Assembly: GCF_006711645.1 (NCBI RefSeq)
Contig: NZ_CP041247.1
Coordinates: 682,001-746,000, forward strand
Source: Klebsiella electrica
GTDB taxonomy: Bacteria; Pseudomonadota; Gammaproteobacteria; Enterobacterales; Enterobacteriaceae
DNA length: 64,000 bases
Direction: 5' to 3'
Shown one piece after another: positions 1 to 64,000 of this stretch. Made by a program: the position numbers and the translations under genes. Position 1 is the stretch's first letter. Each line of letters opens with the position of its first letter. The notes below the pieces were generated by a model, which did no database searches, was not told the DNA's origin, and saw only the letters and a list, made by a program, of their open reading frames with translations.

Positions 1-81
1 TTCCTTACTATTTGAGTGGGAATACGAGGACGGGACAGGGCGTCGCCCATTGCCGCCTGGCCCGCGAATACAAAAGAGTCG

Positions 82-414
82 TTAACGCTGCTTTGCGCTC
101 ATCAACTGGCGGCAGCGCGACTGATCCTCACGGATGCTGTCCTGCTCTTCCTGACTTAACTGTAGCCAGGTCTGGCGCATTCGCTCGCCAAGTGCCGGGA
201 TATAGTGGTTTTTGTGCAGCGCATAATCGGAATTGCCGCCTTCGACAATGTTTTCCATATCACGGAGAAACGCCCGGCTGTCCTGGTGGTCGATGACGCA
301 AAACACCGAGCGGTAGTAAGCCTCATCTTCTGCGCAATAGTGCGGCATGCGCCACCAGACAAGCAGCGCGAGCAGCGCCAGCAGCGGAATAACAAAAGGT
401 AATTTCTTCAGCAT
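82..414 (-). CDS. Small membrane-anchored protein of unknown function
   Basis: 110-residue protein. The N-terminus is Met-Leu-Lys-Lys followed by a strongly hydrophobic stretch (about residues 5-21) ending in Trp-Trp, which reads as a single signal-anchor or uncleaved signal peptide. The rest is a soluble, charged, mostly helical domain with three cysteines, probably facing the periplasm. I do not recognise the family. It stands alone: the next gene on the right starts 670 bases away on the other strand, and its left neighbour is outside the window. GC content and codon use resemble the enterobacterial backbone, so I take it as a real gene. No function is proposed. Confidence 0.6.
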   Translation of the reverse strand: MLKKLPFVIPLLALLALLVWWRMPHYCAEDEAYYRSVFCVIDHQDSRAFLRDMENIVEGGNSDYALHKNHYIPALGERMRQTWLQLSQEEQDSIREDQSRCRQLMSAKQR

Positions 415-1085
415 CGATGGGATCAGGAAGAGGAAACAGAGGGGATAGTGTACCTGCTGCGCAAACAGGATGTCATCCCGCAGGCATCATTTCACCTTCG
501 CACCGCGCGAGCCAGGGCGATGCCCGGCTAACAAAGCGTCGCCGCATCAGTATTCTGAGTCATAGCAGGCATCGCTAAAAAATAAACAACAGCCGATCGT
601 TACGCTGCTTATGGAATATATCAACGCCGGTACTGGCTTTTAATACTGAATTTTATCGATGACGTGAAGTGATGTTAACGGTGCTTCATTAACGATAGCG
701 AAAATAACGGAAAGTATCGGCTTCGCAGGCAATCCCGAATCGCCGCAACATTCCGTGCCGTCGTGCCAGGCGGGGGGCCGTCTGGCTCGCCGCTAGCGGA
801 TTATCTGCATAGGAAAAAACGATTCTCTGGCGATATTTTTTATATGTCGAAGAACTTGCTATTTATTTTTCTTGAATAATTCGCCCTTTGACTCATTATA
901 TTTTTACCCGGTTTGCGGCGAAATATTTTTTTTACCTTGTAGATTCAATGTGCTGCACTCTGCATCACTATTTTATTCTCAGGTTCTAAATTTATAATAA
1001 TTTACCTGCTTGTTACGGTTTATTAACCTCGGTCCTGTGCAGTGGTTTATTCCCGGCGATTGAACACCATTCGAAGGACACATTT
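415..1085. other. Intergenic region upstream of the FMO operon
   Basis: 671 bases without a convincing gene. The first 400 bases have backbone-like composition. From about 820 the DNA turns AT-rich, as expected for a promoter region serving the monooxygenase operon on the right. A ribosome-binding sequence GAAGGA lies just ahead of the ATG at 1086. I see no tRNA, repeat or obvious operator. Confidence 0.5.
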
Positions 1086-2351
1086 ATGACCGTAGAAGAC
1101 ACGAACATTGATACGTTGATTGTTGGCGGAGGTCAGGCCGGTATTGCCATGAGTGAGCATCTGACGACGCTGGGGATCTCACATCTGGTTATCGAGAAAA
1201 ACCGCATCGCTGAGGCCTGGCGAACCGGCCGTTGGGACTCGCTGGTGACGAATGGTCCGGCGTGGCACGACCGTTTCCCGGGGATGGAATTTAAGGGGGG
1301 CAATCCCGACAGTTTCATTCCTAAAGACGATGTCGCGGCATACTTTGAAGATTACGTCAGGGCCTTCAATCTGCCGGTGCGTACCGGCGTTGAAGTCAAA
1401 AGCGCAGTGCGCAACAGCGGACGCCCGGGTTTTACCATCGAGACCACGGAGGGCATCATTGAAGCCCAGCGTATTGTTGCCGCGACCGGACCGTTTCAAA
1501 AACCGGTCATTCCCGCGATTGCGCCGAAAGAGAGCGGCATTCATCAAATTCACTCCGCCCGATACTACAATCCGCAGCAGCTTCCTGAGGGCGCGGTGCT
1601 GGTTGTCGGCGCGGGCTCTTCCGGCGTGCAGATTGCTGACGAACTTCAGCGCGCTGGCCGCAAGGTCTATTTATCCGTCGGCGCGCACGATCGTCCCCCG
1701 CGTGCATACCGCAACCGGGATTTTTGCTGGTGGCTGGGGGTGCTGGGCATGTGGGATGCCCCCGCCAGCGCGCCGGGCAAAGAACATGTCACTATCGCCG
1801 TCAGCGGCGCCCATGGCGGGCACACCGTGGACTTCCGCGAGCTGGCGCACCGCGGCATCACCCTGGTCGGGCTGACGAAAGCCTTTGAATCCGGGACGGC
1901 GACCTTCCAGCCGGATCTGTGCGACAACATCCGCCGCGGGGATGAGAACTATCTGGCGCTGCTGGATGCCGCAGATGCCTACATTGCGGCCAATGGCCTG
2001 GATCTGCCGGAAGAACCTGCCGCCCGCGAGTTTTTACCTGATCCGCCGTGCATGACTTCGCCGCTCCTCTCCCTGAACCTCGCGCAGGCGGGGATTACCA
2101 CCATTATCTGGGCGACCGGCTACGCCGTGGATTATAGCTGGCTCAACGTGAAGGCTTTTAATGAGCAACATCGTCCGCAGCATCAACGCGGCGTCTCCAG
2201 CGAACCTGGGGTCTATTTCCTCGGATTGCCTTGGCTGTCGCGCCGGGGATCGACCTTCATCTGGGGCGTCTGGCATGACGCGAAACACATTGCCGACCAT
2301 ATTGCCACCCAGCGTAAGTACAGCCAGTACCAGGCTGCCGATCGGCGCTAA
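1086..2351 (+). CDS. Flavin-containing monooxygenase (FMO/BVMO-like)
   Basis: 421-residue FAD/NADPH-dependent monooxygenase of the class B (FMO / Baeyer-Villiger-like) superfamily. Two Rossmann motifs are visible: GGGQAG near residues 14-19 for FAD, and GAGSSG near 175-180 for NAD(P)H, the usual two-nucleotide arrangement. An ATGY motif in the C-terminal part (after IIWATGYAVDY) is also typical of the family. It is the first gene of a tight operon followed by RidA (28 bases downstream), DUF1028 and ArgE-like proteins. This suggests oxidation of a nitrogen- or carbonyl-containing substrate whose reactive imine product is handled by RidA and whose amide is then hydrolysed. The substrate is unknown. 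The start has a good ribosome-binding site (GAAGGA). Confidence 0.85.
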   Translation: MTVEDTNIDTLIVGGGQAGIAMSEHLTTLGISHLVIEKNRIAEAWRTGRWDSLVTNGPAWHDRFPGMEFKGGNPDSFIPKDDVAAYFEDYVRAFNLPVRTGVEVKSAVRNSGRPGFTIETTEGIIEAQRIVAATGPFQKPVIPAIAPKESGIHQIHSARYYNPQQLPEGAVLVVGAGSSGVQIADELQRAGRKVYLSVGAHDRPPRAYRNRDFCWWLGVLGMWDAPASAPGKEHVTIAVSGAHGGHTVDFRELAHRGITLVGLTKAFESGTATFQPDLCDNIRRGDENYLALLDAADAYIAANGLDLPEEPAAREFLPDPPCMTSPLLSLNLAQAGITTIIWATGYAVDYSWLNVKAFNEQHRPQHQRGVSSEPGVYFLGLPWLSRRGSTFIWGVWHDAKHIADHIATQRKYSQYQAADRR

Positions 2352-2379
2352 ACACGCGCCATTAAACAGGATAAAAAAG

Positions 2380-2802
2380 ATGCCAACACATACCCGTATT
2401 CGCATGTTTAATACCAAAGAGACCTACCCCAACCAGAGCCTGGATAACGATTTATGCCAGGCGGTTCGCGCCGGGAATACCGTCTACGTGCGCGGTCAGG
2501 TGGGAACGGATTTTGCCGGTAACCTGGTCGGTTTGGGCGACCCGCAGGCTCAGGCCGAGCAGGCGATGAAAAACGTCAAACAGCTGCTGGAGGAGGCCGG
2601 AAGCGACCTGTCGCACATCGTGAAAACCACCACCTATATCATTGACCCGCGTTATCGTGAGCCGGTGTATCAGGAAGTGGGTAAATGGCTGAAGGGGGTT
2701 TTCCCGATCTCCACGGGGCTGGTGATTTCAGCGCTGGCGCAGCCGCAATGGCTGATGGAGATCGACGTGATTGCCGTTATTCCCGATGATTTCGTGAAGT
2801 AA
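2380..2802 (+). CDS. RidA family protein (imine/enamine deaminase-like)
   Basis: 140-residue member of the YjgF/YER057c/UK114 (RidA) family. RidA proteins are small trimers that hydrolyse reactive enamine/imine intermediates. I chose the ATG at 2380 because homology begins there; upstream residues in the same frame overlap the monooxygenase gene. The family's usual catalytic Arg region reads here as IDPRYREPVYQEVG, so a conserved arginine is available, while the end of the protein (PQWLMEIDVIAV) matches the family C-terminus. It lies between an FMO and a DUF1028 protein and ends 9 bases before the latter, so the genes are surely cotranscribed. Context suggests a dedicated catabolic role rather than the general housekeeping RidA. 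Confidence 0.88.
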   Translation: MPTHTRIRMFNTKETYPNQSLDNDLCQAVRAGNTVYVRGQVGTDFAGNLVGLGDPQAQAEQAMKNVKQLLEEAGSDLSHIVKTTTYIIDPRYREPVYQEVGKWLKGVFPISTGLVISALAQPQWLMEIDVIAVIPDDFVK

Positions 2803-2811
2803 GGGGCGACG

Positions 2812-3486
2812 ATGACCTTTTCTATCGCAGCATATTGCCCGGAAAGCGGGCAGTTTGGTATTGCGCTCAGCTCCTCCAGCATTGCCGTCGGCGCCCGCTG
2901 TCCCTGGCTACAGGCCGGAGTGGGGGCGGTATCCAGTCAGAACATCACGTTACCGACGCTGGGCCAGCTGGCGCTGGCGCAGCTGGAACAGGGTTTAGCG
3001 CCGGACATCGCGTTGCGCAGGGCGCTGGCGGAGGATGATTTCAGCCGCTACCGGCAGATTATCGCCATCGACGCCAACGGACAAACCGCCGCCTTCAGCG
3101 GCGATAAAACCCTCGGTATCTATCATGTCGCCGAAGGCGAGAACTGCATCGCCGCTGGCAATATGCTGGCCAGCACGGCGGTCATTGAGGCGATGGTGGC
3201 CGGTTTCCAGCACAGCGAAGGTGAAATGGCGCTGCGGCTACTGGCCGCGCTACAGGCCGGTCTGGCCTGCGGCGGTGAGGCTGGCCCGGTTCACTCTGCG
3301 GCGGTGAAGGTCGTGGATGACTATTCGTGGCCGCTGGTGGATTTGCGCATTGACTGGAGCGAGGACGATCCCATTGGCGAACTGGCCGCGCTCTGGCAGG
3401 CCTATGAGCCGCAGATGCAGGCCTATATCACGCGCGCGCTCGACCCGCGGGAGGCCCCCAGTTACGGAGTTCCGGGCGATGAATAA
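2812..3486 (+). CDS. DUF1028 family protein (Ntn-hydrolase-like)
   Basis: 224 residues matching the DUF1028 family. The N-terminus (MTFSIAAYCPESGQFGIALSSSS) gives the family signature with an early Ser/Thr, resembling proteasome-like N-terminal nucleophile hydrolases; that fold assignment is general family knowledge and the activity is unproven. It begins 9 bases after ridA and its stop overlaps the start of the ArgE-like gene by 8 bases (ATGAATAA), indicating translational coupling. The repeated association of DUF1028 with RidA and amidohydrolases suggests hydrolysis of an amide or lactam in a nitrogen-compound catabolic pathway. Confidence 0.8.
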   Translation: MTFSIAAYCPESGQFGIALSSSSIAVGARCPWLQAGVGAVSSQNITLPTLGQLALAQLEQGLAPDIALRRALAEDDFSRYRQIIAIDANGQTAAFSGDKTLGIYHVAEGENCIAAGNMLASTAVIEAMVAGFQHSEGEMALRLLAALQAGLACGGEAGPVHSAAVKVVDDYSWPLVDLRIDWSEDDPIGELAALWQAYEPQMQAYITRALDPREAPSYGVPGDE

Positions 3487-4630
3487 TGAGGTGCAGTCGA
3501 TACTGGCAACGCTGCTGGCTTTTGATACCACCAGTCGCGAATCCAATCTCGAGATGATCGATTACATCAACCGCTTTCTTCGCGGTTTTGGCATTGCATC
3601 CCGGCTGTTCTACGATGATGACGGCAAAAAAGCCAATCTTTATGCCCGCCTGGGGCCACCGGGCGCGGGGGGAGTGATGCTCTCCGGTCATACCGATGTG
3701 GTCCCGGTTGACGGCCAGCGCTGGACGGTCCCTCCTTTTGCGCTCACCCTGCGCGATGGCCTGTGCTATGGGCGCGGCAGCACCGACATGAAGGGCTTTA
3801 TCGCCTGTGTGCTGGCCTCTGTTCCCGCCTTCCTCGCACAACCGTTAAGTATGCCTCTGCATCTGGCCTTTTCCTATGATGAGGAGGTGGGATGCCTCGG
3901 CGTCCGCAGTCTGGCGAATCATCTTAAGGCCTCGAAGGATAAGCCCGCCCTGTGCATTATCGGTGAGCCGACGGAGATGCGCCCGGTCTACGGTCATAAA
4001 GGCAAATTAGCCATGCGCTGCCATATTCACGGTAAGGCCTGCCATTCGGCCTATGCCCCCGATGGCGTGAACGCTATTGAGTATGCGGCGAAGCTGATTA
4101 CCCGCTTAGGCGTGCTGGGGAAAAAGCTGGCGCTCAGACAGGACGCGCGCTTCGACCCGCCGTACAGTACCGTGCAGGTGGGGCTGATTACGGGCGGCGC
4201 GGCGCTCAATATTGTGCCTGAGCGCTGCCAGTTCGATTTTGAAATCCGCCATTTGCCGGACCTGTCGCTCGACGAGACGCTCAGCGGACTGCAGGCGTAT
4301 GCCGAAGATGAACTGGTGCCGGCGATGCGCAAGGTGGCGGCGGAGGCCACAATCCGTTTTCAGCCGCTCAGTCAGTATCCCGGCCTGCTGAGCGATCCGC
4401 AGTCGGCCTTTGCCGGCTGGCTGGCGCAATGGGCGGGCAATGATACGTTCTCCACCGTCGCCTTCGGCACTGAAGGCGGGCTGTTTGACGAAGCGGGCGT
4501 GGCAACGCTGATTTGCGGGCCGGGAAGTATGGCGCAGGGACACAAGCCGGATGAATTTATTGCCCTGACTCAGTTGGAATGCTGTCTGGCGATGCTGGAT
4601 AATCTGCGCCACTGGATGGCGGTCTCCTGA
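3479..4630 (+). CDS. M20 family amidohydrolase, acetylornithine deacetylase (ArgE)-like
   Basis: 383-residue zinc peptidase/deacylase of the M20 family. Visible landmarks are the metal-binding SGHTDVVP (about residue 66), GRGSTDMKG (about 97-105), and the catalytic Glu pair in YDEEVGC. The dimerisation domain follows, and a conserved GTEGG motif lies near the C-terminus. The start chosen at 3479 overlaps the DUF1028 stop by 8 bases; the longer in-frame reading upstream lies inside the DUF1028 gene. It is annotated as ArgE-like, but as the fourth gene of an FMO/RidA/DUF1028 operon it more likely removes an acyl group from a catabolic intermediate than serves arginine synthesis. Confidence 0.85.
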   Translation: MNNEVQSILATLLAFDTTSRESNLEMIDYINRFLRGFGIASRLFYDDDGKKANLYARLGPPGAGGVMLSGHTDVVPVDGQRWTVPPFALTLRDGLCYGRGSTDMKGFIACVLASVPAFLAQPLSMPLHLAFSYDEEVGCLGVRSLANHLKASKDKPALCIIGEPTEMRPVYGHKGKLAMRCHIHGKACHSAYAPDGVNAIEYAAKLITRLGVLGKKLALRQDARFDPPYSTVQVGLITGGAALNIVPERCQFDFEIRHLPDLSLDETLSGLQAYAEDELVPAMRKVAAEATIRFQPLSQYPGLLSDPQSAFAGWLAQWAGNDTFSTVAFGTEGGLFDEAGVATLICGPGSMAQGHKPDEFIALTQLECCLAMLDNLRHWMAVS

Positions 4631-4675
4631 ATCTTTTGCGCCCGGGGTCGGGCGCCTTGTCGCAAGCCTCTTTCC

Positions 4676-4693
4676 CCGCTATTTAGCGGGGGG
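4676..4693. terminator. Candidate hairpin between convergent genes
   Basis: Inverted repeat CCCCGCT-ATTT-AGCGGGG in the 109-base gap between the ArgE-like gene (+) and the SDR gene (-). A second short hairpin (GCGGGCAG...CTGCCCGC) follows at about 4710-4730. There is no strong T-tract, so terminator activity is only likely from position. Confidence 0.4.
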
Positions 4694-4739
4694 AGCAGGC
4701 AATGTCTGAGCGGGCAGATACTGCCCGCGCTCTTCGCGG

Positions 4740-5342
4740 TCAATAGCCGACGGTGTACACCCGTCCGCTCTGTATGCCTTCCACGCTGCGGCGATAGGCC
4801 TGGGCAACGGCGGCGGCGGGGACGCTGGAGAAACCGGGGAAGAAACCGTCATAAGCGGCGAGCGACTCCGTCAATACGCCAGGGCTTATCAGGTTGATGC
4901 GGATGCCACGCGGCAGTTCGCAGGCGGCGGCGCGGACAAAGCCCTCCAGCCCGGCATTCACCGTCGTGGCGTTGACGCCCTGGGCAATCGGCTCATGGGC
5001 CACGATGCCGCTGATAAGCGTAATCGAACCGCCATCATTGAGATAATGCTGCCCGGTAAGCGCCAGGCGCACTTGCCCCAGCAGCTTGTCCTGCAGGCCC
5101 TGGTTGAAATCGCGGTCCGTCATGGACGAAAGGGGGCCAAAGAACAGATTGCCGGTGGCCGAGACAATCGCATCGATCTGGCCGACTTTTGCAAAGAGAG
5201 CGTCGACGCTCGGCTGAGAGGTGATATCTACCTGAAGGTCGCCCTGAGTGCGACCGACGCGAATGACGTCATGTTGACGGTTCAGTTCTTCGGCGACGGC
5301 GCGCCCGACGGTACCGCTGGCACCAATAACGACAATTTTCAT
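4740..5342 (-). CDS. Short-chain dehydrogenase/reductase-like protein
   Basis: 200 residues with a Rossmann start (VVIGASGTVGRAVAEEL, about 4-20), the family's internal SATGN motif, and a C-terminal NLISPGVL. Unusually, the canonical catalytic Tyr-x3-Lys is not seen where expected: the corresponding segment reads VNATTVNAGLEGF. It may be an atypical or non-catalytic member of the SDR superfamily, or an NmrA-like sensor. It is transcribed away from a LysR regulator across a 99-base shared promoter region, the classic arrangement for a LysR-controlled target. Confidence 0.8.
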   Translation of the reverse strand: MKIVVIGASGTVGRAVAEELNRQHDVIRVGRTQGDLQVDITSQPSVDALFAKVGQIDAIVSATGNLFFGPLSSMTDRDFNQGLQDKLLGQVRLALTGQHYLNDGGSITLISGIVAHEPIAQGVNATTVNAGLEGFVRAAACELPRGIRINLISPGVLTESLAAYDGFFPGFSSVPAAAVAQAYRRSVEGIQSGRVYTVGY

Positions 5343-5441
5343 GACTGACTCCTGATCGGTTGTGAGCCTCTATTCTTTAATAAAACAGTTATCGGATAAA
5401 CTGGCTAAAAGTTAGATGATTACTAACCAAAGGTTTGTAAT
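5343..5441. promoter_or_regulatory. Divergent promoter region SDR / LysR
   Basis: 99-base AT-rich spacer between the divergent SDR and LysR genes. It contains short imperfect palindromic T-N11-A type stretches (around AGTTATCGGATAAACT, 5388-5403) suited to LysR binding. The exact operator is inference. Confidence 0.4.
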
Positions 5442-6332
5442 ATGGATAAGCTACGCGCAATGGAGACGTTTATTACCGCGGTGGAGTGCGGCAGTTTTAC
5501 CGACGCGGCATCGCGACTGGAGATGTCGGCGGTCATGGTCGGTAAATATATCGCCCTGACGGAGCGAGAGCTTGGTACCCGCCTGCTTGAGCGCAACACC
5601 CGGCGCCAGAGCCTGACCGATGCCGGGCGAGTCTATTATGAAGAGGCCAAACGGGTACTTGAACAGGTCGCTATCGCCGAAAGCTCGGTCGAACGATTGC
5701 GACTGGCGCCGGCCGGGACGCTGCGTATCAGCGCGCCGACCTCTTTTGGCGCCTGCGTGATTGCGCCGCTGACCGCTTCTTTTTTACAGGCGTGGCCGGA
5801 TGTTCGCATCGAACTGGATCTGACTAACCGGATGATCGATCTCGTCGATGAGGGCTTTGATCTGGCGATCCGTATTGGCGATATTCACCACACCGATCTG
5901 GTGGCGAAATATCTCTGTCCTTATCGGATGGTGATTTGCGCCGCGCCCGCTTACCTGGCTCGTCACGGTACGCCAGTCGTACCGGCGGATTTGGTCGATC
6001 ATCTTTGTCTGTCCCATACGGTATGGACGGCGCGCAATGAGTGGACATTGCCGGGCGCGCAAGACGCGGTGAGCTGGAAGCGCGATGCGATTTTGCGCTG
6101 CAATGATGGTTACGGCCTGCGCATGGCGGCGATAGCCGGAGCCGGGCTATTGCTGCAGCCGGAGGTCTTACTGAGCGAGGCGCTGGCCAGCGGCAAACTG
6201 GTGCGCGTGCTGGAGGCCTATACTCCCCACCCACGCCCGGTACATTTACTCTGGCGGCAGGATCTTCGTCCGCTGCCGAAGCTGACCCGCTTCGTAGAGC
6301 ATGTGCTGAACGAGGGAAAGCGCTATTTATAA
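5442..6332 (+). CDS. LysR family transcriptional regulator
   Basis: 296-residue LysR-type regulator. The N-terminal winged helix-turn-helix is clear (residues about 1-60, with SFTDAASRLEMSAVMVGKYIALTE as the recognition region and the RLLERNTRRQSLTDAG wing). The effector-binding domain follows from about residue 90 (LRISAPTSFG) to the end. It is closest in look to the DNA-binding AaeR/YafC-type group. Divergence from the SDR gene suggests it controls that gene and itself. Confidence 0.88.
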   Translation: MDKLRAMETFITAVECGSFTDAASRLEMSAVMVGKYIALTERELGTRLLERNTRRQSLTDAGRVYYEEAKRVLEQVAIAESSVERLRLAPAGTLRISAPTSFGACVIAPLTASFLQAWPDVRIELDLTNRMIDLVDEGFDLAIRIGDIHHTDLVAKYLCPYRMVICAAPAYLARHGTPVVPADLVDHLCLSHTVWTARNEWTLPGAQDAVSWKRDAILRCNDGYGLRMAAIAGAGLLLQPEVLLSEALASGKLVRVLEAYTPHPRPVHLLWRQDLRPLPKLTRFVEHVLNEGKRYL

Positions 6333-6623
6333 GCGCCGGTTATCGGGTCGCTATTTCGGGGCCTGGACGAAAGCTGGTGCGCCAGCAGGCTGGCTTCGTT
6401 TTTGAACTGGCCTGTATAGAAAGCTCCCGGTCATCCTGGTAAGATTCTGACGTCAGCATGGAAGGGCAGGGGATTTTCCCCGGAACGGCATATCTTTGGA
6501 GATAAGGTCTTAGCGCTGGCGGTTTGTTGGGGGGACGTGCGAAGTCGTCTATCAATTGAATGTTGAGCGCTTAATATTTCCAGCATAAAGCTGATATTGA
6601 ATCCTTTCACAGGAAAACGATGT
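6333..6623. other. Intergenic region upstream of TetR gene
   Basis: About 290 bases between a LysR and a TetR gene, both on the + strand. I see no gene or strong palindrome. It presumably holds the TetR promoter. An AGGAAA ribosome-binding sequence lies 7 bases before the ATG at 6624. Confidence 0.4.
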
Positions 6624-7202
6624 ATGAAGCCAAAACAAGCGGAAATTCTCCGCCATTCCATGTCTCTGTTCAACAAAGAGGGGTATCAGTCGCCAAGCAT
6701 TGACCGGATTTCGGAGAATGCGGGCATCTCCAAAATGACGTTCTACCGCTACTATCCGGATAAAGAAGCGCTCATCCTCGCCATTTTACAGCTGAAAGAA
6801 CTCGAGTTTATGCAGGATCTGCAGAATATTGTTGCGGATAAAGCCTCGGCGCGGGAGAAGCTGTTTGCCGTTTTTGAATACTATAACGACTGGTTTAAAT
6901 GCGAAGATTTTCATGGCTGCATGTTCACCCGCGCGCTCTTCGAATATGGCGCTTCTTCCCAGGCTATCCGGGTGACCTGCTCGACGTTTAAATCACGTCT
7001 CTACCAGTTTTTTTGCGACATTCTCGTGAGTGTATTGAAACCGGAACCGGCGGAACGGGTGGCGATGATGATGGTCATGCTTATCGATGGCGCAATCGCC
7101 GCCCAACAGGCTGAGTCATCTGAGTGCCGGGAGATTCCCCCGGGAATGACGGCCTGGAGTGCGGCGAAAGCACTTATTTATTCCGAAGGCGGGACGCTCT
7201 GA
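6624..7202 (+). CDS. TetR/AcrR family regulator
   Basis: 192 residues. The N-terminal TetR helix-turn-helix is typical (ILRHSMSLFNKEGYQSPSID... then ISKMTFYRYYPDKEALI, residues about 5-50), and the variable ligand-binding domain contains CEDFHGCMFTRALFEY. I chose ATG 6624 over an in-frame TTG at 6597 because AGGAAA precedes it at good spacing. Its stop codon directly abuts the stop of the convergent di-iron enzyme gene (no spacer). It probably controls that enzyme and/or the exporters to the right. Confidence 0.85.
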   Translation: MKPKQAEILRHSMSLFNKEGYQSPSIDRISENAGISKMTFYRYYPDKEALILAILQLKELEFMQDLQNIVADKASAREKLFAVFEYYNDWFKCEDFHGCMFTRALFEYGASSQAIRVTCSTFKSRLYQFFCDILVSVLKPEPAERVAMMMVMLIDGAIAAQQAESSECREIPPGMTAWSAAKALIYSEGGTL

Positions 7203-8297
7203 TCATCGCGCCATGCCAGGTATTTCAAGTGCGCGTAACGTCTCCAGCAGGCGATCGTAGTAATCGTTACAGGTTTGCAGACGAAGCGCGGCGCCGAAGT
7301 ACACTTCCTCCATCGCCGCGGGATGTCTTTTACCTGTCGGTACGATAACGTTATTCAGCCATCCGTCGGCGTGCCCGATATCAACCGTGATGTGTTCTGC
7401 ATAATAATGCACATCGCGTTCTGTCATCCCAATACGCAGGCAACCTGCGACAAGTTTTTGATACTGGGGAGGATCGAGTAATTCTGTCATCGCCATCACG
7501 CCAAGCGATTTGTAGTAATGCTGCCGGTTAACCCCGCCAAGCATGAACGCGTTATAGCCAGCAAGTCCTTGCCAGTCATACAGATGGGTAAAATGATTAT
7601 CGGGTAAGGCAATATCCCGACGCTTCAGTAAATCCTTATACAGATTGACGTGCGTGATTTCATGACTTCCCTGGCCTATCTCATCCCACAGATTCCGGGC
7701 AATTTCAGCGCGCGTTTCTGGCAGGGAACCGACAAGACCCATAGCGACCAGATCGAAAAAAAGCAGATTCAGCGCGCTGTCGCTTTTGAAGAAATAATCT
7801 ATCTGTGTTGCGGAAGCTGATGTTGCGAGAAAGTCAAACAGAGGGTGATGTGAGGCCGGGTGCATCTCACACAGCTTACGCAGTTCTGCAACAATATTCC
7901 CGGCGTTGAGAACCGGTTTATGGCAAACCATGTGTTTCTTTTCCGCCCGCAGCCATTCGGACTCGATGTAATTCCGGATCCTGGTGAGCAGGGGGTGAAA
8001 CTGGTTTTTGGCGGCCATGGATAGCGGCTCAGCCAGCCAGGTCTGGTAAAGCTGGAAAAGCGCGCCGAGGGCAAATTTTTTCGCCTGTAGATCGCCCGCA
8101 GTAAACGCCCTGATGCAGGTGTTTTCCATCAAATACCAGACCTTTTCTGCAAGCTGCGGAGTGGCCGTCAGCGTCAGCGAAAGTTCGTCACTGTTGATGA
8201 GCCGGTCAATCATTTCGTCCAGCGGCAGTCTGTCCATGTCAAAAGGATTATCGGAATGATGTTTGTTTCCGGCGAGAGGATTTTCAGCTGTGCGCAT
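7203..8297 (-). CDS. Haem-oxygenase-like di-iron enzyme (HDO family)
   Basis: 364-residue iron-containing redox enzyme of the Haem_oxygenas_2 / HDO superfamily. The key ligands are visible: Glu206 with His216 ten residues later, Glu272, and the H-x3-D-x2-H motif His302/Asp306/His309 (in EHITVDIGHADGW). This is the same pattern as in the characterised N-oxygenase SznF. HDO members perform N-oxygenation, oxidative C-C cleavage or arene chemistry; the substrate here is unknown. It is convergent with a TetR regulator and divergent from a DMT exporter followed by an MFS exporter, so a small product made here may be pumped out. Confidence 0.82.
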   Translation of the reverse strand: MRTAENPLAGNKHHSDNPFDMDRLPLDEMIDRLINSDELSLTLTATPQLAEKVWYLMENTCIRAFTAGDLQAKKFALGALFQLYQTWLAEPLSMAAKNQFHPLLTRIRNYIESEWLRAEKKHMVCHKPVLNAGNIVAELRKLCEMHPASHHPLFDFLATSASATQIDYFFKSDSALNLLFFDLVAMGLVGSLPETRAEIARNLWDEIGQGSHEITHVNLYKDLLKRRDIALPDNHFTHLYDWQGLAGYNAFMLGGVNRQHYYKSLGVMAMTELLDPPQYQKLVAGCLRIGMTERDVHYYAEHITVDIGHADGWLNNVIVPTGKRHPAAMEEVYFGAALRLQTCNDYYDRLLETLRALEIPGMAR

Positions 8298-8507
8298 TAA
8301 TTTATCCTTGTAAAGCGCATGGTATATATACGTTATAGTACCGATAATGGTGCTGCAAGTTTATTTTATAACTGGCGTGTATTTTTTATAATTAATTGAT
8401 TTTAATGGTGTAACTTGTTTTATTTCAATAATATTAAAAAATAGTTGATGTTATTAAAAATAAAACGTTACTATTTAGTACAGTCTGAAGTGATGCAAGG
8501 AATCAGC
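8298..8507. promoter_or_regulatory. AT-rich divergent promoter region HDO / exporters
   Basis: 210 bases, very AT-rich, between the divergent di-iron enzyme and DMT exporter genes. It contains the near-palindrome GGTATATATACG...ACCGAT near 8320-8345, which could bind the neighbouring TetR protein. This is inferred from position only. Confidence 0.35.
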
Positions 8508-9410
8508 ATGCCTTACCTGTTACTCACGCTGGCGGCCCTGTTCTGGGGAGGGAATTATGTCGTTGGACATATTCTCGTTCAGGGTGCGGATCCGATTCTC
8601 ATGACGGAAGCAAGATGGGCGTTAACGGCGCTGCTGCTGGTGGTGCTCTATCATCGACAAATTCGCGAAAGTCAGCAACTGCTTCGCCAGAATGCCTCTA
8701 CGCTGCTGATTTTAACGCTGTGCGGGCAGGTGAGTTTTCCTTTAACCCTCTATATTGGCCTGCAGTCGACCTCCGCGCTGAATGCGGCGATTTACATGTC
8801 AGCGACCCCCTGCATGGTGCTTATTATTAATCGTCTGATTTTCCACGATCGGGTATCGGCGCGTAACTGGTTGGGCGTGATCTTTAGCACCGCCGGCGTG
8901 CTGGTCCTCCTGCTGCACGGTAACCTGAGGCAATCAGCGGGGCTGAAAAGTTTTAGCCATGGCGATCTATGGGCGATGGGATCGGCGTTGAGCTGGGCGT
9001 TGTATTGTTCGCTGCTGCGTAATAAGGATCGCCGCATACCCGCTAACGCTTTCGTTGCCGCCAGTTCATTTCTCGGCGCCCTGATTCTTATTCCGGTGGT
9101 GACTTTCTGGCTGTGGCGATACCCGACGACCTCATTCGCCGCATACCACGATATCTATTTCCTCAGCGGACTGGCGTACCTGGTGATTTTTCCCTCGTGG
9201 CTGGCCTATCTGTTCTGGAACAAAGGCATCGCCGCCATTGGTGCAACGCGTGGTGAAATTTATACCCATATTATTCCGCTTTCCGGTGGCATATTAAGTA
9301 TTCTTTTTTTGCATACCCAGCCACATCTTTATCACTTGCTGAGCACGCTGTTAATTTTGACTGGGATCGCCACCTGTTCACTGGCTAAAAAAGCCACAGT
9401 GCATGCATAA
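8508..9410 (+). CDS. EamA/DMT family transporter
   Basis: 300-residue inner-membrane protein with ten predicted hydrophobic segments in two EamA repeats (PYLLLTLAALFWGGNYVVG opens the first; DLWAMGSALSWALYCSLL opens the second). Start 8508 is chosen because an AAGGA box lies 6-7 bases upstream; an in-frame ATG at 8445 has none. DMT proteins usually export amino acids or metabolites. It is 41 bases upstream of an MFS efflux gene and divergent from the di-iron oxygenase, suggesting export of its product. Confidence 0.85.
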   Translation: MPYLLLTLAALFWGGNYVVGHILVQGADPILMTEARWALTALLLVVLYHRQIRESQQLLRQNASTLLILTLCGQVSFPLTLYIGLQSTSALNAAIYMSATPCMVLIINRLIFHDRVSARNWLGVIFSTAGVLVLLLHGNLRQSAGLKSFSHGDLWAMGSALSWALYCSLLRNKDRRIPANAFVAASSFLGALILIPVVTFWLWRYPTTSFAAYHDIYFLSGLAYLVIFPSWLAYLFWNKGIAAIGATRGEIYTHIIPLSGGILSILFLHTQPHLYHLLSTLLILTGIATCSLAKKATVHA

Positions 9411-9451
9411 ATAGTAATGGAATGAGTTCATAATTTAAGGACGAATTAGCG

Positions 9452-10609
9452 ATGTTCAGGATGTATTTGTATCTTATTCTCGCCGCAGCGGTTTCCGCGC
9501 TGGCCACGGATATGATGGTGCCGGCATTACCGATATTACAAAATGCTTTCAATACTGATTATTCGACCATTCAACTGACAATTAGCGGTTTTCTGGTGAT
9601 ATACGCCGGTAGCCAGTTATTATCAGGATTCATCGGCGAAAAACTGGGTAAATTACGGGTGCTGACGGCCAGTTTTTTACTTTTCCTCGCCGGAAGCATT
9701 CTTTGCTTTATGTCCGAAAGTTTAATGACGTTACTGGCTGGCAGAGCGTTACAGGCCGTAGGCGCGGGGGCCGGGCCGGTGCTTTCCAAAGCGATAGCAA
9801 AAGAGACGTTTTCCCCGCTGATCCTCAAGCGCGCGCTTTCCGATATCTCTTCGGCCAGTGCGGTTGTTCCTCTGATTGCGCCGCTGGTCGGGGCTTTGAT
9901 TCTTGGGCATCTGAACTGGAACAGCCTGTTCCTTGTGATGGCCCTGTTTAGCGTCGTGACCCTGCTGTTGTCTCCGCGCGCCCTTGCGCGCCATGATGCG
10001 GCGGTGCTCCCCTCATCTTCCGGGTTTGTCACCCCGGCGTTTATCCAGGGGACGCTGCTGGTCTCACTTATCCTGAGTTCGCTGTTTTGCTATATCTCGC
10101 TGTCTCCGGCTATTTTTATGCAGCAGTTTGGTCTGAGTACGCTGAACTATTCTCTGCTTTTCTCAGCATCCGTACTGTTTTTTATCCTCGGAAATCAGAT
10201 GGCGAAGTTCGAACGAATGATTAATCCGTGGGTATTGTTTATTGTTAATGCGTTGTCGGTTGTCCCTTTTATTCTTGGCAGCCATTCACTGCTCTTATGC
10301 ATCGCCGGTGCGATGATTTTTAACTTAAGCCTTGGCGCTTATTACCCGACGGCGAATTTTATCGCCCTGCAAATTAAAGGCACGAAGACAGGTATTGCGG
10401 CATCGGTTACCGGGTTTATTCAGACTGTGAGCGCCGGAGCCATTAGCTTTTTCGCCGTAAAACTAACGGATACCGGTATGGGCTTCGGCAGGACGCTCGG
10501 GGTAAGCACTTTATTGCTGGCGATTTTGTCTCTGCTGGTGGTCACTACACTTAAGGTCGCACAATGGAAAACGGGTAAAAAAGAGAACACAGAGGTCCCT
10601 GAAATATAA
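9452..10609 (+). CDS. MFS efflux transporter, Bcr/CflA-like
   Basis: 385 residues, 12 hydrophobic segments. The first helix (LATDMMVPALPILQ) and the loop motif between TM2 and TM3 (GFIGEKLGKLRVL) are characteristic of the DHA1 Bcr/CflA drug:proton antiporters. An AGGA sequence precedes the ATG. It follows the DMT exporter by 41 bases and is probably in one transcript with it. Nothing downstream on this strand is intact: an IS remnant begins within 200 bases. Confidence 0.85.
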   Translation: MFRMYLYLILAAAVSALATDMMVPALPILQNAFNTDYSTIQLTISGFLVIYAGSQLLSGFIGEKLGKLRVLTASFLLFLAGSILCFMSESLMTLLAGRALQAVGAGAGPVLSKAIAKETFSPLILKRALSDISSASAVVPLIAPLVGALILGHLNWNSLFLVMALFSVVTLLLSPRALARHDAAVLPSSSGFVTPAFIQGTLLVSLILSSLFCYISLSPAIFMQQFGLSTLNYSLLFSASVLFFILGNQMAKFERMINPWVLFIVNALSVVPFILGSHSLLLCIAGAMIFNLSLGAYYPTANFIALQIKGTKTGIAASVTGFIQTVSAGAISFFAVKLTDTGMGFGRTLGVSTLLLAILSLLVVTTLKVAQWKTGKKENTEVPEI

Positions 10610-10793
10610 AGCCAGGGTCTTTTCTTCACATATTAATGAACTGGTAGTGGTAAAAAGGGAGGGCAAAGAAATCACCTATTGATGATGGCAGAAAATGGGG
10701 GAGTTCATCTCTTGCTCGTATCCTGGACTCGCGACGCATGAAGCGCTGAAACAAGCGGTTGTCGATGATATCGACCGTTTTGGTATGCAGACG

Positions 10794-10985
10794 TCAGTCG
10801 CCATAACGCGGGAAGCAGTTCTTAGTCATCTTTTTGATATCAGAGGCTTCCATACCATCAGACTTCGCTTTCCAGTTGTTCAGAGATACCGGTTTCATGG
10901 CAGACATCCTTAACGGTACGTCCGGCTTCGACGGACTTCAGAACGGCAATGATCAGGTGTTTGGTGAATCGGGCTTTAGTATGTC
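10794..10985 (-). pseudogene. Degenerate IS3-family orfA remnant
   Basis: Read on the minus strand, this stretch encodes a clear transposase orfA N-terminus (RFTKHLIIAVLKSVEAGRTV, then DVCHETGIS). The reading frame is then broken by a small deletion and resumes as NWKAKSDGMEASDIKKM before ending. The segment resembles the helix-turn-helix protein of IS407-group IS3 elements. No orfB or inverted repeats are seen around it, so it is a scar of a lost insertion. Confidence 0.65.
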
Positions 10986-11089
10986 GGAAGATCTCTAAAA
11001 GTGAATGATTCGTTTTGCAGGGATACTGACAATTGCTGTGGACGACGGAACAGGTATGACGACCGACTGTAAAATGTGAAGGGCGGCAA

Positions 11090-11171
11090 TGGTCGCCGGG
11101 TCTGTTTTCAGTGCTATAATAAGTGCATTAGGCCGTGTAATTTGCACGGTATTCATTGCAGGGGAGGGACC
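11090..11171 (+). promoter_or_regulatory. Promoter/operator of ccdAB copy 1
   Basis: A perfect -10 box TATAAT lies at 11115-11120 with no strong -35. It is followed by the partly symmetrical GTGCATTAGGCC...TTTGCAC, which is kept in the second ccdAB copy and could be the CcdAB operator. The ribosome-binding site GGGAGGG precedes ccdA. Confidence 0.45.
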
Positions 11172-11408
11172 ATGGCAGCGAAACAACGCAGCACACAGAG
11201 CGTGACCATGACGGTGGAACGCGCCTTACTGGCCCGGGCGCGTGAGGCAGGCATTAACCTGAGTGCGACCCTGACAGCCGCGTTAGATGCCGAGCTTCGG
11301 CACCATGAAGCGAAAAAATGGCAGGAAGAGAACAGGGAAGCCATTGAAGCACTAAATCGTTTCCATGATGAGCATGGCTGTTTCAGCGATGAATACAGGA
11401 CATTTTAA
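11172..11408 (+). CDS. ccdA: CcdA-type antitoxin (copy 1)
   Basis: 78-residue antitoxin of the CcdA family. The N-terminal ribbon-helix-helix (KQRSTQSVTMTVERALL, with AREAGINLSATL) binds the operator, while the C-terminal tail (WQEENREAI...FSDEYRTF) matches the CcdB-neutralising segment. The gene lies two bases ahead of ccdB. It differs from the second copy in this window at 5 of 78 positions. Location beside IS and acnB debris suggests it arrived with a plasmid-like or island element. Confidence 0.9.
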   Translation: MAAKQRSTQSVTMTVERALLARAREAGINLSATLTAALDAELRHHEAKKWQEENREAIEALNRFHDEHGCFSDEYRTF

Positions 11409-11410
11409 CC

Positions 11411-11725
11411 ATGCAATTCACCGTATATGCGAATACTGGTAAAAGCACCGTTTACCCTCTGCTGCTCGATGTCACCAGCGATATTATTGGACAACTGAAC
11501 CGCCGGATAGTGATCCCGCTGCTGCCGGTTGACAGGTATCCGGCAGGCCACCGCCCGGATCGCCTTGTTCCCTTCGTCAGTCTGACAGACGGCAGAGAAT
11601 ACGCGGTAATGACCCACGAGCTGGCAAGTATCCCGGTTCAGGCGCTGGGGGCGGTGTTCTGCGATGCTGCGCAGTACCGTTCGCAGGTAAAGGCTGCAAT
11701 TGATTTTCTCATTGACGGCATTTAG
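11411..11725 (+). CDS. ccdB: CcdB-type gyrase-poisoning toxin (copy 1)
   Basis: 104-residue CcdB toxin, the usual family length. It begins MQFTVYANTG and keeps the family core (PLLLDVTSDIIGQLNRR, then VIPLLPVDRYP). CcdB proteins poison DNA gyrase GyrA. The C-terminus DFLIDGI keeps the family's penultimate Gly-Ile. It follows ccdA by two bases. It differs from the second copy at about 12 of 104 positions and lacks that copy's extra Trp-Ser end. Confidence 0.9.
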   Translation: MQFTVYANTGKSTVYPLLLDVTSDIIGQLNRRIVIPLLPVDRYPAGHRPDRLVPFVSLTDGREYAVMTHELASIPVQALGAVFCDAAQYRSQVKAAIDFLIDGI

Positions 11726-11876
11726 CCGTGATTGCCGGGCACCTGCTTCAGTTCGGCTATCGTACGCAGAAGAAAAGCTTCACTGCTTTTTGCGCCGAAC
11801 GGAACTGACACATTGTTCCGTATCACTGTTTTGAAACCGTCAAACGGTCTGATTAACGACGCTTTGGTTTTTTCCT

Positions 11877-12272
11877 TTGTGGGTGGCTCCGCCAACCCGT
11901 ATGGATGCGGCGCAACTGACGGAAGAAGGCTACTACAGCGTGTTTGGTAAGAGCGGTGCGCGTATCGAAATCCCTGGTTGTTCCCTGTGTATGGGTAACC
12001 AGGCGCGCGTGGCGGACGGTGCGACGGTGGTGTCCACTTCGACCCGTAACTTCCCGAACCGTTTAGGGACCGGCGCTAACGTTTATCTGGCCTCTGCGGA
12101 ACTGGCCGCGGTCGCTTCCCTGCTCGGCAAACTGCCGACGCCGGAAGAGTACCAGACCTTCGTCGCGCAGGTGGATGAGACCGCGGCGGACACTTACCGT
12201 TATCTGAACTTCAACCAGCTTTCCCAGTACACAGAGAAGGCCGAAGGTGTGATTTTCCAGACGGTAGTGTAA
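11877..12272 (+). pseudogene. acnB: Detached 3' end of aconitate hydratase B (acnB)
   Basis: About 131 codons encoding the C-terminal end of AcnB (full protein about 865 residues), including the iron-sulfur cluster region [18 protein letters not shown] and the conserved end [20 protein letters not shown]. The frame is open and little altered, so the fragment is either recent or under some constraint. Nothing upstream resembles the rest of acnB: the junction with the ccdAB 3' region lies near 11870-11880. Such 3' gene ends are often left when an element integrates into, or is captured from, the gene. It cannot make an aconitase. Confidence 0.85.
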
Positions 12273-12364
12273 TCAGAAAGGAGTGGAAATAGTGCCAGGG
12301 GGGAGGGAAGGTGGCTGCCAGGTTGACCTGCATACTCAGACATCTACCAGAAGCCCAAAAGCAA

Positions 12365-12387
12365 AAACCCGCCTTGTGGGCGGGTTC
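12365..12387 (-). terminator. tRNA-Phe-type terminator remnant
   Basis: Hairpin AACCCGCC-TTGT-GGGCGGGTT sits next to a tRNA-Phe 3'-end remnant, just as a similar hairpin sits next to the intact tRNA-Phe at 42291. It is read on the minus strand, as the terminator of the lost tRNA gene. Confidence 0.6.
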
Positions 12388-12391
12388 TTTA

Positions 12392-12413
12392 AATAGTGGT
12401 GCCCGGACTCGGG
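12392..12413. repeat. att-like direct repeat A (tRNA-Phe 3' end)
   Basis: A 22-bp sequence containing the last 16 bases of tRNA-Phe on the minus strand (TGGTGCCCGGACTCGG at 12397-12412). An identical 22-mer lies at 33131-33152. The pair brackets the AT-rich island of 20.7 kb and is best read as attL/attR. Confidence 0.75.
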
Positions 12414-12507
12414 ATCATTCAGTTATCTATTAATTTGAAAATTAGCATAAATTTTATTCCTGCCTGTTGTCAAGACCCTTGGCTTGACCCGTATTTTCAT
12501 ATGTAGA

Positions 12508-13173
12508 TCATGAATGCAGTGCGCCGGCCAGATAATGTTTCTGGTTTTGTCTCGGCGTGGCGATGCGTTTCTGATGCCCTTTAGGCATCCAGTTTGCGAC
12601 AATTTTCGGGTTCAGGTCGATATCGACTTCATCCTGATAAAACATGGGATGGTTTATCTGCTCCTGAGCCATCGCCTGCCCGACGGCAAGCTGCTTTTCC
12701 TCATAGTGTGGGTCTTTGATTTTCAATGTTGGCGCGGTTCTGCACCAGACCATTCCCGCCTGTTTCAGGTAGCGGTGTAAGGTGGAACGGTGAAGAGTCA
12801 CATCGAAAAGCCGGTTGACGATACGGGTCAGTAACTCTGTGCTCCAGCGCGAGTGCAGCCAGCCGAAATCCCCGGGGGAACGTTGTACCAACAGCGGCAA
12901 AGTCCGAAGGATATCGGCGACCGGCCACTGTGAAGCGCGCCCGGGCCGGAGGCTCTTTAAGCCGTCAACACCATATAAAGTTAACCAGTTTATCCATCTG
13001 CCGACGGACGAACGGGCGGCACAGAGCAGCCTGGCGACCTCGGTAACGGTTATTCCCCGATGCAGCATAAGCAGAGCAATAAGCCGCCGGGAATGGTTTT
13101 TATCGCGGGTTTGCCGGGCTTCTTTACGCATCAGTCGTCGTTCTTCATCAGTAATTGCTGTTATGATCGGCAT
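12508..13173 (-). pseudogene. IS630-family transposase, C-terminally truncated
   Basis: 221 residues of a transposase of the IS630 family: an N-terminal helix-turn-helix (RLIALLMLHRGITVTEVARL, then SSVGRWINWL) and the start of the DDE domain (FYQDEVDIDLNPK holds the first catalytic Asp). Full-length relatives are about 340 residues. The protein stops at LAGALHS, before the second Asp and the Glu, so it cannot transpose. The cut end faces the tRNA-Phe remnant, so the island boundary event or a later deletion removed the rest. Confidence 0.8.
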
Positions 13174-13380
13174 TGCGCAGTCCGGTTAGTGGTTTGTTTT
13201 GATTTTGCGATTGATCAGAACGCTCAATCCGGACTGAGTTCCCTTCAGGTGATCTATTATTTTGAGAAGTTATTTAGATTTTATTTATAATTAAAAATGT
13301 GATTTATATAATAAATGAAAAGCAGCAGTGATGATACTAAATACTAACCCCATTAAATATATAATGGGGTGTATTGTTAA
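13174..13380. other. AT-rich gap next to the AIPR gene
   Basis: About 200 bases between the truncated IS630-type gene and the AIPR gene end. It probably includes the 5' flank of the IS. A short palindrome AACCCCATTAAATATATAATGGGGT (13345-13369) lies just beyond the AIPR stop and could serve as its terminator. Confidence 0.4.
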
Positions 13381-15327
13381 TTAAATGGTATGTATGTAAG
13401 GCTCAACTGTAATTTTATCCTGTCTTATTTTAAATAGGACTTTATCTCCAGGCATTAATTTAAATACTTCATCATTAACAGCTTCCCCTTCTATTTTGAA
13501 AGGACCATGCTGAATTCTGATTTTTCTTTTATTGTGTATGATGTTATCAATTATCCCTATGTATTCGCCATTTTTTAAGGTGAAATTTTTATCTGATGCT
13601 TGTGATTTACCTTTTGTCTTTTTATCTATAGGATTTGTTGATAAATAGCGCATGAAATCGGCTATAAGTTTTTTAGTAATATCAGGGTTTCTGTTTTCTT
13701 TTGCATTTATTTTTTTTGATTTTAAGAAATTGGCTGCTATATTAAATGCTGATTCGATATTTTCATCAATCCTTATCATTAGCTGTAAAAATCTTTTGTC
13801 AATAATAGCCATCCCTCTACATAACTCAGGAGCAATGGCTCTTTTTATTAATAGAGCAAGATGGAAACTCCATTCTCTTAATTGGCGATCCTTATAGGCG
13901 TAGCCTTTTGTTCTGAAAGTAATATGATGGGCCGCAAAATATAATCCAGGATAATCATCTTCGGAAAAGAGTTCACTGGATTTATTCTGATTATATTCAG
14001 ATAGTAATGTTCCATAGTAATAATGGACTTTATGGGGTTCTTCCAGAACTGTGGACACAAAAGATTTAATCAATGTTGGGGCGGAAGTAATAAATTGTTG
14101 TTTTATCTCTTGTTCATGATCATATTGATGAGGTCTGCGTTCATAATAATATTCATACCCAACATTGTTTCTCATCGCATTAAAAAAGTCTTCAACAAAG
14201 CGATGATATGGGCGAATTGTTGCAAATGCTTCTTTTGTAACTTGTGATTGACTGTTAGTGGTTGATATAACTTGCCCACTTAAATCAATGTCTGTGGTTT
14301 CGACAAGTTTTATTGTCACATACATATCATCAGTCAAAAGTGTTCTGTTATTATAAAGAACATGACTGGTTTGACACCCATTTACAACTTGGAATTGAGA
14401 TAATTGGAAATTATCTCCAGATGGAATTATTCCCTTTGCGACGATAGTTAATCCGTTATTGAGTATAGCAAATCTGTCTCTTTCCTCTGTTTTCTTGATG
14501 GTTTGAGCTATATCATCATTAACTAGATTTTGATTACCAAGAAAGTCACGTACATTCTCAAAGAATAACCCTTTATTAATATCACCATTGCTCTTTTGTA
14601 TTATCTTTACATAATCAGAACATTTTACCACACCTAAATAAGCCGATTTTGCTCCTTTTATTTTTGGGAGCGATACATGTCGTTCGAATGGTATTTCTAC
14701 AAAAATGTCATTCTGTGTTTCTCTGTATAGTTTTGCAATTGCGTCTCCATCATATATATTGCATGTTACAGATGAAGATAAATATGGCATTGACCGCATA
14801 TCTTGTAAGAACGTATCCTTTTGAGAAATGATGTCATTGTTACTATTATCAAAATGACCAGTGTAGACAAAATCTAATTCAATACTTGGTAAATGTTTTA
14901 ATTTGGCGCTTTTATTATAAATATAGGTTTTAAGATCAAATGCTTTATGTAACTGAGTTGGTACCGCTTGTTTATCTTTGCCGAAAAAAGTCTTTACGGT
15001 TGAGGTGAATTTTAAAAAATCTCCGAAATCAAATTTAGTGGATGTTTTTGCTTGAGAAAATATGAAGTTAACCTCAAACTGTGCTCGTGTGAAATTCTCC
15101 AAATCAGTCATTTCATCAATAATTACTCCGCCAATTGAAATGGCAAAACCATCAACTCCAATACATTCGCCAGTACTGACTTTATCAAATTCAAAAGAAT
15201 CATAATGATCAGATTTCAATAGACAATAATTGACGAATTTTTCAAATTGTAAATCTTGATTATCATTTTCCAAATTGTTTTTAATTACAAACTCTCGAAG
15301 CATTCCCGATAAGATTATATTATCCAT
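13381..15327 (-). CDS. AIPR family anti-phage protein
   Basis: 648-residue protein of the AIPR family (abortive infection phage resistance). Family marks are FFENVRDFLG (about 255-264), FAILNNGLTIVA (about 286-297) and the diagnostic VVNGCQTS (about 314-321). The N-terminal part (residues about 55-95) looks like a PD-(D/E)XK nuclease fold with Asp59 and a Q-A-K motif at 92-94 in place of E-x-K, as seen in other AIPR proteins. It stands as a single gene next to the methyltransferase/ATPase/nuclease operon, both on the minus strand, separated by about 815 bases. AT content and codon use differ sharply from the backbone. Confidence 0.85.
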   Translation of the reverse strand: MDNIILSGMLREFVIKNNLENDNQDLQFEKFVNYCLLKSDHYDSFEFDKVSTGECIGVDGFAISIGGVIIDEMTDLENFTRAQFEVNFIFSQAKTSTKFDFGDFLKFTSTVKTFFGKDKQAVPTQLHKAFDLKTYIYNKSAKLKHLPSIELDFVYTGHFDNSNNDIISQKDTFLQDMRSMPYLSSSVTCNIYDGDAIAKLYRETQNDIFVEIPFERHVSLPKIKGAKSAYLGVVKCSDYVKIIQKSNGDINKGLFFENVRDFLGNQNLVNDDIAQTIKKTEERDRFAILNNGLTIVAKGIIPSGDNFQLSQFQVVNGCQTSHVLYNNRTLLTDDMYVTIKLVETTDIDLSGQVISTTNSQSQVTKEAFATIRPYHRFVEDFFNAMRNNVGYEYYYERRPHQYDHEQEIKQQFITSAPTLIKSFVSTVLEEPHKVHYYYGTLLSEYNQNKSSELFSEDDYPGLYFAAHHITFRTKGYAYKDRQLREWSFHLALLIKRAIAPELCRGMAIIDKRFLQLMIRIDENIESAFNIAANFLKSKKINAKENRNPDITKKLIADFMRYLSTNPIDKKTKGKSQASDKNFTLKNGEYIGIIDNIIHNKRKIRIQHGPFKIEGEAVNDEVFKLMPGDKVLFKIRQDKITVEPYIHTI

Positions 15328-16141
15328 AAAATACCTTCATTAATAAATAAGTGAAAATAGATATGTTGTAACACTAAATATTGAGTCAATCAATGAAAAT
15401 AATGTGGTTTATTATGCGGATTTATTTTTTCTTACAAAATTGCAGGTAAACGAAACATTAGTGCCGTTTTTCCTGTTAATTCTGCTTGCTGCCATTAATT
15501 AACCGCAGTATCCCCAATTCGTGCCTGAAAATTAAGGTTCCAGGCTTGACCTCCTGAAAACTGTTACAGGCGACATACGACTCGCCTGCATCTTTTTTTA
15601 TGTCGTGCGCACGGCTACACCTCTGCCGCCCCATCTTAGTTATGATTTTATTTAAATTAGAGTAAGGTTAGTATAGCCTTTATTTTATACTTATAGAAGT
15701 GTTTTTATATAAAAACAGCAAGTGCAGGAGTTAGTAGAGATCTATGTTATGGTTATTTCTGGGTTATGAAGGTCACTCCGTTTGCTGAATTGATGACCCG
15801 CAATCTGGACGACAGCGTGCAGGACGCTATTACGGCGCGGCAGGCGTAGTAATATAACAAACTAATTCACTTAGGCTTGCTAGAATAATAGAAAGCATCA
15901 TATTTTGATAGTGAATGTGTATGTGATCACAAATTAATGGGGTTGGTTCGCATCTTTTTGATTGAGTGAAATTTCACTCAATTTATTTAAGTTTTAGCAG
16001 GTAGGTCACTTGTTAATAATAGATAATCTAATTAATTCATGTGTAGATAAAAGTAATAATTTTTATTGGAAATACTTGGGTTGTGTTTTACTTTAAATGA
16101 ACTCAAAGCCGCCAGAATTATTTCAAGCGGCAACGTGGGAA
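15328..16141. other. Non-coding spacer between two defence modules
   Basis: About 810 bases, mostly AT-rich. The part 15400-15600 is less AT-rich and carries a terminator-like hairpin (listed separately). At 15765-15848 a 27-codon open stretch (MKVTPFAELMTRNLDDSVQD...) has backbone-like composition and may be the tail of a lost gene. The AIPR promoter should lie at 15330-15450. Confidence 0.4.
15567..15599 (+). terminator. Rho-independent terminator, orphan
   Basis: Stem CAGGCGA / TCGCCTG (8-base loop CATACGAC) followed by CATCTTTTTTT. It is a good intrinsic terminator on the + strand, but no intact + strand gene ends before it, so it probably belonged to a deleted gene. Confidence 0.55.
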
Positions 16142-17230
16142 CTAGTCATCAATTGGACCAACTAGATTTTCTACTTCTTCATCTCGTGCTTGGTCTGTTT
16201 TGTTATACATTCTATAATTAATATATTTAACACTATACCTATTTGCTAGTTTAATGATTGAATCTATTTCAATGCACTTTTCTCTGCCATCGAAAGATAA
16301 AAGGTATTTTGATTTTGCATTTTTATCCGTCGCATAATCCCTTGCTTGTAAAACCCCCTTGTATAACCAACGTCTATCATGGTTTAGACCATTTCCGTTT
16401 CTTAAAACCTTTAGCTCTATAACACATGGGCCGTGTTCTTCTATCATTGCGCTAGGGCAGATGTATATATCCATTCGTCCGCTATTAACAGTTCCTTCTG
16501 ATATGACGTTTTCTGGCCCTAGTTTATTTTGAAGACTATCCGCCAGCCTCGCAGATATTCTTGTCTCGGCCTTTTTGGTTAGAGTGAATTCTTTTTGACT
16601 ATCCCATATCATCATTGTCGAACTAGGGTACATTAGTTCTTTTGAGTAAAAGTCATTAGTATGTCTTTCTAGATCGGAACAATTGTAAATAACCTTTTTC
16701 GTTATTATTGGGCTTGATTCCCCTTCATTTTCATCTCCTTCTGGGTATGAATTTAGAACGGAATTTTCATTTTCATATCGGGCATAGCAAAGCGTTTTTG
16801 GATTGAATTTTAATATATTATCTATCTCGGAAGAAAACATGTTCTGAATGTCAATATTACTATTGCATTTGTCATATTCAGTGTCTATTACTCTAACGCG
16901 GGATAAATTAGTATCTAATGAAAGAATTACTTTTCCTTTAATATCAATTGATGTGAATGAGAAAAAACGATTTACTTCTTGACCAAGATTTTCAAGATCA
17001 CGTTTAATGTCATTAGGTACTAAGACAAATAAACAATCGCCAATGGATCTTATATCATTTGAAACTTTTATTCTATTATTTAAATAGGATTTTACTTTAA
17101 CTATAAAACTATATGGATCTGCACTCGAGTTTGATGGCAGGCTACTACTTGATTCAGGGATGCTCTGTCGTGTTTTCTCAACACTATCTGGCTCCATAAT
17201 GCTATTTAAATTATTTTTATTAATTTTCAT
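16142..17230 (-). CDS. PD-(D/E)XK nuclease-like protein, last gene of the MTase/ATPase operon
   Basis: 362 residues. The C-terminal third carries a well-formed restriction-endonuclease-type active site: Glu222 in a helix, Asp254 (GRMDIYI), Glu272-x-Lys274 (VIELKV) and a Q-motif glutamine 295 (GVLQARDYA). The N-terminal 200 residues are unrecognised. ATG 17230 is preferred to 17260 because it follows a GGGAG box and overlaps the previous stop by 11 bases (ATGAAAATTAA), giving translational coupling. As the nuclease partner of a methyltransferase and an SMC-like ATPase it is the likely effector of a restriction-like system. Confidence 0.78.
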   Translation of the reverse strand: MKINKNNLNSIMEPDSVEKTRQSIPESSSSLPSNSSADPYSFIVKVKSYLNNRIKVSNDIRSIGDCLFVLVPNDIKRDLENLGQEVNRFFSFTSIDIKGKVILSLDTNLSRVRVIDTEYDKCNSNIDIQNMFSSEIDNILKFNPKTLCYARYENENSVLNSYPEGDENEGESSPIITKKVIYNCSDLERHTNDFYSKELMYPSSTMMIWDSQKEFTLTKKAETRISARLADSLQNKLGPENVISEGTVNSGRMDIYICPSAMIEEHGPCVIELKVLRNGNGLNHDRRWLYKGVLQARDYATDKNAKSKYLLSFDGREKCIEIDSIIKLANRYSVKYINYRMYNKTDQARDEEVENLVGPIDD

Positions 17231-17858
17231 TATGTTTAGCTCCCATGTTATCAAAAGCATTTTTTAAGTAAGCAATGTAACGATGAATTCCTTCTCTTGT
17301 GGTCTGACTGCGTTCTTGAGGAAATAAATGCGATATTGCTTCTTTTGTAAAATTATTATCGGGGGTAGATATATCTACACCAAGCCCATCGGAAACTATT
17401 TTATAGTGTATTTCAAAATTATTTATTTCGTGTATCTGTATTTTTGATAAATATGTTAAAGATCTGAAGAATTCACGCAAAAAGATTGAGTAGTTTTCAA
17501 GAATTGTATCGTCATTTATTTCTTCGGTTATATCTAACCCTTCCTTTGTTATTCTATAATTCCCTTTAAGCCAAAAACCATGTTCATCTTTTATCGCAAC
17601 TACACTTTGTGACTCAACAAGTTGTTGGGCCACCAATATCCCAATATCAAGCTGAGCTCTTGGAAAATAAGGGCCTCGTCTGTGCTTTAATGTATAATGG
17701 TTAGGCATTTTCACATCAGAAACAGGGGACAATACATTTGCAAGATATATAAGTTTATGCAGCATATCCATGGCTATAGGATATATTCCATTTCTTTCAG
17801 CGGCCTCAAAAAATAAAAGTAACCATCCCCTTGACGAAAGTTCAATGTTATCTTTCAT
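17220..17858 (-). CDS. ABC-3C-like middle component
   Basis: 212 residues. The N-terminal half looks like the winged-helix 'middle component' proteins of ABC-three-component (ABC-3C) systems: a helical start (HKLIYLANVLSP), then KHRRGPYFPRAQLDIGILVA and a wing NYRITKEGLDI. The C-terminal half is unrecognised. ATG 17858 is chosen because GAGGA lies about 8 bases upstream and the start overlaps the ATPase stop by 11 bases (ATGAAAGATAA); an in-frame ATG at 17873 is possible. It probably links the ATPase to the nuclease encoded immediately downstream. Confidence 0.7.
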   Translation of the reverse strand: MKDNIELSSRGWLLLFFEAAERNGIYPIAMDMLHKLIYLANVLSPVSDVKMPNHYTLKHRRGPYFPRAQLDIGILVAQQLVESQSVVAIKDEHGFWLKGNYRITKEGLDITEEINDDTILENYSIFLREFFRSLTYLSKIQIHEINNFEIHYKIVSDGLGVDISTPDNNFTKEAISHLFPQERSQTTREGIHRYIAYLKNAFDNMGAKHNEN

Positions 17859-19944
17859 CTGCGATATCCTCATAGTCCTCAGGGTATACTGCTTTAGAAA
17901 ACATTAAATTATACTCATTCCAATTATTTTTTAATGATAAATTTGGAGCCGCAAGATTTAGTAAATTAATAATATGTTTACTTCTATTTTCACGACAGAT
18001 TCCATCTGCTGTTTTTATTGATGTTTCTTGGCCTAATTTATTAAGAATGATATCACTATCAGACTTATCGTATGTGGCAGGTGAAGAAATAGCCCCCAAT
18101 AGAGCTGGAATCATTTCACTTTTATTTAAATTGGTGCTTGCTAAGAAAATGTTTTTCCCATCTTGGGCATTAGCAAACTCTCTGAATAATCTACTTGCTT
18201 CATGTATAAATAAGCTGTCCAAACTAGCTTCTGGTGTTTCCATAACAACCATTGCGGGTGATTGGTTTTCCGCACTAATAACATCAATCAGAGATAATCG
18301 AAATGCTAAGTCTATGAATTCCTTCTGAGATTCCGATACAGAGTCGGCAGTCTCTCTCTTTGATGGCTCTCTATCAAAAACACCAGATGTCATTAATACC
18401 TTAAAACATGGGAAATCAATTGCGGAAATTCCTTGGCCAATTTTTCTTGATTGGGTTTCATAACGGATAAAAACTCTTTCTGCTAATAGATTCTTGCTGT
18501 AATATTTAAACCTCTGCTCAAGCAGTTTCATTTTCACATTTAGTTTTTCATTATTAATTGTTAAAATGTTTAAATACTTTGCATTTGCTTCGTTTCGTAT
18601 ATTATTTTGCTCACGGAGTTCTATTTCTCTAAAATCTATTATGCGTTGGAGTTCCTGTTTTTCAGTTTCGTCTAGGGGCATGTTTTTTTCAAGATTTTTA
18701 ACTCTGTTTTGAGATGCTTTCAATTCTAGCATTGAGTCTCTAAGTATGTTTTCAATTACATACACACCTTCTTTTAATTCTTCAATAATAGTTGTTTTAG
18801 AAGATATAGAATCTTCTAATATATCCATTTTTGCATATAAAATTTTAAGTTCATTATTTAAATGCTCAATGGAGTGATCATTTTTTTCTTTACCTTCTAT
18901 TTGTGAATTACAAATAGGGCATCGCTTATCTAAAGAAAACTTTTTACGAAAATAATCAGGGCTGGCACTTTCGTTCCCACATGCCAGGCATCCGGCTCCA
19001 GAATTTAAGCTCTTTAGTATATACTCTAATGTCGCATCGTTATCTGGTAGGTAATGTCCATATATTAAATGCTGGTTGTAGTCTATTGCATATTTTAATT
19101 CATCTAGATCTCTGGAATAAGTCGCCTTTGCTAATCTTTCATCTTCCAATATGTTTTTTTGATTGATGTAATTATCTTGTGATTCTTTAAAGGCCTCTTC
19201 TAGAGCTGATAGTTTTGTTTTCTCCAATATATATGTGGCCCTATTTTTCTCTGATTCAGCATCGCTTTTTTCTTTTAATCTATCTCTAATTGTTGTTAAC
19301 GAGGCATTTAAATTCCTGTATTTGCTATCTGCTTTTTGAGCGATATCATATTGTTTTACAGCTTCTCTAGATGATTCTGCGTCAAAAAATAAAATACGCA
19401 TCATTTCAAATTGAGCTCGATTATCCCAAATAAGCTCTGTCCTATCTTCTAAGAAGAATAGCAAGTATTTAATTATATAATAAAAATCTACATAATCGGC
19501 TGCCCCGGAAAGTTCGATAATTTGTCTTTCATATTCATCCTGTGATGCTTCTAAAATAACCCCATTTTTAGATAACCCAACTACTTCAAGATTAGATAGT
19601 TTCCTTTCAATCTCGAGGATATTATCGCCAAATGATACTTTACATTTAATGAAAGAATTAATTGCTCCATCTTTAACTCGATTACGGAAGAATGAATTTT
19701 TTCTCCATTGTGCCAATGTATGGCCGGTACTTCCCAGAAGTGCCGTATCGCTTTTGGGGATATCTTTGGGACCTACTAAGAGTCTAAATAACGCACTTAG
19801 TAATGTTGTTTTTCCTAATCCATTTACACCAATAATTAAGTGAATGCCACCATTAAGCTCATGAGATATACCATCATTATTCTCATTTTTATATATCTGA
19901 AACCCTTTTATATCAATACTGCGTATTACAGGGAAACAAATCAT
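17848..19944 (-). CDS. SMC/Rad50-like ABC ATPase with four-cysteine hook
   Basis: 698-residue ATPase. Walker A GVNGLGKTT is at about 39-47. Long coiled-coil segments (about 200-290 and 355-480) flank a four-cysteine motif C319-x2-C322 ... C342-x2-C345 (CLAC/CPIC), as in zinc-hook proteins. A signature-like SESQKEFIDLAFRL is at about 537-550, and Walker B AMVVMETPEASLD at about 564-576 carries Glu in the expected catalytic position. It follows the methyltransferase by 15 bases and is coupled to the middle component. It is probably the DNA-sensing or translocating motor of the system. Confidence 0.85.
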   Translation of the reverse strand: MICFPVIRSIDIKGFQIYKNENNDGISHELNGGIHLIIGVNGLGKTTLLSALFRLLVGPKDIPKSDTALLGSTGHTLAQWRKNSFFRNRVKDGAINSFIKCKVSFGDNILEIERKLSNLEVVGLSKNGVILEASQDEYERQIIELSGAADYVDFYYIIKYLLFFLEDRTELIWDNRAQFEMMRILFFDAESSREAVKQYDIAQKADSKYRNLNASLTTIRDRLKEKSDAESEKNRATYILEKTKLSALEEAFKESQDNYINQKNILEDERLAKATYSRDLDELKYAIDYNQHLIYGHYLPDNDATLEYILKSLNSGAGCLACGNESASPDYFRKKFSLDKRCPICNSQIEGKEKNDHSIEHLNNELKILYAKMDILEDSISSKTTIIEELKEGVYVIENILRDSMLELKASQNRVKNLEKNMPLDETEKQELQRIIDFREIELREQNNIRNEANAKYLNILTINNEKLNVKMKLLEQRFKYYSKNLLAERVFIRYETQSRKIGQGISAIDFPCFKVLMTSGVFDREPSKRETADSVSESQKEFIDLAFRLSLIDVISAENQSPAMVVMETPEASLDSLFIHEASRLFREFANAQDGKNIFLASTNLNKSEMIPALLGAISSPATYDKSDSDIILNKLGQETSIKTADGICRENRSKHIINLLNLAAPNLSLKNNWNEYNLMFSKAVYPEDYEDIADER

Positions 19945-19959
19945 GATATTGTCCTTTAA

Positions 19960-21237
19960 TTATTTTTTTTCCAAAAATATAGCGGTCTCACTTAGATTTT
20001 TAGCCCATCCCTGCTGAGCACTGGATTTCATTATTCTAATTTCCTGTAGATCTTTGATAGTAAATCCAATTTCCTTTGCAAGCTCACAGGTTATTTTTGT
20101 TGTGTCTATTTTTATATCTGAATATCTACTGTCACCAATTACAATCACTGCCATTCCGTTATTCTCAAGAACGCGCATAGATTCTGTCATTATTACATTT
20201 ATGTCATGAAAATAATAACTAATCATGTCGGGTATATTTTTGTTCCAAAGTTCTTTTCGCTTCCCATCTAATTTATCTAATGTCTCAGATAGCGTTGGTG
20301 AAATTGGTTGCGGTGAAGAAAACATTTTTATTTGAACATGAGAACGTAACGTGTTGGATCTTAATTTTTTATTATCTTCCGAATCATTTAAATAACCTAA
20401 GGCCCAAAGTTCAACATTATATATGTCAGTGTAATCAAACGTATTAGGATATGGCGGTGAAAATAATACCAAGTCACTGGTTTCCACTTCTGATATTAAC
20501 TTCCTAGAGTCCCCTCTAAAAAGTCTATATTCTTCCGATTTTGTTTTTGAATAACGAACTATATCAAAAATAGCATCGTCAACTTTCTGGCGTAGTGCTG
20601 CATCAAAAGAATCTGTAGAGTATGTTAAAGACTGCCAATTTTTTCTATACCGCCTACCTTTACCATTTATTAGTACATTGCTAAAAGGGATAAGAATTGC
20701 TCCCAAAAGAACTTTTAACAAATTTTTATTTTCATTTTTTTCTATTTTTTCAAATGATTCTCTATATTGCGCGATTCTATAAATTATTTCTTTATTAAAG
20801 ACCCACCTAAATTCTTCATTATTATGATAAAGTGTTTTTGGCGCGTTTTTATAAAGCAGAGCCAGGTTTGGGGTTTGAGTATCAACGATTTTCATAACAT
20901 ATGACCAATCGTCAATTAAGCTTTCGCTATTATAGCTAGTGAGCTTACTTTCGATCAAATCAGCAAGAAAGGGGTTGACCTCGATTGTTGTTGGCTTAAT
21001 CCCCATGAGCTGAGATGTAAGTGCTGTTGTACCTGAACCACCGAAGGGGTCCAAAATATTTTTTACCTCGATAGAGGATCTTTGGATAACATCATGTACA
21101 AATTTGGGCGAAAATGCCTCTTTAAATTTGAACCATCTTTGGAACGGAACATTTCCTACACCTTGCGCAGTGCTTAACGGGGCAGATAGATCCTGCCATT
21201 GTAGTAGACTATCTACGCCATTCTTGTATCCACGCAT
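19960..21237 (-). CDS. DNA methyltransferase (amino-methylating, SPPY type)
   Basis: 425 residues. The SAM-binding motif I is DPFGGSGTT (about 63-71). The catalytic motif IV is SPPYPN (about 260-265), which marks amino-group (N4-cytosine or N6-adenine) methylation; Ser in the first place favours N4-cytosine. About 190 residues separate motif I from motif IV, and this insert could carry target recognition. It is the first gene of a four-gene minus-strand operon with the ATPase, the middle component and the nuclease. Its role is presumably to mark self DNA. Confidence 0.88.
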   Translation of the reverse strand: MRGYKNGVDSLLQWQDLSAPLSTAQGVGNVPFQRWFKFKEAFSPKFVHDVIQRSSIEVKNILDPFGGSGTTALTSQLMGIKPTTIEVNPFLADLIESKLTSYNSESLIDDWSYVMKIVDTQTPNLALLYKNAPKTLYHNNEEFRWVFNKEIIYRIAQYRESFEKIEKNENKNLLKVLLGAILIPFSNVLINGKGRRYRKNWQSLTYSTDSFDAALRQKVDDAIFDIVRYSKTKSEEYRLFRGDSRKLISEVETSDLVLFSPPYPNTFDYTDIYNVELWALGYLNDSEDNKKLRSNTLRSHVQIKMFSSPQPISPTLSETLDKLDGKRKELWNKNIPDMISYYFHDINVIMTESMRVLENNGMAVIVIGDSRYSDIKIDTTKITCELAKEIGFTIKDLQEIRIMKSSAQQGWAKNLSETAIFLEKK

Positions 21238-21815
21238 CCATTAAATCTCTATAAAACAATTAGTTATATTTATTTTGGTGCGTTTATGATACACCACCAC
21301 TCGTATATCATGAATTATTAACTAATAGAAATGTATGTCAACAGCGGGATGAGTTTTTGTAGATACTGGTTATTTATATTTTAGTGGATGTGTAATATTA
21401 ATTCATTGAAATTATTGAGGTTTATTGTTTCATGAGTTTTCACTTTATGTACTAACAAATTTGGGGGTTGTAAGGATAACTATTTTAGTTGCGCGTACTT
21501 GGACCCTTCCGAATATCGGTGCCAAGATAAAAAGAGACTCCTGCCCAAACGTCTACATCTGAACGCTGTTTCACCAAACTTCATTTCACCGCTGCGGAGC
21601 AAGGGGCGCTAAGTCCAGCTATGCAGGGGCAGATTTTTTCTCCCGTGTGTTTCCCGTTCTCCGTATTCGCTTCCGGTTAATCGTTTCCCGGCACAACCCG
21701 TCCCGCAAGGGTAAATGGCACGCATTCTGCGCCCTTGCGGGCCAGAACGACGCCGGGAAAGCGAACCGTCAGGCGATACGAAGACGAAAATCACACCACT
21801 GACGGAGAAAAAACC
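21238..21815. promoter_or_regulatory. Spacer between methyltransferase and ardC-like gene
   Basis: About 580 bases. The left part (to about 21470) is AT-rich and should hold the promoter of the minus-strand methyltransferase operon. The right part becomes GC-rich and plasmid-like and holds an inverted repeat (21702-21741) upstream of the antirestriction gene. I see no gene. Confidence 0.45.
21702..21741 (+). promoter_or_regulatory. Inverted repeat upstream of the ardC-like gene
   Basis: Ten-base perfect arms CCCGCAAGGG (21702-21711) and CCCTTGCGGG (21732-21741) with a 20-base loop, about 75 bases before the ardC start. In plasmid leading regions, folded single-strand promoters of this sort drive early antirestriction genes; that role here is inference. 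Confidence 0.5.
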
Positions 21816-22760
21816 ATGACAATTTCCCTGCATACCCAGACCAGCGCCCCTAACACCGCAGCGGCGACCAGCGTATCCCCGCTGGACCCGTCAGGCTCCT
21901 CAAAAACGAAATGGTCTAAAACCAAAACCGACATTTATCAGACCGTCACCGATAGCATCATTAGCGCACTGGAAGCAGGCGTTAAGCCCTGGACGTGTCC
22001 GTGGCAGCGCGTACCGGGCATGTCCGGTTTACCTTCCAACTACGCCACCGGCGCGGCTTACAGCGGGATGAATATCATGTTGCTGTGGTGCAGTGCGTCA
22101 GAACAGGGATTCAGTGATTCACGCTGGATGACCTATAAACAGGCTCAGGCAGAGGGCGGGCAGGTTCGCAAAGGTGAGCATGGCACGACCGCTATTTTCT
22201 ATACCACACTGGAGAAGGAGAACGACGCCGGAGAAATCGATCATATCCCGATGCTGAAAACCTTCACTGTGTTTAACGTTCAGCAAATTGACGGTCTTTC
22301 CCTGACTACTGAGGCAGTGAGTCCCGCTGAAACGTTCGAGCCGTTGCCGCAGGCTGAAAATCTTTTCCAGAGTAGCGGCGTAAACATCATAGAGAAAGGA
22401 CAAAACGCCTTTTTCAGGCCCTCAACCGATGAGGTCTGGCTGCCGGAGCGTCAGCTTTTTTCCGATGCCGCTAATTTCTACGCCACCGGCCTGCATGAGC
22501 TGGTGCACTGGAGCGGTGGTAAAACACGTCTTGACCGTGAAATGAAAGGAAGATTCGGTAGTGAGGATTATGCATTTGAGGAGCTGATCGCCGAGCTGGG
22601 AAGCGCGTTCCTGATGGCGGATCTGGGAATTGTCGGAGAGGTTCAGCACGAAAGCTATATTGCTTCCTGGCTGAAAGCACTGAAAAACGACAAGCGCTAT
22701 ATTTTCAAAGCCGCCAGCGCAGCATCGAAGGCGCATCGTTATCTGATGGATAAGGTTTGA
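21816..22760 (+). CDS. ardC: ArdC-type antirestriction protein
   Basis: 314 residues, the length of the ArdC family. The N-terminal ssDNA-binding domain (KTDIYQTVTDSIISALEAGVKPW, i.e. after residue 35) is followed by a zincin-like metalloprotease domain with an intact HELVH motif (LHELVHWSGG) and a downstream Glu (FEELIAELGSAFLM). ArdC proteins are carried by conjugative elements and protect incoming DNA from restriction. ATG 21816 is chosen over the upstream in-frame start because GGAG lies 9 bases ahead. Its GC content is like a plasmid or backbone gene, unlike the AT-rich defence operon beside it. Confidence 0.85.
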   Translation: MTISLHTQTSAPNTAAATSVSPLDPSGSSKTKWSKTKTDIYQTVTDSIISALEAGVKPWTCPWQRVPGMSGLPSNYATGAAYSGMNIMLLWCSASEQGFSDSRWMTYKQAQAEGGQVRKGEHGTTAIFYTTLEKENDAGEIDHIPMLKTFTVFNVQQIDGLSLTTEAVSPAETFEPLPQAENLFQSSGVNIIEKGQNAFFRPSTDEVWLPERQLFSDAANFYATGLHELVHWSGGKTRLDREMKGRFGSEDYAFEELIAELGSAFLMADLGIVGEVQHESYIASWLKALKNDKRYIFKAASAASKAHRYLMDKV

Positions 22761-22839
22761 GTTGAAGAACGGGAAGCCGCAAAGGAATGCGGCTTTAACC
22801 TTATATTGGGGTAGGCAGAGTAACAGGGGGAGCAATTTC

Positions 22840-22882
22840 CCTGCGAATTTTCCGGGCATCGGGTGCCCGGAAAATTCGCAGG
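22840..22882. repeat. 19-bp perfect inverted repeat after ardC
   Basis: Arms of 19 bases (starting CCTGCGAATTTTCC, and its exact complement ending GGAAAATTCGCAGG) flank a 5-base loop. A second stem (GGGCGGC-AAAGA-GCCCGCC) follows at 22897-22915. There is no T-tract, so a terminator, a transfer-origin hairpin or a recombination site are all possible. Confidence 0.7.
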
Positions 22883-23079
22883 CTGCGGGTGCGGGCGGCA
22901 AAGAGCCCGCCCATCCCGCAAACGACATTTTATACCGGTGATTACTGTTGATAACGGAACAGGTATAACGACCCATTGTTAAATGTGAAAGACTGCAACG
23001 GTAGCAGGACCTGTTTTTGGTGCTATGATAAGTGCATCGGGCCGTGCAATTTGCACGTATTCATTGCGGGAGAGAAACC

Positions 23080-23316
23080 ATGACAGCGAAACAACGCAGC
23101 ACACAGAGTGTGACCATGACGGTAGAGCGAGCCTTACTGAGCCGGGCGCGTGAGGCAGGCATTAACCTCAGTGCGACCCTGACAACCGCCCTCGATGCGG
23201 AGCTTCGCCACTATGAAGCGAAAAAATGGCAGGAAGAGAACAGGGAGGCCATCGACGCATTAAACCGTTTTCATGATGAACATGGCTGTTTCAGTGATGA
23301 ATATAGGACATTTTAA
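23080..23316 (+). CDS. ccdA: CcdA-type antitoxin (copy 2)
   Basis: 78 residues, same family and layout as the gene at 11172: N-terminal DNA-binding part (KQRSTQSVTMTVERALL) and acidic toxin-binding tail (FSDEYRTF). The five differences from copy 1 are Thr2, Ser21, Thr36, Tyr44 and Asp59. The upstream box TATGAT replaces the TATAAT of copy 1. It follows the ardC-like gene by about 320 bases, a setting typical of conjugative-element DNA. Confidence 0.9.
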   Translation: MTAKQRSTQSVTMTVERALLSRAREAGINLSATLTTALDAELRHYEAKKWQEENREAIDALNRFHDEHGCFSDEYRTF

Positions 23317-23318
23317 CC

Positions 23319-23639
23319 ATGCAGTTCACCGTATACGGGAATACCGGTAAAAGCGCCGTTTACCCACTGTTGCTTGATGTCACAAGCGATATTATTGGAC
23401 AACTGAACCGCCGGATCGTGATCCCGTTGCTGCCTGTTGACAGATATCCGGCAGGCCGCCGCCCGGATCGCCTTGTCCCCGTGGTCAGACTGACGGACGG
23501 CCAGGAATACGCTGTCATGACTCACGAACTGGCGAGTGTCCCTGTCCGGGCGCTGGGGGTGATGTTCTGTGATGCTTCGCAGTACCGCACTCAGGTAAAG
23601 GCCGCTATAGATTTCCTCATCGACGGCATTTGGTCGTGA
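23319..23639 (+). CDS. ccdB: CcdB-type gyrase-poisoning toxin (copy 2)
   Basis: 106 residues. It matches copy 1 along the whole length with about 12 substitutions (for example Arg47, Val55, Arg57, Val81-Met82) and two extra C-terminal residues (Trp-Ser) after Gly-Ile. In F-plasmid CcdB the last residues are needed for gyrase poisoning, so the extension could alter activity; this is inference. It is coupled to ccdA with a two-base gap. Confidence 0.88.
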   Translation: MQFTVYGNTGKSAVYPLLLDVTSDIIGQLNRRIVIPLLPVDRYPAGRRPDRLVPVVRLTDGQEYAVMTHELASVPVRALGVMFCDASQYRTQVKAAIDFLIDGIWS

Positions 23640-23855
23640 CTGCCGGGAGCCTGTGCCAGTTCGTCTATCGTGCGGAAGAGAAAGATTTCACGTTTTTCTG
23701 CGCCGAACGGTATAGATACATTGTTCCATATCACTGTTCCGAAACTGTCAACCAGTCTGATTAACGACGCTTTGGTTTTTCGTTTGCGTAGTAATCAGAC
23801 TGTATGATAAAAAATCCAGTCAGTTTAAGCTGGTAACGTATCGACTATAGAATCG

Positions 23856-24197
23856 TTAGTGGACAGAAACCTCTGTCACTTTGAAACTGTCGGGTTTGAG
23901 AGCAATGCTGTTATATACTGCGGATATTTTCCAGGTTTGCCCTGGTTCGATATGGTTGACCATGTCCACCGCCTGTCCAATAATTTGTCCGTTTTGGAGC
24001 AGATTGAACTTAATAATCACCATATCGATTTCATGATTGCTCTTATTGGTACCTGTTCCGGTTATATTCTTCAGGCCGTTTGGTGTGTCAGCGAGCTGAA
24101 GACTGGTGAGTTCAACATCTTTACTTATATTTTCTGCAAATACGGCCCCTGAAAACCCGGCGAAAAGGATAGAAATTATAGCGATTTTTCTTAACAT
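23856..24197 (-). CDS. Secreted FxLYD-like domain protein
   Basis: 113 residues. A cleavable signal peptide is clear (MLRKIAIISILFAGFSGAVFA, cut after AVFA). The mature domain of about 90 residues has the beta-sandwich pattern of FxLYD proteins (GTGTNKSNHEIDMVIIKFNLL..., then IEPGQTWKIS). It is likely periplasmic or exported with unknown partner. It is isolated, on the opposite strand to ccdAB, and has island-like AT content. Confidence 0.7.
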   Translation of the reverse strand: MLRKIAIISILFAGFSGAVFAENISKDVELTSLQLADTPNGLKNITGTGTNKSNHEIDMVIIKFNLLQNGQIIGQAVDMVNHIEPGQTWKISAVYNSIALKPDSFKVTEVSVH

Positions 24198-24570
24198 TTA
24201 TTAATCTCCATGAGCAAGAACAATATTACTGTATAATGGAAGTGTTTATTTGTTAATGACTGTTTTGTATTATATCCAAAAAGAAGTTGTCGTTTTATGA
24301 GGTGGGAACTCTAATTTATCTGATGGTTGATTTGATCTTTCCCCATTGCAAAGATATCCTAGAGTATGCTCATAAAGGGATAACTCATGCTTCTGTACAA
24401 TTGGATTGAACACACAAATGATTTATATGCTATGAGATTTTTTGTTGTCCACAGGTTTTGGGATATGTAAGATTTGAAACCTGTGCTCATCCCGTTGCGA
24501 AAAATATAAATATGATTTTTTTGAAAAATTCAACTCCTCTGATTTGAATAAATTTATTTAATCTACTTTG
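24198..24570. other. AT-rich intergenic region
   Basis: About 370 bases between the FxLYD gene and the end of the biosynthetic cluster. Nothing recognisable beyond AT-rich promoter-like DNA for the FxLYD gene. Confidence 0.4.
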
Positions 24571-25233
24571 TCACAAATGACCGCTACTCTGAGAATACAA
24601 TATTGGCCAGCCTTGTCTTTCAGCTTCGGCTATTAGTTCGGGGGATGGATTGACAGCACAGGGATGACCAACCAACTGTAACAGCTCAATATCAGAAATA
24701 TGATCACCATAAGCATAGCATTCTGCAAGCTGTTGATCATGATTTTGAGCGTAATGTCGGGCATATACGGCTTTATGATAACCAATGGAAACCTTAGTTA
24801 GCTCACCTGTATAGAAACCATTTGATACGATTGGTTCGGAGCATATCGAGTTTTTTACTTCCAACGCCTCCATTGCAGGGTGGATAATATCTGTCATTGC
24901 CCCGGAAACGAACACTACATCGTCATTTCGAGACTGATGGTATTTGATTTTTTTTACAACCTCAGAGTTGAAATTATAACATCCTTTATTGAATGATTTT
25001 TTAGCTAACATTCTAATCTGGAATTGTTCTTCACCTTTAAAGAGTGAATAATAATATCGGTTAATATCCTCGCGATCCTGCCCTGCGTTACTGAGTTCAT
25101 GAATTTTTTTCATTATTTGAGATAACGATAATCCACATTTTAACTGAAAGTGTTCGGAATATTCCCGCAGGAATACGAACATGCTTTTTCCCGTTATAAC
25201 GGTTTCATCAAAGTCAAAAAAAGCAATACTCAT
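24571..25233 (-). CDS. HAD-IB family phosphatase
   Basis: 220-residue haloacid-dehalogenase phosphatase of the SerB-like IB group. Motif I DFDET (Asp7 and Asp9), motif II around FVSGAMTD (Ser) and motif III/IV YGDHISDIELL are all present, so it should be active. It is the last gene of the minus-strand cluster, 15 bases after the restored end of the AfsA-type gene. In A-factor biosynthesis a phosphatase removes the phosphate from the butenolide intermediate made by AfsA; a similar role here is inference. Confidence 0.8.
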   Translation of the reverse strand: MSIAFFDFDETVITGKSMFVFLREYSEHFQLKCGLSLSQIMKKIHELSNAGQDREDINRYYYSLFKGEEQFQIRMLAKKSFNKGCYNFNSEVVKKIKYHQSRNDDVVFVSGAMTDIIHPAMEALEVKNSICSEPIVSNGFYTGELTKVSIGYHKAVYARHYAQNHDQQLAECYAYGDHISDIELLQLVGHPCAVNPSPELIAEAERQGWPILYSQSSGHL

Positions 25234-25248
25234 AATTTTAGATTCCGG

Positions 25249-26000
25249 TTAAATACTGACAAGATAGTTTTTATGGCAAAGAGATGCTTGCTCACATTCT
25301 TTTTTAGTTATGTAGTTAAGGTCATATACACAGAAGGTAAAACATACTTCTGCTTTCTTCGTACCTGTCTGTTCAAAACAGACAGTACATTCACATGCAA
25401 ACTTACCATGTGATGAGCTTTTTTCGATAAAACGTTTAAAGTAACAGTTACAGGTAATGGAAATACGAAAGATGAAAACGAAACATTCAGCGATGTTAGT
25501 GTGAAATATTTTTCCGAAATCGTAATTCCTGCCTCCTGGAGTAAGTATTTCTCGGAAGTGGCGATGATAGTTTGTCTTGCCGCTTCAATAAGAACCATTC
25601 CTTGAATATGCTGACCCGTTTGATGATCGCATAATAATTCGGATGAATCTTGCAAAATCAATTTTGCACTGTAATTGTTACTATCTATTCTTTCGGGTGA
25701 GGTGATAAGGATATTTTCTTTTTTGCGTTTATGAACCAGCTTTTGATGATCTCTGTTATTTTGATAATAGAGTTCCTGCAGATTAACTATCTCATTGATT
25801 TTATCAGGGTAATGTTGACGAATGATGCAAATGGTTCGTGATATGTCGTCGAGTTCAACTCCTTGGCCGATGATGATTTTCTTAACATTTTGAATTTCAC
25901 CAGACCAGACAAAACGTTCAAATTCGTTTACGGTCAGTACGTTTTCATTTCTTTCTGCGAAGTCTGTAAACTTCTCACCAACTACAATTAATTTTTCCAT
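25249..26000 (-). pseudogene. AfsA-type hotdog protein, frameshifted near the 3' end
   Basis: The frame from 26000 encodes an N-terminal extension of about 90 residues and then an A-factor biosynthesis hotdog domain: VHKRKKENILIT, and the hallmark DHQTGQHIQGMVLIEAARQ at about 127-145. Near 25380-25395 the frame slips. The frame open to 25308 gives an odd basic tail, whereas the neighbouring frame reads CFEQTGTKKAEVCFTFCVYDL and continues to a stop at 25249, only 15 bases from the HAD gene. A one-base indel is therefore likely. AfsA enzymes condense beta-ketoacyl thioesters with dihydroxyacetone phosphate; substrates here are unknown. Confidence 0.7.
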
Positions 26001-26010
26001 GTATCACCTC

Positions 26011-27216
26011 TCAGACGTTTTTCAAAATAAGTGCTATGCCCATACCACCGCCGATACACAACGATGCCAGTCCCGTTCCCTTTTTCTCACGATGCATTGA
26101 GTGAATCAAAGAAACGACTATACGGTTTCCAGAACAGCCCAGAGGATGACCAAGTGCAATGGCGCCGCCATTGATATTTAGTTTTTCTAAAATTTCGCTT
26201 TCCTGAACGTTATGTTCATGTGAGAGATTTTTGACGACGCCAATAACCTGGGCGGCAAAAGCCTCGTTGATCTCGAAGAGTTCAATATCCCTAAGAAGAA
26301 AGCGAGAACGGAGTAACGCATTTTGTATTGCTGGGACAGGCCCCAACCCCATGACTTTGGGATCAACACCTCCTTCACCAAATGATAAAATCTCAGCCAT
26401 AGGGTTTAAGTTGTATTTCTTTACAGCCTCTTCTGATGCAAGGATCACAGAAGAAGCTCCATCATTAATACCAGACGAATTACCCGGCGTAACAGTACCG
26501 TCAGTCTTGAACACCGGTTTTAGTTTTTCAAGTTGTGCTAAAGAGATATCATGCCTGATATGCCCATCTTCTGTAACAAAAGTTGTTCCCCGTTTGTCTT
26601 GTACGGGCACAGGGATGATTTCAGATGAGAACAGTCCAGCCTTACTGGCACCTGAAGCTTTCTTATGGCTATTGAAAGCATATTCATCCTGTTCTGATCT
26701 TGATATTTTATATAGATCTGCAATAGATTCTGCCGTTTCTCACATTGGAATATGGGAAATTGCGTCAGTTAAACCATCTGTCTGGATGGAATCTACAGTC
26801 TGGAAGTTCCCATATTTAACACCAAATCTGATATCACCTTTTAGCAGGTAAGGGGCCTGACTCATGTTTTCCATACCAGCGGCTACAACGATATCCGAAT
26901 ATCCACATTGTATATGGTTCATTCCTTCAAAAATGCTTTTCATCCCACTGCCACATATCATGTTCAGCGTATAGGCCACCTTTTCTGCCGGGATTCCAGC
27001 TTTCAAGGCTACCTGGCGTGCTGGCCCCATGCCTTGCCCGGATGACAATACTGTTCCACATATCACCTCATCAACCCATTCCGGTTGGATTTTGGCTTTT
27101 TCCAGATTGCTTTTAACTGTTAAAGTTGCGAGTTCAACAGCGGATACAGGTTTTAATGCCCCAAGAAAGCTGCCGACAGGGGTACGGCATGCAGACACTA
27201 TATAAACTTTTTCCAT
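26011..27216 (-). pseudogene. Thiolase (acetyl-CoA acetyltransferase) with internal stop
   Basis: The two halves of a thiolase are in one frame, split by a TGA at 26740-26742 where relatives have a Gly codon (HIPM-stop-ETAESIADLY; the family motif is H-M-G-x-T-A-E). Both catalytic cysteines remain: NMICGSGMKS in the N-terminal half and CIGGGMG near the C-terminus, with the GHPLGCSG motif. A single GGA-to-TGA change explains the break. Nothing else is damaged, so the loss looks recent. It overlaps the monooxygenase upstream by 19 bases and lies 10 bases before the AfsA-type gene. Its ancestral role was probably to make or cleave a beta-ketoacyl-CoA for that enzyme. Confidence 0.85.
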
Positions 27217-28703
27217 GATAATTCCTGGTCATATAAAAACGAAAGATATTTGGTTAAATCTGATTCGTTACCAGTAAATCCAATGTATCCATCTGGATTA
27301 AGAACGGTATACTCATCATTTTCTATGTTAAGTAACTTCATAAAATCAAAATCATCTTTTTCTACGGAGAAAAATCTGATGTATGAATTATTCTTTATTA
27401 GTGAAAGTGAAGAGCATTCTTTTTTAGTTGAGAAAATAATAACCTTGCCCGTAGCAAAAGCATCGTATGTGTTTTTAAATCCATATTTGTTGGATGTGAA
27501 ATCAAAATATGGCACATGGTGCCCAGCCATACTCTCTGGTAAAGATTCCTGGATTGCCGAAAAACCAGCGTATTTTAGTGGTAAATCCTGTCGATAAAAA
27601 TTACGGTTACAGTATTCGGGATAATAAACCGCATCAACACTTTTTTTGGGTAAAATCCCCGCAATCAGGCCCGTGTCATAGTCCGTCGAATTCAGGACTT
27701 GTTTTACAGCGGTGAAGCGTTGAGAACTGTATGTGTTTAATAGTTCAGCAGTTGCAAATCCTTTGATATAAAATGCGAGTTTCCAGGAAAGGTTTACAGC
27801 ATCCTGAATCCCGGTATTCATTCCTTGTCCACCAATCGGACTAAACAGGTGGTATGAGTCTCCAGCAAGAAATACATTTCCCTTATGGTTTGCGTCAGCA
27901 ATTCTGTTATAGAAGTTTGCACTTGATGACCATATCAAATCACACGCTGTACCTACCTGATTGTAGTATTTTGAAAGATAATAATTTATCTCCTTTAGAT
28001 CTGGCACTGGGCGAGGAGACGGCAATTTTCCTTCTTTTTTAACAACAATCCTGACCATGTTATTCGGCATTGGCAGGAAAATAAGGAATCCTGACTCATC
28101 GATGTGATATGACGTCCCCGGTAAATCCACTTTATTATCAAACAATACATCTGCCATAACAAAATGCATGTCATAATCATGCCCGGCAAAACCAATGTTT
28201 GCTAATTCTCGGACGGTACTGGCAGCGCCATCAGCGCCAATAATGAAATTATATGGTAACGTATACTCTTTTTTGTTTTCATCTAAAAGCGATGTTTTAT
28301 AAACTCCATTTTCTTTCGTCCAGGATATCAGCTTATGCCCGCGTTTAACACGGTGTCCGAAGCTGTAAAGGTAATCCTCAAGTAAACCCTCTGTCTCCGG
28401 TTGAGGGATGCTAACATGGAATTTATAACATGAAGGTATATACTTGTTATTTATATGAAGAAATTTGTTGTTCTTATAATAAGCATGTATTGAATCAACC
28501 TTTCGACCCTTTTCTATTAATTTTTCTGAAAGGTTTAATCCGTGGAATGCCTTGATGGTAGCGGGGCTTACACTCAAGGCTTTAGAGTACGTTGTGCTCT
28601 CTGTATTTTTATCAATAATATCAAAATCGATATTGTACTTATTCAGGTAGCAACCCGTCATTAAGCCTACAGGACCGGCGCCTACAATGAGAATTTTTTT
28701 CAC
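27198..28703 (-). CDS. FAD-dependent aromatic monooxygenase (PHBH-type)
   Basis: 501-residue flavoprotein hydroxylase. The FAD fingerprint GAGPVG is at about 7-12, GADGAASTVREL at about 155-166 and the second FAD motif GDSYHLFSPIGGQGMN at about 274-289. A C-terminal thioredoxin-like domain fits the polyketide/phenol hydroxylase subgroup (MhpA, RdmE, PgaE). It probably hydroxylates a ring compound made by the cluster. It overlaps the thiolase start by 19 bases and is separated from the aldo/keto reductase upstream by a hairpin. Confidence 0.85.
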   Translation of the reverse strand: MKKILIVGAGPVGLMTGCYLNKYNIDFDIIDKNTESTTYSKALSVSPATIKAFHGLNLSEKLIEKGRKVDSIHAYYKNNKFLHINNKYIPSCYKFHVSIPQPETEGLLEDYLYSFGHRVKRGHKLISWTKENGVYKTSLLDENKKEYTLPYNFIIGADGAASTVRELANIGFAGHDYDMHFVMADVLFDNKVDLPGTSYHIDESGFLIFLPMPNNMVRIVVKKEGKLPSPRPVPDLKEINYYLSKYYNQVGTACDLIWSSSANFYNRIADANHKGNVFLAGDSYHLFSPIGGQGMNTGIQDAVNLSWKLAFYIKGFATAELLNTYSSQRFTAVKQVLNSTDYDTGLIAGILPKKSVDAVYYPEYCNRNFYRQDLPLKYAGFSAIQESLPESMAGHHVPYFDFTSNKYGFKNTYDAFATGKVIIFSTKKECSSLSLIKNNSYIRFFSVEKDDFDFMKLLNIENDEYTVLNPDGYIGFTGNESDLTKYLSFLYDQELSWKKFI

Positions 28704-28717
28704 GATAATACCTCTCT

Positions 28718-28739
28718 ATATGCCCCGGGTGGGGCATAT
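28718..28739 (-). terminator. Intercistronic hairpin
   Basis: Perfect 9-base stem ATATGCCCC-GGGT-GGGGCATAT between the broken aldo/keto reductase and the monooxygenase gene. There is no T-run on the reading strand, so it may modulate rather than stop transcription. Confidence 0.4.
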
Positions 28740-28762
28740 GAGTGCTGACTAATTAATATCCA

Positions 28763-29826
28763 TTACGGATAAACATCACCTTCAATACGGCGGTCACCAG
28801 CGACATTGCAGATATGCCAGTAGGGATAAGGTTTTTCTTTATCACTCACTTTGTTGAGAATATCAATTTCCTCCTGGGTGAGATCCCAGGAAAGTGCAGC
28901 AATATTATCTTCAAGCTGCGAGAGTTTTGTTGCGCCAATGACAAGAGAAGTGATCCCTGGTCGGGTACGTAGCCAGTTAAGGGCCACCTGAGCAACGGTG
29001 GAATTATGCTGTCTTGCGATTTCTTGCATGACTTCCAGTGTCTGGTAAGCCTGCTCGCGGTTAGCTATAGGAGCTGATTCAAAGGGGGTGGCGTTCGCGA
29101 GGCGACTGCCCTCAGGGAAGGCCTGGTTGCGCGGATATTTCCCGGTCAGGAATCCTCCAGCGAGAGGACTCCAGACTGTAATTCCAACGTTCTGATCGAC
29201 ACTCAGTGGGACGATTTCATGCTCAAGCTCTCTCGCTGCAATATTGTAATATCCCTGATATACGCAGAATTTTTCCAGTCCGAGGCGTTCAGAAATGCCC
29301 AACGCTTTGCCAGTTGCCAGGCTGCGTAGTTAGACACACCGATATAACGGACTTTCCCTGCACGGATCAGATTGTCGAGGGTTCGCAGAGTATCCTCCAG
29401 TGATGTACGAGGATCAAAGCCATGCAGGTGATATATATCGATATAATCAGTTTTAAGGCGCTTCAGACTATCTTCGACTGCATTGATAATGTGGTAACGA
29501 GAGGCTCCCAGGGAGTTCGGATTAGGGTCTGTTTGCCAGCGGCCTTTGGTGCCGATGATGACTTTCTGACGATTTCCCTTTAGAGCATTACCCAGCAGTT
29601 CTTCACCCTGACCATTTTTATAGCAGTCAGCTGTATCGAAAAAGTTGATCCCGGCATCCAGCGCTTTGTAGACGAGGTCATAAGCGGTGTTTTCCGGAAC
29701 AACACCAAATTCAGACCAGTTACGCCCTGGCGCACCAAGGAAAGCCCCTTTTTCACCAAAAGTCATGGCACCAAAGCACAATTCAGATACTGATAGTCCT
29801 GTTGAACCTAAATAACGATATTTCAT
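28763..29826 (-). pseudogene. Aldo/keto reductase, one-base deletion
   Basis: An aldo/keto reductase of the YajO/Tas type is split into two frames: residues 1-185 (catalytic Asp in FFDTADCY, His in IYHLHGFD) and the rest (VWSPLAGGFLTGKY..., the NADP-binding end). At about 29317 the sequence reads CTGGCAAAGCGTTGGGC where CTGGCAAAGGCGTTGGGC would keep the frame (AKALGISERLG); one G is missing. Without that base no active enzyme results. It sits between the MFS pump gene and the monooxygenase in one direction. Confidence 0.85.
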
Positions 29827-29850
29827 ATTAACTCTCTTACCTTAAATGAA

Positions 29851-31014
29851 CTACAGGGTTGCATAAGCGATTATGAAGCCGGTGGCAGTTAACAGCGCCC
29901 CCGCTAACGGAATATGGGAAAGTGATACGCCGTAAGTGATGAGTAATCCGCCAAACCAGGCACCGGCAGCGTTGCCTAAATTAAATGCAGCAATGTTACA
30001 GGAAGACACCATACTTTTTGATATATCACTGCTATCGAGTGCCTGAACCTGTAATGGTGGAATTGTTGAAAACATAGCCATTCCCAGTAAAAAAACCGCG
30101 ATACAGGCAGTTGGTATTGTCAATATGGCAACAGGGAAGAAGCACAGCACAGCAATGAGAAAAGACAATGTGATGAGAAGCGCTTTTCGCGTTCCTTTAT
30201 CGGTCAACCTTCCGCCAATGTGATTACCTGCCACCATGCCGATACCAAATAAAACAAGAACAGCTGGAATGTATTTTTCATTCAACTCTGTAACATTTTT
30301 TAGCATTGGTGCGATATAAGTGAATGCTGCAAATACGCCAGAAAAACAAAATGCTGTAATCAATAAACTTTTTAAAACCTTCGGATATATTATTACTTTT
30401 AATTCATTCTTTATTTTTACAGTGTTTTCATTTTTTGTTTCCAGGTTAGGGACAAAAACCATTACGGATATTGCTGATAATATACCGATAATGGTCACCA
30501 TAAAAAAAGTGTATCGCCAGCCAAACAGTTGTCCTACCCATGCGCCAAGAGGGACTCCCATAATGTTGGCTAATGTCGCGCCGAGAAACACGGCCGATAC
30601 AGCAGAGGCTCTTTTATCTGGTGGTGCAAGTTCAGATGCGTACACTGAGCTGATCCCAAAAAAAGAAGCATGAGCGAAAGCGGTGATGATTCTGGCTATA
30701 ATCAGAGTGGTAATGCTTCCTGAAATTCCACACCACAGATTACCTACAGAGAAGATGCACATCAGAAAAATAAGGGCTGGCTTCTTCTTATATCGACTAG
30801 GCAACGGGGTAAGTAAAGGTGCCCCGATAACTACACCAAATGCATAAGCGGTGATGGAATACGCCGCCAAAGTTATGGATATATTAAAGTCGTTGGCAAC
30901 ATTAAGAAGTAAACCCATAATAACAAATTCTGTAGTACCAATACCAAAAGAACCAACAGACAAAGCGTAAATGGCTGCAGGCATTCCTGATGCCCGGGAT
31001 ACGGCTGTATTCAT
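29851..31014 (-). CDS. MFS transporter, AraJ/arabinose-efflux-like
   Basis: 387 residues with 12 hydrophobic segments. The opening (YALSVGSFGIGTTEFVIMG) and the TM2-TM3 loop (APLLTPLPSRYKKKPAL) fit the DHA1 family that includes AraJ and NepI. ATG 31014 is preferred to 31026 because a GAGG box lies six bases upstream. It is an intact gene within the decaying biosynthetic cluster and could export its product or confer resistance to it. Confidence 0.82.
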   Translation of the reverse strand: MNTAVSRASGMPAAIYALSVGSFGIGTTEFVIMGLLLNVANDFNISITLAAYSITAYAFGVVIGAPLLTPLPSRYKKKPALIFLMCIFSVGNLWCGISGSITTLIIARIITAFAHASFFGISSVYASELAPPDKRASAVSAVFLGATLANIMGVPLGAWVGQLFGWRYTFFMVTIIGILSAISVMVFVPNLETKNENTVKIKNELKVIIYPKVLKSLLITAFCFSGVFAAFTYIAPMLKNVTELNEKYIPAVLVLFGIGMVAGNHIGGRLTDKGTRKALLITLSFLIAVLCFFPVAILTIPTACIAVFLLGMAMFSTIPPLQVQALDSSDISKSMVSSCNIAAFNLGNAAGAWFGGLLITYGVSLSHIPLAGALLTATGFIIAYATL

Positions 31015-31064
31015 ATGAAACCTCATCTCCCGCCAGAAAAGGCGGGAGAATTCATTGCTGGAGA

Positions 31065-32063
31065 TTATTTGTCGATTAAATTGAAGTCACCCTGGTTATA
31101 TCTCAATCCGTAAACATTGGCAGGAGTGAAGATATGGTCAATGGATTTAATATCATCGCTGGAAATGTTCAGGCTGGCCGCTCCAGCATTATCTTTCAAA
31201 TGCTCAATTTTCCGCGCACCAGGAATGGGAACAATATCATCTCCCTTGCTCATCACCCAGGCGAGGGCCAGTTGTGCCAGGGTACAGCGGTATTTACTGG
31301 CTACATCCTGCAGCTGGCTGAGCAATTGTTGGTTTTTCTGCATGGCTTCTTTCTGGAAGCGAGGAAGATTTCGACGAAAATCATCATCGGCGAAGCCTGA
31401 CTGATCCGTGATTTTCCCGGTCAAGAATCCACGTCCCAAAGGACTATACGGCACAAACCCAACACCTAACTCGCGGCAGGCTTTGATGATGCTTTCTTCC
31501 GGCTCACGAGTCCAGAGAGAATATTCAGTCTGAACTGCGGTGATAGTATGAACTTTGCTGGCCCGGCGTAAAGTCTCAGCAGATACCTCTGAAAGCCCGA
31601 TATGGCGAATTTTCCCTTCCTTGAGGAGTTCAGCCATTGTTCCCACAACATCTTCAACGGGTACAGTAGGGTCAACACGGTGTTGATAAAGTAAATCAAT
31701 AGTCTCGATGTTAAGACGTTTAAGTGAACCTTCGACAGCTTCGCGGATATGTTCCGGGCGACTGTCAACGCCAGCCATGCGCTCAAGCCCCTGCCCGGTA
31801 GGAAGGATGCGGAAACCAAATTTAGTCGCAATCTGTACCTTATCGCGAATTCCTTTGATGGCTTTACCGACCAGCACTTCATTATCAAAGGGGCCATAAA
31901 CTTCTGCGGTATCAAGGAAGGTGACACCCAAATCAACCGCAGTGTGGATGGTGTTAATAGCCTGAGATTCTTCGGCGCCACCATAGGCAAAGCTCATTCC
32001 CATACATCCAAGACCTAATGCAGAAACCTGGAATTTATCCTTTCCTAGATAACGTGTTTTCAC
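31065..32063 (-). CDS. Aldo/keto reductase (intact)
   Basis: 332-residue aldo/keto reductase of the AKR11/13-like group. It has the family start (RYLGKDKFQVSALGLGCMGMS), catalytic Asp-Ala-Glu-Val-Tyr (DTAEVYG) and His region (LLYQHRVDP), with NADPH-binding ARKIEHLKDNAGA near the C-terminus. It is the first minus-strand gene of the cluster, divergent from a LysR gene across a 100-base gap, so it is probably directly LysR-controlled. Confidence 0.86.
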   Translation of the reverse strand: MKTRYLGKDKFQVSALGLGCMGMSFAYGGAEESQAINTIHTAVDLGVTFLDTAEVYGPFDNEVLVGKAIKGIRDKVQIATKFGFRILPTGQGLERMAGVDSRPEHIREAVEGSLKRLNIETIDLLYQHRVDPTVPVEDVVGTMAELLKEGKIRHIGLSEVSAETLRRASKVHTITAVQTEYSLWTREPEESIIKACRELGVGFVPYSPLGRGFLTGKITDQSGFADDDFRRNLPRFQKEAMQKNQQLLSQLQDVASKYRCTLAQLALAWVMSKGDDIVPIPGARKIEHLKDNAGAASLNISSDDIKSIDHIFTPANVYGLRYNQGDFNLIDK

Positions 32064-32163
32064 CTTATTTTCCTCGCATGTAAAATGTTATTAAATATAT
32101 ACTTCCATTTTATATTTATAACAATTAATATATCTCTAATGCAGTGTTTTATGGAATTTAACA
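32064..32163. promoter_or_regulatory. Divergent promoter region AKR cluster / LysR
   Basis: 100-base, very AT-rich spacer between divergent genes. It is the likely operator of the LysR protein and the promoter for the biosynthetic cluster. Confidence 0.5.
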
Positions 32164-33075
32164 ATGAAAAACATCCCCGATTTGCAACTTATTGAAATGC
32201 TAATTCTTATTGTGAAACACGGGAGTTTTCGTAAGGCAGCAAAAGAGTTGAATGTTTCACCACCCACTTTAACGATTGCAATAAATAACCTTGAGGAAAA
32301 ACTGGGTGTCAGACTTTTAAATCGTTCGACCCGGAGTCTTTCGTTGACCGCTGTCGGTGATGAGTTTCTTAATGACGTTACTCCAGTCTTAAATGACTAC
32401 CGGCGCGTCATTGATAATCTTAATTATCACAGGGCAAAACCGGAAGGCGTGGTAAGAGTAAATTTGCCACGAGTTGTGCTTGATCTCTTCTTTCAACGCT
32501 ACTTCGTTAAGTTCAAAAATGAATATCCAGATATTAAACTTGAGCTATTCGCAACCGACAGGAAAGTCAATATTATAGACTCAGGTTTCGATGCAGGTAT
32601 ACGCTATACGCAAGATGTTCCTAAAGATATGATTGCGATTCCATTTGGAGAAAAACTCTCTCTTATTCCAGTGGCAAGCCCGGATTTCATAAAAGAAGCA
32701 GGCGAACCCTCTTCACCAAAGGATCTCGTTAATTTCAGGTGTATTAATCGCTGCTTTCCTGGTGGTGAGTTATATCGTTGGGAATTTATCAGCCCTCAGG
32801 GAAATACCACGGAAGTTTCTGTTAAAGGTGATCTGGTTATTGATTCCGATGTGGCAATGATCCAGGCTGCGGAATCCGGGTTAGGAATTGCATTTGTTTA
32901 TGAAAATCTTGTTATGGAGAAAATTAAAGAACGCAGACTTATCCGGTTACTGTCTGATTTTAATTATCCTGCGGATAATTTCAATATTTACTACCCAAGC
33001 CGTAAGCATATCCCGGTGCCATTGCGAACATTCATAACATGGGTGATGTCGATGAATAAAAATGCGTTACAGTAA
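32164..33075 (+). CDS. LysR family regulator of the AfsA-type cluster
   Basis: 303 residues. The N-terminal helix-turn-helix is complete (HGSFRKAAKELNVSPPTLTIAINNLEEKLG), as is the wing (RLLNRSTRSLSLTAVG). The effector domain runs from about residue 92 to the end (VRVNLPRVVLDLFFQRY...). It is divergent from the aldo/keto reductase that begins the minus-strand cluster and so is its likely activator. Confidence 0.88.
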   Translation: MKNIPDLQLIEMLILIVKHGSFRKAAKELNVSPPTLTIAINNLEEKLGVRLLNRSTRSLSLTAVGDEFLNDVTPVLNDYRRVIDNLNYHRAKPEGVVRVNLPRVVLDLFFQRYFVKFKNEYPDIKLELFATDRKVNIIDSGFDAGIRYTQDVPKDMIAIPFGEKLSLIPVASPDFIKEAGEPSSPKDLVNFRCINRCFPGGELYRWEFISPQGNTTEVSVKGDLVIDSDVAMIQAAESGLGIAFVYENLVMEKIKERRLIRLLSDFNYPADNFNIYYPSRKHIPVPLRTFITWVMSMNKNALQ

Positions 33076-33130
33076 TTTTATTTCAAAGTACTGGTAAAAT
33101 ACTGTAATGCACAGTAAGGCGTAACATAAG

Positions 33131-33250
33131 AATAGTGGTGCCCGGACTCGGGCTAACGCCGCAGGCGTTGAACAGCGCGCCTGTCGCGCTGGCCCCGAAG
33201 GGGTGAGCGGCTCGCCGCGAATAATCGAACCAAGGACACGGGGATTTTCA
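33131..33250. repeat. att-like repeat B: split tRNA-Phe 3' end
   Basis: Bases 33131-33152 repeat 12392-12413 exactly (22 bp). The tRNA-Phe 3' part at 33136-33151 (16 bases) resumes at 33223-33250 (28 bases), so together 44 bases of the tRNA-Phe 3' half are present, split by a 71-bp insert. The same 44 bases are continuous in the intact gene at 42291-42334. Confidence 0.8.
33152..33222. other. 71-bp GC-rich palindromic insert in the tRNA-Phe remnant
   Basis: The insert folds into a chain of short hairpins: AACGCC-GCA-GGCGTT, CAGCGCG...CGCGCTGG, CCCC-GAA-GGGG and GAGCGGC...GCCGC. It lies precisely between the tRNA bases that adjoin in the intact gene. It resembles a REP/MITE-like sequence; no family is named. 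Confidence 0.6.
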
Positions 33251-33324
33251 AAACTCGTGTCAGATTTAGAGAGAAAATGTTAGTAATTTAAGTATTGAAT
33301 CATCCCCTGATGAGCTGGGAATTT

Positions 33325-34917
33325 TCAGTTTTTCATCCGAGTTTTCAACATTGTCGAGAACTCAAAATCAAAACTAGCTTCGTTGCTAATAGCATTCGAC
33401 ATGAAATCCTGACAAGACAGAATTTCGATATATTCCTTTCGAGAACTTTTTCTCTGAGAAAATGAAAGTCCTTGGAAAATAATTGGTTGAGCTGGCTCTT
33501 CATTGTCAAGCCTATCCTTATGAAGCAGAGTGTAGTTCAATCCCAATAATTCCATAATTTCCCCATCCAGTGAACGGATCGATCCAAAATGACGGTGAAA
33601 CATAAGGTTACCAGCATCACCATCAAAATAAATATCAACCATATCCTTCCAGTTTGGACTATGTCTGTTCCACTCTATTACGCCTACAAATACTTCCTCG
33701 TGGTCCGCAAAGTTGAGCTTCACTATAAGATAAGGAAGATATCTCTGGGGATCAAATGGGGTCCAGACTAACGTTTTCAATATGTCGTCATTTGAGAAGG
33801 TTTTCAGTTCAAGTGATTCTGCTTTCCTATGAAGGGCATGGGCTACGATACTATGCACATTAGTCCTCCAGATTGGGTTAAAGAAAAACACGTCATCAGT
33901 AGCAGTTAAAAGCGCATCAATCTCAGGCTTATATGCTAAAGATGCAACAATATCCATATTATAGGTTGATCCACCTTGCATTCCTCGCAACTCAGCCAGT
34001 AGATCACGATCTGACAAGTTAGCTTCAACAAAAAGTCCAGACCGAATGATCTCAACATCTTTAACCATATCATCTGAGAGCCAATACTGAGCTTTTTCCG
34101 GATGGGAAATCTGTAATCCTTCTGCACCCATTTTTTCATATAATGAGATTTCTTCGTTGTCCTCCCAGACTTTGTCGGCGAGTTCACCTAAAATGTCACT
34201 GGGCTCGGACATCCCCTCCAGCCAGTCATTAAACTCCTCTAAAGCTTCTCCGAAGAAGCGTCTGTTTATTATTTCTTGGTAGAATTCAGCACTTTCCTCT
34301 TGTTGAGAAAAATATACAAGATGTGAGATGCCATGACTTCCATCGGCGAGCGTTATAACTGCGAAGATGAAGTTGTGCAGACCGATTCTCTGCATGTATT
34401 GGGTCCCAGCTTGCGCGCCAGCACGAGCTTTTTTAATATCGTTATATTCCCAAATGAAATGTCGCCGAGAAAAGGATCTCTCAGCCTGTTTTGGTAAAGG
34501 AGAAATCCATTTGATGTGTTCTGGGAGCCCATCGTTCCCCAATGAGATTTTCCCACCTTTCAGGGCGTAGCGAGTGTTATGATAGAATTCAGAAAAAGGA
34601 GTCAGCAATTCGTGCCATTCGACTGATAGTATGATCAACCTATACTCGGTCGATTTAATCAGAGATCTTGCGCGAACCAATGCTGCATACTTTGCTAGTT
34701 CTTGTAGGCCTTGACGTGCAGCAGCATCCGATTTTTTTATTTCAATGATAACGATTCGCCCTTTCTGATCACGGGCGAAAATATCAACGAAACCAGAGGC
34801 CCCATTGTCATTCTTTAAATACTGCTCTTTTTTCTGCAGCATCAATCCTGGCTCGATCATGTCGAGATTTTTGGCTAAAAAATCGCGAATATCTGCTTCA
34901 CTTTTGGCTATTTTCAT
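33325..34917 (-). CDS. NucS/DUF91-like nuclease, candidate defence protein
   Basis: 530 residues. The N-terminal 120 residues match the NucS/DUF91 PD-(D/E)XK nuclease domain: Asp45 (SGFVDIFARD), Glu59-x-Lys61 (VIIEIKK) and Gln69 (ARQGLQELAKYA). The remaining 400 residues are not recognised and contain no clear motif, so this may be the sensing or partner-binding part. It is a single-gene module in the second tRNA-Phe island, with a left edge close to the att-like repeat. The context (RloC-like ATPase, WYL-like protein) suggests anti-phage function. Confidence 0.75.
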   Translation of the reverse strand: MKIAKSEADIRDFLAKNLDMIEPGLMLQKKEQYLKNDNGASGFVDIFARDQKGRIVIIEIKKSDAAARQGLQELAKYAALVRARSLIKSTEYRLIILSVEWHELLTPFSEFYHNTRYALKGGKISLGNDGLPEHIKWISPLPKQAERSFSRRHFIWEYNDIKKARAGAQAGTQYMQRIGLHNFIFAVITLADGSHGISHLVYFSQQEESAEFYQEIINRRFFGEALEEFNDWLEGMSEPSDILGELADKVWEDNEEISLYEKMGAEGLQISHPEKAQYWLSDDMVKDVEIIRSGLFVEANLSDRDLLAELRGMQGGSTYNMDIVASLAYKPEIDALLTATDDVFFFNPIWRTNVHSIVAHALHRKAESLELKTFSNDDILKTLVWTPFDPQRYLPYLIVKLNFADHEEVFVGVIEWNRHSPNWKDMVDIYFDGDAGNLMFHRHFGSIRSLDGEIMELLGLNYTLLHKDRLDNEEPAQPIIFQGLSFSQRKSSRKEYIEILSCQDFMSNAISNEASFDFEFSTMLKTRMKN

Positions 34918-35012
34918 GACTTACACCATATGTTTTTCTAAAAATACCATCTATCTGTCGAAAAAGAGTTTTTATGGGGAATGCCCTCAAAATGTCGATG
35001 TATACATCACTA

Positions 35013-35928
35013 GGCTGTGTCCTTTAATTGCATAATTTTTTGTAAAACAGTCTAATGCAACCCAGTTTCACCATCGCCAGATAATTCCTCGCCGTTTTGT
35101 CGTAACGCGTGGCAATGCGACGGTATTCTTTCAGACAGCCAAAACACCGCTCAACAACGTTGCGATTACGATAAGCATCACGATCAAGCTGTGAACGACC
35201 ATCTGCTGCCATTTTTTCATTAGATTTCCGCGGGATAACCACTTTTATCCCTTTTCGTTTCAGCTCATTGCGAAGCGCATGTCCTGAGTAGGCTTTGTCA
35301 GCCAGCACCGCATAACCACGACGTTTCATGCTGCCGTTCTGGCGCTGAACACCAATTCCGTCCAGAAGGCGTAATGCGAACTGGCTTTCGTGAGCCTGTC
35401 CGGGACTCAGCACGATATTTAACGGGAGACCGCCTGCATCCGTCGCCATATGGATTTTGGTGCCAAAACCACCGCGAGAGCGACCCAGCCCATGATCTCC
35501 GGCGATATCGGGATGTTTTTTTGCGCGCCGGCGGCGCACCTGAGTGCCCGGATATTGCTGCCATCCAGCGCAGTAGCTGACCAGTCAACGAGGCCGTGAG
35601 CATCAAGAGAAGAAAGCAACCTGTTGAAAATAATATTAATCACACCCGACTTAGACCACCGGTTAAAGCGGTTATATACGGTTTTCCATGGGCCGTATCG
35701 TTCAGGTAAATCACGCCATGGGGCACCAGAGCACAACACCCAGAACATGCCATTGATGATCATACGATGCTCCGCCCATGGGCGTCCGGCCCGTGGTGTT
35801 GCAGGTTGAGCGGGCAGTAAAGGCTGGATGATATCCCATGCTTCATCGGGAAGGTCGTAGCGGGCCATAGTTCAATATGTTGTAGAAACAGATGGTTACT
35901 ATAGCTCAGACGATTAAGGGACACAGCC
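35013..35928 (-). mobile_element. IS5-family element (IS427-like), left copy, 916 bp
   Basis: Ends are the near-perfect inverted repeats GGCTGTGTCC...GGACACAGCC, flanked by TA on each side as target duplication. The two overlapping frames encode a transposase identical to the right copy at 38515-39430, which is in inverted orientation. Confidence 0.88.
35024..35868 (-). CDS. IS5-family transposase, two frames (left copy)
   Basis: Two frames (35419-35868 and 35024-35539) encode the halves of one DDE transposase of about 281 residues. The first holds DLPDEAWDIIQPLLP and the first Asp (TALDGSNI); the second holds the second Asp (VLADKAYSG) and the Glu (NVVERCFGCLKEY). Full protein requires a -1 ribosomal frameshift at A-AAA-AAC (on the minus strand within the T7 run near 35516-35522). 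It is identical in protein sequence to the right copy. Confidence 0.85.
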
Positions 35929-36056
35929 TAGAACCACTGCATGCCAATCATTAGAGGAGTAGATCGCAGCCGGTACTCTTCCGGCGTCTTTGAGAGACGC
36001 ATTCCAGACACGAATGGTGCCTCGCTCACCGTTAAAAACTCTTTGTGCTCTGTTTC

Positions 36057-38453
36057 CTAAGGTGTCCTTGGTGGTTCGCCGATGCTTTTTAACAGGGAGT
36101 TGTATTGATGCGGATCTGCTGCATAAATTTTGTCCAATACGTAGTTTGCCACCTTGGAAATTTCTGGAATCTCCACGGGTCTGAATCCACGATCAGGGAT
36201 CGATTCGAGATGTGAAAACTCGTTGTTAAGTCTATTCACAAGAGCTATCGCAGTCGGATCCTCATCGCCAAAGAATTTCTTGATCCGTTCAAAGGCATCG
36301 TTCTTGTCATCTTGGTGGGGGAACTTAAAGAATAAAAATGCCTCAAGGAACTTACGGAGGTTGTTACCAAATCCATAAAATGGTTCATGAGATTCATTCG
36401 CTCCACCTTGATTACGGCACTTGTAGATCTGATGAAATAGGTAGTTGAATTCTGTGATGTAGTCTCGCAGATACGAAGGCATCAGGGAAATCTGACTTGC
36501 CCCTCCGTTTCTCTCCACGATGAAATGTTGGCATCCGCCGTGATTCTTCTCATTCGGAAGTGATATTTTCTTTAGATACTTCAAGAAATCTAGGTTGTGG
36601 GTGGATATAAAAAGCTGCTTGTAGCGAAAGCTGTTTGTTCCATCTGCATTCTTGATGGGTTTCGCAATCAGGCTTTCAATCAAGCTGAACATGAAGAAGA
36701 TGTGATTCCCGTCTAGGCTGGAAATTGGGTCATCTATATAAATGATCAGATCCTTACCTTTGCTGTCTGGCTCTTCCAGCTTGGCTATGAAGTAGCAGAA
36801 AGCAATCAGACTGCATTCGCCTTCGCTCAAGTTGTAGGCTGATTCACCATCTCTTGTGACTTCAAACTTAACCGAAGTCTGCTCAACATTGTCTTTGGCT
36901 TCAAGTTTGATGCCATCGTGACCAAAGAAGTGACTGAGTAGGTCATTCACTCGCTTCGCGCCCTTGCGTTCATCCTTCTGTTGGCCCTGTAGGCGGGTCA
37001 CTTCGGCTTCTTGTTTGATAATTTCGACTTCTGCCTCGGTAAATGCAGTGTTGGCAGTGTCAGCATCTGTTTTGAGACTGGCAATACGGGTCAACTCAGT
37101 ATCGTAGGTAATGTCTCCGATAAAGGAAGCCACATCGGTAAGTCGAAGAGATTCGCGAGCAGTATTTTTATCTTTTTCCAGTGAACTTGTACGGCTGTTG
37201 TTTCTACTGATCAGATTATTGATGTCGCCTACGCATCGCTGAATTGCATTCGAATCGTGAATGTAGACAGGTATGGCAACCTGCTGAAAAATGGTGTTCT
37301 TTCTCTTATCCAATGCAGCCTTCAGAGTTTTGATATCCTGCATGTAGCTATTCAGGTATTCAGCAAGTTCTCTCTTGCTGGCTTCAAATAAGATTTTTTC
37401 TTCTGCATAGAACTTATCACCAGTCAAAGTCAAGAAGTTAGGAATGGCTTGGATTTCGCTGGCGATGGAAGTCAGGCATGAATCGATACACGACTCCAGA
37501 TCCGAGGATTCTTTACTGAAGTGAGAGTCTAATACCTGCCAGATGTCATGAGGAAGGTTCTGACGACAGAAGGCGCAAGTGTTCCGCTTATCTTTATGTA
37601 GAGGTATGCCTTGCTTCACCCACGTTTGAAGAGCCGCCTCATTCAACAGTTCCTGAATCGCCGTAGTTGGCTTGATCGATCTTGAAAGGAGTTCTTCAGC
37701 CACCTTTTTTATTGACTCAAAGTTGAGGCTTATCGATACGGTATCAGCGATATCAGGTAAGGCTTCTTGCTTCAATAGGTTGACCTTGGATGCTTGTTCT
37801 TCGGTTGTCAGCGGTATGAAGCTAGGTTTTTTGACTGAGTCAATGTCTCTTTTGATGCTGTCTATATTGTAAACAGCAGGGCCGTATATGCGGTTCTGCT
37901 TAATCTTACTGTTGGCATGAGAACGAAGTTTGCCTTCCAGAGCATCAGACGCAGTATTATGATTGCCTTTAGTTCGATCTCGTTCTTTCTTTTTAGCTTC
38001 AAGTTCATGTCGGAGGCCTGCCTCCGACTCAACACTGCCTAGCTTAGTTTGGATTGCGATAATGGCATCTTCGATCTCTTTATTCTTTTCACCAACGATA
38101 GCAAACGTCTTGATCTCTCCGTCGGTTTGATTGACCAAAAAGCTTAGGTTATCGCTCACAAAGTCCCGATTGTAGACCCGAACATCATAGCCATGACCGA
38201 CAAGGCCTACCTGTGTCACATCACCTTTGTCACCACGAATAGTGAAATTTGGATCCACGTAGTTATGTGGAATGCGCCCCGTTTCCAAAGCGCGGAAAAT
38301 CCGCGAGAGTGTCGTTTTACCAGAGTAGTTCCGTCCGTAGAGGATGTTGAGCCTCTTGAAATTCTGGACGTTGTTACCTGCATCCTTAAGGCTCTTTCTC
38401 CAACTGAGGCCCGCAAAACTACCGAAACTATCGATGTCAACCTGACTGAACAT
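36057..38453 (-). CDS. AAA_13 zinc-hook ATPase, RloC/PrrC-like anticodon-nuclease candidate
   Basis: 798 residues. Walker A is GRNYSGKTT (about 38-46), followed by coiled coil, a zinc-hook CAFC in the middle, more coiled coil, the ABC signature LSEGE, Walker B LIIYIDDPISSLDG and the H-loop STHNLDFL. The C-terminal domain holds Arg700-x3-Glu704 (NLRKFLEAF) and His748 (NEFSH), reminiscent of the Arg/Glu/His active site of the PrrC/RloC tRNA anticodon nucleases; the match is by motif only. ATG 38453 follows AAGGGAG, and an in-frame GTG lies two codons upstream. It is the only gene between two inverted identical IS copies. Confidence 0.8.
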   Translation of the reverse strand: MFSQVDIDSFGSFAGLSWRKSLKDAGNNVQNFKRLNILYGRNYSGKTTLSRIFRALETGRIPHNYVDPNFTIRGDKGDVTQVGLVGHGYDVRVYNRDFVSDNLSFLVNQTDGEIKTFAIVGEKNKEIEDAIIAIQTKLGSVESEAGLRHELEAKKKERDRTKGNHNTASDALEGKLRSHANSKIKQNRIYGPAVYNIDSIKRDIDSVKKPSFIPLTTEEQASKVNLLKQEALPDIADTVSISLNFESIKKVAEELLSRSIKPTTAIQELLNEAALQTWVKQGIPLHKDKRNTCAFCRQNLPHDIWQVLDSHFSKESSDLESCIDSCLTSIASEIQAIPNFLTLTGDKFYAEEKILFEASKRELAEYLNSYMQDIKTLKAALDKRKNTIFQQVAIPVYIHDSNAIQRCVGDINNLISRNNSRTSSLEKDKNTARESLRLTDVASFIGDITYDTELTRIASLKTDADTANTAFTEAEVEIIKQEAEVTRLQGQQKDERKGAKRVNDLLSHFFGHDGIKLEAKDNVEQTSVKFEVTRDGESAYNLSEGECSLIAFCYFIAKLEEPDSKGKDLIIYIDDPISSLDGNHIFFMFSLIESLIAKPIKNADGTNSFRYKQLFISTHNLDFLKYLKKISLPNEKNHGGCQHFIVERNGGASQISLMPSYLRDYITEFNYLFHQIYKCRNQGGANESHEPFYGFGNNLRKFLEAFLFFKFPHQDDKNDAFERIKKFFGDEDPTAIALVNRLNNEFSHLESIPDRGFRPVEIPEISKVANYVLDKIYAADPHQYNSLLKSIGEPPRTP

Positions 38454-38514
38454 GAACACTCCCTTAGCGCTGGCTATTGGCTGCCGATTTGCAAGTGAAA
38501 CAGATCGTTAGCTA

Positions 38515-39430
38515 GGCTGTGTCCCTTAATCGTCTGAGCTATAGTAACCATCTGTTTCTACAACATATTGAACTATGGCCCGCTACGACCTTCCCGATGA
38601 AGCATGGGATATCATCCAGCCTTTACTGCCCGCTCAACCTGCAACACCACGGGCCGGACGCCCATGGGCGGAGCATCGTATGATCATCAATGGCATGTTC
38701 TGGGTGTTGTGCTCTGGTGCCCCATGGCGTGATTTACCTGAACGATACGGCCCATGGAAAACCGTATATAACCGCTTTAACCGGTGGTCTAAGTCGGGTG
38801 TGATTAATATTATTTTCAACAGGTTGCTTTCTTCTCTTGATGCTCACGGCCTCGTTGACTGGTCAGCTACTGCGCTGGATGGCAGCAATATCCGGGCACT
38901 CAGGTGCGCCGCCGGCGCGCAAAAAAACATCCCGATATCGCCGGAGATCATGGGCTGGGTCGCTCTCGCGGTGGTTTTGGCACCAAAATCCATATGGCGA
39001 CGGATGCAGGCGGTCTCCCGTTAAATATCGTGCTGAGTCCCGGACAGGCTCACGAAAGCCAGTTCGCATTACGCCTTCTGGACGGAATTGGTGTTCAGCG
39101 CCAGAACGGCAGCATGAAACGTCGTGGTTATGCGGTGCTGGCTGACAAAGCCTACTCAGGACATGCGCTTCGCAATGAGCTGAAACGAAAAGGGATAAAA
39201 GTGGTTATCCCGCGGAAATCTAATGAAAAAATGGCAGCAGATGGTCGTTCACAGCTTGATCGTGATGCTTATCGTAATCGCAACGTTGTTGAGCGGTGTT
39301 TTGGCTGTCTGAAAGAATACCGTCGCATTGCCACGCGTTACGACAAAACGGCGAGGAATTATCTGGCGATGGTGAAACTGGGTTGCATTAGACTGTTTTA
39401 CAAAAAATTATGCAATTAAAGGACACAGCC
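38515..39430 (+). mobile_element. IS5-family element (IS427-like), right copy, 916 bp
   Basis: Same length and, over the coding part, the same protein as the left copy, in opposite orientation, with its own flanking TA. The pair brackets the AAA_13 gene and could move it as a composite transposon. Confidence 0.88.
38575..39419 (+). CDS. IS5-family transposase, two frames (right copy)
   Basis: The first frame runs 38575-39024 and the second 38904-39419. The slippery heptamer A-AAA-AAC lies at 38922-38928; a -1 shift there joins ...GAQK to the KHPDIAGDHGLG frame and yields the complete DDE transposase of about 281 residues. Inverted repeats lie immediately outside. Both catalytic Asp and Glu are present. 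Confidence 0.85.
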
Positions 39431-39609
39431 TAGTTTACTCTGTGCTTAAGGAAGGAGTGAATAGGTTATTGATATAAGAAAGGAATTCTTATATATGAAG
39501 CGGAATTCAACACCCATCTAAAGATCCCTTTCAAACGTTCATCGACAGAGTTAGGGTATAAAGCCGCTAAATAGCGGCTGCAAGATAACCTTGATGCAGC
39601 CAATAGAAC

Positions 39610-39930
39610 TCAGCTGTACTGGCCCCAATCCCTATCAATTACCCATGCTGGACGCCATGAAACAAAGGAACTAGGTTCAAAATGATCGCCTGTATCAATC
39701 ATATACTCGATACGCTCTTCCCTTAAAGGGAGGGTGTGATTAGTTTTATCGCTCTCAAAATCCCAAACCCAATATCGTGGGATCCCATCTTTGATTCTAG
39801 TTCCGGCAGCGTGATCCATTGGTGCACATACTCTTTCAATGTAACGCCCATCGTCTTCAGAGTAGAATCGTATTCTTAGTTTCTTTTTGGTATGTATAGC
39901 GTCTATGAACACATCATGCTGATTGTGCAT
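39610..39930 (-). CDS. Small WYL-like, defence-island-associated protein
   Basis: 106 residues, single compact domain. The pattern (KKKLRIRFYSEDDGRYIERV, then RYWVWDFESDKTNHTLPL) is WYL-like and similar to small proteins often found near defence genes; I know no function. It could be a ligand-binding regulator without a helix-turn-helix. It lies between the right IS5-family copy and the dead IS3-family element. Confidence 0.55.
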   Translation of the reverse strand: MHNQHDVFIDAIHTKKKLRIRFYSEDDGRYIERVCAPMDHAAGTRIKDGIPRYWVWDFESDKTNHTLPLREERIEYMIDTGDHFEPSSFVSWRPAWVIDRDWGQYS

Positions 39931-40127
39931 AACCCTTTCCTTACGTAGTCAATTAAAGATAAAGTTCCTTAAAATACGATACCTATCTTAGGGTTATCAC
40001 AATTGTAGATCTGTGGTCAAACGCTCGAAAATGATACGATTCCTTGTTTCCATCTCGATAAATTTGTTGGTGCAGTATGGCAATCTGGTCGCGTATCAAC
40101 GTGATGGGGTGTGGTATAGGCGGTAAG
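39931..40127. other. Short intergenic region
   Basis: About 200 bases upstream of the WYL-like gene, AT-rich and presumably its promoter. Nothing else seen before the IS3-family end at 40128. Confidence 0.35.
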
Positions 40128-40156
40128 TGTCAAGGTAGTTGGCACCCTTAGTTAAT

Positions 40157-41196
40157 TTACGCGGCCTGTTTTTCCCGTTCCGGATTCAGTGTTACAGAGC
40201 CCTGCGGTTGCCAGTTTCTTGTCTGACCTGACCAGCGCTCCGGGTGCGCTTTCTGTGCCTGCCTGTACAGGGTATCACGCTGTTTCAGCAGGACGCTGTC
40301 CTCACCCCGATGCCGCTCTCCCGGAGTCACATAGCGTATTCCACTGTGACGGTGTTCTTCGTTATACCACCGGGTAAATTTATCCATCCAGTGACGCGCA
40401 TCCTCTAGTGTTCTGACCCCTGATGACGGCCACTGGGGCACATATTTCAGCGTCCGGAACAGCGACCCGGCATACGCGTTATCATTACTCACCCGTGGCC
40501 TGCTGTGGGAGGCCGTGATATTCAGTTCATACAGTTTCATCTGCAACGTCTGAGATTTCATCGCCGCTCCGTTATCGGCGTGCAACATCAGCGGCTGACG
40601 CCAGCAGCCTTCACGCAGAACGCTGCGTTGCATCAGTGCTGCAGCCTGTTCACCACTTTCTGTTTCATGCACCTCATAACCGGTGATTTTACGGCTGTAC
40701 AGGTCGATTATCATGTACAGATAAAACCAGCGGCCACGCACCGTTGACGGTAACCAGGTTATATCCCAGGACCACACCTGGCAGGGCTCCATCGCCGTGT
40801 ACGTTGTGGGTGGTGTCATTTTCTGCATCCGCGCCTGACGTCCTCGGCGGTGCACTTCTCCTGAGCGCCGCAGTACGCGGTAAAACGTCGATTCACTGGC
40901 CAGATAAAGGCCTTTGTCTGCCAGTCGTGGCACGATTTGGGATGGCGGCAGGCTGGCATATTCCTGCTGATGGCAGATATCCGATATCCCGTATCCGGCT
41001 TTCTTCCTCAGGAGATAGCCGGTTAAACGGTACCGGCCTGATGGTTTCAGTCCTGCGGTCACGGGGGCAGCACTGCCAGCGGCGCCAGGTACGCAGGCTC
41101 AGCTGAACTTCACGGCAGGCGATGACACGCCGGGCTCCGGCTCCCACGGCTTCATTAACCCACAGAATAAACTGCCGCCGCTCATCTTCCTGGGTC
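40157..41196 (-). pseudogene. IS3-family orfB, frameshifted by 7-bp tandem duplication
   Basis: Two frames together give an orfB integrase: WVNEAVGAGARRVI to SRIRDI in one, CHQQEYASLPPSQIVPRLAD to the end in the other. At 40976-40989 the 7-mer GATATCC is duplicated in tandem, which shifts the frame. The DDE residues downstream are intact (Asp in SWDITWLPS, Asp in HADNGAAM, Glu in YNEEHRHSG). Confidence 0.8.
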
Positions 41197-41677
41197 AGTC
41201 GTCCCCGTCCGTTTCCCCGTAGTAGTCCCTGAGCTTTTTTCGCAGAACCAGTATGGCAGCAGCCTCCGCGAGAGCCTTTTCTTTACGAACCCGCTCTTTT
41301 TTCAATTGTTTAATTTCTTTCTGGCTCTGTTTCAGGGCCGCTTTATCCACAGGCGCAGAGACCTGCAAAAAGCCCTGTTTCCACTGAATAAGTTGTTCCG
41401 GATAAAGGCCTTTTTTACGGCATTATTCTGCCACTTCAGCTTCGCTGAATGTGGCTGTTTCGACAATAGCGGCAAAACGCGCTTCTGCGGACCACTGGTC
41501 TGTTGTTTTGTCTGCGCCGGGCACCGGTTTTCCCTCTGATTTAGCCTGATTACGCCAGTTATACAGGGTAGCTTCGGATATTCCTTCCATCTGCGCAACA
41601 GCGGCAACGGTCATGTTGTAGGGCGGTAGCAGTTTTGCCAGTGTGCTGGCTTTTCGTTCAGGGGAAATTCGTTTCAT
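41195..41677 (-). pseudogene. IS3-family orfA with nonsense codon
   Basis: Begins MKRISPERKASTLAKLLPP with helix-turn-helix (VAAVAQMEGISEATLYNW) and is in frame to 41195, except for a TAA at 41423-41425 where relatives have a tyrosine codon (VAE-stop-CRKKGLYPEQL). The remainder contains the coiled-coil leucine-zipper region expected in orfA. Confidence 0.8.
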
Positions 41678-41763
41678 TTGTCACTCCGTCGCCCTCAGAT
41701 TGATTTTTCAGAGGGGGTGACAACTATCCTGACACTGAGGGCCGCCGGGCGGCTGAAGTGCAA

Positions 41764-41976
41764 TCAGTCCGCTTCTGGCACGGAACGGACCTTCATTGAC
41801 GCTATGCCAGACCTAAATTGCTGCTCAGCAGGGATTTTAACGCCGCCATTAACTTCACTTACTGGAGGCTTAACAGTGGCTGGGAAAAGTTGGTTGACGG
41901 AGGGCTGATAACCGATTTTATTGAGTACCGTGAGCAAGGCCGGGAATACTTTCCGGGATTGTGAAGGGTTGAGCAA
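41764..41976 (-). CDS. Hypothetical ORF fragment beside pheV island edge
   Basis: 70 residues from a TTG start (LNPSQSRKVFPALL...). The frame stays open upstream to about 42030, so the true beginning is unclear. I do not know the family; composition is backbone-like. It could be the end of a degraded gene, and the coding potential is uncertain. Confidence 0.3.
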   Translation of the reverse strand: MLNPSQSRKVFPALLTVLNKIGYQPSVNQLFPATVKPPVSEVNGGVKIPAEQQFRSGIASMKVRSVPEAD

Positions 41977-42250
41977 GCCTACCAGCGCGGTAGTGTTTTG
42001 CAGAGCTCCGAAGTGAAGCGATGCTGCTTGTCTTCTCCTGACCGGACAAAGACCGGATTCTGCCTTGCAATGATCAATTCACCAATAGGTATACCTAATG
42101 GAAATAGTATTTATTGGCAGAGTGAAGACCAGCAGACGTTGGCACAGTGACCGGAAGGGCATCTATAAAGGACAATGCTCAGGAGGGCCCAAGGTGTAAA
42201 AGCAGTGTCTCCTGTGGTCGACACGACCAGAAATCTACCGGAACCCCAGA
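41977..42250. other. Region between hypothetical fragment and pheV terminator
   Basis: About 270 bases. The part from about 42125 shows partial similarity to 12290-12390, i.e. it is the flank downstream of tRNA-Phe. An integrase gene normally sits here in tRNA-Phe islands; none is present. Confidence 0.45.
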
Positions 42251-42251
42251 A

Positions 42252-42283
42252 AGCAAAAAACCAGCCGTTAAGCTGGTTTCTTT
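42252..42283 (-). terminator. Terminator of tRNA-Phe
   Basis: On the minus strand: AAACCAGC-TTAAC-GGCTGGTTTTTTGC, a GC-rich stem followed by a T-run, just downstream of the tRNA 3' end. Confidence 0.8.
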
Positions 42284-42290
42284 AAATGAG

Positions 42291-42366
42291 TGGTGCCCGG
42301 ACTCGGAATCGAACCAAGGACACGGGGATTTTCAATCCCCTGCTCTACCGACTGAGCTATCCGGGC
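42291..42366 (-). tRNA. pheV: tRNA-Phe (GAA), pheV locus
   Basis: 76-nucleotide tRNA-Phe, essentially identical to the E. coli sequence, with anticodon GAA in the loop ATTGAAAATC, T-loop GGTTCGATTCC and encoded CCA end. Position next to yqgA and speC identifies the pheV locus. It is the intact target whose 3' 44 bases recur at 33136-33250. Confidence 0.97.
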
Positions 42367-42471
42367 AACGGGGCGCATTAAAACCGATTCGCCTCGCTTC
42401 GTCAACGAAATTTATTCAAATCGATGCAGACTGCACAATCTATCACCAGTTTGAATTAAAAGCACCCGTTT

Positions 42472-43185
42472 TCAGGTGAAAAAAAGCGTCCAGGCCGCTG
42501 AAATCGGCATTGCCAGAAGCAGGGCCGGCAGCATGTTCACCACCGCAAACATCTTAATTCCGCAGATGCGCAGCCCGGTCGCCAGCAGCAGCATGCCGCC
42601 GACGGCGCTGAAATCGGCCATCATCATCGGCGTGGTGAGCGGCATGATCAGCGACGCGCAGGCCGCCAGCGTGAGCTGGATGAGCAGCATTGGTACGCAA
42701 ATGGCTGAAACGGCAAACCCCAGCGTGCAGGCGAAAATCGTGGCGGTGAAAAAGTCGAGGAAAGCTTTGGCGATCAGAATGCTGGCATCGCCGGTCATCC
42801 CTTCGCGCATGGCGCCGAAAATTCCGGTACCGCTGGCGCAGAACAGAACAATAATGGCGACATAGCTCTGAATAAATGACGTATTCAACTGCGCCTTTTT
42901 TTTACCTGTCGGCGTGAGCCACTGCTGCAGTTTGCTGACCACGGTATTGATGCCTTTTTCCATATTACAGGCTTCGCCAAGCAGCGTGCCGACCAGCGTG
43001 GAGAGCACCATCACCGGCAGGTTGGCGCATTTCACTACCAGCAAAATACCAATCCCCAATGAGGCCAGACCAAAAATAGAGGTCATCGATGTCCGAATCC
43101 GCTCCGGCAACCGCTGACTTAACAGCGCGCCCAGTACGCCGCCTAAAAGGACCGCGCCGGCATTAATAAAAGGTCCTGTCACCAC
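42472..43185 (-). CDS. yqgA: DUF554 membrane protein YqgA
   Basis: 237-residue inner-membrane protein, close to E. coli YqgA (235 residues), with seven hydrophobic segments and the family start GPFINAGAVLLGGVLGALLSQ. Function is unknown; DUF554 proteins are putative small-molecule permeases. I chose the GTG at 43185 because AGGAG lies seven bases upstream and the product then starts as in E. coli; an ATG at 43221 would add 12 residues. It faces pheV as in other enterobacteria. Confidence 0.85.
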   Translation of the reverse strand: MVTGPFINAGAVLLGGVLGALLSQRLPERIRTSMTSIFGLASLGIGILLVVKCANLPVMVLSTLVGTLLGEACNMEKGINTVVSKLQQWLTPTGKKKAQLNTSFIQSYVAIIVLFCASGTGIFGAMREGMTGDASILIAKAFLDFFTATIFACTLGFAVSAICVPMLLIQLTLAACASLIMPLTTPMMMADFSAVGGMLLLATGLRICGIKMFAVVNMLPALLLAMPISAAWTLFFT

Positions 43186-43621
43186 AGCAGTGCTCCTGTA
43201 AATTATCCCTGACAACGGCATTATTATGACCCGAAAGCAGGGTAAAGGCCTGCAAATACGTATCGTATTTGCATACAGATTTCATCTTGCGCAGGTATGT
43301 TAAAGGTGACATTATTGCGCGAATTTTCTTCTCTTCAGCGATGAGGCCGCCGATGATCTCCCCCTCCGTACATCATCATTGCCGCTGTACGCGGATGCGT
43401 AAGCCGTCTCATCTTGCTACTCTGCATTCTGATTCCCTGCACCTCATGCGGTGAAGGCAGCGCAGGCTCACTGCAGGACAACAGTAAAATCGGACCCGGT
43501 CTGCTTTTACTGATGTCTGGCGGTCGGAGCTGGAATCCAGTCGGACCCTGACATTTCGTTGGGCAAGGTATTAACGCTTTGCCTGAAGCCTTTTACTCTC
43601 CGGAAACGGGTATTCGCGCTA
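43186..43621. promoter_or_regulatory. yqgA-speC divergent region
   Basis: About 435 bases between the divergent yqgA and speC genes, holding both promoters and the speC leader. An ORF continuing upstream of speC in frame (to 43559) is probably untranslated leader. I see no definite operator. Confidence 0.5.
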
Positions 43622-45778
43622 ATGAAATCACTGCACATTGCCGCCAGCCACGCGCTGGTCTCTCATCTCTCTACCCACCGCCGCGTAGTGGCGCTGGACA
43701 GTACTGATTTTACCGATGTGGCGGCAGTCGTCATTACCGCAGCGGACAGCCGCAGCGGCATCCTCTCTCTGCTGAAACGCAGCGGCTTTAACCTGCCGGT
43801 CTATCTGCTGACCGATAGCGACATGGAAAAGCCAGACGGCGTGACGGCGATGATTGGCGGGAAGGAGCAGGAGTGGCTCGAACTGGAGGCCGCCGCCTGC
43901 AGCTATGAAGAGAATCTGCTCCCGCCGTTCTTCAATACCCTGACGCAGTACGTCGAGATGGACAACAGCACCTTTGCCTGCCCGGGGCATCAGCACGGCG
44001 CGTTCTTTAAAAAACACCCGGCGGGCCGCCAGTTTTTTGACTTCTTTGGCGAGAACGTCTTTCGTGCCGATATGTGCAATGCCGATGTGAAACTTGGGGA
44101 CCTGCTGATCCACGAAGGCTCGGCGAAGCACGCGCAGAAGTTCGCGGCCAGGGTCTTTAATGCCGACAAAACCTATTTTGTCCTCAACGGCACCTCGGCG
44201 GCGAATAAAGTCGTGTGTAATGCGCTGCTGACGCGCGGCGACCTGGTGTTGTTCGACCGCAACAATCACAAATCCAACCACCACGGCGCGCTGATTCAGG
44301 CGGGGGCCACCCCGGTCTATCTCGAAGCGTCGCGAAACCCGTTTGGCTTTATCGGCGGCATCGATAACCACTGTTTTGATGAACACTACTTGCGTAATCT
44401 GATTCGGGAAGTGGCGCCGGAAAAAGCCGATACGCCGCGGCCGTTTCGCCTGGCGGTCATTCAGCTGGGCACCTATGACGGAACGGTCTACAACGCCCGT
44501 CAGGTGGTGGATAAAATCGGCGGCCTGTGCGACTACATTCTGTTTGATTCCGCGTGGGTAGGCTATGAACAGTTTATTCCGATGATGGCCGACTGCTCGC
44601 CGCTGCTGCTGGATCTGAATGAAAACGATCCGGGCATTTTTGTTACCCAGTCGGTGCATAAGCAGCAGGCGGGGTTCTCGCAAACGTCGCAGATCCATAA
44701 AAAAGATAACCACCTGCGCGGCCAGGCGCGATTCTGTCCGCATAAGCGGCTAAATAACGCCTTTATGCTGCATGCTTCTACCAGCCCGTTTTACCCGCTG
44801 TTTGCGGCGCTGGACGTGAACGCTAAAATCCACGAAGGAGAGAGCGGCCGCCGACTGTGGGCGGAGTGCGTGGTGCAGGGGATTGAAGCGCGCAAGGCGA
44901 TTATCGCCAGTTGCAAAATGATTCAGCCGTTTATCCCGCCGGTAGTGGCGGGGCGCCCGTGGCAGGATTATCCTACCGAGACGATTGCCCGCGAGCGGCG
45001 TTTCTTCAGCTTTGAACCGGGCGCCCGCTGGCACGGTTTTGACGGTTATGCCAGCGAGCAGTACTTTGTCGACCCGTGTAAATTGCTGCTGACTACCCCG
45101 GGCATTGATGCCGAAAGCGGCGAATATACCGGGTTTGGTATCCCGGCGACCATTCTGGCGCACTACCTGCGTGAGAACGGCATTGTGCCGGAGAAGTGCG
45201 ATCTGAACTCGATCCTGTTCCTGCTTACGCCGGCCGAGAGTACGGAAAAAATGGCCCGCCTGGTGGCGATGCTGGCGCAGTTTGAACAGCACATCGAAGC
45301 CGACACGCCGCTTGCCGACGTGCTGCCGACTATCTATAACAAATATCCGGTGCGCTATCGCGATTACACCCTCCGCGAGCTGTGCCAGGAGATGCATGAT
45401 CTGTACGTCAGCTTTGACGTGAAGGATCTGCAAAAAGAGATGTTCCGTAAGCACAGTTTCCCGCGCGTGGTGATGAACCCGCAGGATGCCAACCGCGAGT
45501 TTATTCGCGGCAACGTTGAGCTGGTACGGTTAAACGAGGCGGAAGGCCGGGTTGCCGCTGAAGGGGCGCTGCCCTATCCGCCGGGCGTGCTGTGCGTGGT
45601 GCCGGGAGAAATCTGGGGCGGCGCGGTGCTGCGCTATTTCCTGGCGCTGGAAGAGGGCGTCAACATGCTGCCCGGTTTTTCACCCGAGCTGCAGGGGGTC
45701 TATAGCGAGACGGACTCTGACGGCATCAAGCGGCTGTACGGCTATGTCCTGAACCAGGCTGCTGTGCGCCTTTCTTAA
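43622..45778 (+). CDS. speC: Ornithine decarboxylase SpeC
   Basis: 718-residue PLP enzyme converting ornithine to putrescine, first step of polyamine synthesis from ornithine, in the cytoplasm. It has the three-domain layout of group III decarboxylases: wing domain (about 1-110), PLP fold with the Ser-x-His-Lys Schiff-base motif (TQSVHKQQAG), and the C-terminal domain. PLP-binding landmarks CPGHQHGAFF and LNGTSAANK are conserved. ATG 43622 is chosen by homology (MKSLHIAAS); the ORF extends 21 codons upstream. It is the biosynthetic, constitutive type and not the acid-induced SpeF. Confidence 0.95.
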   Translation: MKSLHIAASHALVSHLSTHRRVVALDSTDFTDVAAVVITAADSRSGILSLLKRSGFNLPVYLLTDSDMEKPDGVTAMIGGKEQEWLELEAAACSYEENLLPPFFNTLTQYVEMDNSTFACPGHQHGAFFKKHPAGRQFFDFFGENVFRADMCNADVKLGDLLIHEGSAKHAQKFAARVFNADKTYFVLNGTSAANKVVCNALLTRGDLVLFDRNNHKSNHHGALIQAGATPVYLEASRNPFGFIGGIDNHCFDEHYLRNLIREVAPEKADTPRPFRLAVIQLGTYDGTVYNARQVVDKIGGLCDYILFDSAWVGYEQFIPMMADCSPLLLDLNENDPGIFVTQSVHKQQAGFSQTSQIHKKDNHLRGQARFCPHKRLNNAFMLHASTSPFYPLFAALDVNAKIHEGESGRRLWAECVVQGIEARKAIIASCKMIQPFIPPVVAGRPWQDYPTETIARERRFFSFEPGARWHGFDGYASEQYFVDPCKLLLTTPGIDAESGEYTGFGIPATILAHYLRENGIVPEKCDLNSILFLLTPAESTEKMARLVAMLAQFEQHIEADTPLADVLPTIYNKYPVRYRDYTLRELCQEMHDLYVSFDVKDLQKEMFRKHSFPRVVMNPQDANREFIRGNVELVRLNEAEGRVAAEGALPYPPGVLCVVPGEIWGGAVLRYFLALEEGVNMLPGFSPELQGVYSETDSDGIKRLYGYVLNQAAVRLS

Positions 45779-45784
45779 TACCGG

Positions 45785-45814
45785 CCCCTCTCCCGCGAAG
45801 TGTCGGGAGAGGGG
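45785..45814. terminator. Bidirectional terminator between speC and response regulator
   Basis: 11-base perfect stem CCCCTCTCCCG / CGGGAGAGGGG in the 43-base gap between convergent genes. Confidence 0.6.
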
Positions 45815-45821
45815 CGGCGGC

Positions 45822-46514
45822 TCAGCCCGCGCTATGTCGGTACATTCTGCGCGGATGGCCAATCTTGCCGTATTGCATCTCCACGCTGAGAAAACCGCTC
45901 TCCACGCAGTGTTCCAGATAGCGGCGGGCGGTGGTTTTACTCAGCCCCGTCGTACTCGCGACTTCGTCCACCGAAAAGCAGCGCAGCGTATGGTGGCTAA
46001 AGAGATTTTGCACCCGCGCCAGCGTATTCCCCTCTATGCCTTTGCTGCCGCTATCCTGGCGGTAGTTTTTCGCCTGCAGTTGATACAGGGAATCCACGTT
46101 TTGCTGATCGACAATCTTCCATACCCGCTGCTGTTCAGCAAACTGCATAAAGCGCTCAAGCGACTGGTTCAGACGCTTCCACGATACCGGCTTGAGGATG
46201 TAGTCGAATGCGCCGTTGCGGATAGCCAGGCTACAGGTATCCATATCGCTGGCGGCAGTGATAAAAATGACCGAACAGTGGGTACGTGCCAGCATCGCAT
46301 TATCGATAAGCGTGATTCCTTTTCCGTCCGGCAGGTAGTTATCCAGCAGCACCAGCTGCGGTCGCTTACTCTCAATTTGCGTCTGCGCGTCGGCCAGGGA
46401 TGAGGCAATGCCCACCAGCCGCAGTCCCGGATGTTTGCCAATCAGCTCCGCATGCAGCAGCGCCAGGGCGTGCTCGTCTTCCACGATCAGTACATCGATA
46501 AGTTCATGTTGCAT
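45822..46514 (-). CDS. Citrate-type response regulator (CitB/DpiA family)
   Basis: 230 residues. Receiver domain with acidic patch IVEDEHA (about 10-16), phospho-acceptor Asp in LLDNYLPDGKG and Lys in LKPVSW, and a C-terminal winged helix-turn-helix (VDEVASTTGLSKTTARRYLEHCV). ATG 46514 is chosen because the receiver fold starts there and the ORF before it overlaps the sensor gene. It overlaps the sensor stop by 11 bases. It probably activates the citrate operon to the right and corresponds to the second citrate two-component system (CitYZ) described in K. pneumoniae. Confidence 0.85.
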   Translation of the reverse strand: MQHELIDVLIVEDEHALALLHAELIGKHPGLRLVGIASSLADAQTQIESKRPQLVLLDNYLPDGKGITLIDNAMLARTHCSVIFITAASDMDTCSLAIRNGAFDYILKPVSWKRLNQSLERFMQFAEQQRVWKIVDQQNVDSLYQLQAKNYRQDSGSKGIEGNTLARVQNLFSHHTLRCFSVDEVASTTGLSKTTARRYLEHCVESGFLSVEMQYGKIGHPRRMYRHSAG

Positions 46515-48141
46515 AGTCGGTCTCTTCCAGTTCCCGTTCCGGGCGCCAGGCGGTTCCCGTGGCGGGAATAAACAGTGAAAAAATCGCGCCGCGGGGCATA
46601 TTGTCGGCGACTTCGATCGCCCCGCCAGCCTGGCTGACATAGCTGTCGATCAGGTACAGCCCGATACCGTGGTCGCCGCAGGTTTTGGTGGTGATGCCGC
46701 GTTCAAATATCCGCTCGCGCAAGGCGGGCGTAATGCCGACCCCCCGATCGGCCACTTCGACGATCAGCTCTTGCGCATTCAGCTTGATCAGCACCTCTAC
46801 CGGCTCGTGCGGCAGCGGCGCGCGCTGCGTCGCCTCAATGGCGTTATCCAGCAGGTTGCCGATAATTGAAATCAGCTCTGATTCGGCAAGTTGTCCGAAG
46901 GGTCTTTCCATCCGGCAGGTCGGATCGAAGCTGAGTTGCACCCCTTTTTCGCGGGCGCGGGAGGCCTTGCCTAGCAGCAGACCGCACAGCGTTGGTGAAT
47001 GAAAGCGCGACGAGATAAAGTCCAGCAGCTCCTGGGCATGTTCTGACTGGGCCTGAATAGAGTGGATGGCTTCCTCATAGCGCCCCATATGCAGCAGGCC
47101 GGAGAGGGTGGTCATGCGGTTGAGCTGCTCGTGGCGCATGATGCGCAGATTGTCGACGTAGCGTTTCACCTGGCTGAGCTGGGCGCTGAGGGTGTCTATC
47201 TCATTGCGATCGCGAAAGGTAATCACCCAGCCCTGCAGCGAATCTTCCAGCATGATCCGTACGCGACTGGCGATCACCGTCAGATCGTTGAACCGACAGA
47301 TCTCATCATGCGTGTCCCGTTGCAACATCGTTGGCGGCGAGAAAAAGGGGACGGGGGCGATCACCTGGCCGATCGGCTGTCCGCGTAGCTGTCGGGCGGG
47401 TTGGTTCAGGCCCAGCAGCTTCCGCGCCGCCTGGTTGATCACCTCGATCCGCAAATGGTCATCGATAGCGATCACCCCTTCGTAGATAGACTCCATCATC
47501 GCCTTTTGCTGGCGCACCAGCAGGCCGATTTCACGCGGCTCCAGCGAGAAAATTTGCTTCTTAATGCTGCGGGTGAAAAACCACGAGAACACAAACAGGG
47601 CCACGAGCAGCAAAATGGCAGCGATCAGGATATTGACGGCTTTACTGACGGTGATGGTATCAAGGTAGCTGGTGAGATAGCCCACGGAGACAATACCCAC
47701 CACCTGACCATCTTCACTGAAGACAGGTGCTTTGCTGCGTAGCGAAATCCCCAGACCGCCCTGGCGAATGGTGGTGGTGGTTTCGCCCTTCAGCACCTCC
47801 TCGTTATCGCCGCCGACAAGCAGAGTGCCGACCCGGTCGGCGAAGGCCGAATGAAACAAATGACGGCCCTGGTTATCGCCGACGACAATAAAACTGGCGT
47901 CGCTGCGCGCCGCTATTTTTTGCATAAAATTAGTGATTGCAGGAATATCCTTTCTGGCGATATTTTCGCGTAATACAGGGATGATGGCGATTTCTTCTGC
48001 TTGTATTTTTGCCCGCATGCTCATTTCCATATACAGCTGCTTTTCGACATCAATATAATAATAGCCTCCCAACAGCACCAACAGTACTGAGAAAAAGGCC
48101 GTCAGTGAAATGAACAGCTTTATTTGAAATGACATTTTCAT
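46504..48141 (-). CDS. Citrate-type sensor histidine kinase (CitA/DcuS family)
   Basis: About 545 residues. Topology is TM1 (about 7-27), a periplasmic sensor PAS domain (about 30-165, as in CitA/DcuS), TM2 (about 170-192), a cytoplasmic PAS domain and a kinase core with phospho-acceptor His in RIMRHEQLNRM, N-box NLLDNAIEA and G-box GDHGIGLYLI. An in-frame ATG at 48162 lies seven codons upstream; the exact start is uncertain. It is divergent from the carrier gene citW across a 350-base gap and should sense citrate or a related hydroxycarboxylate. Confidence 0.85.
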   Translation of the reverse strand: MKMSFQIKLFISLTAFFSVLLVLLGGYYYIDVEKQLYMEMSMRAKIQAEEIAIIPVLRENIARKDIPAITNFMQKIAARSDASFIVVGDNQGRHLFHSAFADRVGTLLVGGDNEEVLKGETTTTIRQGGLGISLRSKAPVFSEDGQVVGIVSVGYLTSYLDTITVSKAVNILIAAILLLVALFVFSWFFTRSIKKQIFSLEPREIGLLVRQQKAMMESIYEGVIAIDDHLRIEVINQAARKLLGLNQPARQLRGQPIGQVIAPVPFFSPPTMLQRDTHDEICRFNDLTVIASRVRIMLEDSLQGWVITFRDRNEIDTLSAQLSQVKRYVDNLRIMRHEQLNRMTTLSGLLHMGRYEEAIHSIQAQSEHAQELLDFISSRFHSPTLCGLLLGKASRAREKGVQLSFDPTCRMERPFGQLAESELISIIGNLLDNAIEATQRAPLPHEPVEVLIKLNAQELIVEVADRGVGITPALRERIFERGITTKTCGDHGIGLYLIDSYVSQAGGAIEVADNMPRGAIFSLFIPATGTAWRPERELEETDYAT

Positions 48142-48488
48142 CGCTATCACGCAGGCTATCAATGGAAGTGGCTAATATATCATCTTTTTTCCGGCTGGCA
48201 TCTGCTTTGCCGGAAACTTGTGATCCTTTGCACAAGCGCCCGGCACGCCGAAAATATTGCTGCCGCAGCATATCTTAAATTTACGTTAATAAATGTTATT
48301 CGTTTGTTCATTTTAGAAAATAAACCATAAAAACCACGCTAATAAATAAACTGTGAATCACATAAAATAAAAGAAACCATTAAAACCATAGCCCCCATTA
48401 AAGTTTCGGTTTTAATATGCTGATCCTCACATTAAGTCTGCTTTGGGCACATTAAGCTGCCTGCACAAAATAACCAAGGGGCTTAATT
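48142..48488. promoter_or_regulatory. Divergent citrate promoter region
   Basis: 347 bases, AT-rich, between the sensor gene and the carrier gene. It includes a TGTGA-like half site with imperfect partner (TGTGATCCTTTGCACA at 48219-48234) that may bind CRP, and the direct repeat described below. The carrier gene has a good ribosome-binding site (AAGGGG). Confidence 0.55.
48428..48456 (+). promoter_or_regulatory. Direct repeat upstream of citW, candidate response-regulator site
   Basis: CACATTAAG occurs at 48428-48436 and again at 48448-48456, a 20-base period, i.e. two helical turns, ending about 30 bases before the citW start. This is a plausible paired binding site of the neighbouring response regulator. 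Confidence 0.55.
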
Positions 48489-49850
48489 ATGAGCACGACT
48501 GACGATTCTTTCTCTGTTACTCAGGATCCAATTGATATTCACAAACCTTCGTTCAAAGAGCGCTGGTGGCATATTATGGATAGCTGGAAAGTGGGGATCA
48601 TTCCTTTACCGCTGTTTGTTCTTGCCGGGCTGCTTATCGCCATCGATTGTCTGGGGGGGAAGTTACCGAGCGATATCGTGGTGATGGTTGCCACGCTGGC
48701 GTTTTTTGGTTTTGCCTGCGGCGAGTTCGGTAAACGCCTGCCGATCGTCGGCAAACTCGGCGCGGCGGCGATTTGCGCGACCTTCATCCCTTCGGCGCTG
48801 GTCTACTATGGCCTGCTGCCGGATGTGGTGGTGGAGTCCACCACCAAATTCTACAAATCCACCAATATTCTCTACCTCTACATCTGCTGCATTATTGTCG
48901 GCAGCATCATGAGTATGAACCGCACGGTGCTGATCCAGGGCTTTCTGCGCATCTTCTTCCCGATGCTGTGCGGTGAAATTGTCGGCATGATCGTCGGCAT
49001 GGGCGTGGGGCTGGCACTCGGCCTTGAACCGTTCCAGATCTTCTTCTTCATCATCCTGCCGATCATGGCGGGCGGCGTGGGTGAAGGGGCGATCCCGCTC
49101 TCGATAGGCTATGCGACGTTGCTGCATATGGATCAGGGCGTGGCGCTGGGACGCGTCCTGCCGATGGTGATGCTCGGCGGCCTCACCGCCATTATCATCT
49201 CCGGCTGTCTGAACCAGCTTGGCAAACGCTATCCGCACCTGACCGGTGAAGGCCAGTTGATGCCCAACCGCGCGAATAGCGATGAAACCGCTGCACAGCC
49301 TGCCTCCTCCGGAAAAGTCGACGTCACCACCATCGCCTCCGGCGCGCTGCTGGCGGTACTGCTTTATATGCTGGGGATGCTGGGTCACAAGCTGATTGGT
49401 CTGCCTGCACCGGTTGGCATGCTGTTTATGGCGGTGCTGGTGAAGCTGTTTAACGGCGTCTCCCCGCGCATTCTTGAAGGTTCGCAGGTGGTCTACAAAT
49501 TCTTCCAGACCTCTGTGACCTATCCCATCCTGTTTGCCGTCGGCGTGGCTATCACCCCGTGGCACGAACTGGTCGCCGCTTTCACCGTCAGTAACCTGCT
49601 GGTGATTATCAGCACCGTCTCTGCGCTGGTGGCGACCGGTTTCTTCGTCGGCAAAAAGATTGGCATGCACCCGATTGATGTCGCCATCGTCTCCTGCTGC
49701 CAGAGCGGACAGGGCGGAACCGGCGATGTGGCGATTCTGACCGCCGGCAACCGTATGAGCCTGATGCCGTTCGCCCAGATTGCCACCCGTATCGGCGGTG
49801 CGATTAACGTCTCAATCTCGCTGCTGATTCTGGGCAACTTCCTCGTTTAA
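48489..49850 (+). CDS. citW: 2-hydroxycarboxylate (citrate) transporter, CitW-like
   Basis: 453-residue inner-membrane carrier of the 2-HCT family. The two family re-entrant loop motifs are seen: GGVGEGAIPLS and GGTGDVAILTAG, the latter preceded by SCCQSGQ and followed by the conserved Arg (ATRIGGA) that binds the substrate carboxylate. The family includes CitS (Na+/citrate) and CitW (citrate/acetate exchange in K. pneumoniae). The location next to a citrate lyase operon and a CitAB-like system supports CitW. It starts the operon. Confidence 0.87.
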   Translation: MSTTDDSFSVTQDPIDIHKPSFKERWWHIMDSWKVGIIPLPLFVLAGLLIAIDCLGGKLPSDIVVMVATLAFFGFACGEFGKRLPIVGKLGAAAICATFIPSALVYYGLLPDVVVESTTKFYKSTNILYLYICCIIVGSIMSMNRTVLIQGFLRIFFPMLCGEIVGMIVGMGVGLALGLEPFQIFFFIILPIMAGGVGEGAIPLSIGYATLLHMDQGVALGRVLPMVMLGGLTAIIISGCLNQLGKRYPHLTGEGQLMPNRANSDETAAQPASSGKVDVTTIASGALLAVLLYMLGMLGHKLIGLPAPVGMLFMAVLVKLFNGVSPRILEGSQVVYKFFQTSVTYPILFAVGVAITPWHELVAAFTVSNLLVIISTVSALVATGFFVGKKIGMHPIDVAIVSCCQSGQGGTGDVAILTAGNRMSLMPFAQIATRIGGAINVSISLLILGNFLV

Positions 49851-49867
49851 GTTTTCAGGAAAAAACA

Positions 49868-50731
49868 ATGAAACTCGCAAGCTTTATCTATCAGGGCGTC
49901 CGCAGCTTCGGCATCGTCAAAGCGGAAGGCATCATTGATTTAGGTCGCCGTCTCGGCGACCGCTACAGCGACCTCAAGGCGCTGTTGCAAGGCAACGGGC
50001 TGGCGGAGGCCACCCGTTATCTCCATGACGCGGTGGATGTGCCGATGGAGGCCGTCACCTTCCTGCCGGTGATTGAACAGCCGGAAAAGATCCTCTGCGT
50101 GGGGATGAACTATGCCGATAAGCGCAAAGAGTTCGATCAGCACAACCCGGCGCCGACGCTGTTTGTCCGCTTTGCCGATTCCCAGACGGCGCACAACGCG
50201 CCGGTATTGAAACCGCGCCATTCCCGCGAATTTGACTACGAAGGCGAGCTGGCGGTGATTATCGGCAAAGGCGGCGAGAACATCCGCCGCGAGGAGGCGC
50301 TGCGCCATGTTGCCGGCTACAGCTGCTACATGGATGGCTCCGCACGCGACTGGCAGCACAGCTGGTTTACCGCGGGGAAAAACTGGCGGCAGACCGGCGC
50401 ATTCGGCCCGTGGATGGCGACCGCTGATGAGATCCCGGATCCGCATCAACTGACGATCCGCACCTGGCTGAACGGCCGCATGGTGCAGGATGACAACACC
50501 AGCAGCATGATCCACAAGGTGGCGGAGCTGATCGAGTATATCAGCACCTTCACCCGCTTAAGCCCGGGCGATGTGATCATCACCGGATCGCCGGGTGGGG
50601 TGGGGAAAAAGCGTAACCCGCCGCTGTTTATGCAGGAGGGCGATCGCATCGAGGTTGAGATTGAGCATATTGGCCATCTCAGCAATGTGATCATGGAAGC
50701 GCCAGCCAACCCGCTGACGACGGCACACTGA
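49868..50731 (+). CDS. Fumarylacetoacetate hydrolase (FAH) family protein
   Basis: 287 residues. The FAH catalytic fold is clear: metal-binding Glu residues in YEGELAVIIG, the motif SARDWQ (variant of T-A-R-D-x-Q), and ITGSPGGVG before a C-terminal IEVEIEHIG. FAH-family enzymes decarboxylate or cleave beta-diketo acids. In this operon, between the citrate carrier and citC, it might act on oxaloacetate: several FAH-domain proteins decarboxylate or tautomerise oxaloacetate. This is inference. Confidence 0.82.
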   Translation: MKLASFIYQGVRSFGIVKAEGIIDLGRRLGDRYSDLKALLQGNGLAEATRYLHDAVDVPMEAVTFLPVIEQPEKILCVGMNYADKRKEFDQHNPAPTLFVRFADSQTAHNAPVLKPRHSREFDYEGELAVIIGKGGENIRREEALRHVAGYSCYMDGSARDWQHSWFTAGKNWRQTGAFGPWMATADEIPDPHQLTIRTWLNGRMVQDDNTSSMIHKVAELIEYISTFTRLSPGDVIITGSPGGVGKKRNPPLFMQEGDRIEVEIEHIGHLSNVIMEAPANPLTTAH

Positions 50732-50744
50732 GTAAGGCGTGAAG

Positions 50745-51764
50745 ATGGACTCGCAACCCGCTATCGACTTTCGTTTCACGGAAGTCGCCCAACACCCGGA
50801 ACGTCTGAGCCAGATTCGTTACCTGCTGACGGACAGCGGTCTGGGGATGGACAACGATATTACGCTGTTTGTTGAAGCCTGGTGCGCAAGGCAACTGGTG
50901 GGCTGCGCGGGGCTGGCCGCCAACGTTATCAAATGCGTGGCGGTCGATGAGCGGCTGCGCGGTGTGAATCTCAGCGCGCGGCTGCTGGCGGAAGTGGAAA
51001 ACGTCGCCCTCGCGCGCGGCCATTTTCATCTCTTCCTCTGCACCCGGCCCTGTAATGAGGAGCGCTTTACCCGCAGCGGCTTCTGGCCTGTCGCCCGCAG
51101 TGGCAATAACGCGGTATTGATGGAGAACACGCCGCAGGGCATCGCCCGCTACTGCCGTTCGCTGCGCGCTCTGCGCCGGCCCGGCAAGGATATCGGGGCG
51201 ATTGTCATGAACGCGAATCCGTTCACGCTTGGCCACCGCCATCTGGTGGAACACGCGGCGGCACGCTGCGACTGGCTGCATCTGTTTGTGGTACGCGAAG
51301 ATGCCTCCTTCTTTCCGTTCGCCGCGCGTCTGGAGATGGTACGGGCCGGGGTGGCGCATCTGGCGAATGTCTCCGTACACGAGGGCTCGCAGTACATCAT
51401 CTCGCGTGCCACTTTTCCCGCCTACTTCCTCAAAGAGAGCGGGAAAGTGCAGCAGGCGTGGAGCGAAATCGACGTGCTGATCTTTCGCGACTACATCGCG
51501 CCCGCTCTCGGCATTACCCATCGTTTTATCGGCTCCGAGCCGTTTTGCGATATCACCCGTCAGTACAACCAGACGCTGCATGAACGGCTGGCTGGCAGCA
51601 TCGAGGTGGTGGAGATGCCGCGTATCAAGGCGGCAGGGAGCGCCATTTCGGCCTCGGAAGTCCGCCGTTTACTGAAGACAGAACAGTATTCTCGTATTCG
51701 GGACATTGTCCCGGAATCCACTTTCGCGCATCTCGAAGCGCACTACAGCGCGGAAGTCGCTTAA
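50745..51764 (+). CDS. citC: [Citrate (pro-3S)-lyase] ligase CitC
   Basis: 339 residues. It acetylates the thiol of the citrate lyase prosthetic group with ATP and acetate to activate the enzyme. An N-terminal GNAT-like region (about 1-120) is followed by a nucleotidyltransferase domain with motif NPFTLGHRHLV (H-x-G-H-like) and a C-terminal ISASEVRRLL signature. ATG 50745 is chosen because AAGG lies seven bases upstream; a GTG at 50739 is also in frame. It heads the citCDEFXG block. Confidence 0.92.
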   Translation: MDSQPAIDFRFTEVAQHPERLSQIRYLLTDSGLGMDNDITLFVEAWCARQLVGCAGLAANVIKCVAVDERLRGVNLSARLLAEVENVALARGHFHLFLCTRPCNEERFTRSGFWPVARSGNNAVLMENTPQGIARYCRSLRALRRPGKDIGAIVMNANPFTLGHRHLVEHAAARCDWLHLFVVREDASFFPFAARLEMVRAGVAHLANVSVHEGSQYIISRATFPAYFLKESGKVQQAWSEIDVLIFRDYIAPALGITHRFIGSEPFCDITRQYNQTLHERLAGSIEVVEMPRIKAAGSAISASEVRRLLKTEQYSRIRDIVPESTFAHLEAHYSAEVA

Positions 51765-51780
51765 TTATCAGGAAACTACC

Positions 51781-52071
51781 ATGAAAATTATAAGGGAGGC
51801 GCTGGCCGGTACCCAGGAGTCCAGCGACCTGATGGTGAAAATCGCCCCCGCCGACGGCGAGCTGGAGATTGTCATCCACAGTGAAGTGATAAAGCAGTTT
51901 GGCGAACAGATTCGTCAGGTGGTTGAGGAAACGCTGCGCGCCATGGCGGTGCGGCAGGGATTGATTATCATCGAAGACAAAGGCGCGCTGGATTGCGTCA
52001 TTCGCGCGCGACTGCAAAGCGCGGTGCTGCGCGCCGCCGATGAGCCGCATATCGACTGGAGGACACTGTGA
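51781..52071 (+). CDS. citD: Citrate lyase acyl carrier protein CitD
   Basis: 96-residue gamma subunit. The prosthetic-group attachment site is Ser14 (AGTQES), as known for the K. pneumoniae protein. The ORF extends 25 codons upstream within citC, but the ATG at 51781 gives the canonical start. It overlaps citE (stop TGA shares bases with the citE ATG). Confidence 0.95.
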
Positions 52072-52946
52072 TGAACAGGCTCCGTCGTAGCATGTTATTC
52101 CTGCCGGGCGCTAACGCAGCCATGCTTTCTACCGCCTTTATCTATCGTCCGGACTCGATCATGTTCGATCTTGAGGACGCGGTGGCGCTGCGCGAGAAAG
52201 ACAGCGCGCGCCTGCTGGTCTGGCATGCGCTCCAGCACCCGATGTATCAGGATATCGAAACCGTGGTACGCATTAACCCGCTGAGTACGCCGTTTGGCTT
52301 GCTGGATCTGGAAGCCGCCGTACGGGCTGGCGTGGACGTGATCCGATTGCCGAAAACCGATACCCCGGAAGATATCGACGAACTGGAAAGCCACCTGGTG
52401 CGTATCGAGCGCGACTGCGGGCGTGAAGTGGGTTCCACCCGCATCATGGCGGCGATTGAGTCGGCCGTTGGCGTCATTAACGCCGTCGCCATTGCCCGCC
52501 GTTCCCCGCGGCTGATTGGCATTGCGCTGGCGGCCTTTGATTATGTGATGGACATGCAGACCGAACGCAGCGACGGCACCGAACTGTTCTACGCCCGCTG
52601 TGCGGTACTGCATGCCGCGCGGGCAGCCGGTATCGATGCCTTCGACGTGGTGTGGTCAGATGTGAACGACGAAGCCGGATTCCTGCGCGAAGTCGAGTTG
52701 ATCCGCAAGATGGGCTTTAACGGCAAATCGTTGATTAACCCGCGTCAGATTGACCTGCTGCACAATGCGTATGCGCCAACCCGGCAGGAGGTCGAACACG
52801 CGCAGTTAGTGATTGAGGCCGCGCAGGAGGGGGAACGCAATGGCCTGGGTGTGGTCTCGCTCAACGGCAAAATGGTCGACGCCCCGATTATTAACCACGC
52901 ACAGAGAGTGCTGGAACGCGCGGCCGCCTCCGGCGTGCGCCGTTAA
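52071..52946 (+). CDS. citE: Citrate lyase beta subunit CitE
   Basis: 291-residue HpcH/HpaI aldolase-type subunit (citryl-ACP lyase). Motifs include [14 protein letters not shown] at the start, metal ligands in the [14 protein letters not shown] region and FDLEDAVAL. It cleaves citryl-ACP to oxaloacetate and acetyl-ACP. The start is coupled to the citD stop (TGATG) with a GGAGGA box upstream. Confidence 0.95.
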
Positions 52947-52956
52947 GGATAAAACA

Positions 52957-54474
52957 ATGAACCAGACAGAACTTCTCCATGCGACCTTCCCCCATCTGCG
53001 GGATTTAAAACCGTTTGATTCTGCCCTCAGCGCCACGCCATGGCTGGCCGACGTGGAGGAAAAACATCGTCGTAAGCTGTGTGAATCCCTCGAGGAGGCG
53101 GTGGCGCGCAGCGGCCTGCAGGATGGAATGACTATCTCTTTTCACCATGCTTTCCGTGAAGGCGATCGGGTGATTAACAGCGTGGTGGCGCAGCTGGCGC
53201 AAATGGGTTTTAAAGGCCTGACGTTGGCTTCCAGTTCACTGATGACCTGTAACGATGCGCTTATCGAACATATCCAGAGCGGGGTGATTCGCCGCATTTA
53301 TACCTCCGGGATGCGCGGGAAACTGGCGGAGGCTATCTCCCACGGCGTGATGGATGAGCCGGTGCAGATCCATTCCCACGGCGGGCGGGTGAAATTATTA
53401 CAGGATGGTGAGCTGAACATTGACGTCGCGTTTCTCGGGGTACCGTGCAGCGATGAATTCGGCAATGCCAACGGCACCCACGGGCGCTCCTGCTGTGGTT
53501 CGCTCGGCTATGCGATGGTCGATGCGCACTTTGCCCATAAAGTGGTGCTGCTGACGGAAGAGCTGGTGCCGTTCCCCAATATGCCCGCCAGCCTGATGCA
53601 GGATCAGGTGGATTACATTGTGCAGGTGGATAGCGTGGGTGACCCGGCGAAGATCAGCGTCGGCGCGGCGCGCGTCACCAGCAATCCGCGTGAACTGATG
53701 ATCGCCCGCTATGCGGCGGATGTGATTGAGCATGCCGGTTATTTCCGTAACGGCTTCTCCATGCAGACCGGTTCTGGCGCGGCGGCCACCGCCTGCACCC
53801 GCTTTATGGAGGAGAAGATGGAGCGCAGCGGCGTGAAAGCCCGTTTTGCGCTGGGGGGGATTACCGGCAGTCTGGTGGATCTGCATGAGAAGGGGCTGAT
53901 TGAAAAGCTGCTCGATACCCAGTGCTTCGACGGTCAGGCGGCCGCTTCGCTGGCGCGCAACCCCAATCACGTGGAGATCTCCACCAACGTTTATGCCAAC
54001 CCGGGCAGCAAGGCGGCGAGCTGCGACCAGCTGGACGTGGCTATTCTCAGCGCGCTGGAAATCGACGTCGATTTCAACGTTAACGTGATTACCGGTTCCG
54101 ATGGCGTCATGCGCGGGGCGTCCGGCGGTCACTGCGATGTGGCGGCGGCGGCCAACCTGACGATTGTCGTCGCCCCGCTGCTGCGTAGCCGCATTCCCAC
54201 GGTAGTGAAGCGAGTGACGACGCGGCTGACGCCGGGAGAAAGCATCGATGTCCTGGTCACCGACCACGGCATTGCGGTGAATCCGGCACGACCGGAGATC
54301 CGCGCGCGCCTGATTACCGCCGGGATGAACATCGTCGATATCGACGCGCTGTATGCGCGGGCTATCTCGCTCTGCGGGGTTCCCAGACCGATTGAGTTCA
54401 CCGACAAAATTGTCGGCGTCATTCGCTACCGCGACGGGCGGGTGATCGATACCGTGCGTCAGGTTAAGGAGTAG
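52957..54474 (+). CDS. citF: Citrate lyase alpha subunit CitF
   Basis: 505-residue CoA-transferase-type subunit that swaps acetyl for citrate on the carrier protein. The start MNQTELLHATFPHL and internal family motifs (YTSGMRGKLAEAISHG, FALGGITGSLVDLHEKG) match. Chosen ATG 52957 excludes 48 codons that overlap citE. It follows citE by 10 bases. Confidence 0.94.
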   Translation: MNQTELLHATFPHLRDLKPFDSALSATPWLADVEEKHRRKLCESLEEAVARSGLQDGMTISFHHAFREGDRVINSVVAQLAQMGFKGLTLASSSLMTCNDALIEHIQSGVIRRIYTSGMRGKLAEAISHGVMDEPVQIHSHGGRVKLLQDGELNIDVAFLGVPCSDEFGNANGTHGRSCCGSLGYAMVDAHFAHKVVLLTEELVPFPNMPASLMQDQVDYIVQVDSVGDPAKISVGAARVTSNPRELMIARYAADVIEHAGYFRNGFSMQTGSGAAATACTRFMEEKMERSGVKARFALGGITGSLVDLHEKGLIEKLLDTQCFDGQAAASLARNPNHVEISTNVYANPGSKAASCDQLDVAILSALEIDVDFNVNVITGSDGVMRGASGGHCDVAAAANLTIVVAPLLRSRIPTVVKRVTTRLTPGESIDVLVTDHGIAVNPARPEIRARLITAGMNIVDIDALYARAISLCGVPRPIEFTDKIVGVIRYRDGRVIDTVRQVKE

Positions 54475-54478
54475 CAAC

Positions 54479-55018
54479 ATGATAACCGCGACACCCGTGG
54501 AGGCGGGTGTCAGCCTGGAGGCGTGGCTGGCGGCGAAAGAGTGCCGCGCGGCGCGCCAGGCTGACTGGCTAAGACGTTATCAACAGCCGATTATTTCGCT
54601 GACCCTGGTGACGCCGGGAACGGTAAAAAATAGTCTCCGTTACCGCAATACGATGGGCGTGGCGCTCCAGATGTGCGACCAGCTGCTATGGGAGAATCGC
54701 TGGCCGGTGCGGGAGCGCCAGGTGCTGTGGCTCCCGACAGGGCCTGAAGCGATGTGGTCCGTGGCGCACCATGCCCCGGAGATTAAGGCTCACTGCGTGG
54801 CGCTGGAGCAGAGTCATCCGCTCGGCAGGCTGTGGGACCTGGATGTGATCTGTCCGCAGGAGGGCCACGTTGGCCGCCTGTCGCTGGGGCTGCACATGCG
54901 CCGCTGCCTGGTGTGTGATGAGCCGGCGCATGTCTGCTCGCGCTCGCGCAAACATCCGGTCGGGCAGGTGGTGGCAGGCGTGGAGAAGATAATCAATGAC
55001 TGGTTTGCTCGCGACTAA
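54479..55018 (+). CDS. citX: Apo-citrate lyase phosphoribosyl-dephospho-CoA transferase CitX
   Basis: 179 residues. It transfers the prosthetic-group precursor to CitD Ser14. Family motifs are the early SLTLVTPGTVKNS, then LGRLWDLDV and the C-terminal CSRSRKHPVGQVV. It starts 4 bases after citF and overlaps citG by 23 bases. Confidence 0.92.
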   Translation: MITATPVEAGVSLEAWLAAKECRAARQADWLRRYQQPIISLTLVTPGTVKNSLRYRNTMGVALQMCDQLLWENRWPVRERQVLWLPTGPEAMWSVAHHAPEIKAHCVALEQSHPLGRLWDLDVICPQEGHVGRLSLGLHMRRCLVCDEPAHVCSRSRKHPVGQVVAGVEKIINDWFARD

Positions 55019-55799
55019 GTGCGGTGCCATTGACGTTCCTCGTCTGGCGGAAGAGGCCCTGTGGCAGGAGCTGGAGCTGACGCCCAAACCAGGGCTGGTC
55101 GACCGACTCAACAACGGGGCCCACCACGACATGGACCACGCGCTGTTTGCCCGCAGTATTACCGCGATTACGCCGTGGTTCTCCCGCTTTACCAGGCTAG
55201 GGAGCGACTGCGCCGACCAACCGCCAGGCGAGCAGCTGCGCCTGCTGCGCCCGATGGGCATGGCCTGCGAGCAGGCGATGTATGCCGCCACCGGCGGCGT
55301 GAATACTCATAAAGGGGGGATATTTTCTCTCGGGCTGCTCTGTTTTGCCGCCGGAAGAGTGCGGGAGGTGACCGCATCAAGCCTCTGTAGCGAAGTGGGG
55401 ATGCTGTGTCAGGGGCTGGTGGCGCGCGAACTGGCGGGTCGCAGCGCGGCAGCAACCGCAGGCGAACGTCAGTTTCAGCAACTGGGCTTAACCGGCGCAC
55501 GCGGTGAAGCGGAAAGCGGTTTTGCGACGGTGCGTCGTGTCTTGCCGCAGTGGAACGGCCGCCAGCTGCATGATTTGCTCCTGCGCCTGATGGCGGTGAA
55601 TCCGGACAGTAATCTGGTGTCGCGCGGCGGTATTGAAGGGCTGCGCTACGTTCAGGGCTACGCGCGGGAATTACTGGCTAATGGCTGGGATCGCGAGACG
55701 TTGCTTAAGATGGATAAGGCATTGATTGAACGCAATCTGAGCCCGGGCGGCAGTGCGGATTTGCTGTCGGTGGGGTGGGTGCTCTCTGCAATAAAATAG
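54996..55799 (+). CDS. citG: Triphosphoribosyl-dephospho-CoA synthase CitG
   Basis: 267 residues. It makes the citrate lyase prosthetic-group precursor from dephospho-CoA and ATP. Family motifs are ELTPKPGLVDRLNNGAHHDM, GVNTHKGGIFSLG and the C-terminal LSPGGSADLLSV. It is the last gene of the operon, followed by a BIME repeat. Confidence 0.93.
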   Translation: MTGLLATKCGAIDVPRLAEEALWQELELTPKPGLVDRLNNGAHHDMDHALFARSITAITPWFSRFTRLGSDCADQPPGEQLRLLRPMGMACEQAMYAATGGVNTHKGGIFSLGLLCFAAGRVREVTASSLCSEVGMLCQGLVARELAGRSAAATAGERQFQQLGLTGARGEAESGFATVRRVLPQWNGRQLHDLLLRLMAVNPDSNLVSRGGIEGLRYVQGYARELLANGWDRETLLKMDKALIERNLSPGGSADLLSVGWVLSAIK

Positions 55800-55875
55800 C
55801 CGGGTGGCGCTAACGCTTACCCGGCCTACGGTTTGCGGTTTGTAGGCCCGGTAAGGCGTAGCCGCCACCGGGCAC
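55800..55875. repeat. BIME/REP palindromic element
   Basis: GCCGGGTGGCG...TTACCCGGCCTACGG and, in opposite sense, GTAGGCCCGGTAAGGCGTAGCCGCCACCGGGC: the two inverted REP units typical of enterobacteria, lying between the citrate operon and convergent nupG. Confidence 0.85.
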
Positions 55876-55888
55876 AACACATCAAGGA

Positions 55889-57145
55889 TCAATGCGCAAT
55901 CGGCTGCGCACCGTTCGGCACGCGAACGTGCTTGTACTTGAACAGCGCGATGAAGGCAATGGCCAGAACCAGCGAGTAGGCGGCGAAGATCAGCCACACG
56001 GGCTGCCAGTCGGTAATGCCGTTGGTGGTATACATCTCGACAACTTTCCCGCTCACCACGCCGCCGAGAATACAGCCGAAGCCGTTGGTCATCATCAGGA
56101 ACATCCCCTGGGCGCTGGCGCGGATTTCGGGTCTCACCTCTTTCTCGACGAACACCGAACCGGAGATGTTGAAGAAGTCGAAGGCGCAGCCGTAAACAAT
56201 CATCGACAGAACCAGCAGCACGGTGCCGAACGGTGTCGGATCGCCATAGGCGAAGAGACCGAAGCGCAGCATCCAGGCGAAAATACTGATAATCATCACG
56301 TTCTTGATGCCATAGCGGCTCAGGAAGAACGGGATAGTCAGTATGAACAGGGTTTCGGAGATCTGGGAGATAGACATCATCACCGATGCGTGCTCAACGA
56401 TAAAGCTCCCGGAGAACAGCGGGTTATTATCGAAGCTGTGCAGGAAGGTATTCCCGAACATGTTGGTGATTTGCAGCTCTGCGCCTAACAGCATGGAGAA
56501 AATAAAGAAAATCGCCATCCGCTTGTTTTTAAACAGGGCAAAGGCGTCGAGGCCAAGCATGCTGCTCCAGCTCTGGTTTTTTTGCTGATTGGAGACCGGA
56601 ATGTGCGGCAGCGTCAGGGTGAACAGCGCGAGGACCACGGAGAGCGCCGCGCCGATGTACAGCTGCATGTGGCTCAGTTCGAAACCTGCGAAGCTGACGC
56701 CCCACATCGCCATGATAAAGCCAATGGTGCCCCAGATACGAATCGGTGGGAAATCCGTCACAATATCAAGACCGGCGGATTTCAGGCGGTAGTAGGAAAT
56801 CGTGTTGATTAAGCCCAACGTTGGCATATAGGCCAGCGAGTTAAGCAGAATCACAAAGAACATCTCCCCCGGCGTGGTGACCTGGGCCGCCATAAACAGC
56901 GTACCGGCCCCCACCAGATGGCACAGCGCGTAAACCCACTTCGCGCTGATCCACTTATCCGCCACGATACCCAGCAGCGTTGGCATCAGCACCGCCGCAA
57001 TGCCGAGTGAGCTGTAAACGGCGCCGATAGACGCACCGTCGAACTTGAGCGTCACAAACATATAGGAGCCAAGTGTAGTCAGCCAGCTACCCCACAGGCA
57101 GAACTGCAGAAACGACAATATTTTAAGCTGCAGCTTAAGGTTCAT
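55889..57145 (-). CDS. nupG: Nucleoside permease NupG
   Basis: 418-residue NHS-family nucleoside:H+ symporter with 12 TM segments in the inner membrane. It opens MNLKLQLKILSFLQFCLWGSWLTTLG and includes the TM motif IRIWGTIGFI, matching E. coli NupG in length and sequence. It is monocistronic in the backbone order with mltC behind it. Confidence 0.94.
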   Translation of the reverse strand: MNLKLQLKILSFLQFCLWGSWLTTLGSYMFVTLKFDGASIGAVYSSLGIAAVLMPTLLGIVADKWISAKWVYALCHLVGAGTLFMAAQVTTPGEMFFVILLNSLAYMPTLGLINTISYYRLKSAGLDIVTDFPPIRIWGTIGFIMAMWGVSFAGFELSHMQLYIGAALSVVLALFTLTLPHIPVSNQQKNQSWSSMLGLDAFALFKNKRMAIFFIFSMLLGAELQITNMFGNTFLHSFDNNPLFSGSFIVEHASVMMSISQISETLFILTIPFFLSRYGIKNVMIISIFAWMLRFGLFAYGDPTPFGTVLLVLSMIVYGCAFDFFNISGSVFVEKEVRPEIRASAQGMFLMMTNGFGCILGGVVSGKVVEMYTTNGITDWQPVWLIFAAYSLVLAIAFIALFKYKHVRVPNGAQPIAH

Positions 57146-57336
57146 GTTATTTTCCTCACGAGTAAGCGGGGGATGTGTTTTGATAATTACATTCGGGGTT
57201 GCAATTTGATGAAATCCTATCAGTTAACGCCGCGATGTTTTGTTACCTTCCGCAAAAAAATGCAATCCCCATTAATTTGCAGATTAGATTGTGATGCAAA
57301 TAACATTTTCCTATGGAGAAGATGGGGGAAACGCGG
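57146..57336. promoter_or_regulatory. nupG promoter region
   Basis: About 190 bases upstream of nupG. A CRP-like site TGTGATGCAAATAACA (57290-57305) is present; in E. coli nupG is controlled by CRP, CytR and DeoR. The -10/-35 boxes are not assigned. Confidence 0.5.
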
Positions 57337-57341
57337 GAAAA

Positions 57342-57372
57342 CCCGGCCCTTTCACGTCTGGAAAGGGCCGGG
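57342..57372 (-). terminator. Terminator of mltC
   Basis: 12-base perfect stem CCCGGCCCTTTC / GAAAGGGCCGGG with 7-base loop. On the minus strand it is followed by TTTTCCC. It lies 14 bases beyond the mltC stop. Confidence 0.75.
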
Positions 57373-57385
57373 CGAGGAGACAGAC

Positions 57386-58471
57386 TTATTTCCGGCGATA
57401 GGATTTCTGCGCCGTATTGACCTTATAAAGATAGCGGCGCGATTCCGCCGACGGGTGACGGTTGGCGAGGGTGGAATAGACATCCCCCGGCGTCATGCTG
57501 TTGATAATATTGGCTGCCTGGATCTTATCGCTGGAGAATACCCGCAATACGCTTCCCGCGCCGCCGTTATACGCGGTGATCACGGCATAGCGGCGCGAGG
57601 TCGGATTATCAATACCTGACAGATACACATTATTCAGCATTGCCAGATAGGCGGTGCCGGTATCAATGTTATTCTCCGGATCGAAGAGATAGCTGCGGCT
57701 CGGCAGGCCCGATTTCCCCTGCGCGCGGAAGACATCTTTCCCGGCGCTGTGCTGCACAACCTGCATCAGGCCCAGCGCGTCAGCATGGCTCACGGCGTAC
57801 GGGTTGAAAGAGGATTCGGTCTGCATAATCGCCAGAATCAGCGACTCATCGACGCCATACTTGCGCGCCGACTGGCGAACGTAGCCGATATACTTATGCG
57901 CGCGTTTGTCGAGGTGGTTCGGCACCAGATTAATGGTGATGCTGTAGATCATCCGCAGGCCGTTGCTGCGGCTTTTCAGCCGCGTTTGCAGCAGATAATC
58001 GGCATAGCGCGAGGCCCGCCACTCCCAGCGAATCGGATCGCCGTGGTTATCCACCACCTGTCCGTACAGGAACGGCTCTTTCGAAATCTGGATATCGTCG
58101 GCATCGGAATAGAGGTCGATTGACCCCGGATCGTCGCCCATCAACAGCGTCTTAATGATGGTCTGGCGTAAGCGCCCGGTCGGATCGGTACCGGCGATGG
58201 TCTCGACGGTGATGGTGCCCTCATCAAAGTTGATGTGGCTACGGGTCTGATACTGATCGGTATACTTAACGTAGTCTTTCGGCCCGGCGAGCAGGACTTC
58301 GTTATAACCCCAAATATTTTCGATGTTGTGGGCGAACTGGCCCATCAGGATATCGAAGCCGTTGGTGTCCTTAACCCAGGCTTCGTTATACCCATCGCCC
58401 TTTTTATTTGAGCTGGAACACGAAACGAGCAAAGGCGCAATGAGCGCTAGCGCTAAATATTTTTTCATCAT
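57386..58471 (-). CDS. mltC: Membrane-bound lytic transglycosylase MltC
   Basis: 361 residues (360 if the second ATG is used, as in E. coli). Lipoprotein signal with lipobox LVSC near residue 18. The C-terminal SLT domain keeps catalytic Glu in [12 protein letters not shown]. It cleaves peptidoglycan glycan strands from the inner face of the outer membrane. It lies after yggX in the usual operon mutY-yggX-mltC. Confidence 0.94.
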
Positions 58472-58518
58472 TCCGGGAGTGTGCGTTGTGTTTGTTGTGC
58501 TTAAGAGTCAGAGGACTC

Positions 58519-58797
<279 letters not shown>

Positions 58798-58821
58798 TCA
58801 TCCTCTTTAGTCGCCAGAAAG

Positions 58822-59880
58822 CTATGCAAGAGCCCCGGCCTTCAACTGTTGCAACAAGCGCTCCACGGGAGCCGCCAGTCCAACCGACGGCGGCTGCGCT
58901 AAGTTATACCAGAGTGCGCTGCCTTCATCCATGCATGCGCCAGATGAATCTATGCTAAGCCACATCGGCACAATATCCAGATGGAAATGGCTGAAAGTGT
59001 GGCGGAACGCGGTCAATTGCGTCAGATTATCATCCTTTATCCCACGCTGAGCCAGCCATTCGCGCAGCGCGGCCTCCTCTTCAAACTGCGGAAAACAGAA
59101 TAATCCGCCCCATAAGCCGACCGGTGGACGCTGGGAAAGCAACACCTCGTTGCCGTGCTGCATCAGCAGGAAATAGCCCGTTCGCTCCGGAATGGTCTGC
59201 TTCGGTTTTTTGCCCGGATATTGTGCCCATGCATGATTTGCGTAAGCGATGCAACCGTTACTTAACGGACAAAGTTCGCATTTCGGTTTTGAACGGGTGC
59301 AGACTATCGCCCCCAGATCCATCATTGCCTGGTTAAAGCGCTCGACTCCTTTTGCCGGCGTGACCTCTTCACTTATCTGCCATAATCGTTTCTCAACCTC
59401 TTTTTTCCCCGGCCAGCCGTTGACCGCATAGCAGCGGGCCAGCACGCGCTTCACGTTGCCATCGAGAATCGGGTAATGCTTGCCAAGGGAGAGGGATAAA
59501 ATCGCCCCGGCCGTGGAACGCCCGACGCCGGGCAGCGCCGCCACTTCATCAAAGGTTTGCGGAAATTCGCCGCCGTGCAGGCTCGCCACCTGCTGCGCCG
59601 CCTTATGTAAATTGCGCGCGCGGGCGTAATAGCCCAGGCCGGTCCAGAGATGCAGCACTTCATCCAGCGGCGCCTCGGCCAGATCGATAACCGTCGGGAA
59701 GCGCGCCATAAAGCGTTCAAAATAGGGAATAACCGTGGCGACCTGCGTTTGTTGCAACATCACCTCGGAGAGCCATACTTTGTAAGGCGTTTTACCCATT
59801 TGCCATGGCAGGGTTTTACGCCCGTATTTGTCGTACCAGTCCAGCACCTGGGCTGAAAATTGCGTGGCGAGAAAAGTCAA
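58822..59880 (-). CDS. mutY: A/G-specific adenine glycosylase MutY
   Basis: 352 residues. HhH-GPD domain with catalytic Glu (VMLQQTQ region, about residue 37) and Asp ([11 protein letters not shown] preceding Asp), [11 protein letters not shown] helix-hairpin-helix, a [4Fe-4S] cluster (C-x6-C-x2-C-x5-C in [17 protein letters not shown]) and a C-terminal NUDIX-like domain recognising 8-oxoG. It removes A opposite 8-oxoG. It is divergent from trmB. Confidence 0.95.
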
Positions 59881-60016
59881 AGCTACAGCTCCGGAATCGC
59901 GATATCAGGGTGGCAGATTGCAGCATAAGGGCGACAGGCTGTAAACCCTTGCATCCGTCGGTTAACTTTGGATAATGCCCGTTTTCCGCACACTCTCACA
60001 AGCAGACCTAACTTTT

Positions 60017-60736
60017 ATGAAAAACGACGTCATATCTCCGGAATTCGATGAAAACGGCCGCCCGCTGCGCCGTATTCGTAGCTTCGTCCGCCGCCAGGGC
60101 CGCCTGACCAAAGGGCAGCAGCATGCGCTGGATAACATTTGGCCGGTGATGGGCGTTGAGTTCAACGATGCGCCGCTCGATTTCGCCGCGCTGTTTGGCC
60201 GCAATGCGCCGACGACGCTGGAGATAGGATTCGGCATGGGCGCTTCGCTGGTGGCGATGGCGAAAGCCAGGCCTGAACAGAATTTCCTCGGTATCGAAGT
60301 GCACTCGCCGGGCGTCGGCGCTTGCCTGGCCTCCGCCGAAGAAGAGGGCGTACACAACCTGCGCGTGATGTGTCACGATGCGGTCGAAGTGCTCCACACC
60401 ATGATTGCGGATAATTCTCTTAACATGGTGCAGCTGTTTTTCCCTGACCCGTGGCATAAAGCGCGGCATAATAAACGCCGTATCGTACAGGCGCCTTTTG
60501 CGGAGCTGGTAAAAAGCAAGCTCAAGTTGGGCGGCGTCTTCCACATGGCGACCGACTGGGAGCCGTATGCCGAGCATATGCTGGAAGTGATGTCATCGCT
60601 GGAAGGGTATCGTAACCTGTCAGAAAGCAACGATTATGTACCGCGCCCGGAATCGCGTCCGGTAACCAAATTTGAACAGCGTGGTCATCGTCTTGGCCAC
60701 GGCGTATGGGACTTAATGTTCGAGAGGGTGAAATAA
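60017..60736 (+). CDS. trmB: tRNA (guanine-N7)-methyltransferase TrmB
   Basis: 239 residues, the length in E. coli. SAM motif [11 protein letters not shown], substrate motif HSPGVGACL and the catalytic [13 protein letters not shown]. It makes m7G46 in tRNA. ATG 60017 is chosen by homology ([11 protein letters not shown]); an ATG 14 codons upstream is in frame but lacks homology. Its stop overlaps the yggL start (TAATG). Confidence 0.95.
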
Positions 60737-61062
60737 TGGCAAAGAATCGTAGCCGTCGTCTGCGTAAAAAAATGCATATCGACGAGTTTCAGGAAATCGG
60801 TTTTTCCGTCGCATGGCGTTTTCCGCAAGGGAGTACTGAAGAGCATATCGATAGCACCGTCAATGACCTGATTGAGGAGGTGATTGAGCCGAACAAACTG
60901 GCGTTTGACGGCAGCGGTTACCTCTCCTGGGAAGGGCTGATCTGCATGCAGGAAATCGGTAAATGTACCGAAGAGCATCAGGCTATCGTGCGTAAGTGGC
61001 TGGAAGAACGCGGGCTGACCGATGTGCGCACCAGCGAACTTTTTGACGTCTGGTGGGACTAA
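60736..61062 (+). CDS. yggL: DUF469 protein YggL (50S-associated)
   Basis: 108 residues, the E. coli length. It begins with a basic stretch (AKNRSRRLRKKMHIDEFQEIG) and ends FDVWWD. YggL binds the 50S subunit. It is translationally coupled to trmB (one-base overlap). An in-frame ATG ten codons upstream lies inside trmB. Confidence 0.94.
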   Translation: MAKNRSRRLRKKMHIDEFQEIGFSVAWRFPQGSTEEHIDSTVNDLIEEVIEPNKLAFDGSGYLSWEGLICMQEIGKCTEEHQAIVRKWLEERGLTDVRTSELFDVWWD

Positions 61063-61071
61063 GTTTGACAA

Positions 61072-61100
61072 GGGTCGGCAACTGCCGACCCGTTTTGTCT
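61072..61100 (+). terminator. Terminator of trmB-yggL
   Basis: Stem GGGTCGGCA-AC-TGCCGACCC followed by GTTTTGTCTT, 10 bases after the yggL stop. Confidence 0.7.
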
Positions 61101-61112
61101 TAAGGGAGTTTT

Positions 61113-61832
61113 ATGATGCGCAAAACGCTGCTGGCGGTGGCGCTGTCCGTTACCGCTCTGTCCGCGCACGCGGACTACCAATGTAGCGTCACGCCGCGTG
61201 ACGACGTGATCCTCAGCCCGCATCAGGTGCAGGTCAAAGGGGAGAACGGCGATCTGGTGATTAAGCCGGACGGCAATCTGACCTATAACGGAAAACAGTA
61301 TCCTCTGACTGCGGCCCAGCGCGAGCAGGCCGAGGACTATCAGGCCGGCTTGCGCAGCAGCCTGCCGTGGATTGATGACGGCGCGCGTTCACGCGTCGAA
61401 AAAGGGCGTCAGGCGCTGGATAAAATCATTACCGAACAGGTTGGCGCCAGCAGCAGTATGCATGGTCGTCTGACCAAACTTGACGCGCAGCTGAAAACCC
61501 AGATGAACCGCATTATTGAACGTCGCAGCGACGGCCTCACTTTCCATTACAAAGCGATCGATCAGGTGCGCGCCGACGGCCAGCAACTGATTAATCAGGC
61601 GATGGGCGGTATTCTGCAGGACAGTATCAACGAGATGGGCGCGAAGGCGGTTCTGAAAGGCGGAGGCAATCCGCTGCAGGGGATCCTCGGCAGCCTCGGC
61701 GGCCTGCAAACGGCGATTCAGGATGAATGGAAAAATCAGGAAGCGGATTTCCAGAAATTTGGCAAAGACGTTTGTAGCCGGGTCGTCTCCCTTGAAGACA
61801 GCCGCAAGGCGCTGGTGAGTTCCCTGAAATAA
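61113..61832 (+). CDS. yggN: DUF2884 periplasmic protein YggN
   Basis: 239 residues, the length in E. coli. Signal peptide cut after ALSAHA, then DYQCSVTPRDDV. The rest is a helical DUF2884 domain (for example GGILQDSINEMGAKAVLKGGGNPL). Function unknown. It follows yggL after a terminator and has its own start. Confidence 0.93.
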   Translation: MMRKTLLAVALSVTALSAHADYQCSVTPRDDVILSPHQVQVKGENGDLVIKPDGNLTYNGKQYPLTAAQREQAEDYQAGLRSSLPWIDDGARSRVEKGRQALDKIITEQVGASSSMHGRLTKLDAQLKTQMNRIIERRSDGLTFHYKAIDQVRADGQQLINQAMGGILQDSINEMGAKAVLKGGGNPLQGILGSLGGLQTAIQDEWKNQEADFQKFGKDVCSRVVSLEDSRKALVSSLK

Positions 61833-61840
61833 CGTTCTTT

Positions 61841-61874
61841 GCGGTGTGCCGCGGCTCTCGCCGGGGCACACCGC
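61841..61874. terminator. Convergent terminator hairpin
   Basis: Ten-base stem GCGGTGTGCC / GGCACACCGC between convergent yggN and the ABC permease gene. Confidence 0.6.
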
Positions 61875-61883
61875 GTACACCTC

Positions 61884-63131
61884 TCAGGCGCGTCCGTGCG
61901 ATACGCGGGAACGGCGGGCCAGCGAGTCAATAATCACCGCAATCGCCAGCACGCAGCCGGTAATGATGTAGCGCAGCGATGACGGCAAATTCAACAACGT
62001 CAAACCATTCGAAATCGACTGAATCACGATGATCCCCAGCAGAGCGGACCAGGCGCTGCCGCGCCCGCCGAACAGGCTGGTGCCGCCGATAACCGCCGCC
62101 GCAATGGCGTTCAGGTTCACGTCGCCGGTCCCGGCCTGTTGGCTTGCCGAGGCCAGCCGGGAAGCGGCCAGAATACCGCCGAAGGTGGCGAACGTGCTAC
62201 AGAGCACAAAGGCGCTGACGTAAATAGCCCGCACGTTGATCCCCGAACGGCGTGCCGCTTCGCGGTTGCCGCCAACGGCAAACATGGAGCGCCCCCATTT
62301 CGTCCGCTTGAGCGCATAGTTGAGCAGCATCACGAAGGCGACGAACAGGCCGAAAATCCACGGCACGCCGCGCCCGAGATTGAGATAGAGCACGGCGGCT
62401 TCAAAAATCACCGTCAGCAGAATCGCGCGCAACAACAGCGAGCTGACGGCTTCCGCCGACAGGTTCGCCGCCAGGCGGCGCGTACGCGTTTTGAGGCCAA
62501 ATATCAGCATCGCCAGTCCGGGCAACAGCGCCATAAGATGAGAGAACCAGCCCGGCATCACCAGTAGCTGGCCAAAGCGCACCAGCGGCGAGGCGTAGGG
62601 CAGGTTAATGCTGCCGCTGGGACCGAGAATATACAGCTGCAGCCCGAGCAGCGCCAGCAGACCGGCGAGCGTCGCCACGAAGCTCGGCATGCCGACGCGG
62701 TTATACAGCAGAGCGTAAAGCAGCCCGACGGCGAGACCGCACAGCAGCGCCACGGCAATCGCCGCGGCAACCGGCCAGCCGGCATTAACCCACAGTACGC
62801 CAACGATCGCCGAAGAGAGTCCGCTCATTGAGCCCACCGAAAGATCGATTTCGCCGAGCATCAGTACGCAGACGATCCCCAGAGAGATAAATCCCACGGT
62901 AGCGCAGTCAAAAAGCAGGTTAACGAGGTTATTGGGGGCGATATAGACCGGGTTGAGCCAGGTGAAAACCAGGGAGATAACGATCAGCCCGGCGATGACC
63001 GGCGCGGTACCCAGATCGCCGGTTTTGATACGATTGATCTGCGCACGTACCACGCCGAACAGGCCGTCGTTGTGCCGGACGCGCTCATCGCTGCGATCAA
63101 GAGCGGGGCGGGATGCTGTCTTGCTGTTCAT
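61884..63131 (-). CDS. Sugar-type ABC transporter permease (XylH/RbsC-like)
   Basis: 415 residues, about 10-11 TM segments. Family motifs of the carbohydrate uptake-2 class: CVLMLGEIDLSVGSM near the middle of the N-terminal half and NAIAAAVIGGTSLFGG near the C-terminus. It is four bases after the ATPase gene. The substrate (a monosaccharide in this class) cannot be told from the sequence. Confidence 0.88.
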   Translation of the reverse strand: MNSKTASRPALDRSDERVRHNDGLFGVVRAQINRIKTGDLGTAPVIAGLIVISLVFTWLNPVYIAPNNLVNLLFDCATVGFISLGIVCVLMLGEIDLSVGSMSGLSSAIVGVLWVNAGWPVAAAIAVALLCGLAVGLLYALLYNRVGMPSFVATLAGLLALLGLQLYILGPSGSINLPYASPLVRFGQLLVMPGWFSHLMALLPGLAMLIFGLKTRTRRLAANLSAEAVSSLLLRAILLTVIFEAAVLYLNLGRGVPWIFGLFVAFVMLLNYALKRTKWGRSMFAVGGNREAARRSGINVRAIYVSAFVLCSTFATFGGILAASRLASASQQAGTGDVNLNAIAAAVIGGTSLFGGRGSAWSALLGIIVIQSISNGLTLLNLPSSLRYIITGCVLAIAVIIDSLARRSRVSHGRA

Positions 63132-63135
63132 AAAA

Positions 63136-63948
63136 TTAAATCACTCCGCAAGTGCCAGACTGCGATTTCCGTTCGACGCGACGTGACACGGCATTTTCTG
63201 TTGCACCGGTAATGGCCGCCACCAGATCCTGGTTTGAGGCGTCGGGGGTAAAGATGCCTTTATTGCGTCCGAGCCGCAGCACCACGATGCGATCGGCCAC
63301 CGCACGGACATCTTCCATGTTGTGGCTGATGATAATGACGCCGAGGCCGCGCTCGCGAACGCGCTCAATCAGATTGAGCACTTCCGCCGTCTGGGCCACC
63401 CCGAGCGCGGCGGTGGGCTCATCAAGCATGATGATTTTCGGGTTCATCAGCAGCGAACGCGCAATTGCCACCGTCTGGCGCTGGCCGCCGGAAAGCGAGG
63501 CAATCGGCTCGCGCACCGACGGGATTCTGGCCGCCAGCTCCTGCAATAACGTCCATGCCCGTACCTCCATCGCCACTTCGTCCAGTTGCAATGGCGAAAT
63601 CTCGTGGCCTAAAAACAGGTTCGCGACGACGTCGAGATTTTCGCACAGCGCTAAATCCTGAAAGACCGTGGCGATACCGTACTCCAGCGCCTTGCCCGGA
63701 CTGTCGAGAGTGATGACCTTGCCGTCAAACTCAATAGTGCCGGTCGTGGGCTGGTGTACGCCGGCGAGAATTTTCACCAGCGTGGATTTTCCCGCGCCGT
63801 TATCGCCCACCAGCGCGACCACTTCGCCGGCATGAACCTCCAGCTCGATATCCGTCAGGGCGGAGACCGCGCCGAAGTGCTTAGAAACATGACTCAGTTT
63901 CAAAATAGGTTGCCTGGTGCTGGCGACAATGTCTTGTTGTTGCGACAT
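63136..63948 (-). CDS. Sugar-type ABC transporter ATP-binding protein
   Basis: 270 residues. Walker A GDNGAGKST, signature LSGGQ, Walker B IIMLDEPTAALG, H-loop IISHNMEDV. A single ATPase domain is present, unlike the two-domain RbsA/XylG proteins, so it resembles FrcA-type ATPases. It is transcribed with the permease. A periplasmic binding protein gene is expected just upstream, beyond the window. Confidence 0.88.
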   Translation of the reverse strand: MSQQQDIVASTRQPILKLSHVSKHFGAVSALTDIELEVHAGEVVALVGDNGAGKSTLVKILAGVHQPTTGTIEFDGKVITLDSPGKALEYGIATVFQDLALCENLDVVANLFLGHEISPLQLDEVAMEVRAWTLLQELAARIPSVREPIASLSGGQRQTVAIARSLLMNPKIIMLDEPTAALGVAQTAEVLNLIERVRERGLGVIIISHNMEDVRAVADRIVVLRLGRNKGIFTPDASNQDLVAAITGATENAVSRRVERKSQSGTCGVI

Positions 63949-64000
63949 AAAAAAGACCTCAATGATGGCGAAACTACGCCCGTCGGCGACGACGGACGCA

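Follow-up and report, generated by a model that had tools for sequence, protein, structure and literature searches.

Four adjoining genes on the minus strand, encoding a DNA methyltransferase (MTase), an ABC ATPase with a zinc-hook motif, a small middle protein and a nuclease, lie within the 64,000-nucleotide stretch of Klebsiella electrica DNA that was analysed here and is referred to as the window (Table 1). A gap of 15 bases separates the MTase and ATPase genes and overlaps of 26 and 41 bases follow further on, so that the coordinates confirm the order and spacing (one gap, two coding overlaps) given in an earlier, sequence-only reading of this DNA. The gene coordinates are those of the first possible starts, and the true starts may lie further inside. 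Across the block the GC content drops from about 0.5 to 0.33, which is consistent with acquired DNA. The candidate promoter upstream of the MTase gene was called by its consensus match alone, the upstream region as a whole showing no enrichment of sigma-70-like matches (23 found against 28.4 expected), and the inverted repeat beside it is a possible operator.

Table 1. Genes and candidate regulatory features of the four-gene locus (positions within the window)
Feature	Position	Strand	Description
MTase gene	21237-19960	-	425 aa; amino-type (SPPY), with motif I preceding motif IV; proposed to mark self DNA
ATPase gene	19944-17848	-	698 aa; Rad50/SMC-like ABC ATPase, coiled coil, CxxC...CxxC zinc-hook motif; proposed DNA scanner/motor
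Middle-protein gene	17873-17220	-	217 aa; small winged-helix protein
Nuclease gene	17260-16142	-	372 aa; PD-(D/E)XK, C-terminal domain ~195-360; N-terminal domain variable
Candidate sigma-70-like promoter	21314-21341	-	TTGACA-16-AATAAT, 11/12 consensus; ~77 nt upstream of MTase start
Imperfect inverted repeat	21283-21314	.	12-nt arms, 83%, 8-nt loop; between candidate promoter and MTase start

In this study the locus was compared with others to give a set of 38 non-identical systems. Left out of the set were a plasmid locus with a split ATPase (L004), two loci with two copies each of the ATPase, middle protein and nuclease triad (L005 and L058), one with an overcalled nuclease start (L048), one at a contig end (L099), two whose ATPase is the same as that of another locus (L100, as in L104, and L115, as in L054) and three divergent loci (L102, L105 and L106). 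In one profile set a length limit on members kept 34 MTases, 35 ATPases, 27 middle proteins and 33 nucleases.

The MTase matches Pfam N6_N4_Mtase above the cut-off (7e-14) and has SPPY at residues 260-263, a motif that is typical of N4-cytosine MTases and is kept in all 38 systems; judged from these motifs, its product is probably N4-cytosine methylation. Motif I (DPFGGSGTT, residues 63-71) precedes SPPY, and the protein is therefore permuted relative to the Pfam profile. Its PADLOC matches, taken as the best 25 of 38 families, are to models of Type II or orphan MTases, among them MTase_II (PDLC03224, 5.5e-54). A divergent small protein is encoded upstream of the MTase, and in 4 of the 38 systems these proteins are mutually related. 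The one that was tested (L038) is an HTH protein; by analogy they resemble the control proteins of restriction-modification (R-M) systems.

Matches of the ATPase to Pfam AAA_23 fall just under the cut-off (25.2 against 27 bits), and Rad50 is matched too. Its Walker A motif (GVNGLGKT) and the signature S-x-S-Q are present in 38/38 systems, and the four hook cysteines, which form CxxC pairs at 319/322 and 342/345 in the window protein, in 37/38. One full-length ATPase lacking all four hook cysteines (L006) counts against the explanation that we prefer below. When DndD_L122 was omitted from the tree, the ATPases of the four-gene systems formed one group (support 87/71). No Pfam family was found for the middle protein, which has a winged-helix core in its AF2 model (pLDDT 83.5). 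The nuclease matches PDDEXK_9 of Pfam under the cut-off (E 0.014), and the AF2 model of residues ~195-360 has a PD-(D/E)XK fold with a predicted active site of E232/D264/E282-x-K284/Q305-x3-Y309. The E/D/ExK residues are kept in every one of the 38 systems, and inactive motifs in most homologues, named earlier as grounds for setting the novelty aside, are not what was found. The SPPY-type MTase, the SMC-like ATPase with a four-cysteine hook and the PD-(D/E)XK nuclease of the earlier reading were all borne out, the last by its modelled fold despite the weak Pfam match. Of its ABC-3C-like winged-helix middle protein, the winged helix is borne out by the model; the profiles of the two fetched LmuC groups do not match the protein, but nor do they match each other.

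In many species the four genes are conserved as a set. With the MTase as the sole query, a scan returned 32 loci, 26 of which carry the other three genes as well, an association beyond chance. In the opposite direction, ATPase searches of genomes gave 11 genomes with the ATPase, 10 of them counted as intact (G035 and the majority of the 145 genomes in one scan, with short matches to Walker A only, were not counted), and all 10 intact ATPases adjoin the MTase. Each of these genomes has exactly one MTase of the family (E up to 1e-20), located at the triad. Among the viral-contig loci found with the ATPase, 9/10 adjoin the MTase and the tenth contig ends inside the ATPase. Some of these reverse scans relied on a profile of ATPases that came from MTase-linked loci, by which distant MTase-free cousins may be missed, and others used the window ATPase alone or five ATPases (that of the window and four found with it). 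The search for the same neighbourhood in other genomes, which had been suggested as a check, thus shows it to recur widely.

Wherever an intact triad was found and its flanks could be read, the MTase is present as well. The single triad without it (G1333/L117) has an ATPase truncated at 309 aa, and there is no MTase elsewhere in that genome. Full-length MTases without an intact triad do occur (L044, L059 and L063), an asymmetry that is as expected of R-M. In L005 and L058 one MTase serves two triads, and the paired triads fall in the same two ATPase subgroups. The plasmid locus L004 counts against the preferred explanation: its ATPase is split into two parts, other genes intervene before the MTase at a distance of 3.3 kb, and the nuclease profile does not recognise its third gene.

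Within the triad the proteins co-vary closely (Mantel r 0.84-0.91), and more so than the MTase does with any of them (0.55-0.64). The order ATPase-middle-nuclease is the same in 38/38 systems, while the MTase takes four arrangements relative to it, at a spacing of -26 to +38 bases in 34/38. The fixed order and tighter co-variation of the triad, together with the variable position of the MTase, suggest a physical complex and a partner that communicates with it through DNA. The co-variation of ATPase and nuclease in particular (r 0.89) argues against a nuclease that acts without the motor.

With the four genes found together, the triad co-varying as one unit and the active-site residues intact, methylation-licensed, ATP-dependent restriction appears to be the most likely function. 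We consider it probable, with appreciable room for doubt, that this is a mobile, self-marking R-M system in which the restriction part is a Lamassu-like SMC machine and not a simple endonuclease or helicase. In such a system the MTase would methylate host DNA at a motif. Joined at the zinc hook, two ATPase subunits would load on DNA and scan or compact it, with the winged-helix protein as a DNA-binding adaptor. The trigger could be the motif met without its methyl mark, or stalling on foreign unmarked DNA, and ATP-driven closure would then release the PD-(D/E)XK nuclease for cutting; the host chromosome is proposed to be spared because it is methylated. A feature of the MTases that counts against the R-M reading is that they are fairly alike, with long conserved stretches, which suggests a recognition motif that changes little. 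In many type II families the recognition motif is more changeable.

The strict tie between MTase and triad would also fit an antitoxin kept with a suicide nuclease. It may be that the triad is a Lamassu-like module for abortive infection, which is triggered by structures in phage DNA (ends, hairpins, replication forks) and cuts the chromosome, methylation raising its threshold or silencing it. Lamassu, the nearest architecture, is reported to work through abortive infection and to recognise either DNA ends or secondary structure (PMC10586767, PMC12904381). However, this MTase family is present in 0/8 of the Lamassu-like loci that were fetched, which indicates that sensing structure does not require a mark. 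The plasmid-borne distant relatives of the MTase also speak against an antitoxin: in 3/3 records examined of the 13 found they adjoin a second methyltransferase gene, as in type II R-M cassettes with two MTases. On balance we regard abortive infection as rather unlikely, although a serious contender.

Two other explanations are very improbable. The lower co-variation between MTase and triad, the varying position of the MTase and its occurrence without a triad in L059 and L063 might be taken to indicate that MTase and triad are independent modules, carried along with each other in defence islands, but this is difficult to reconcile with the linkage seen from both directions, the short spacing and the single MTase copy per genome, always at the triad. 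A guard system, with the triad watching the MTase or its mark and firing once a phage blocks methylation or removes the mark, would have a precedent in PARIS, which senses the R-M inhibitor Ocr (PMC12839542). The MTase is also the best conserved of the four proteins (mean identity 40.9%, range 26.8-87.7%, against 19-26% for the others). We give a guard little credence, however, as no inhibitor-sensor domain was recognised in the proteins and the simpler R-M logic accounts for the same pattern.

If the preferred reading of methylation-licensed restriction is followed further, the four genes might, more tentatively, constitute a separate type of R-M, in which an SMC-class motor reads methylation while scanning or extruding DNA and a bound PD-(D/E)XK nuclease commits on unmarked DNA alone. 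As the mark would be shared, one MTase could license two different triads, as in L005 and L058, giving a plug-in platform on which the sensors diversify and the self-mark stays fixed. What keeps SMC-type defence machines from attacking the host chromosome is an unanswered question according to PMC12904381. It becomes directly testable with a conserved triad of SMC-like type that is linked to a dedicated MTase. If the proposal is true, the Lamassu-Rad50 world would gain the signal for telling self from non-self that Lamassu and Wadjet still lack. For annotation, a recurrent module with 38 non-identical examples and no name in PADLOC-DB 2.0.0 would mean one more system, recognisable by a simple rule of four genes.

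The four-gene system is probably undescribed. No named system of PADLOC-DB 2.0.0 (2023) matches the four genes, the nuclease being without a match at E up to 1 and the middle protein matching LmuC no better than at E 0.009. The description as an undescribed defence system therefore stands for that database and is less secure for the literature, where our check was limited to the passages found, none of which describes the set. The 2020 survey of ABC ATPases by Krishnan, which lies outside that check, reportedly treats conflict systems with ABC ATPases that operate jointly with R-M systems, and a prior mention there is possible. A related idea, in which hooked ABC ATPases are paired with N4 methylases, has been published (PMC10853773): some CxC-clade ABC ATPase-DndE (PbeABCD) systems have C5 or circularly permuted N4-cytosine methylases. 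Our system has in common with DndD/PbeABCD a zinc-hook ABC ATPase of similar length and, with a subset of those systems, an adjoining N4-type MTase. Of the profiles compared, that of DndD (5 sequences) is nearest to the ATPase (hhalign 99.1%, 4e-19, 559 columns, against 87.8% for SbcC), and this match appears to tie it closer to a known clade; the DndD rows nevertheless fall outside the system's ATPase group in the tree. PbeC (PDLC02747) matches 24/28 ATPase members, at best 4.6e-11, but neither 150 genomes nor the controls yielded a PbeC locus. Unlike DndD/Pbe, the system lacks the DndE double RHH partner, since its small protein models as a winged helix with no DndE or PbeD match at E up to 1, and in place of the PbeA HKD nuclease-SF2 helicase its fourth protein has a PD-(D/E)XK domain.

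With Lamassu/ABC-3C (DdmABC) the system shares a hooked SMC/Rad50-like ATPase, a small middle protein and an effector encoded together, and Lamassu effectors are varied and include PD-(D/E)XK nucleases (PMC10586767). The order differs, being effector-middle-ATPase in all seven complete Lamassu-like loci fetched (the eighth is broken) and ATPase-middle-nuclease here, and the dedicated MTase is a further difference. One LmuB group aligns with the ATPase profile at 98.6% (hhalign, 7e-16) over 67 columns, and no LmuB match is listed in PADLOC for the window ATPase at E up to 1. LmuB matches in 27/28 ATPase members are not specific, as the LmuB model PDLC03859 also matches SbcC-type proteins (up to about 4e-22). 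None of the 7 LmuB rows falls among the system's ATPase rows in the trees, where LmuB itself does not form one group. Among middle proteins PDLC03869 is matched in 2/27 members and PDLC03871 in 1/27, and hhalign gives 0.0-0.2% against two LmuC groups, which likewise reach 0.2% against each other. LmuA is matched by 2/28 nuclease members (best 3e-5), with hhalign at 0.2-0.3% against two LmuA groups (2 and 3 sequences). The view that the system merges the ABC-3C architecture with self-marking methylation holds for the architecture, in which a hooked ABC ATPase, a small protein in the middle position and an effector fit ABC-3C, and for the linked MTase. It is less secure for homology, given the absence of profile matches to the fetched LmuC or LmuA groups (although the two LmuC groups do not match each other either), the reversed order and an ATPase nearest to DndD.

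A Type II-kind MTase, by homology, adjoining a nuclease of restriction-enzyme fold is also what Type II R-M has; unlike there, the nuclease here co-varies with the ATPase and middle protein more than with the MTase. Type I and III R-M and BREX are ATP-dependent self-marking systems, and the proposed logic of ATP-dependent restriction licensed by methylation is common to them. The PADLOC matches listed for the four proteins (for the MTase, the best 25 of 38 families) include no SF2 helicase, specificity subunit, PglZ, BrxC, HsdR/HsdS or Res. By analogy with these known systems, we propose that the four genes work in the manner of Lamassu/ABC-3C with the addition of a type II self-mark.

The four genes, encoding a methyltransferase (MTase), a Rad50/SMC-like ATPase, a small winged-helix middle protein and a PD-(D/E)XK nuclease, lie on the minus strand just where the sequence-only reading had placed them; 15 bases separate the MTase and ATPase genes, and the two further junctions are overlaps, of 26 and 41 bases. 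The block has a GC of about 0.33 against about 0.5 in its flanks, and the window is 682001-746000 of contig 1, one of six contigs in the 5.79 Mb K. electrica genome. The AIPR/AbiU gene listed in the table is a separate phage-resistance gene of a known type, outside the four-gene set, and the ArdC and CcdA/CcdB genes are mobile-element cargo. Locus L006, from genome G251 of the same family as the window's host, apparently holds a different version of the system in the same cargo slot.

Coordinates of the system, its neighbours and related loci
Sequence	Position	Strand	Feature
Window	16142-21237	-	Four-gene system
Window	12508-22760		System between transposase-like and ArdC genes
Window	13381-15327	-	AIPR-domain protein downstream of nuclease; strong PADLOC AbiU match (9e-101)
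Window	21735-23639	+	ArdC anti-restriction gene, then CcdA/CcdB toxin-antitoxin pair, directly adjoining system
Window	33325-34917	-	NucS-type endonuclease domain at protein N terminus; PADLOC PDC-S11 match weak
Window	35024-39419		800-aa AAA_13 gene between two inverted copies of same transposase-like genes; fits PADLOC candidate PDC-S06, PrrC match weaker
L006	1253-12544		System between transposase-like (40% identical) and ArdC (85% identical) genes, as in window; ATPase 31% identical to window's, MTase convergent
L006	8887-10902		Full-length ATPase without any of the four hook cysteines; Walker A and signature kept
L117 (genome G1333)	5781-8444		Degraded system: open reading frames for nuclease and middle protein, ATPase only a 309-aa remnant
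L063	9953-15448		MTase of system's family convergent with different three-gene set, one gene encoding 874 aa with KaiC-type ATPase domain
L005	12190-16380		Caspase-like and MoxR-like genes directly downstream of double triad, Burkholderia replicon (ORF list read by eye)

The neighbourhood, which that reading had wanted sought in other genomes, does recur. The GTDB-species collection was scanned once with the MTase as the only query (three sequences), and 26 of the 32 loci found contain all four genes, called with profiles grown from seeds and, where the middle protein was unmatched, by reading the ATPase-nuclease gap. The middle protein is of two sequence types. Record titles place the hosts in what we take to be the Alpha-, Beta- and Gammaproteobacteria, and one locus (L066) is a MAG filed under Actinomycetota. 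Among the remaining loci, L044 has a full MTase, the nuclease and a 99-aa middle fragment without the ATPase, L067 has fragments of MTase and ATPase, L059 and L063 have a full MTase without the other three genes (the triad), and L068 and L069 are distant matches, also without the triad. The MTase of L063 and the three genes facing it are possibly another MTase-linked system.

Conservation of residues was scored over 38 non-identical systems. W219, E232, E255, D264, E282, K284, Q305 and D324 of the nuclease, Walker A, S537/S539/Q540 and E572/D576 of the ATPase, and SPPY, N265 and Y269 of the MTase are kept in all 38; nuclease Y309, ATPase P571, MTase D63 and F65 and the four cysteines of the hook are each kept in 37. 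Inactive motifs in most homologues, which the earlier reading held would count against it, were thus not found, active-site residues being kept in 37-38 of the 38. The four-gene system is real and conserved and very probably active.

The order ATPase-middle-nuclease is invariant (38/38), while the place of the MTase varies: in 23 systems it faces the nuclease tail to tail (convergent), in nine, including that of the window, it is codirectional upstream, in five codirectional downstream and in one divergent; its spacing from the triad is -26 to +38 bases in 34/38. Mean identity falls from 40.9% for the MTase to 25.9% for the ATPase, 21.8% for the middle protein and 19.1% for the nuclease. Mantel correlations, which still include host relatedness, are 0.91 (ATPase-middle), 0.89 (ATPase-nuclease) and 0.84 (middle-nuclease) within the triad, and 0.64, 0.60 and 0.55 between the MTase and ATPase, middle protein and nuclease, respectively; none of the observed values was reached in 2,000 permutations. 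In both L005 and L058 a single MTase serves two triads, and in the ATPase tree L005a groups with L058b and L005b with L058a, giving the same two subgroups. The two loci, from Burkholderia and Rhodanobacter, share this pairing but are arranged differently. The genes downstream of the L005 double triad form a putative further defence cluster.

Searches in the reverse direction, from the ATPase, covered four overlapping sets (295 genomes of the host's family, 398 of its phylum, 394 of the family of genome G415 and 398 of the order of genome G445) and found it in 11 distinct genomes. In the phylum set full-length matches had E <=7e-137, the next being short and at 1.8e-7 or worse. Intact ATPases were adjoined by middle protein, nuclease and MTase in 10/10 genomes, and an MTase profile (E up to 1e-20) found exactly one MTase, at the triad, in 10 of the 11. 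The same search found no MTase anywhere in the other, G1333, where the ATPase has decayed, which hints that an intact triad needs the MTase. Viral contigs gave 10 ATPase loci (two, L100 and L104, with identical ATPases), nine adjoined by nuclease and MTase, the tenth contig stopping inside the ATPase. The ATPase is also on two plasmid records, and each of these loci includes the MTase. L005 has its two triads, whereas in L004 the ATPase is broken, the MTase 3.3 kb away and the nuclease not recognised.

Loss is one-sided in the loci examined: MTases without a working triad occur, and working triads without the MTase were not seen. This would be expected of a restriction-modification pair, because a nuclease without its licence harms the cell. 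Distant relatives of the MTase, moreover, adjoin a second methyltransferase gene in all three plasmid records opened, of 13. The triad probably behaves as one complex, with the MTase as an ever-present partner that would act on it remotely, by way of the DNA. We therefore interpret the system as restriction that is licensed by methylation and carried out by an SMC-like machine. Whether such a machine would cut foreign DNA or act by suicide, which motif might be methylated and what the winged-helix protein might do, we can only infer.

Lamassu is the closest known architecture. Eight control loci were fetched in the host's family with the PADLOC LmuB (ATPase) model, with roles assigned by position and size, and the seven complete ones have the order effector, middle, ATPase, in contrast to that of the system; its MTase family is in none of the eight. 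The middle protein and nuclease profiles match no LmuC or LmuA (middle and effector) group fetched, but the two LmuC groups likewise fail against each other, which deprives this comparison of power. The ATPase profile matches DndD best (99.1%, 4e-19, 559 columns, five DndD sequences), then one LmuB group, labelled DUF3732 here (98.6%, 7e-16, 67 columns), then SbcC (87.8%, 3e-6). The LmuB model also matches SbcC-type proteins, so LmuB matches alone assign no membership. A tree built from 60 ATPase heads, whose long branches leave deep placement unsure, unites all 45 rows of the system (support 87/71, 90% of bootstrap trees) in two clades (31 and 14 rows), with every LmuB, DndD and SbcC row outside. 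CxC ABC ATPase-DndE (Pbe) systems, some carrying C5 or circularly permuted N4 methylases (PMC10853773), are a second precedent, from which the system differs in its small protein and nuclease. Among the PADLOC-DB 2.0.0 matches listed there was no known system with the same four genes, the other finding that would have removed the novelty claimed earlier. The parts are already known, as is the idea of a hooked ABC ATPase paired with a methylase; what is new to us, with prior mention possible in a 2020 survey of ABC ATPases, is the four-gene combination, its strictness and its spread.
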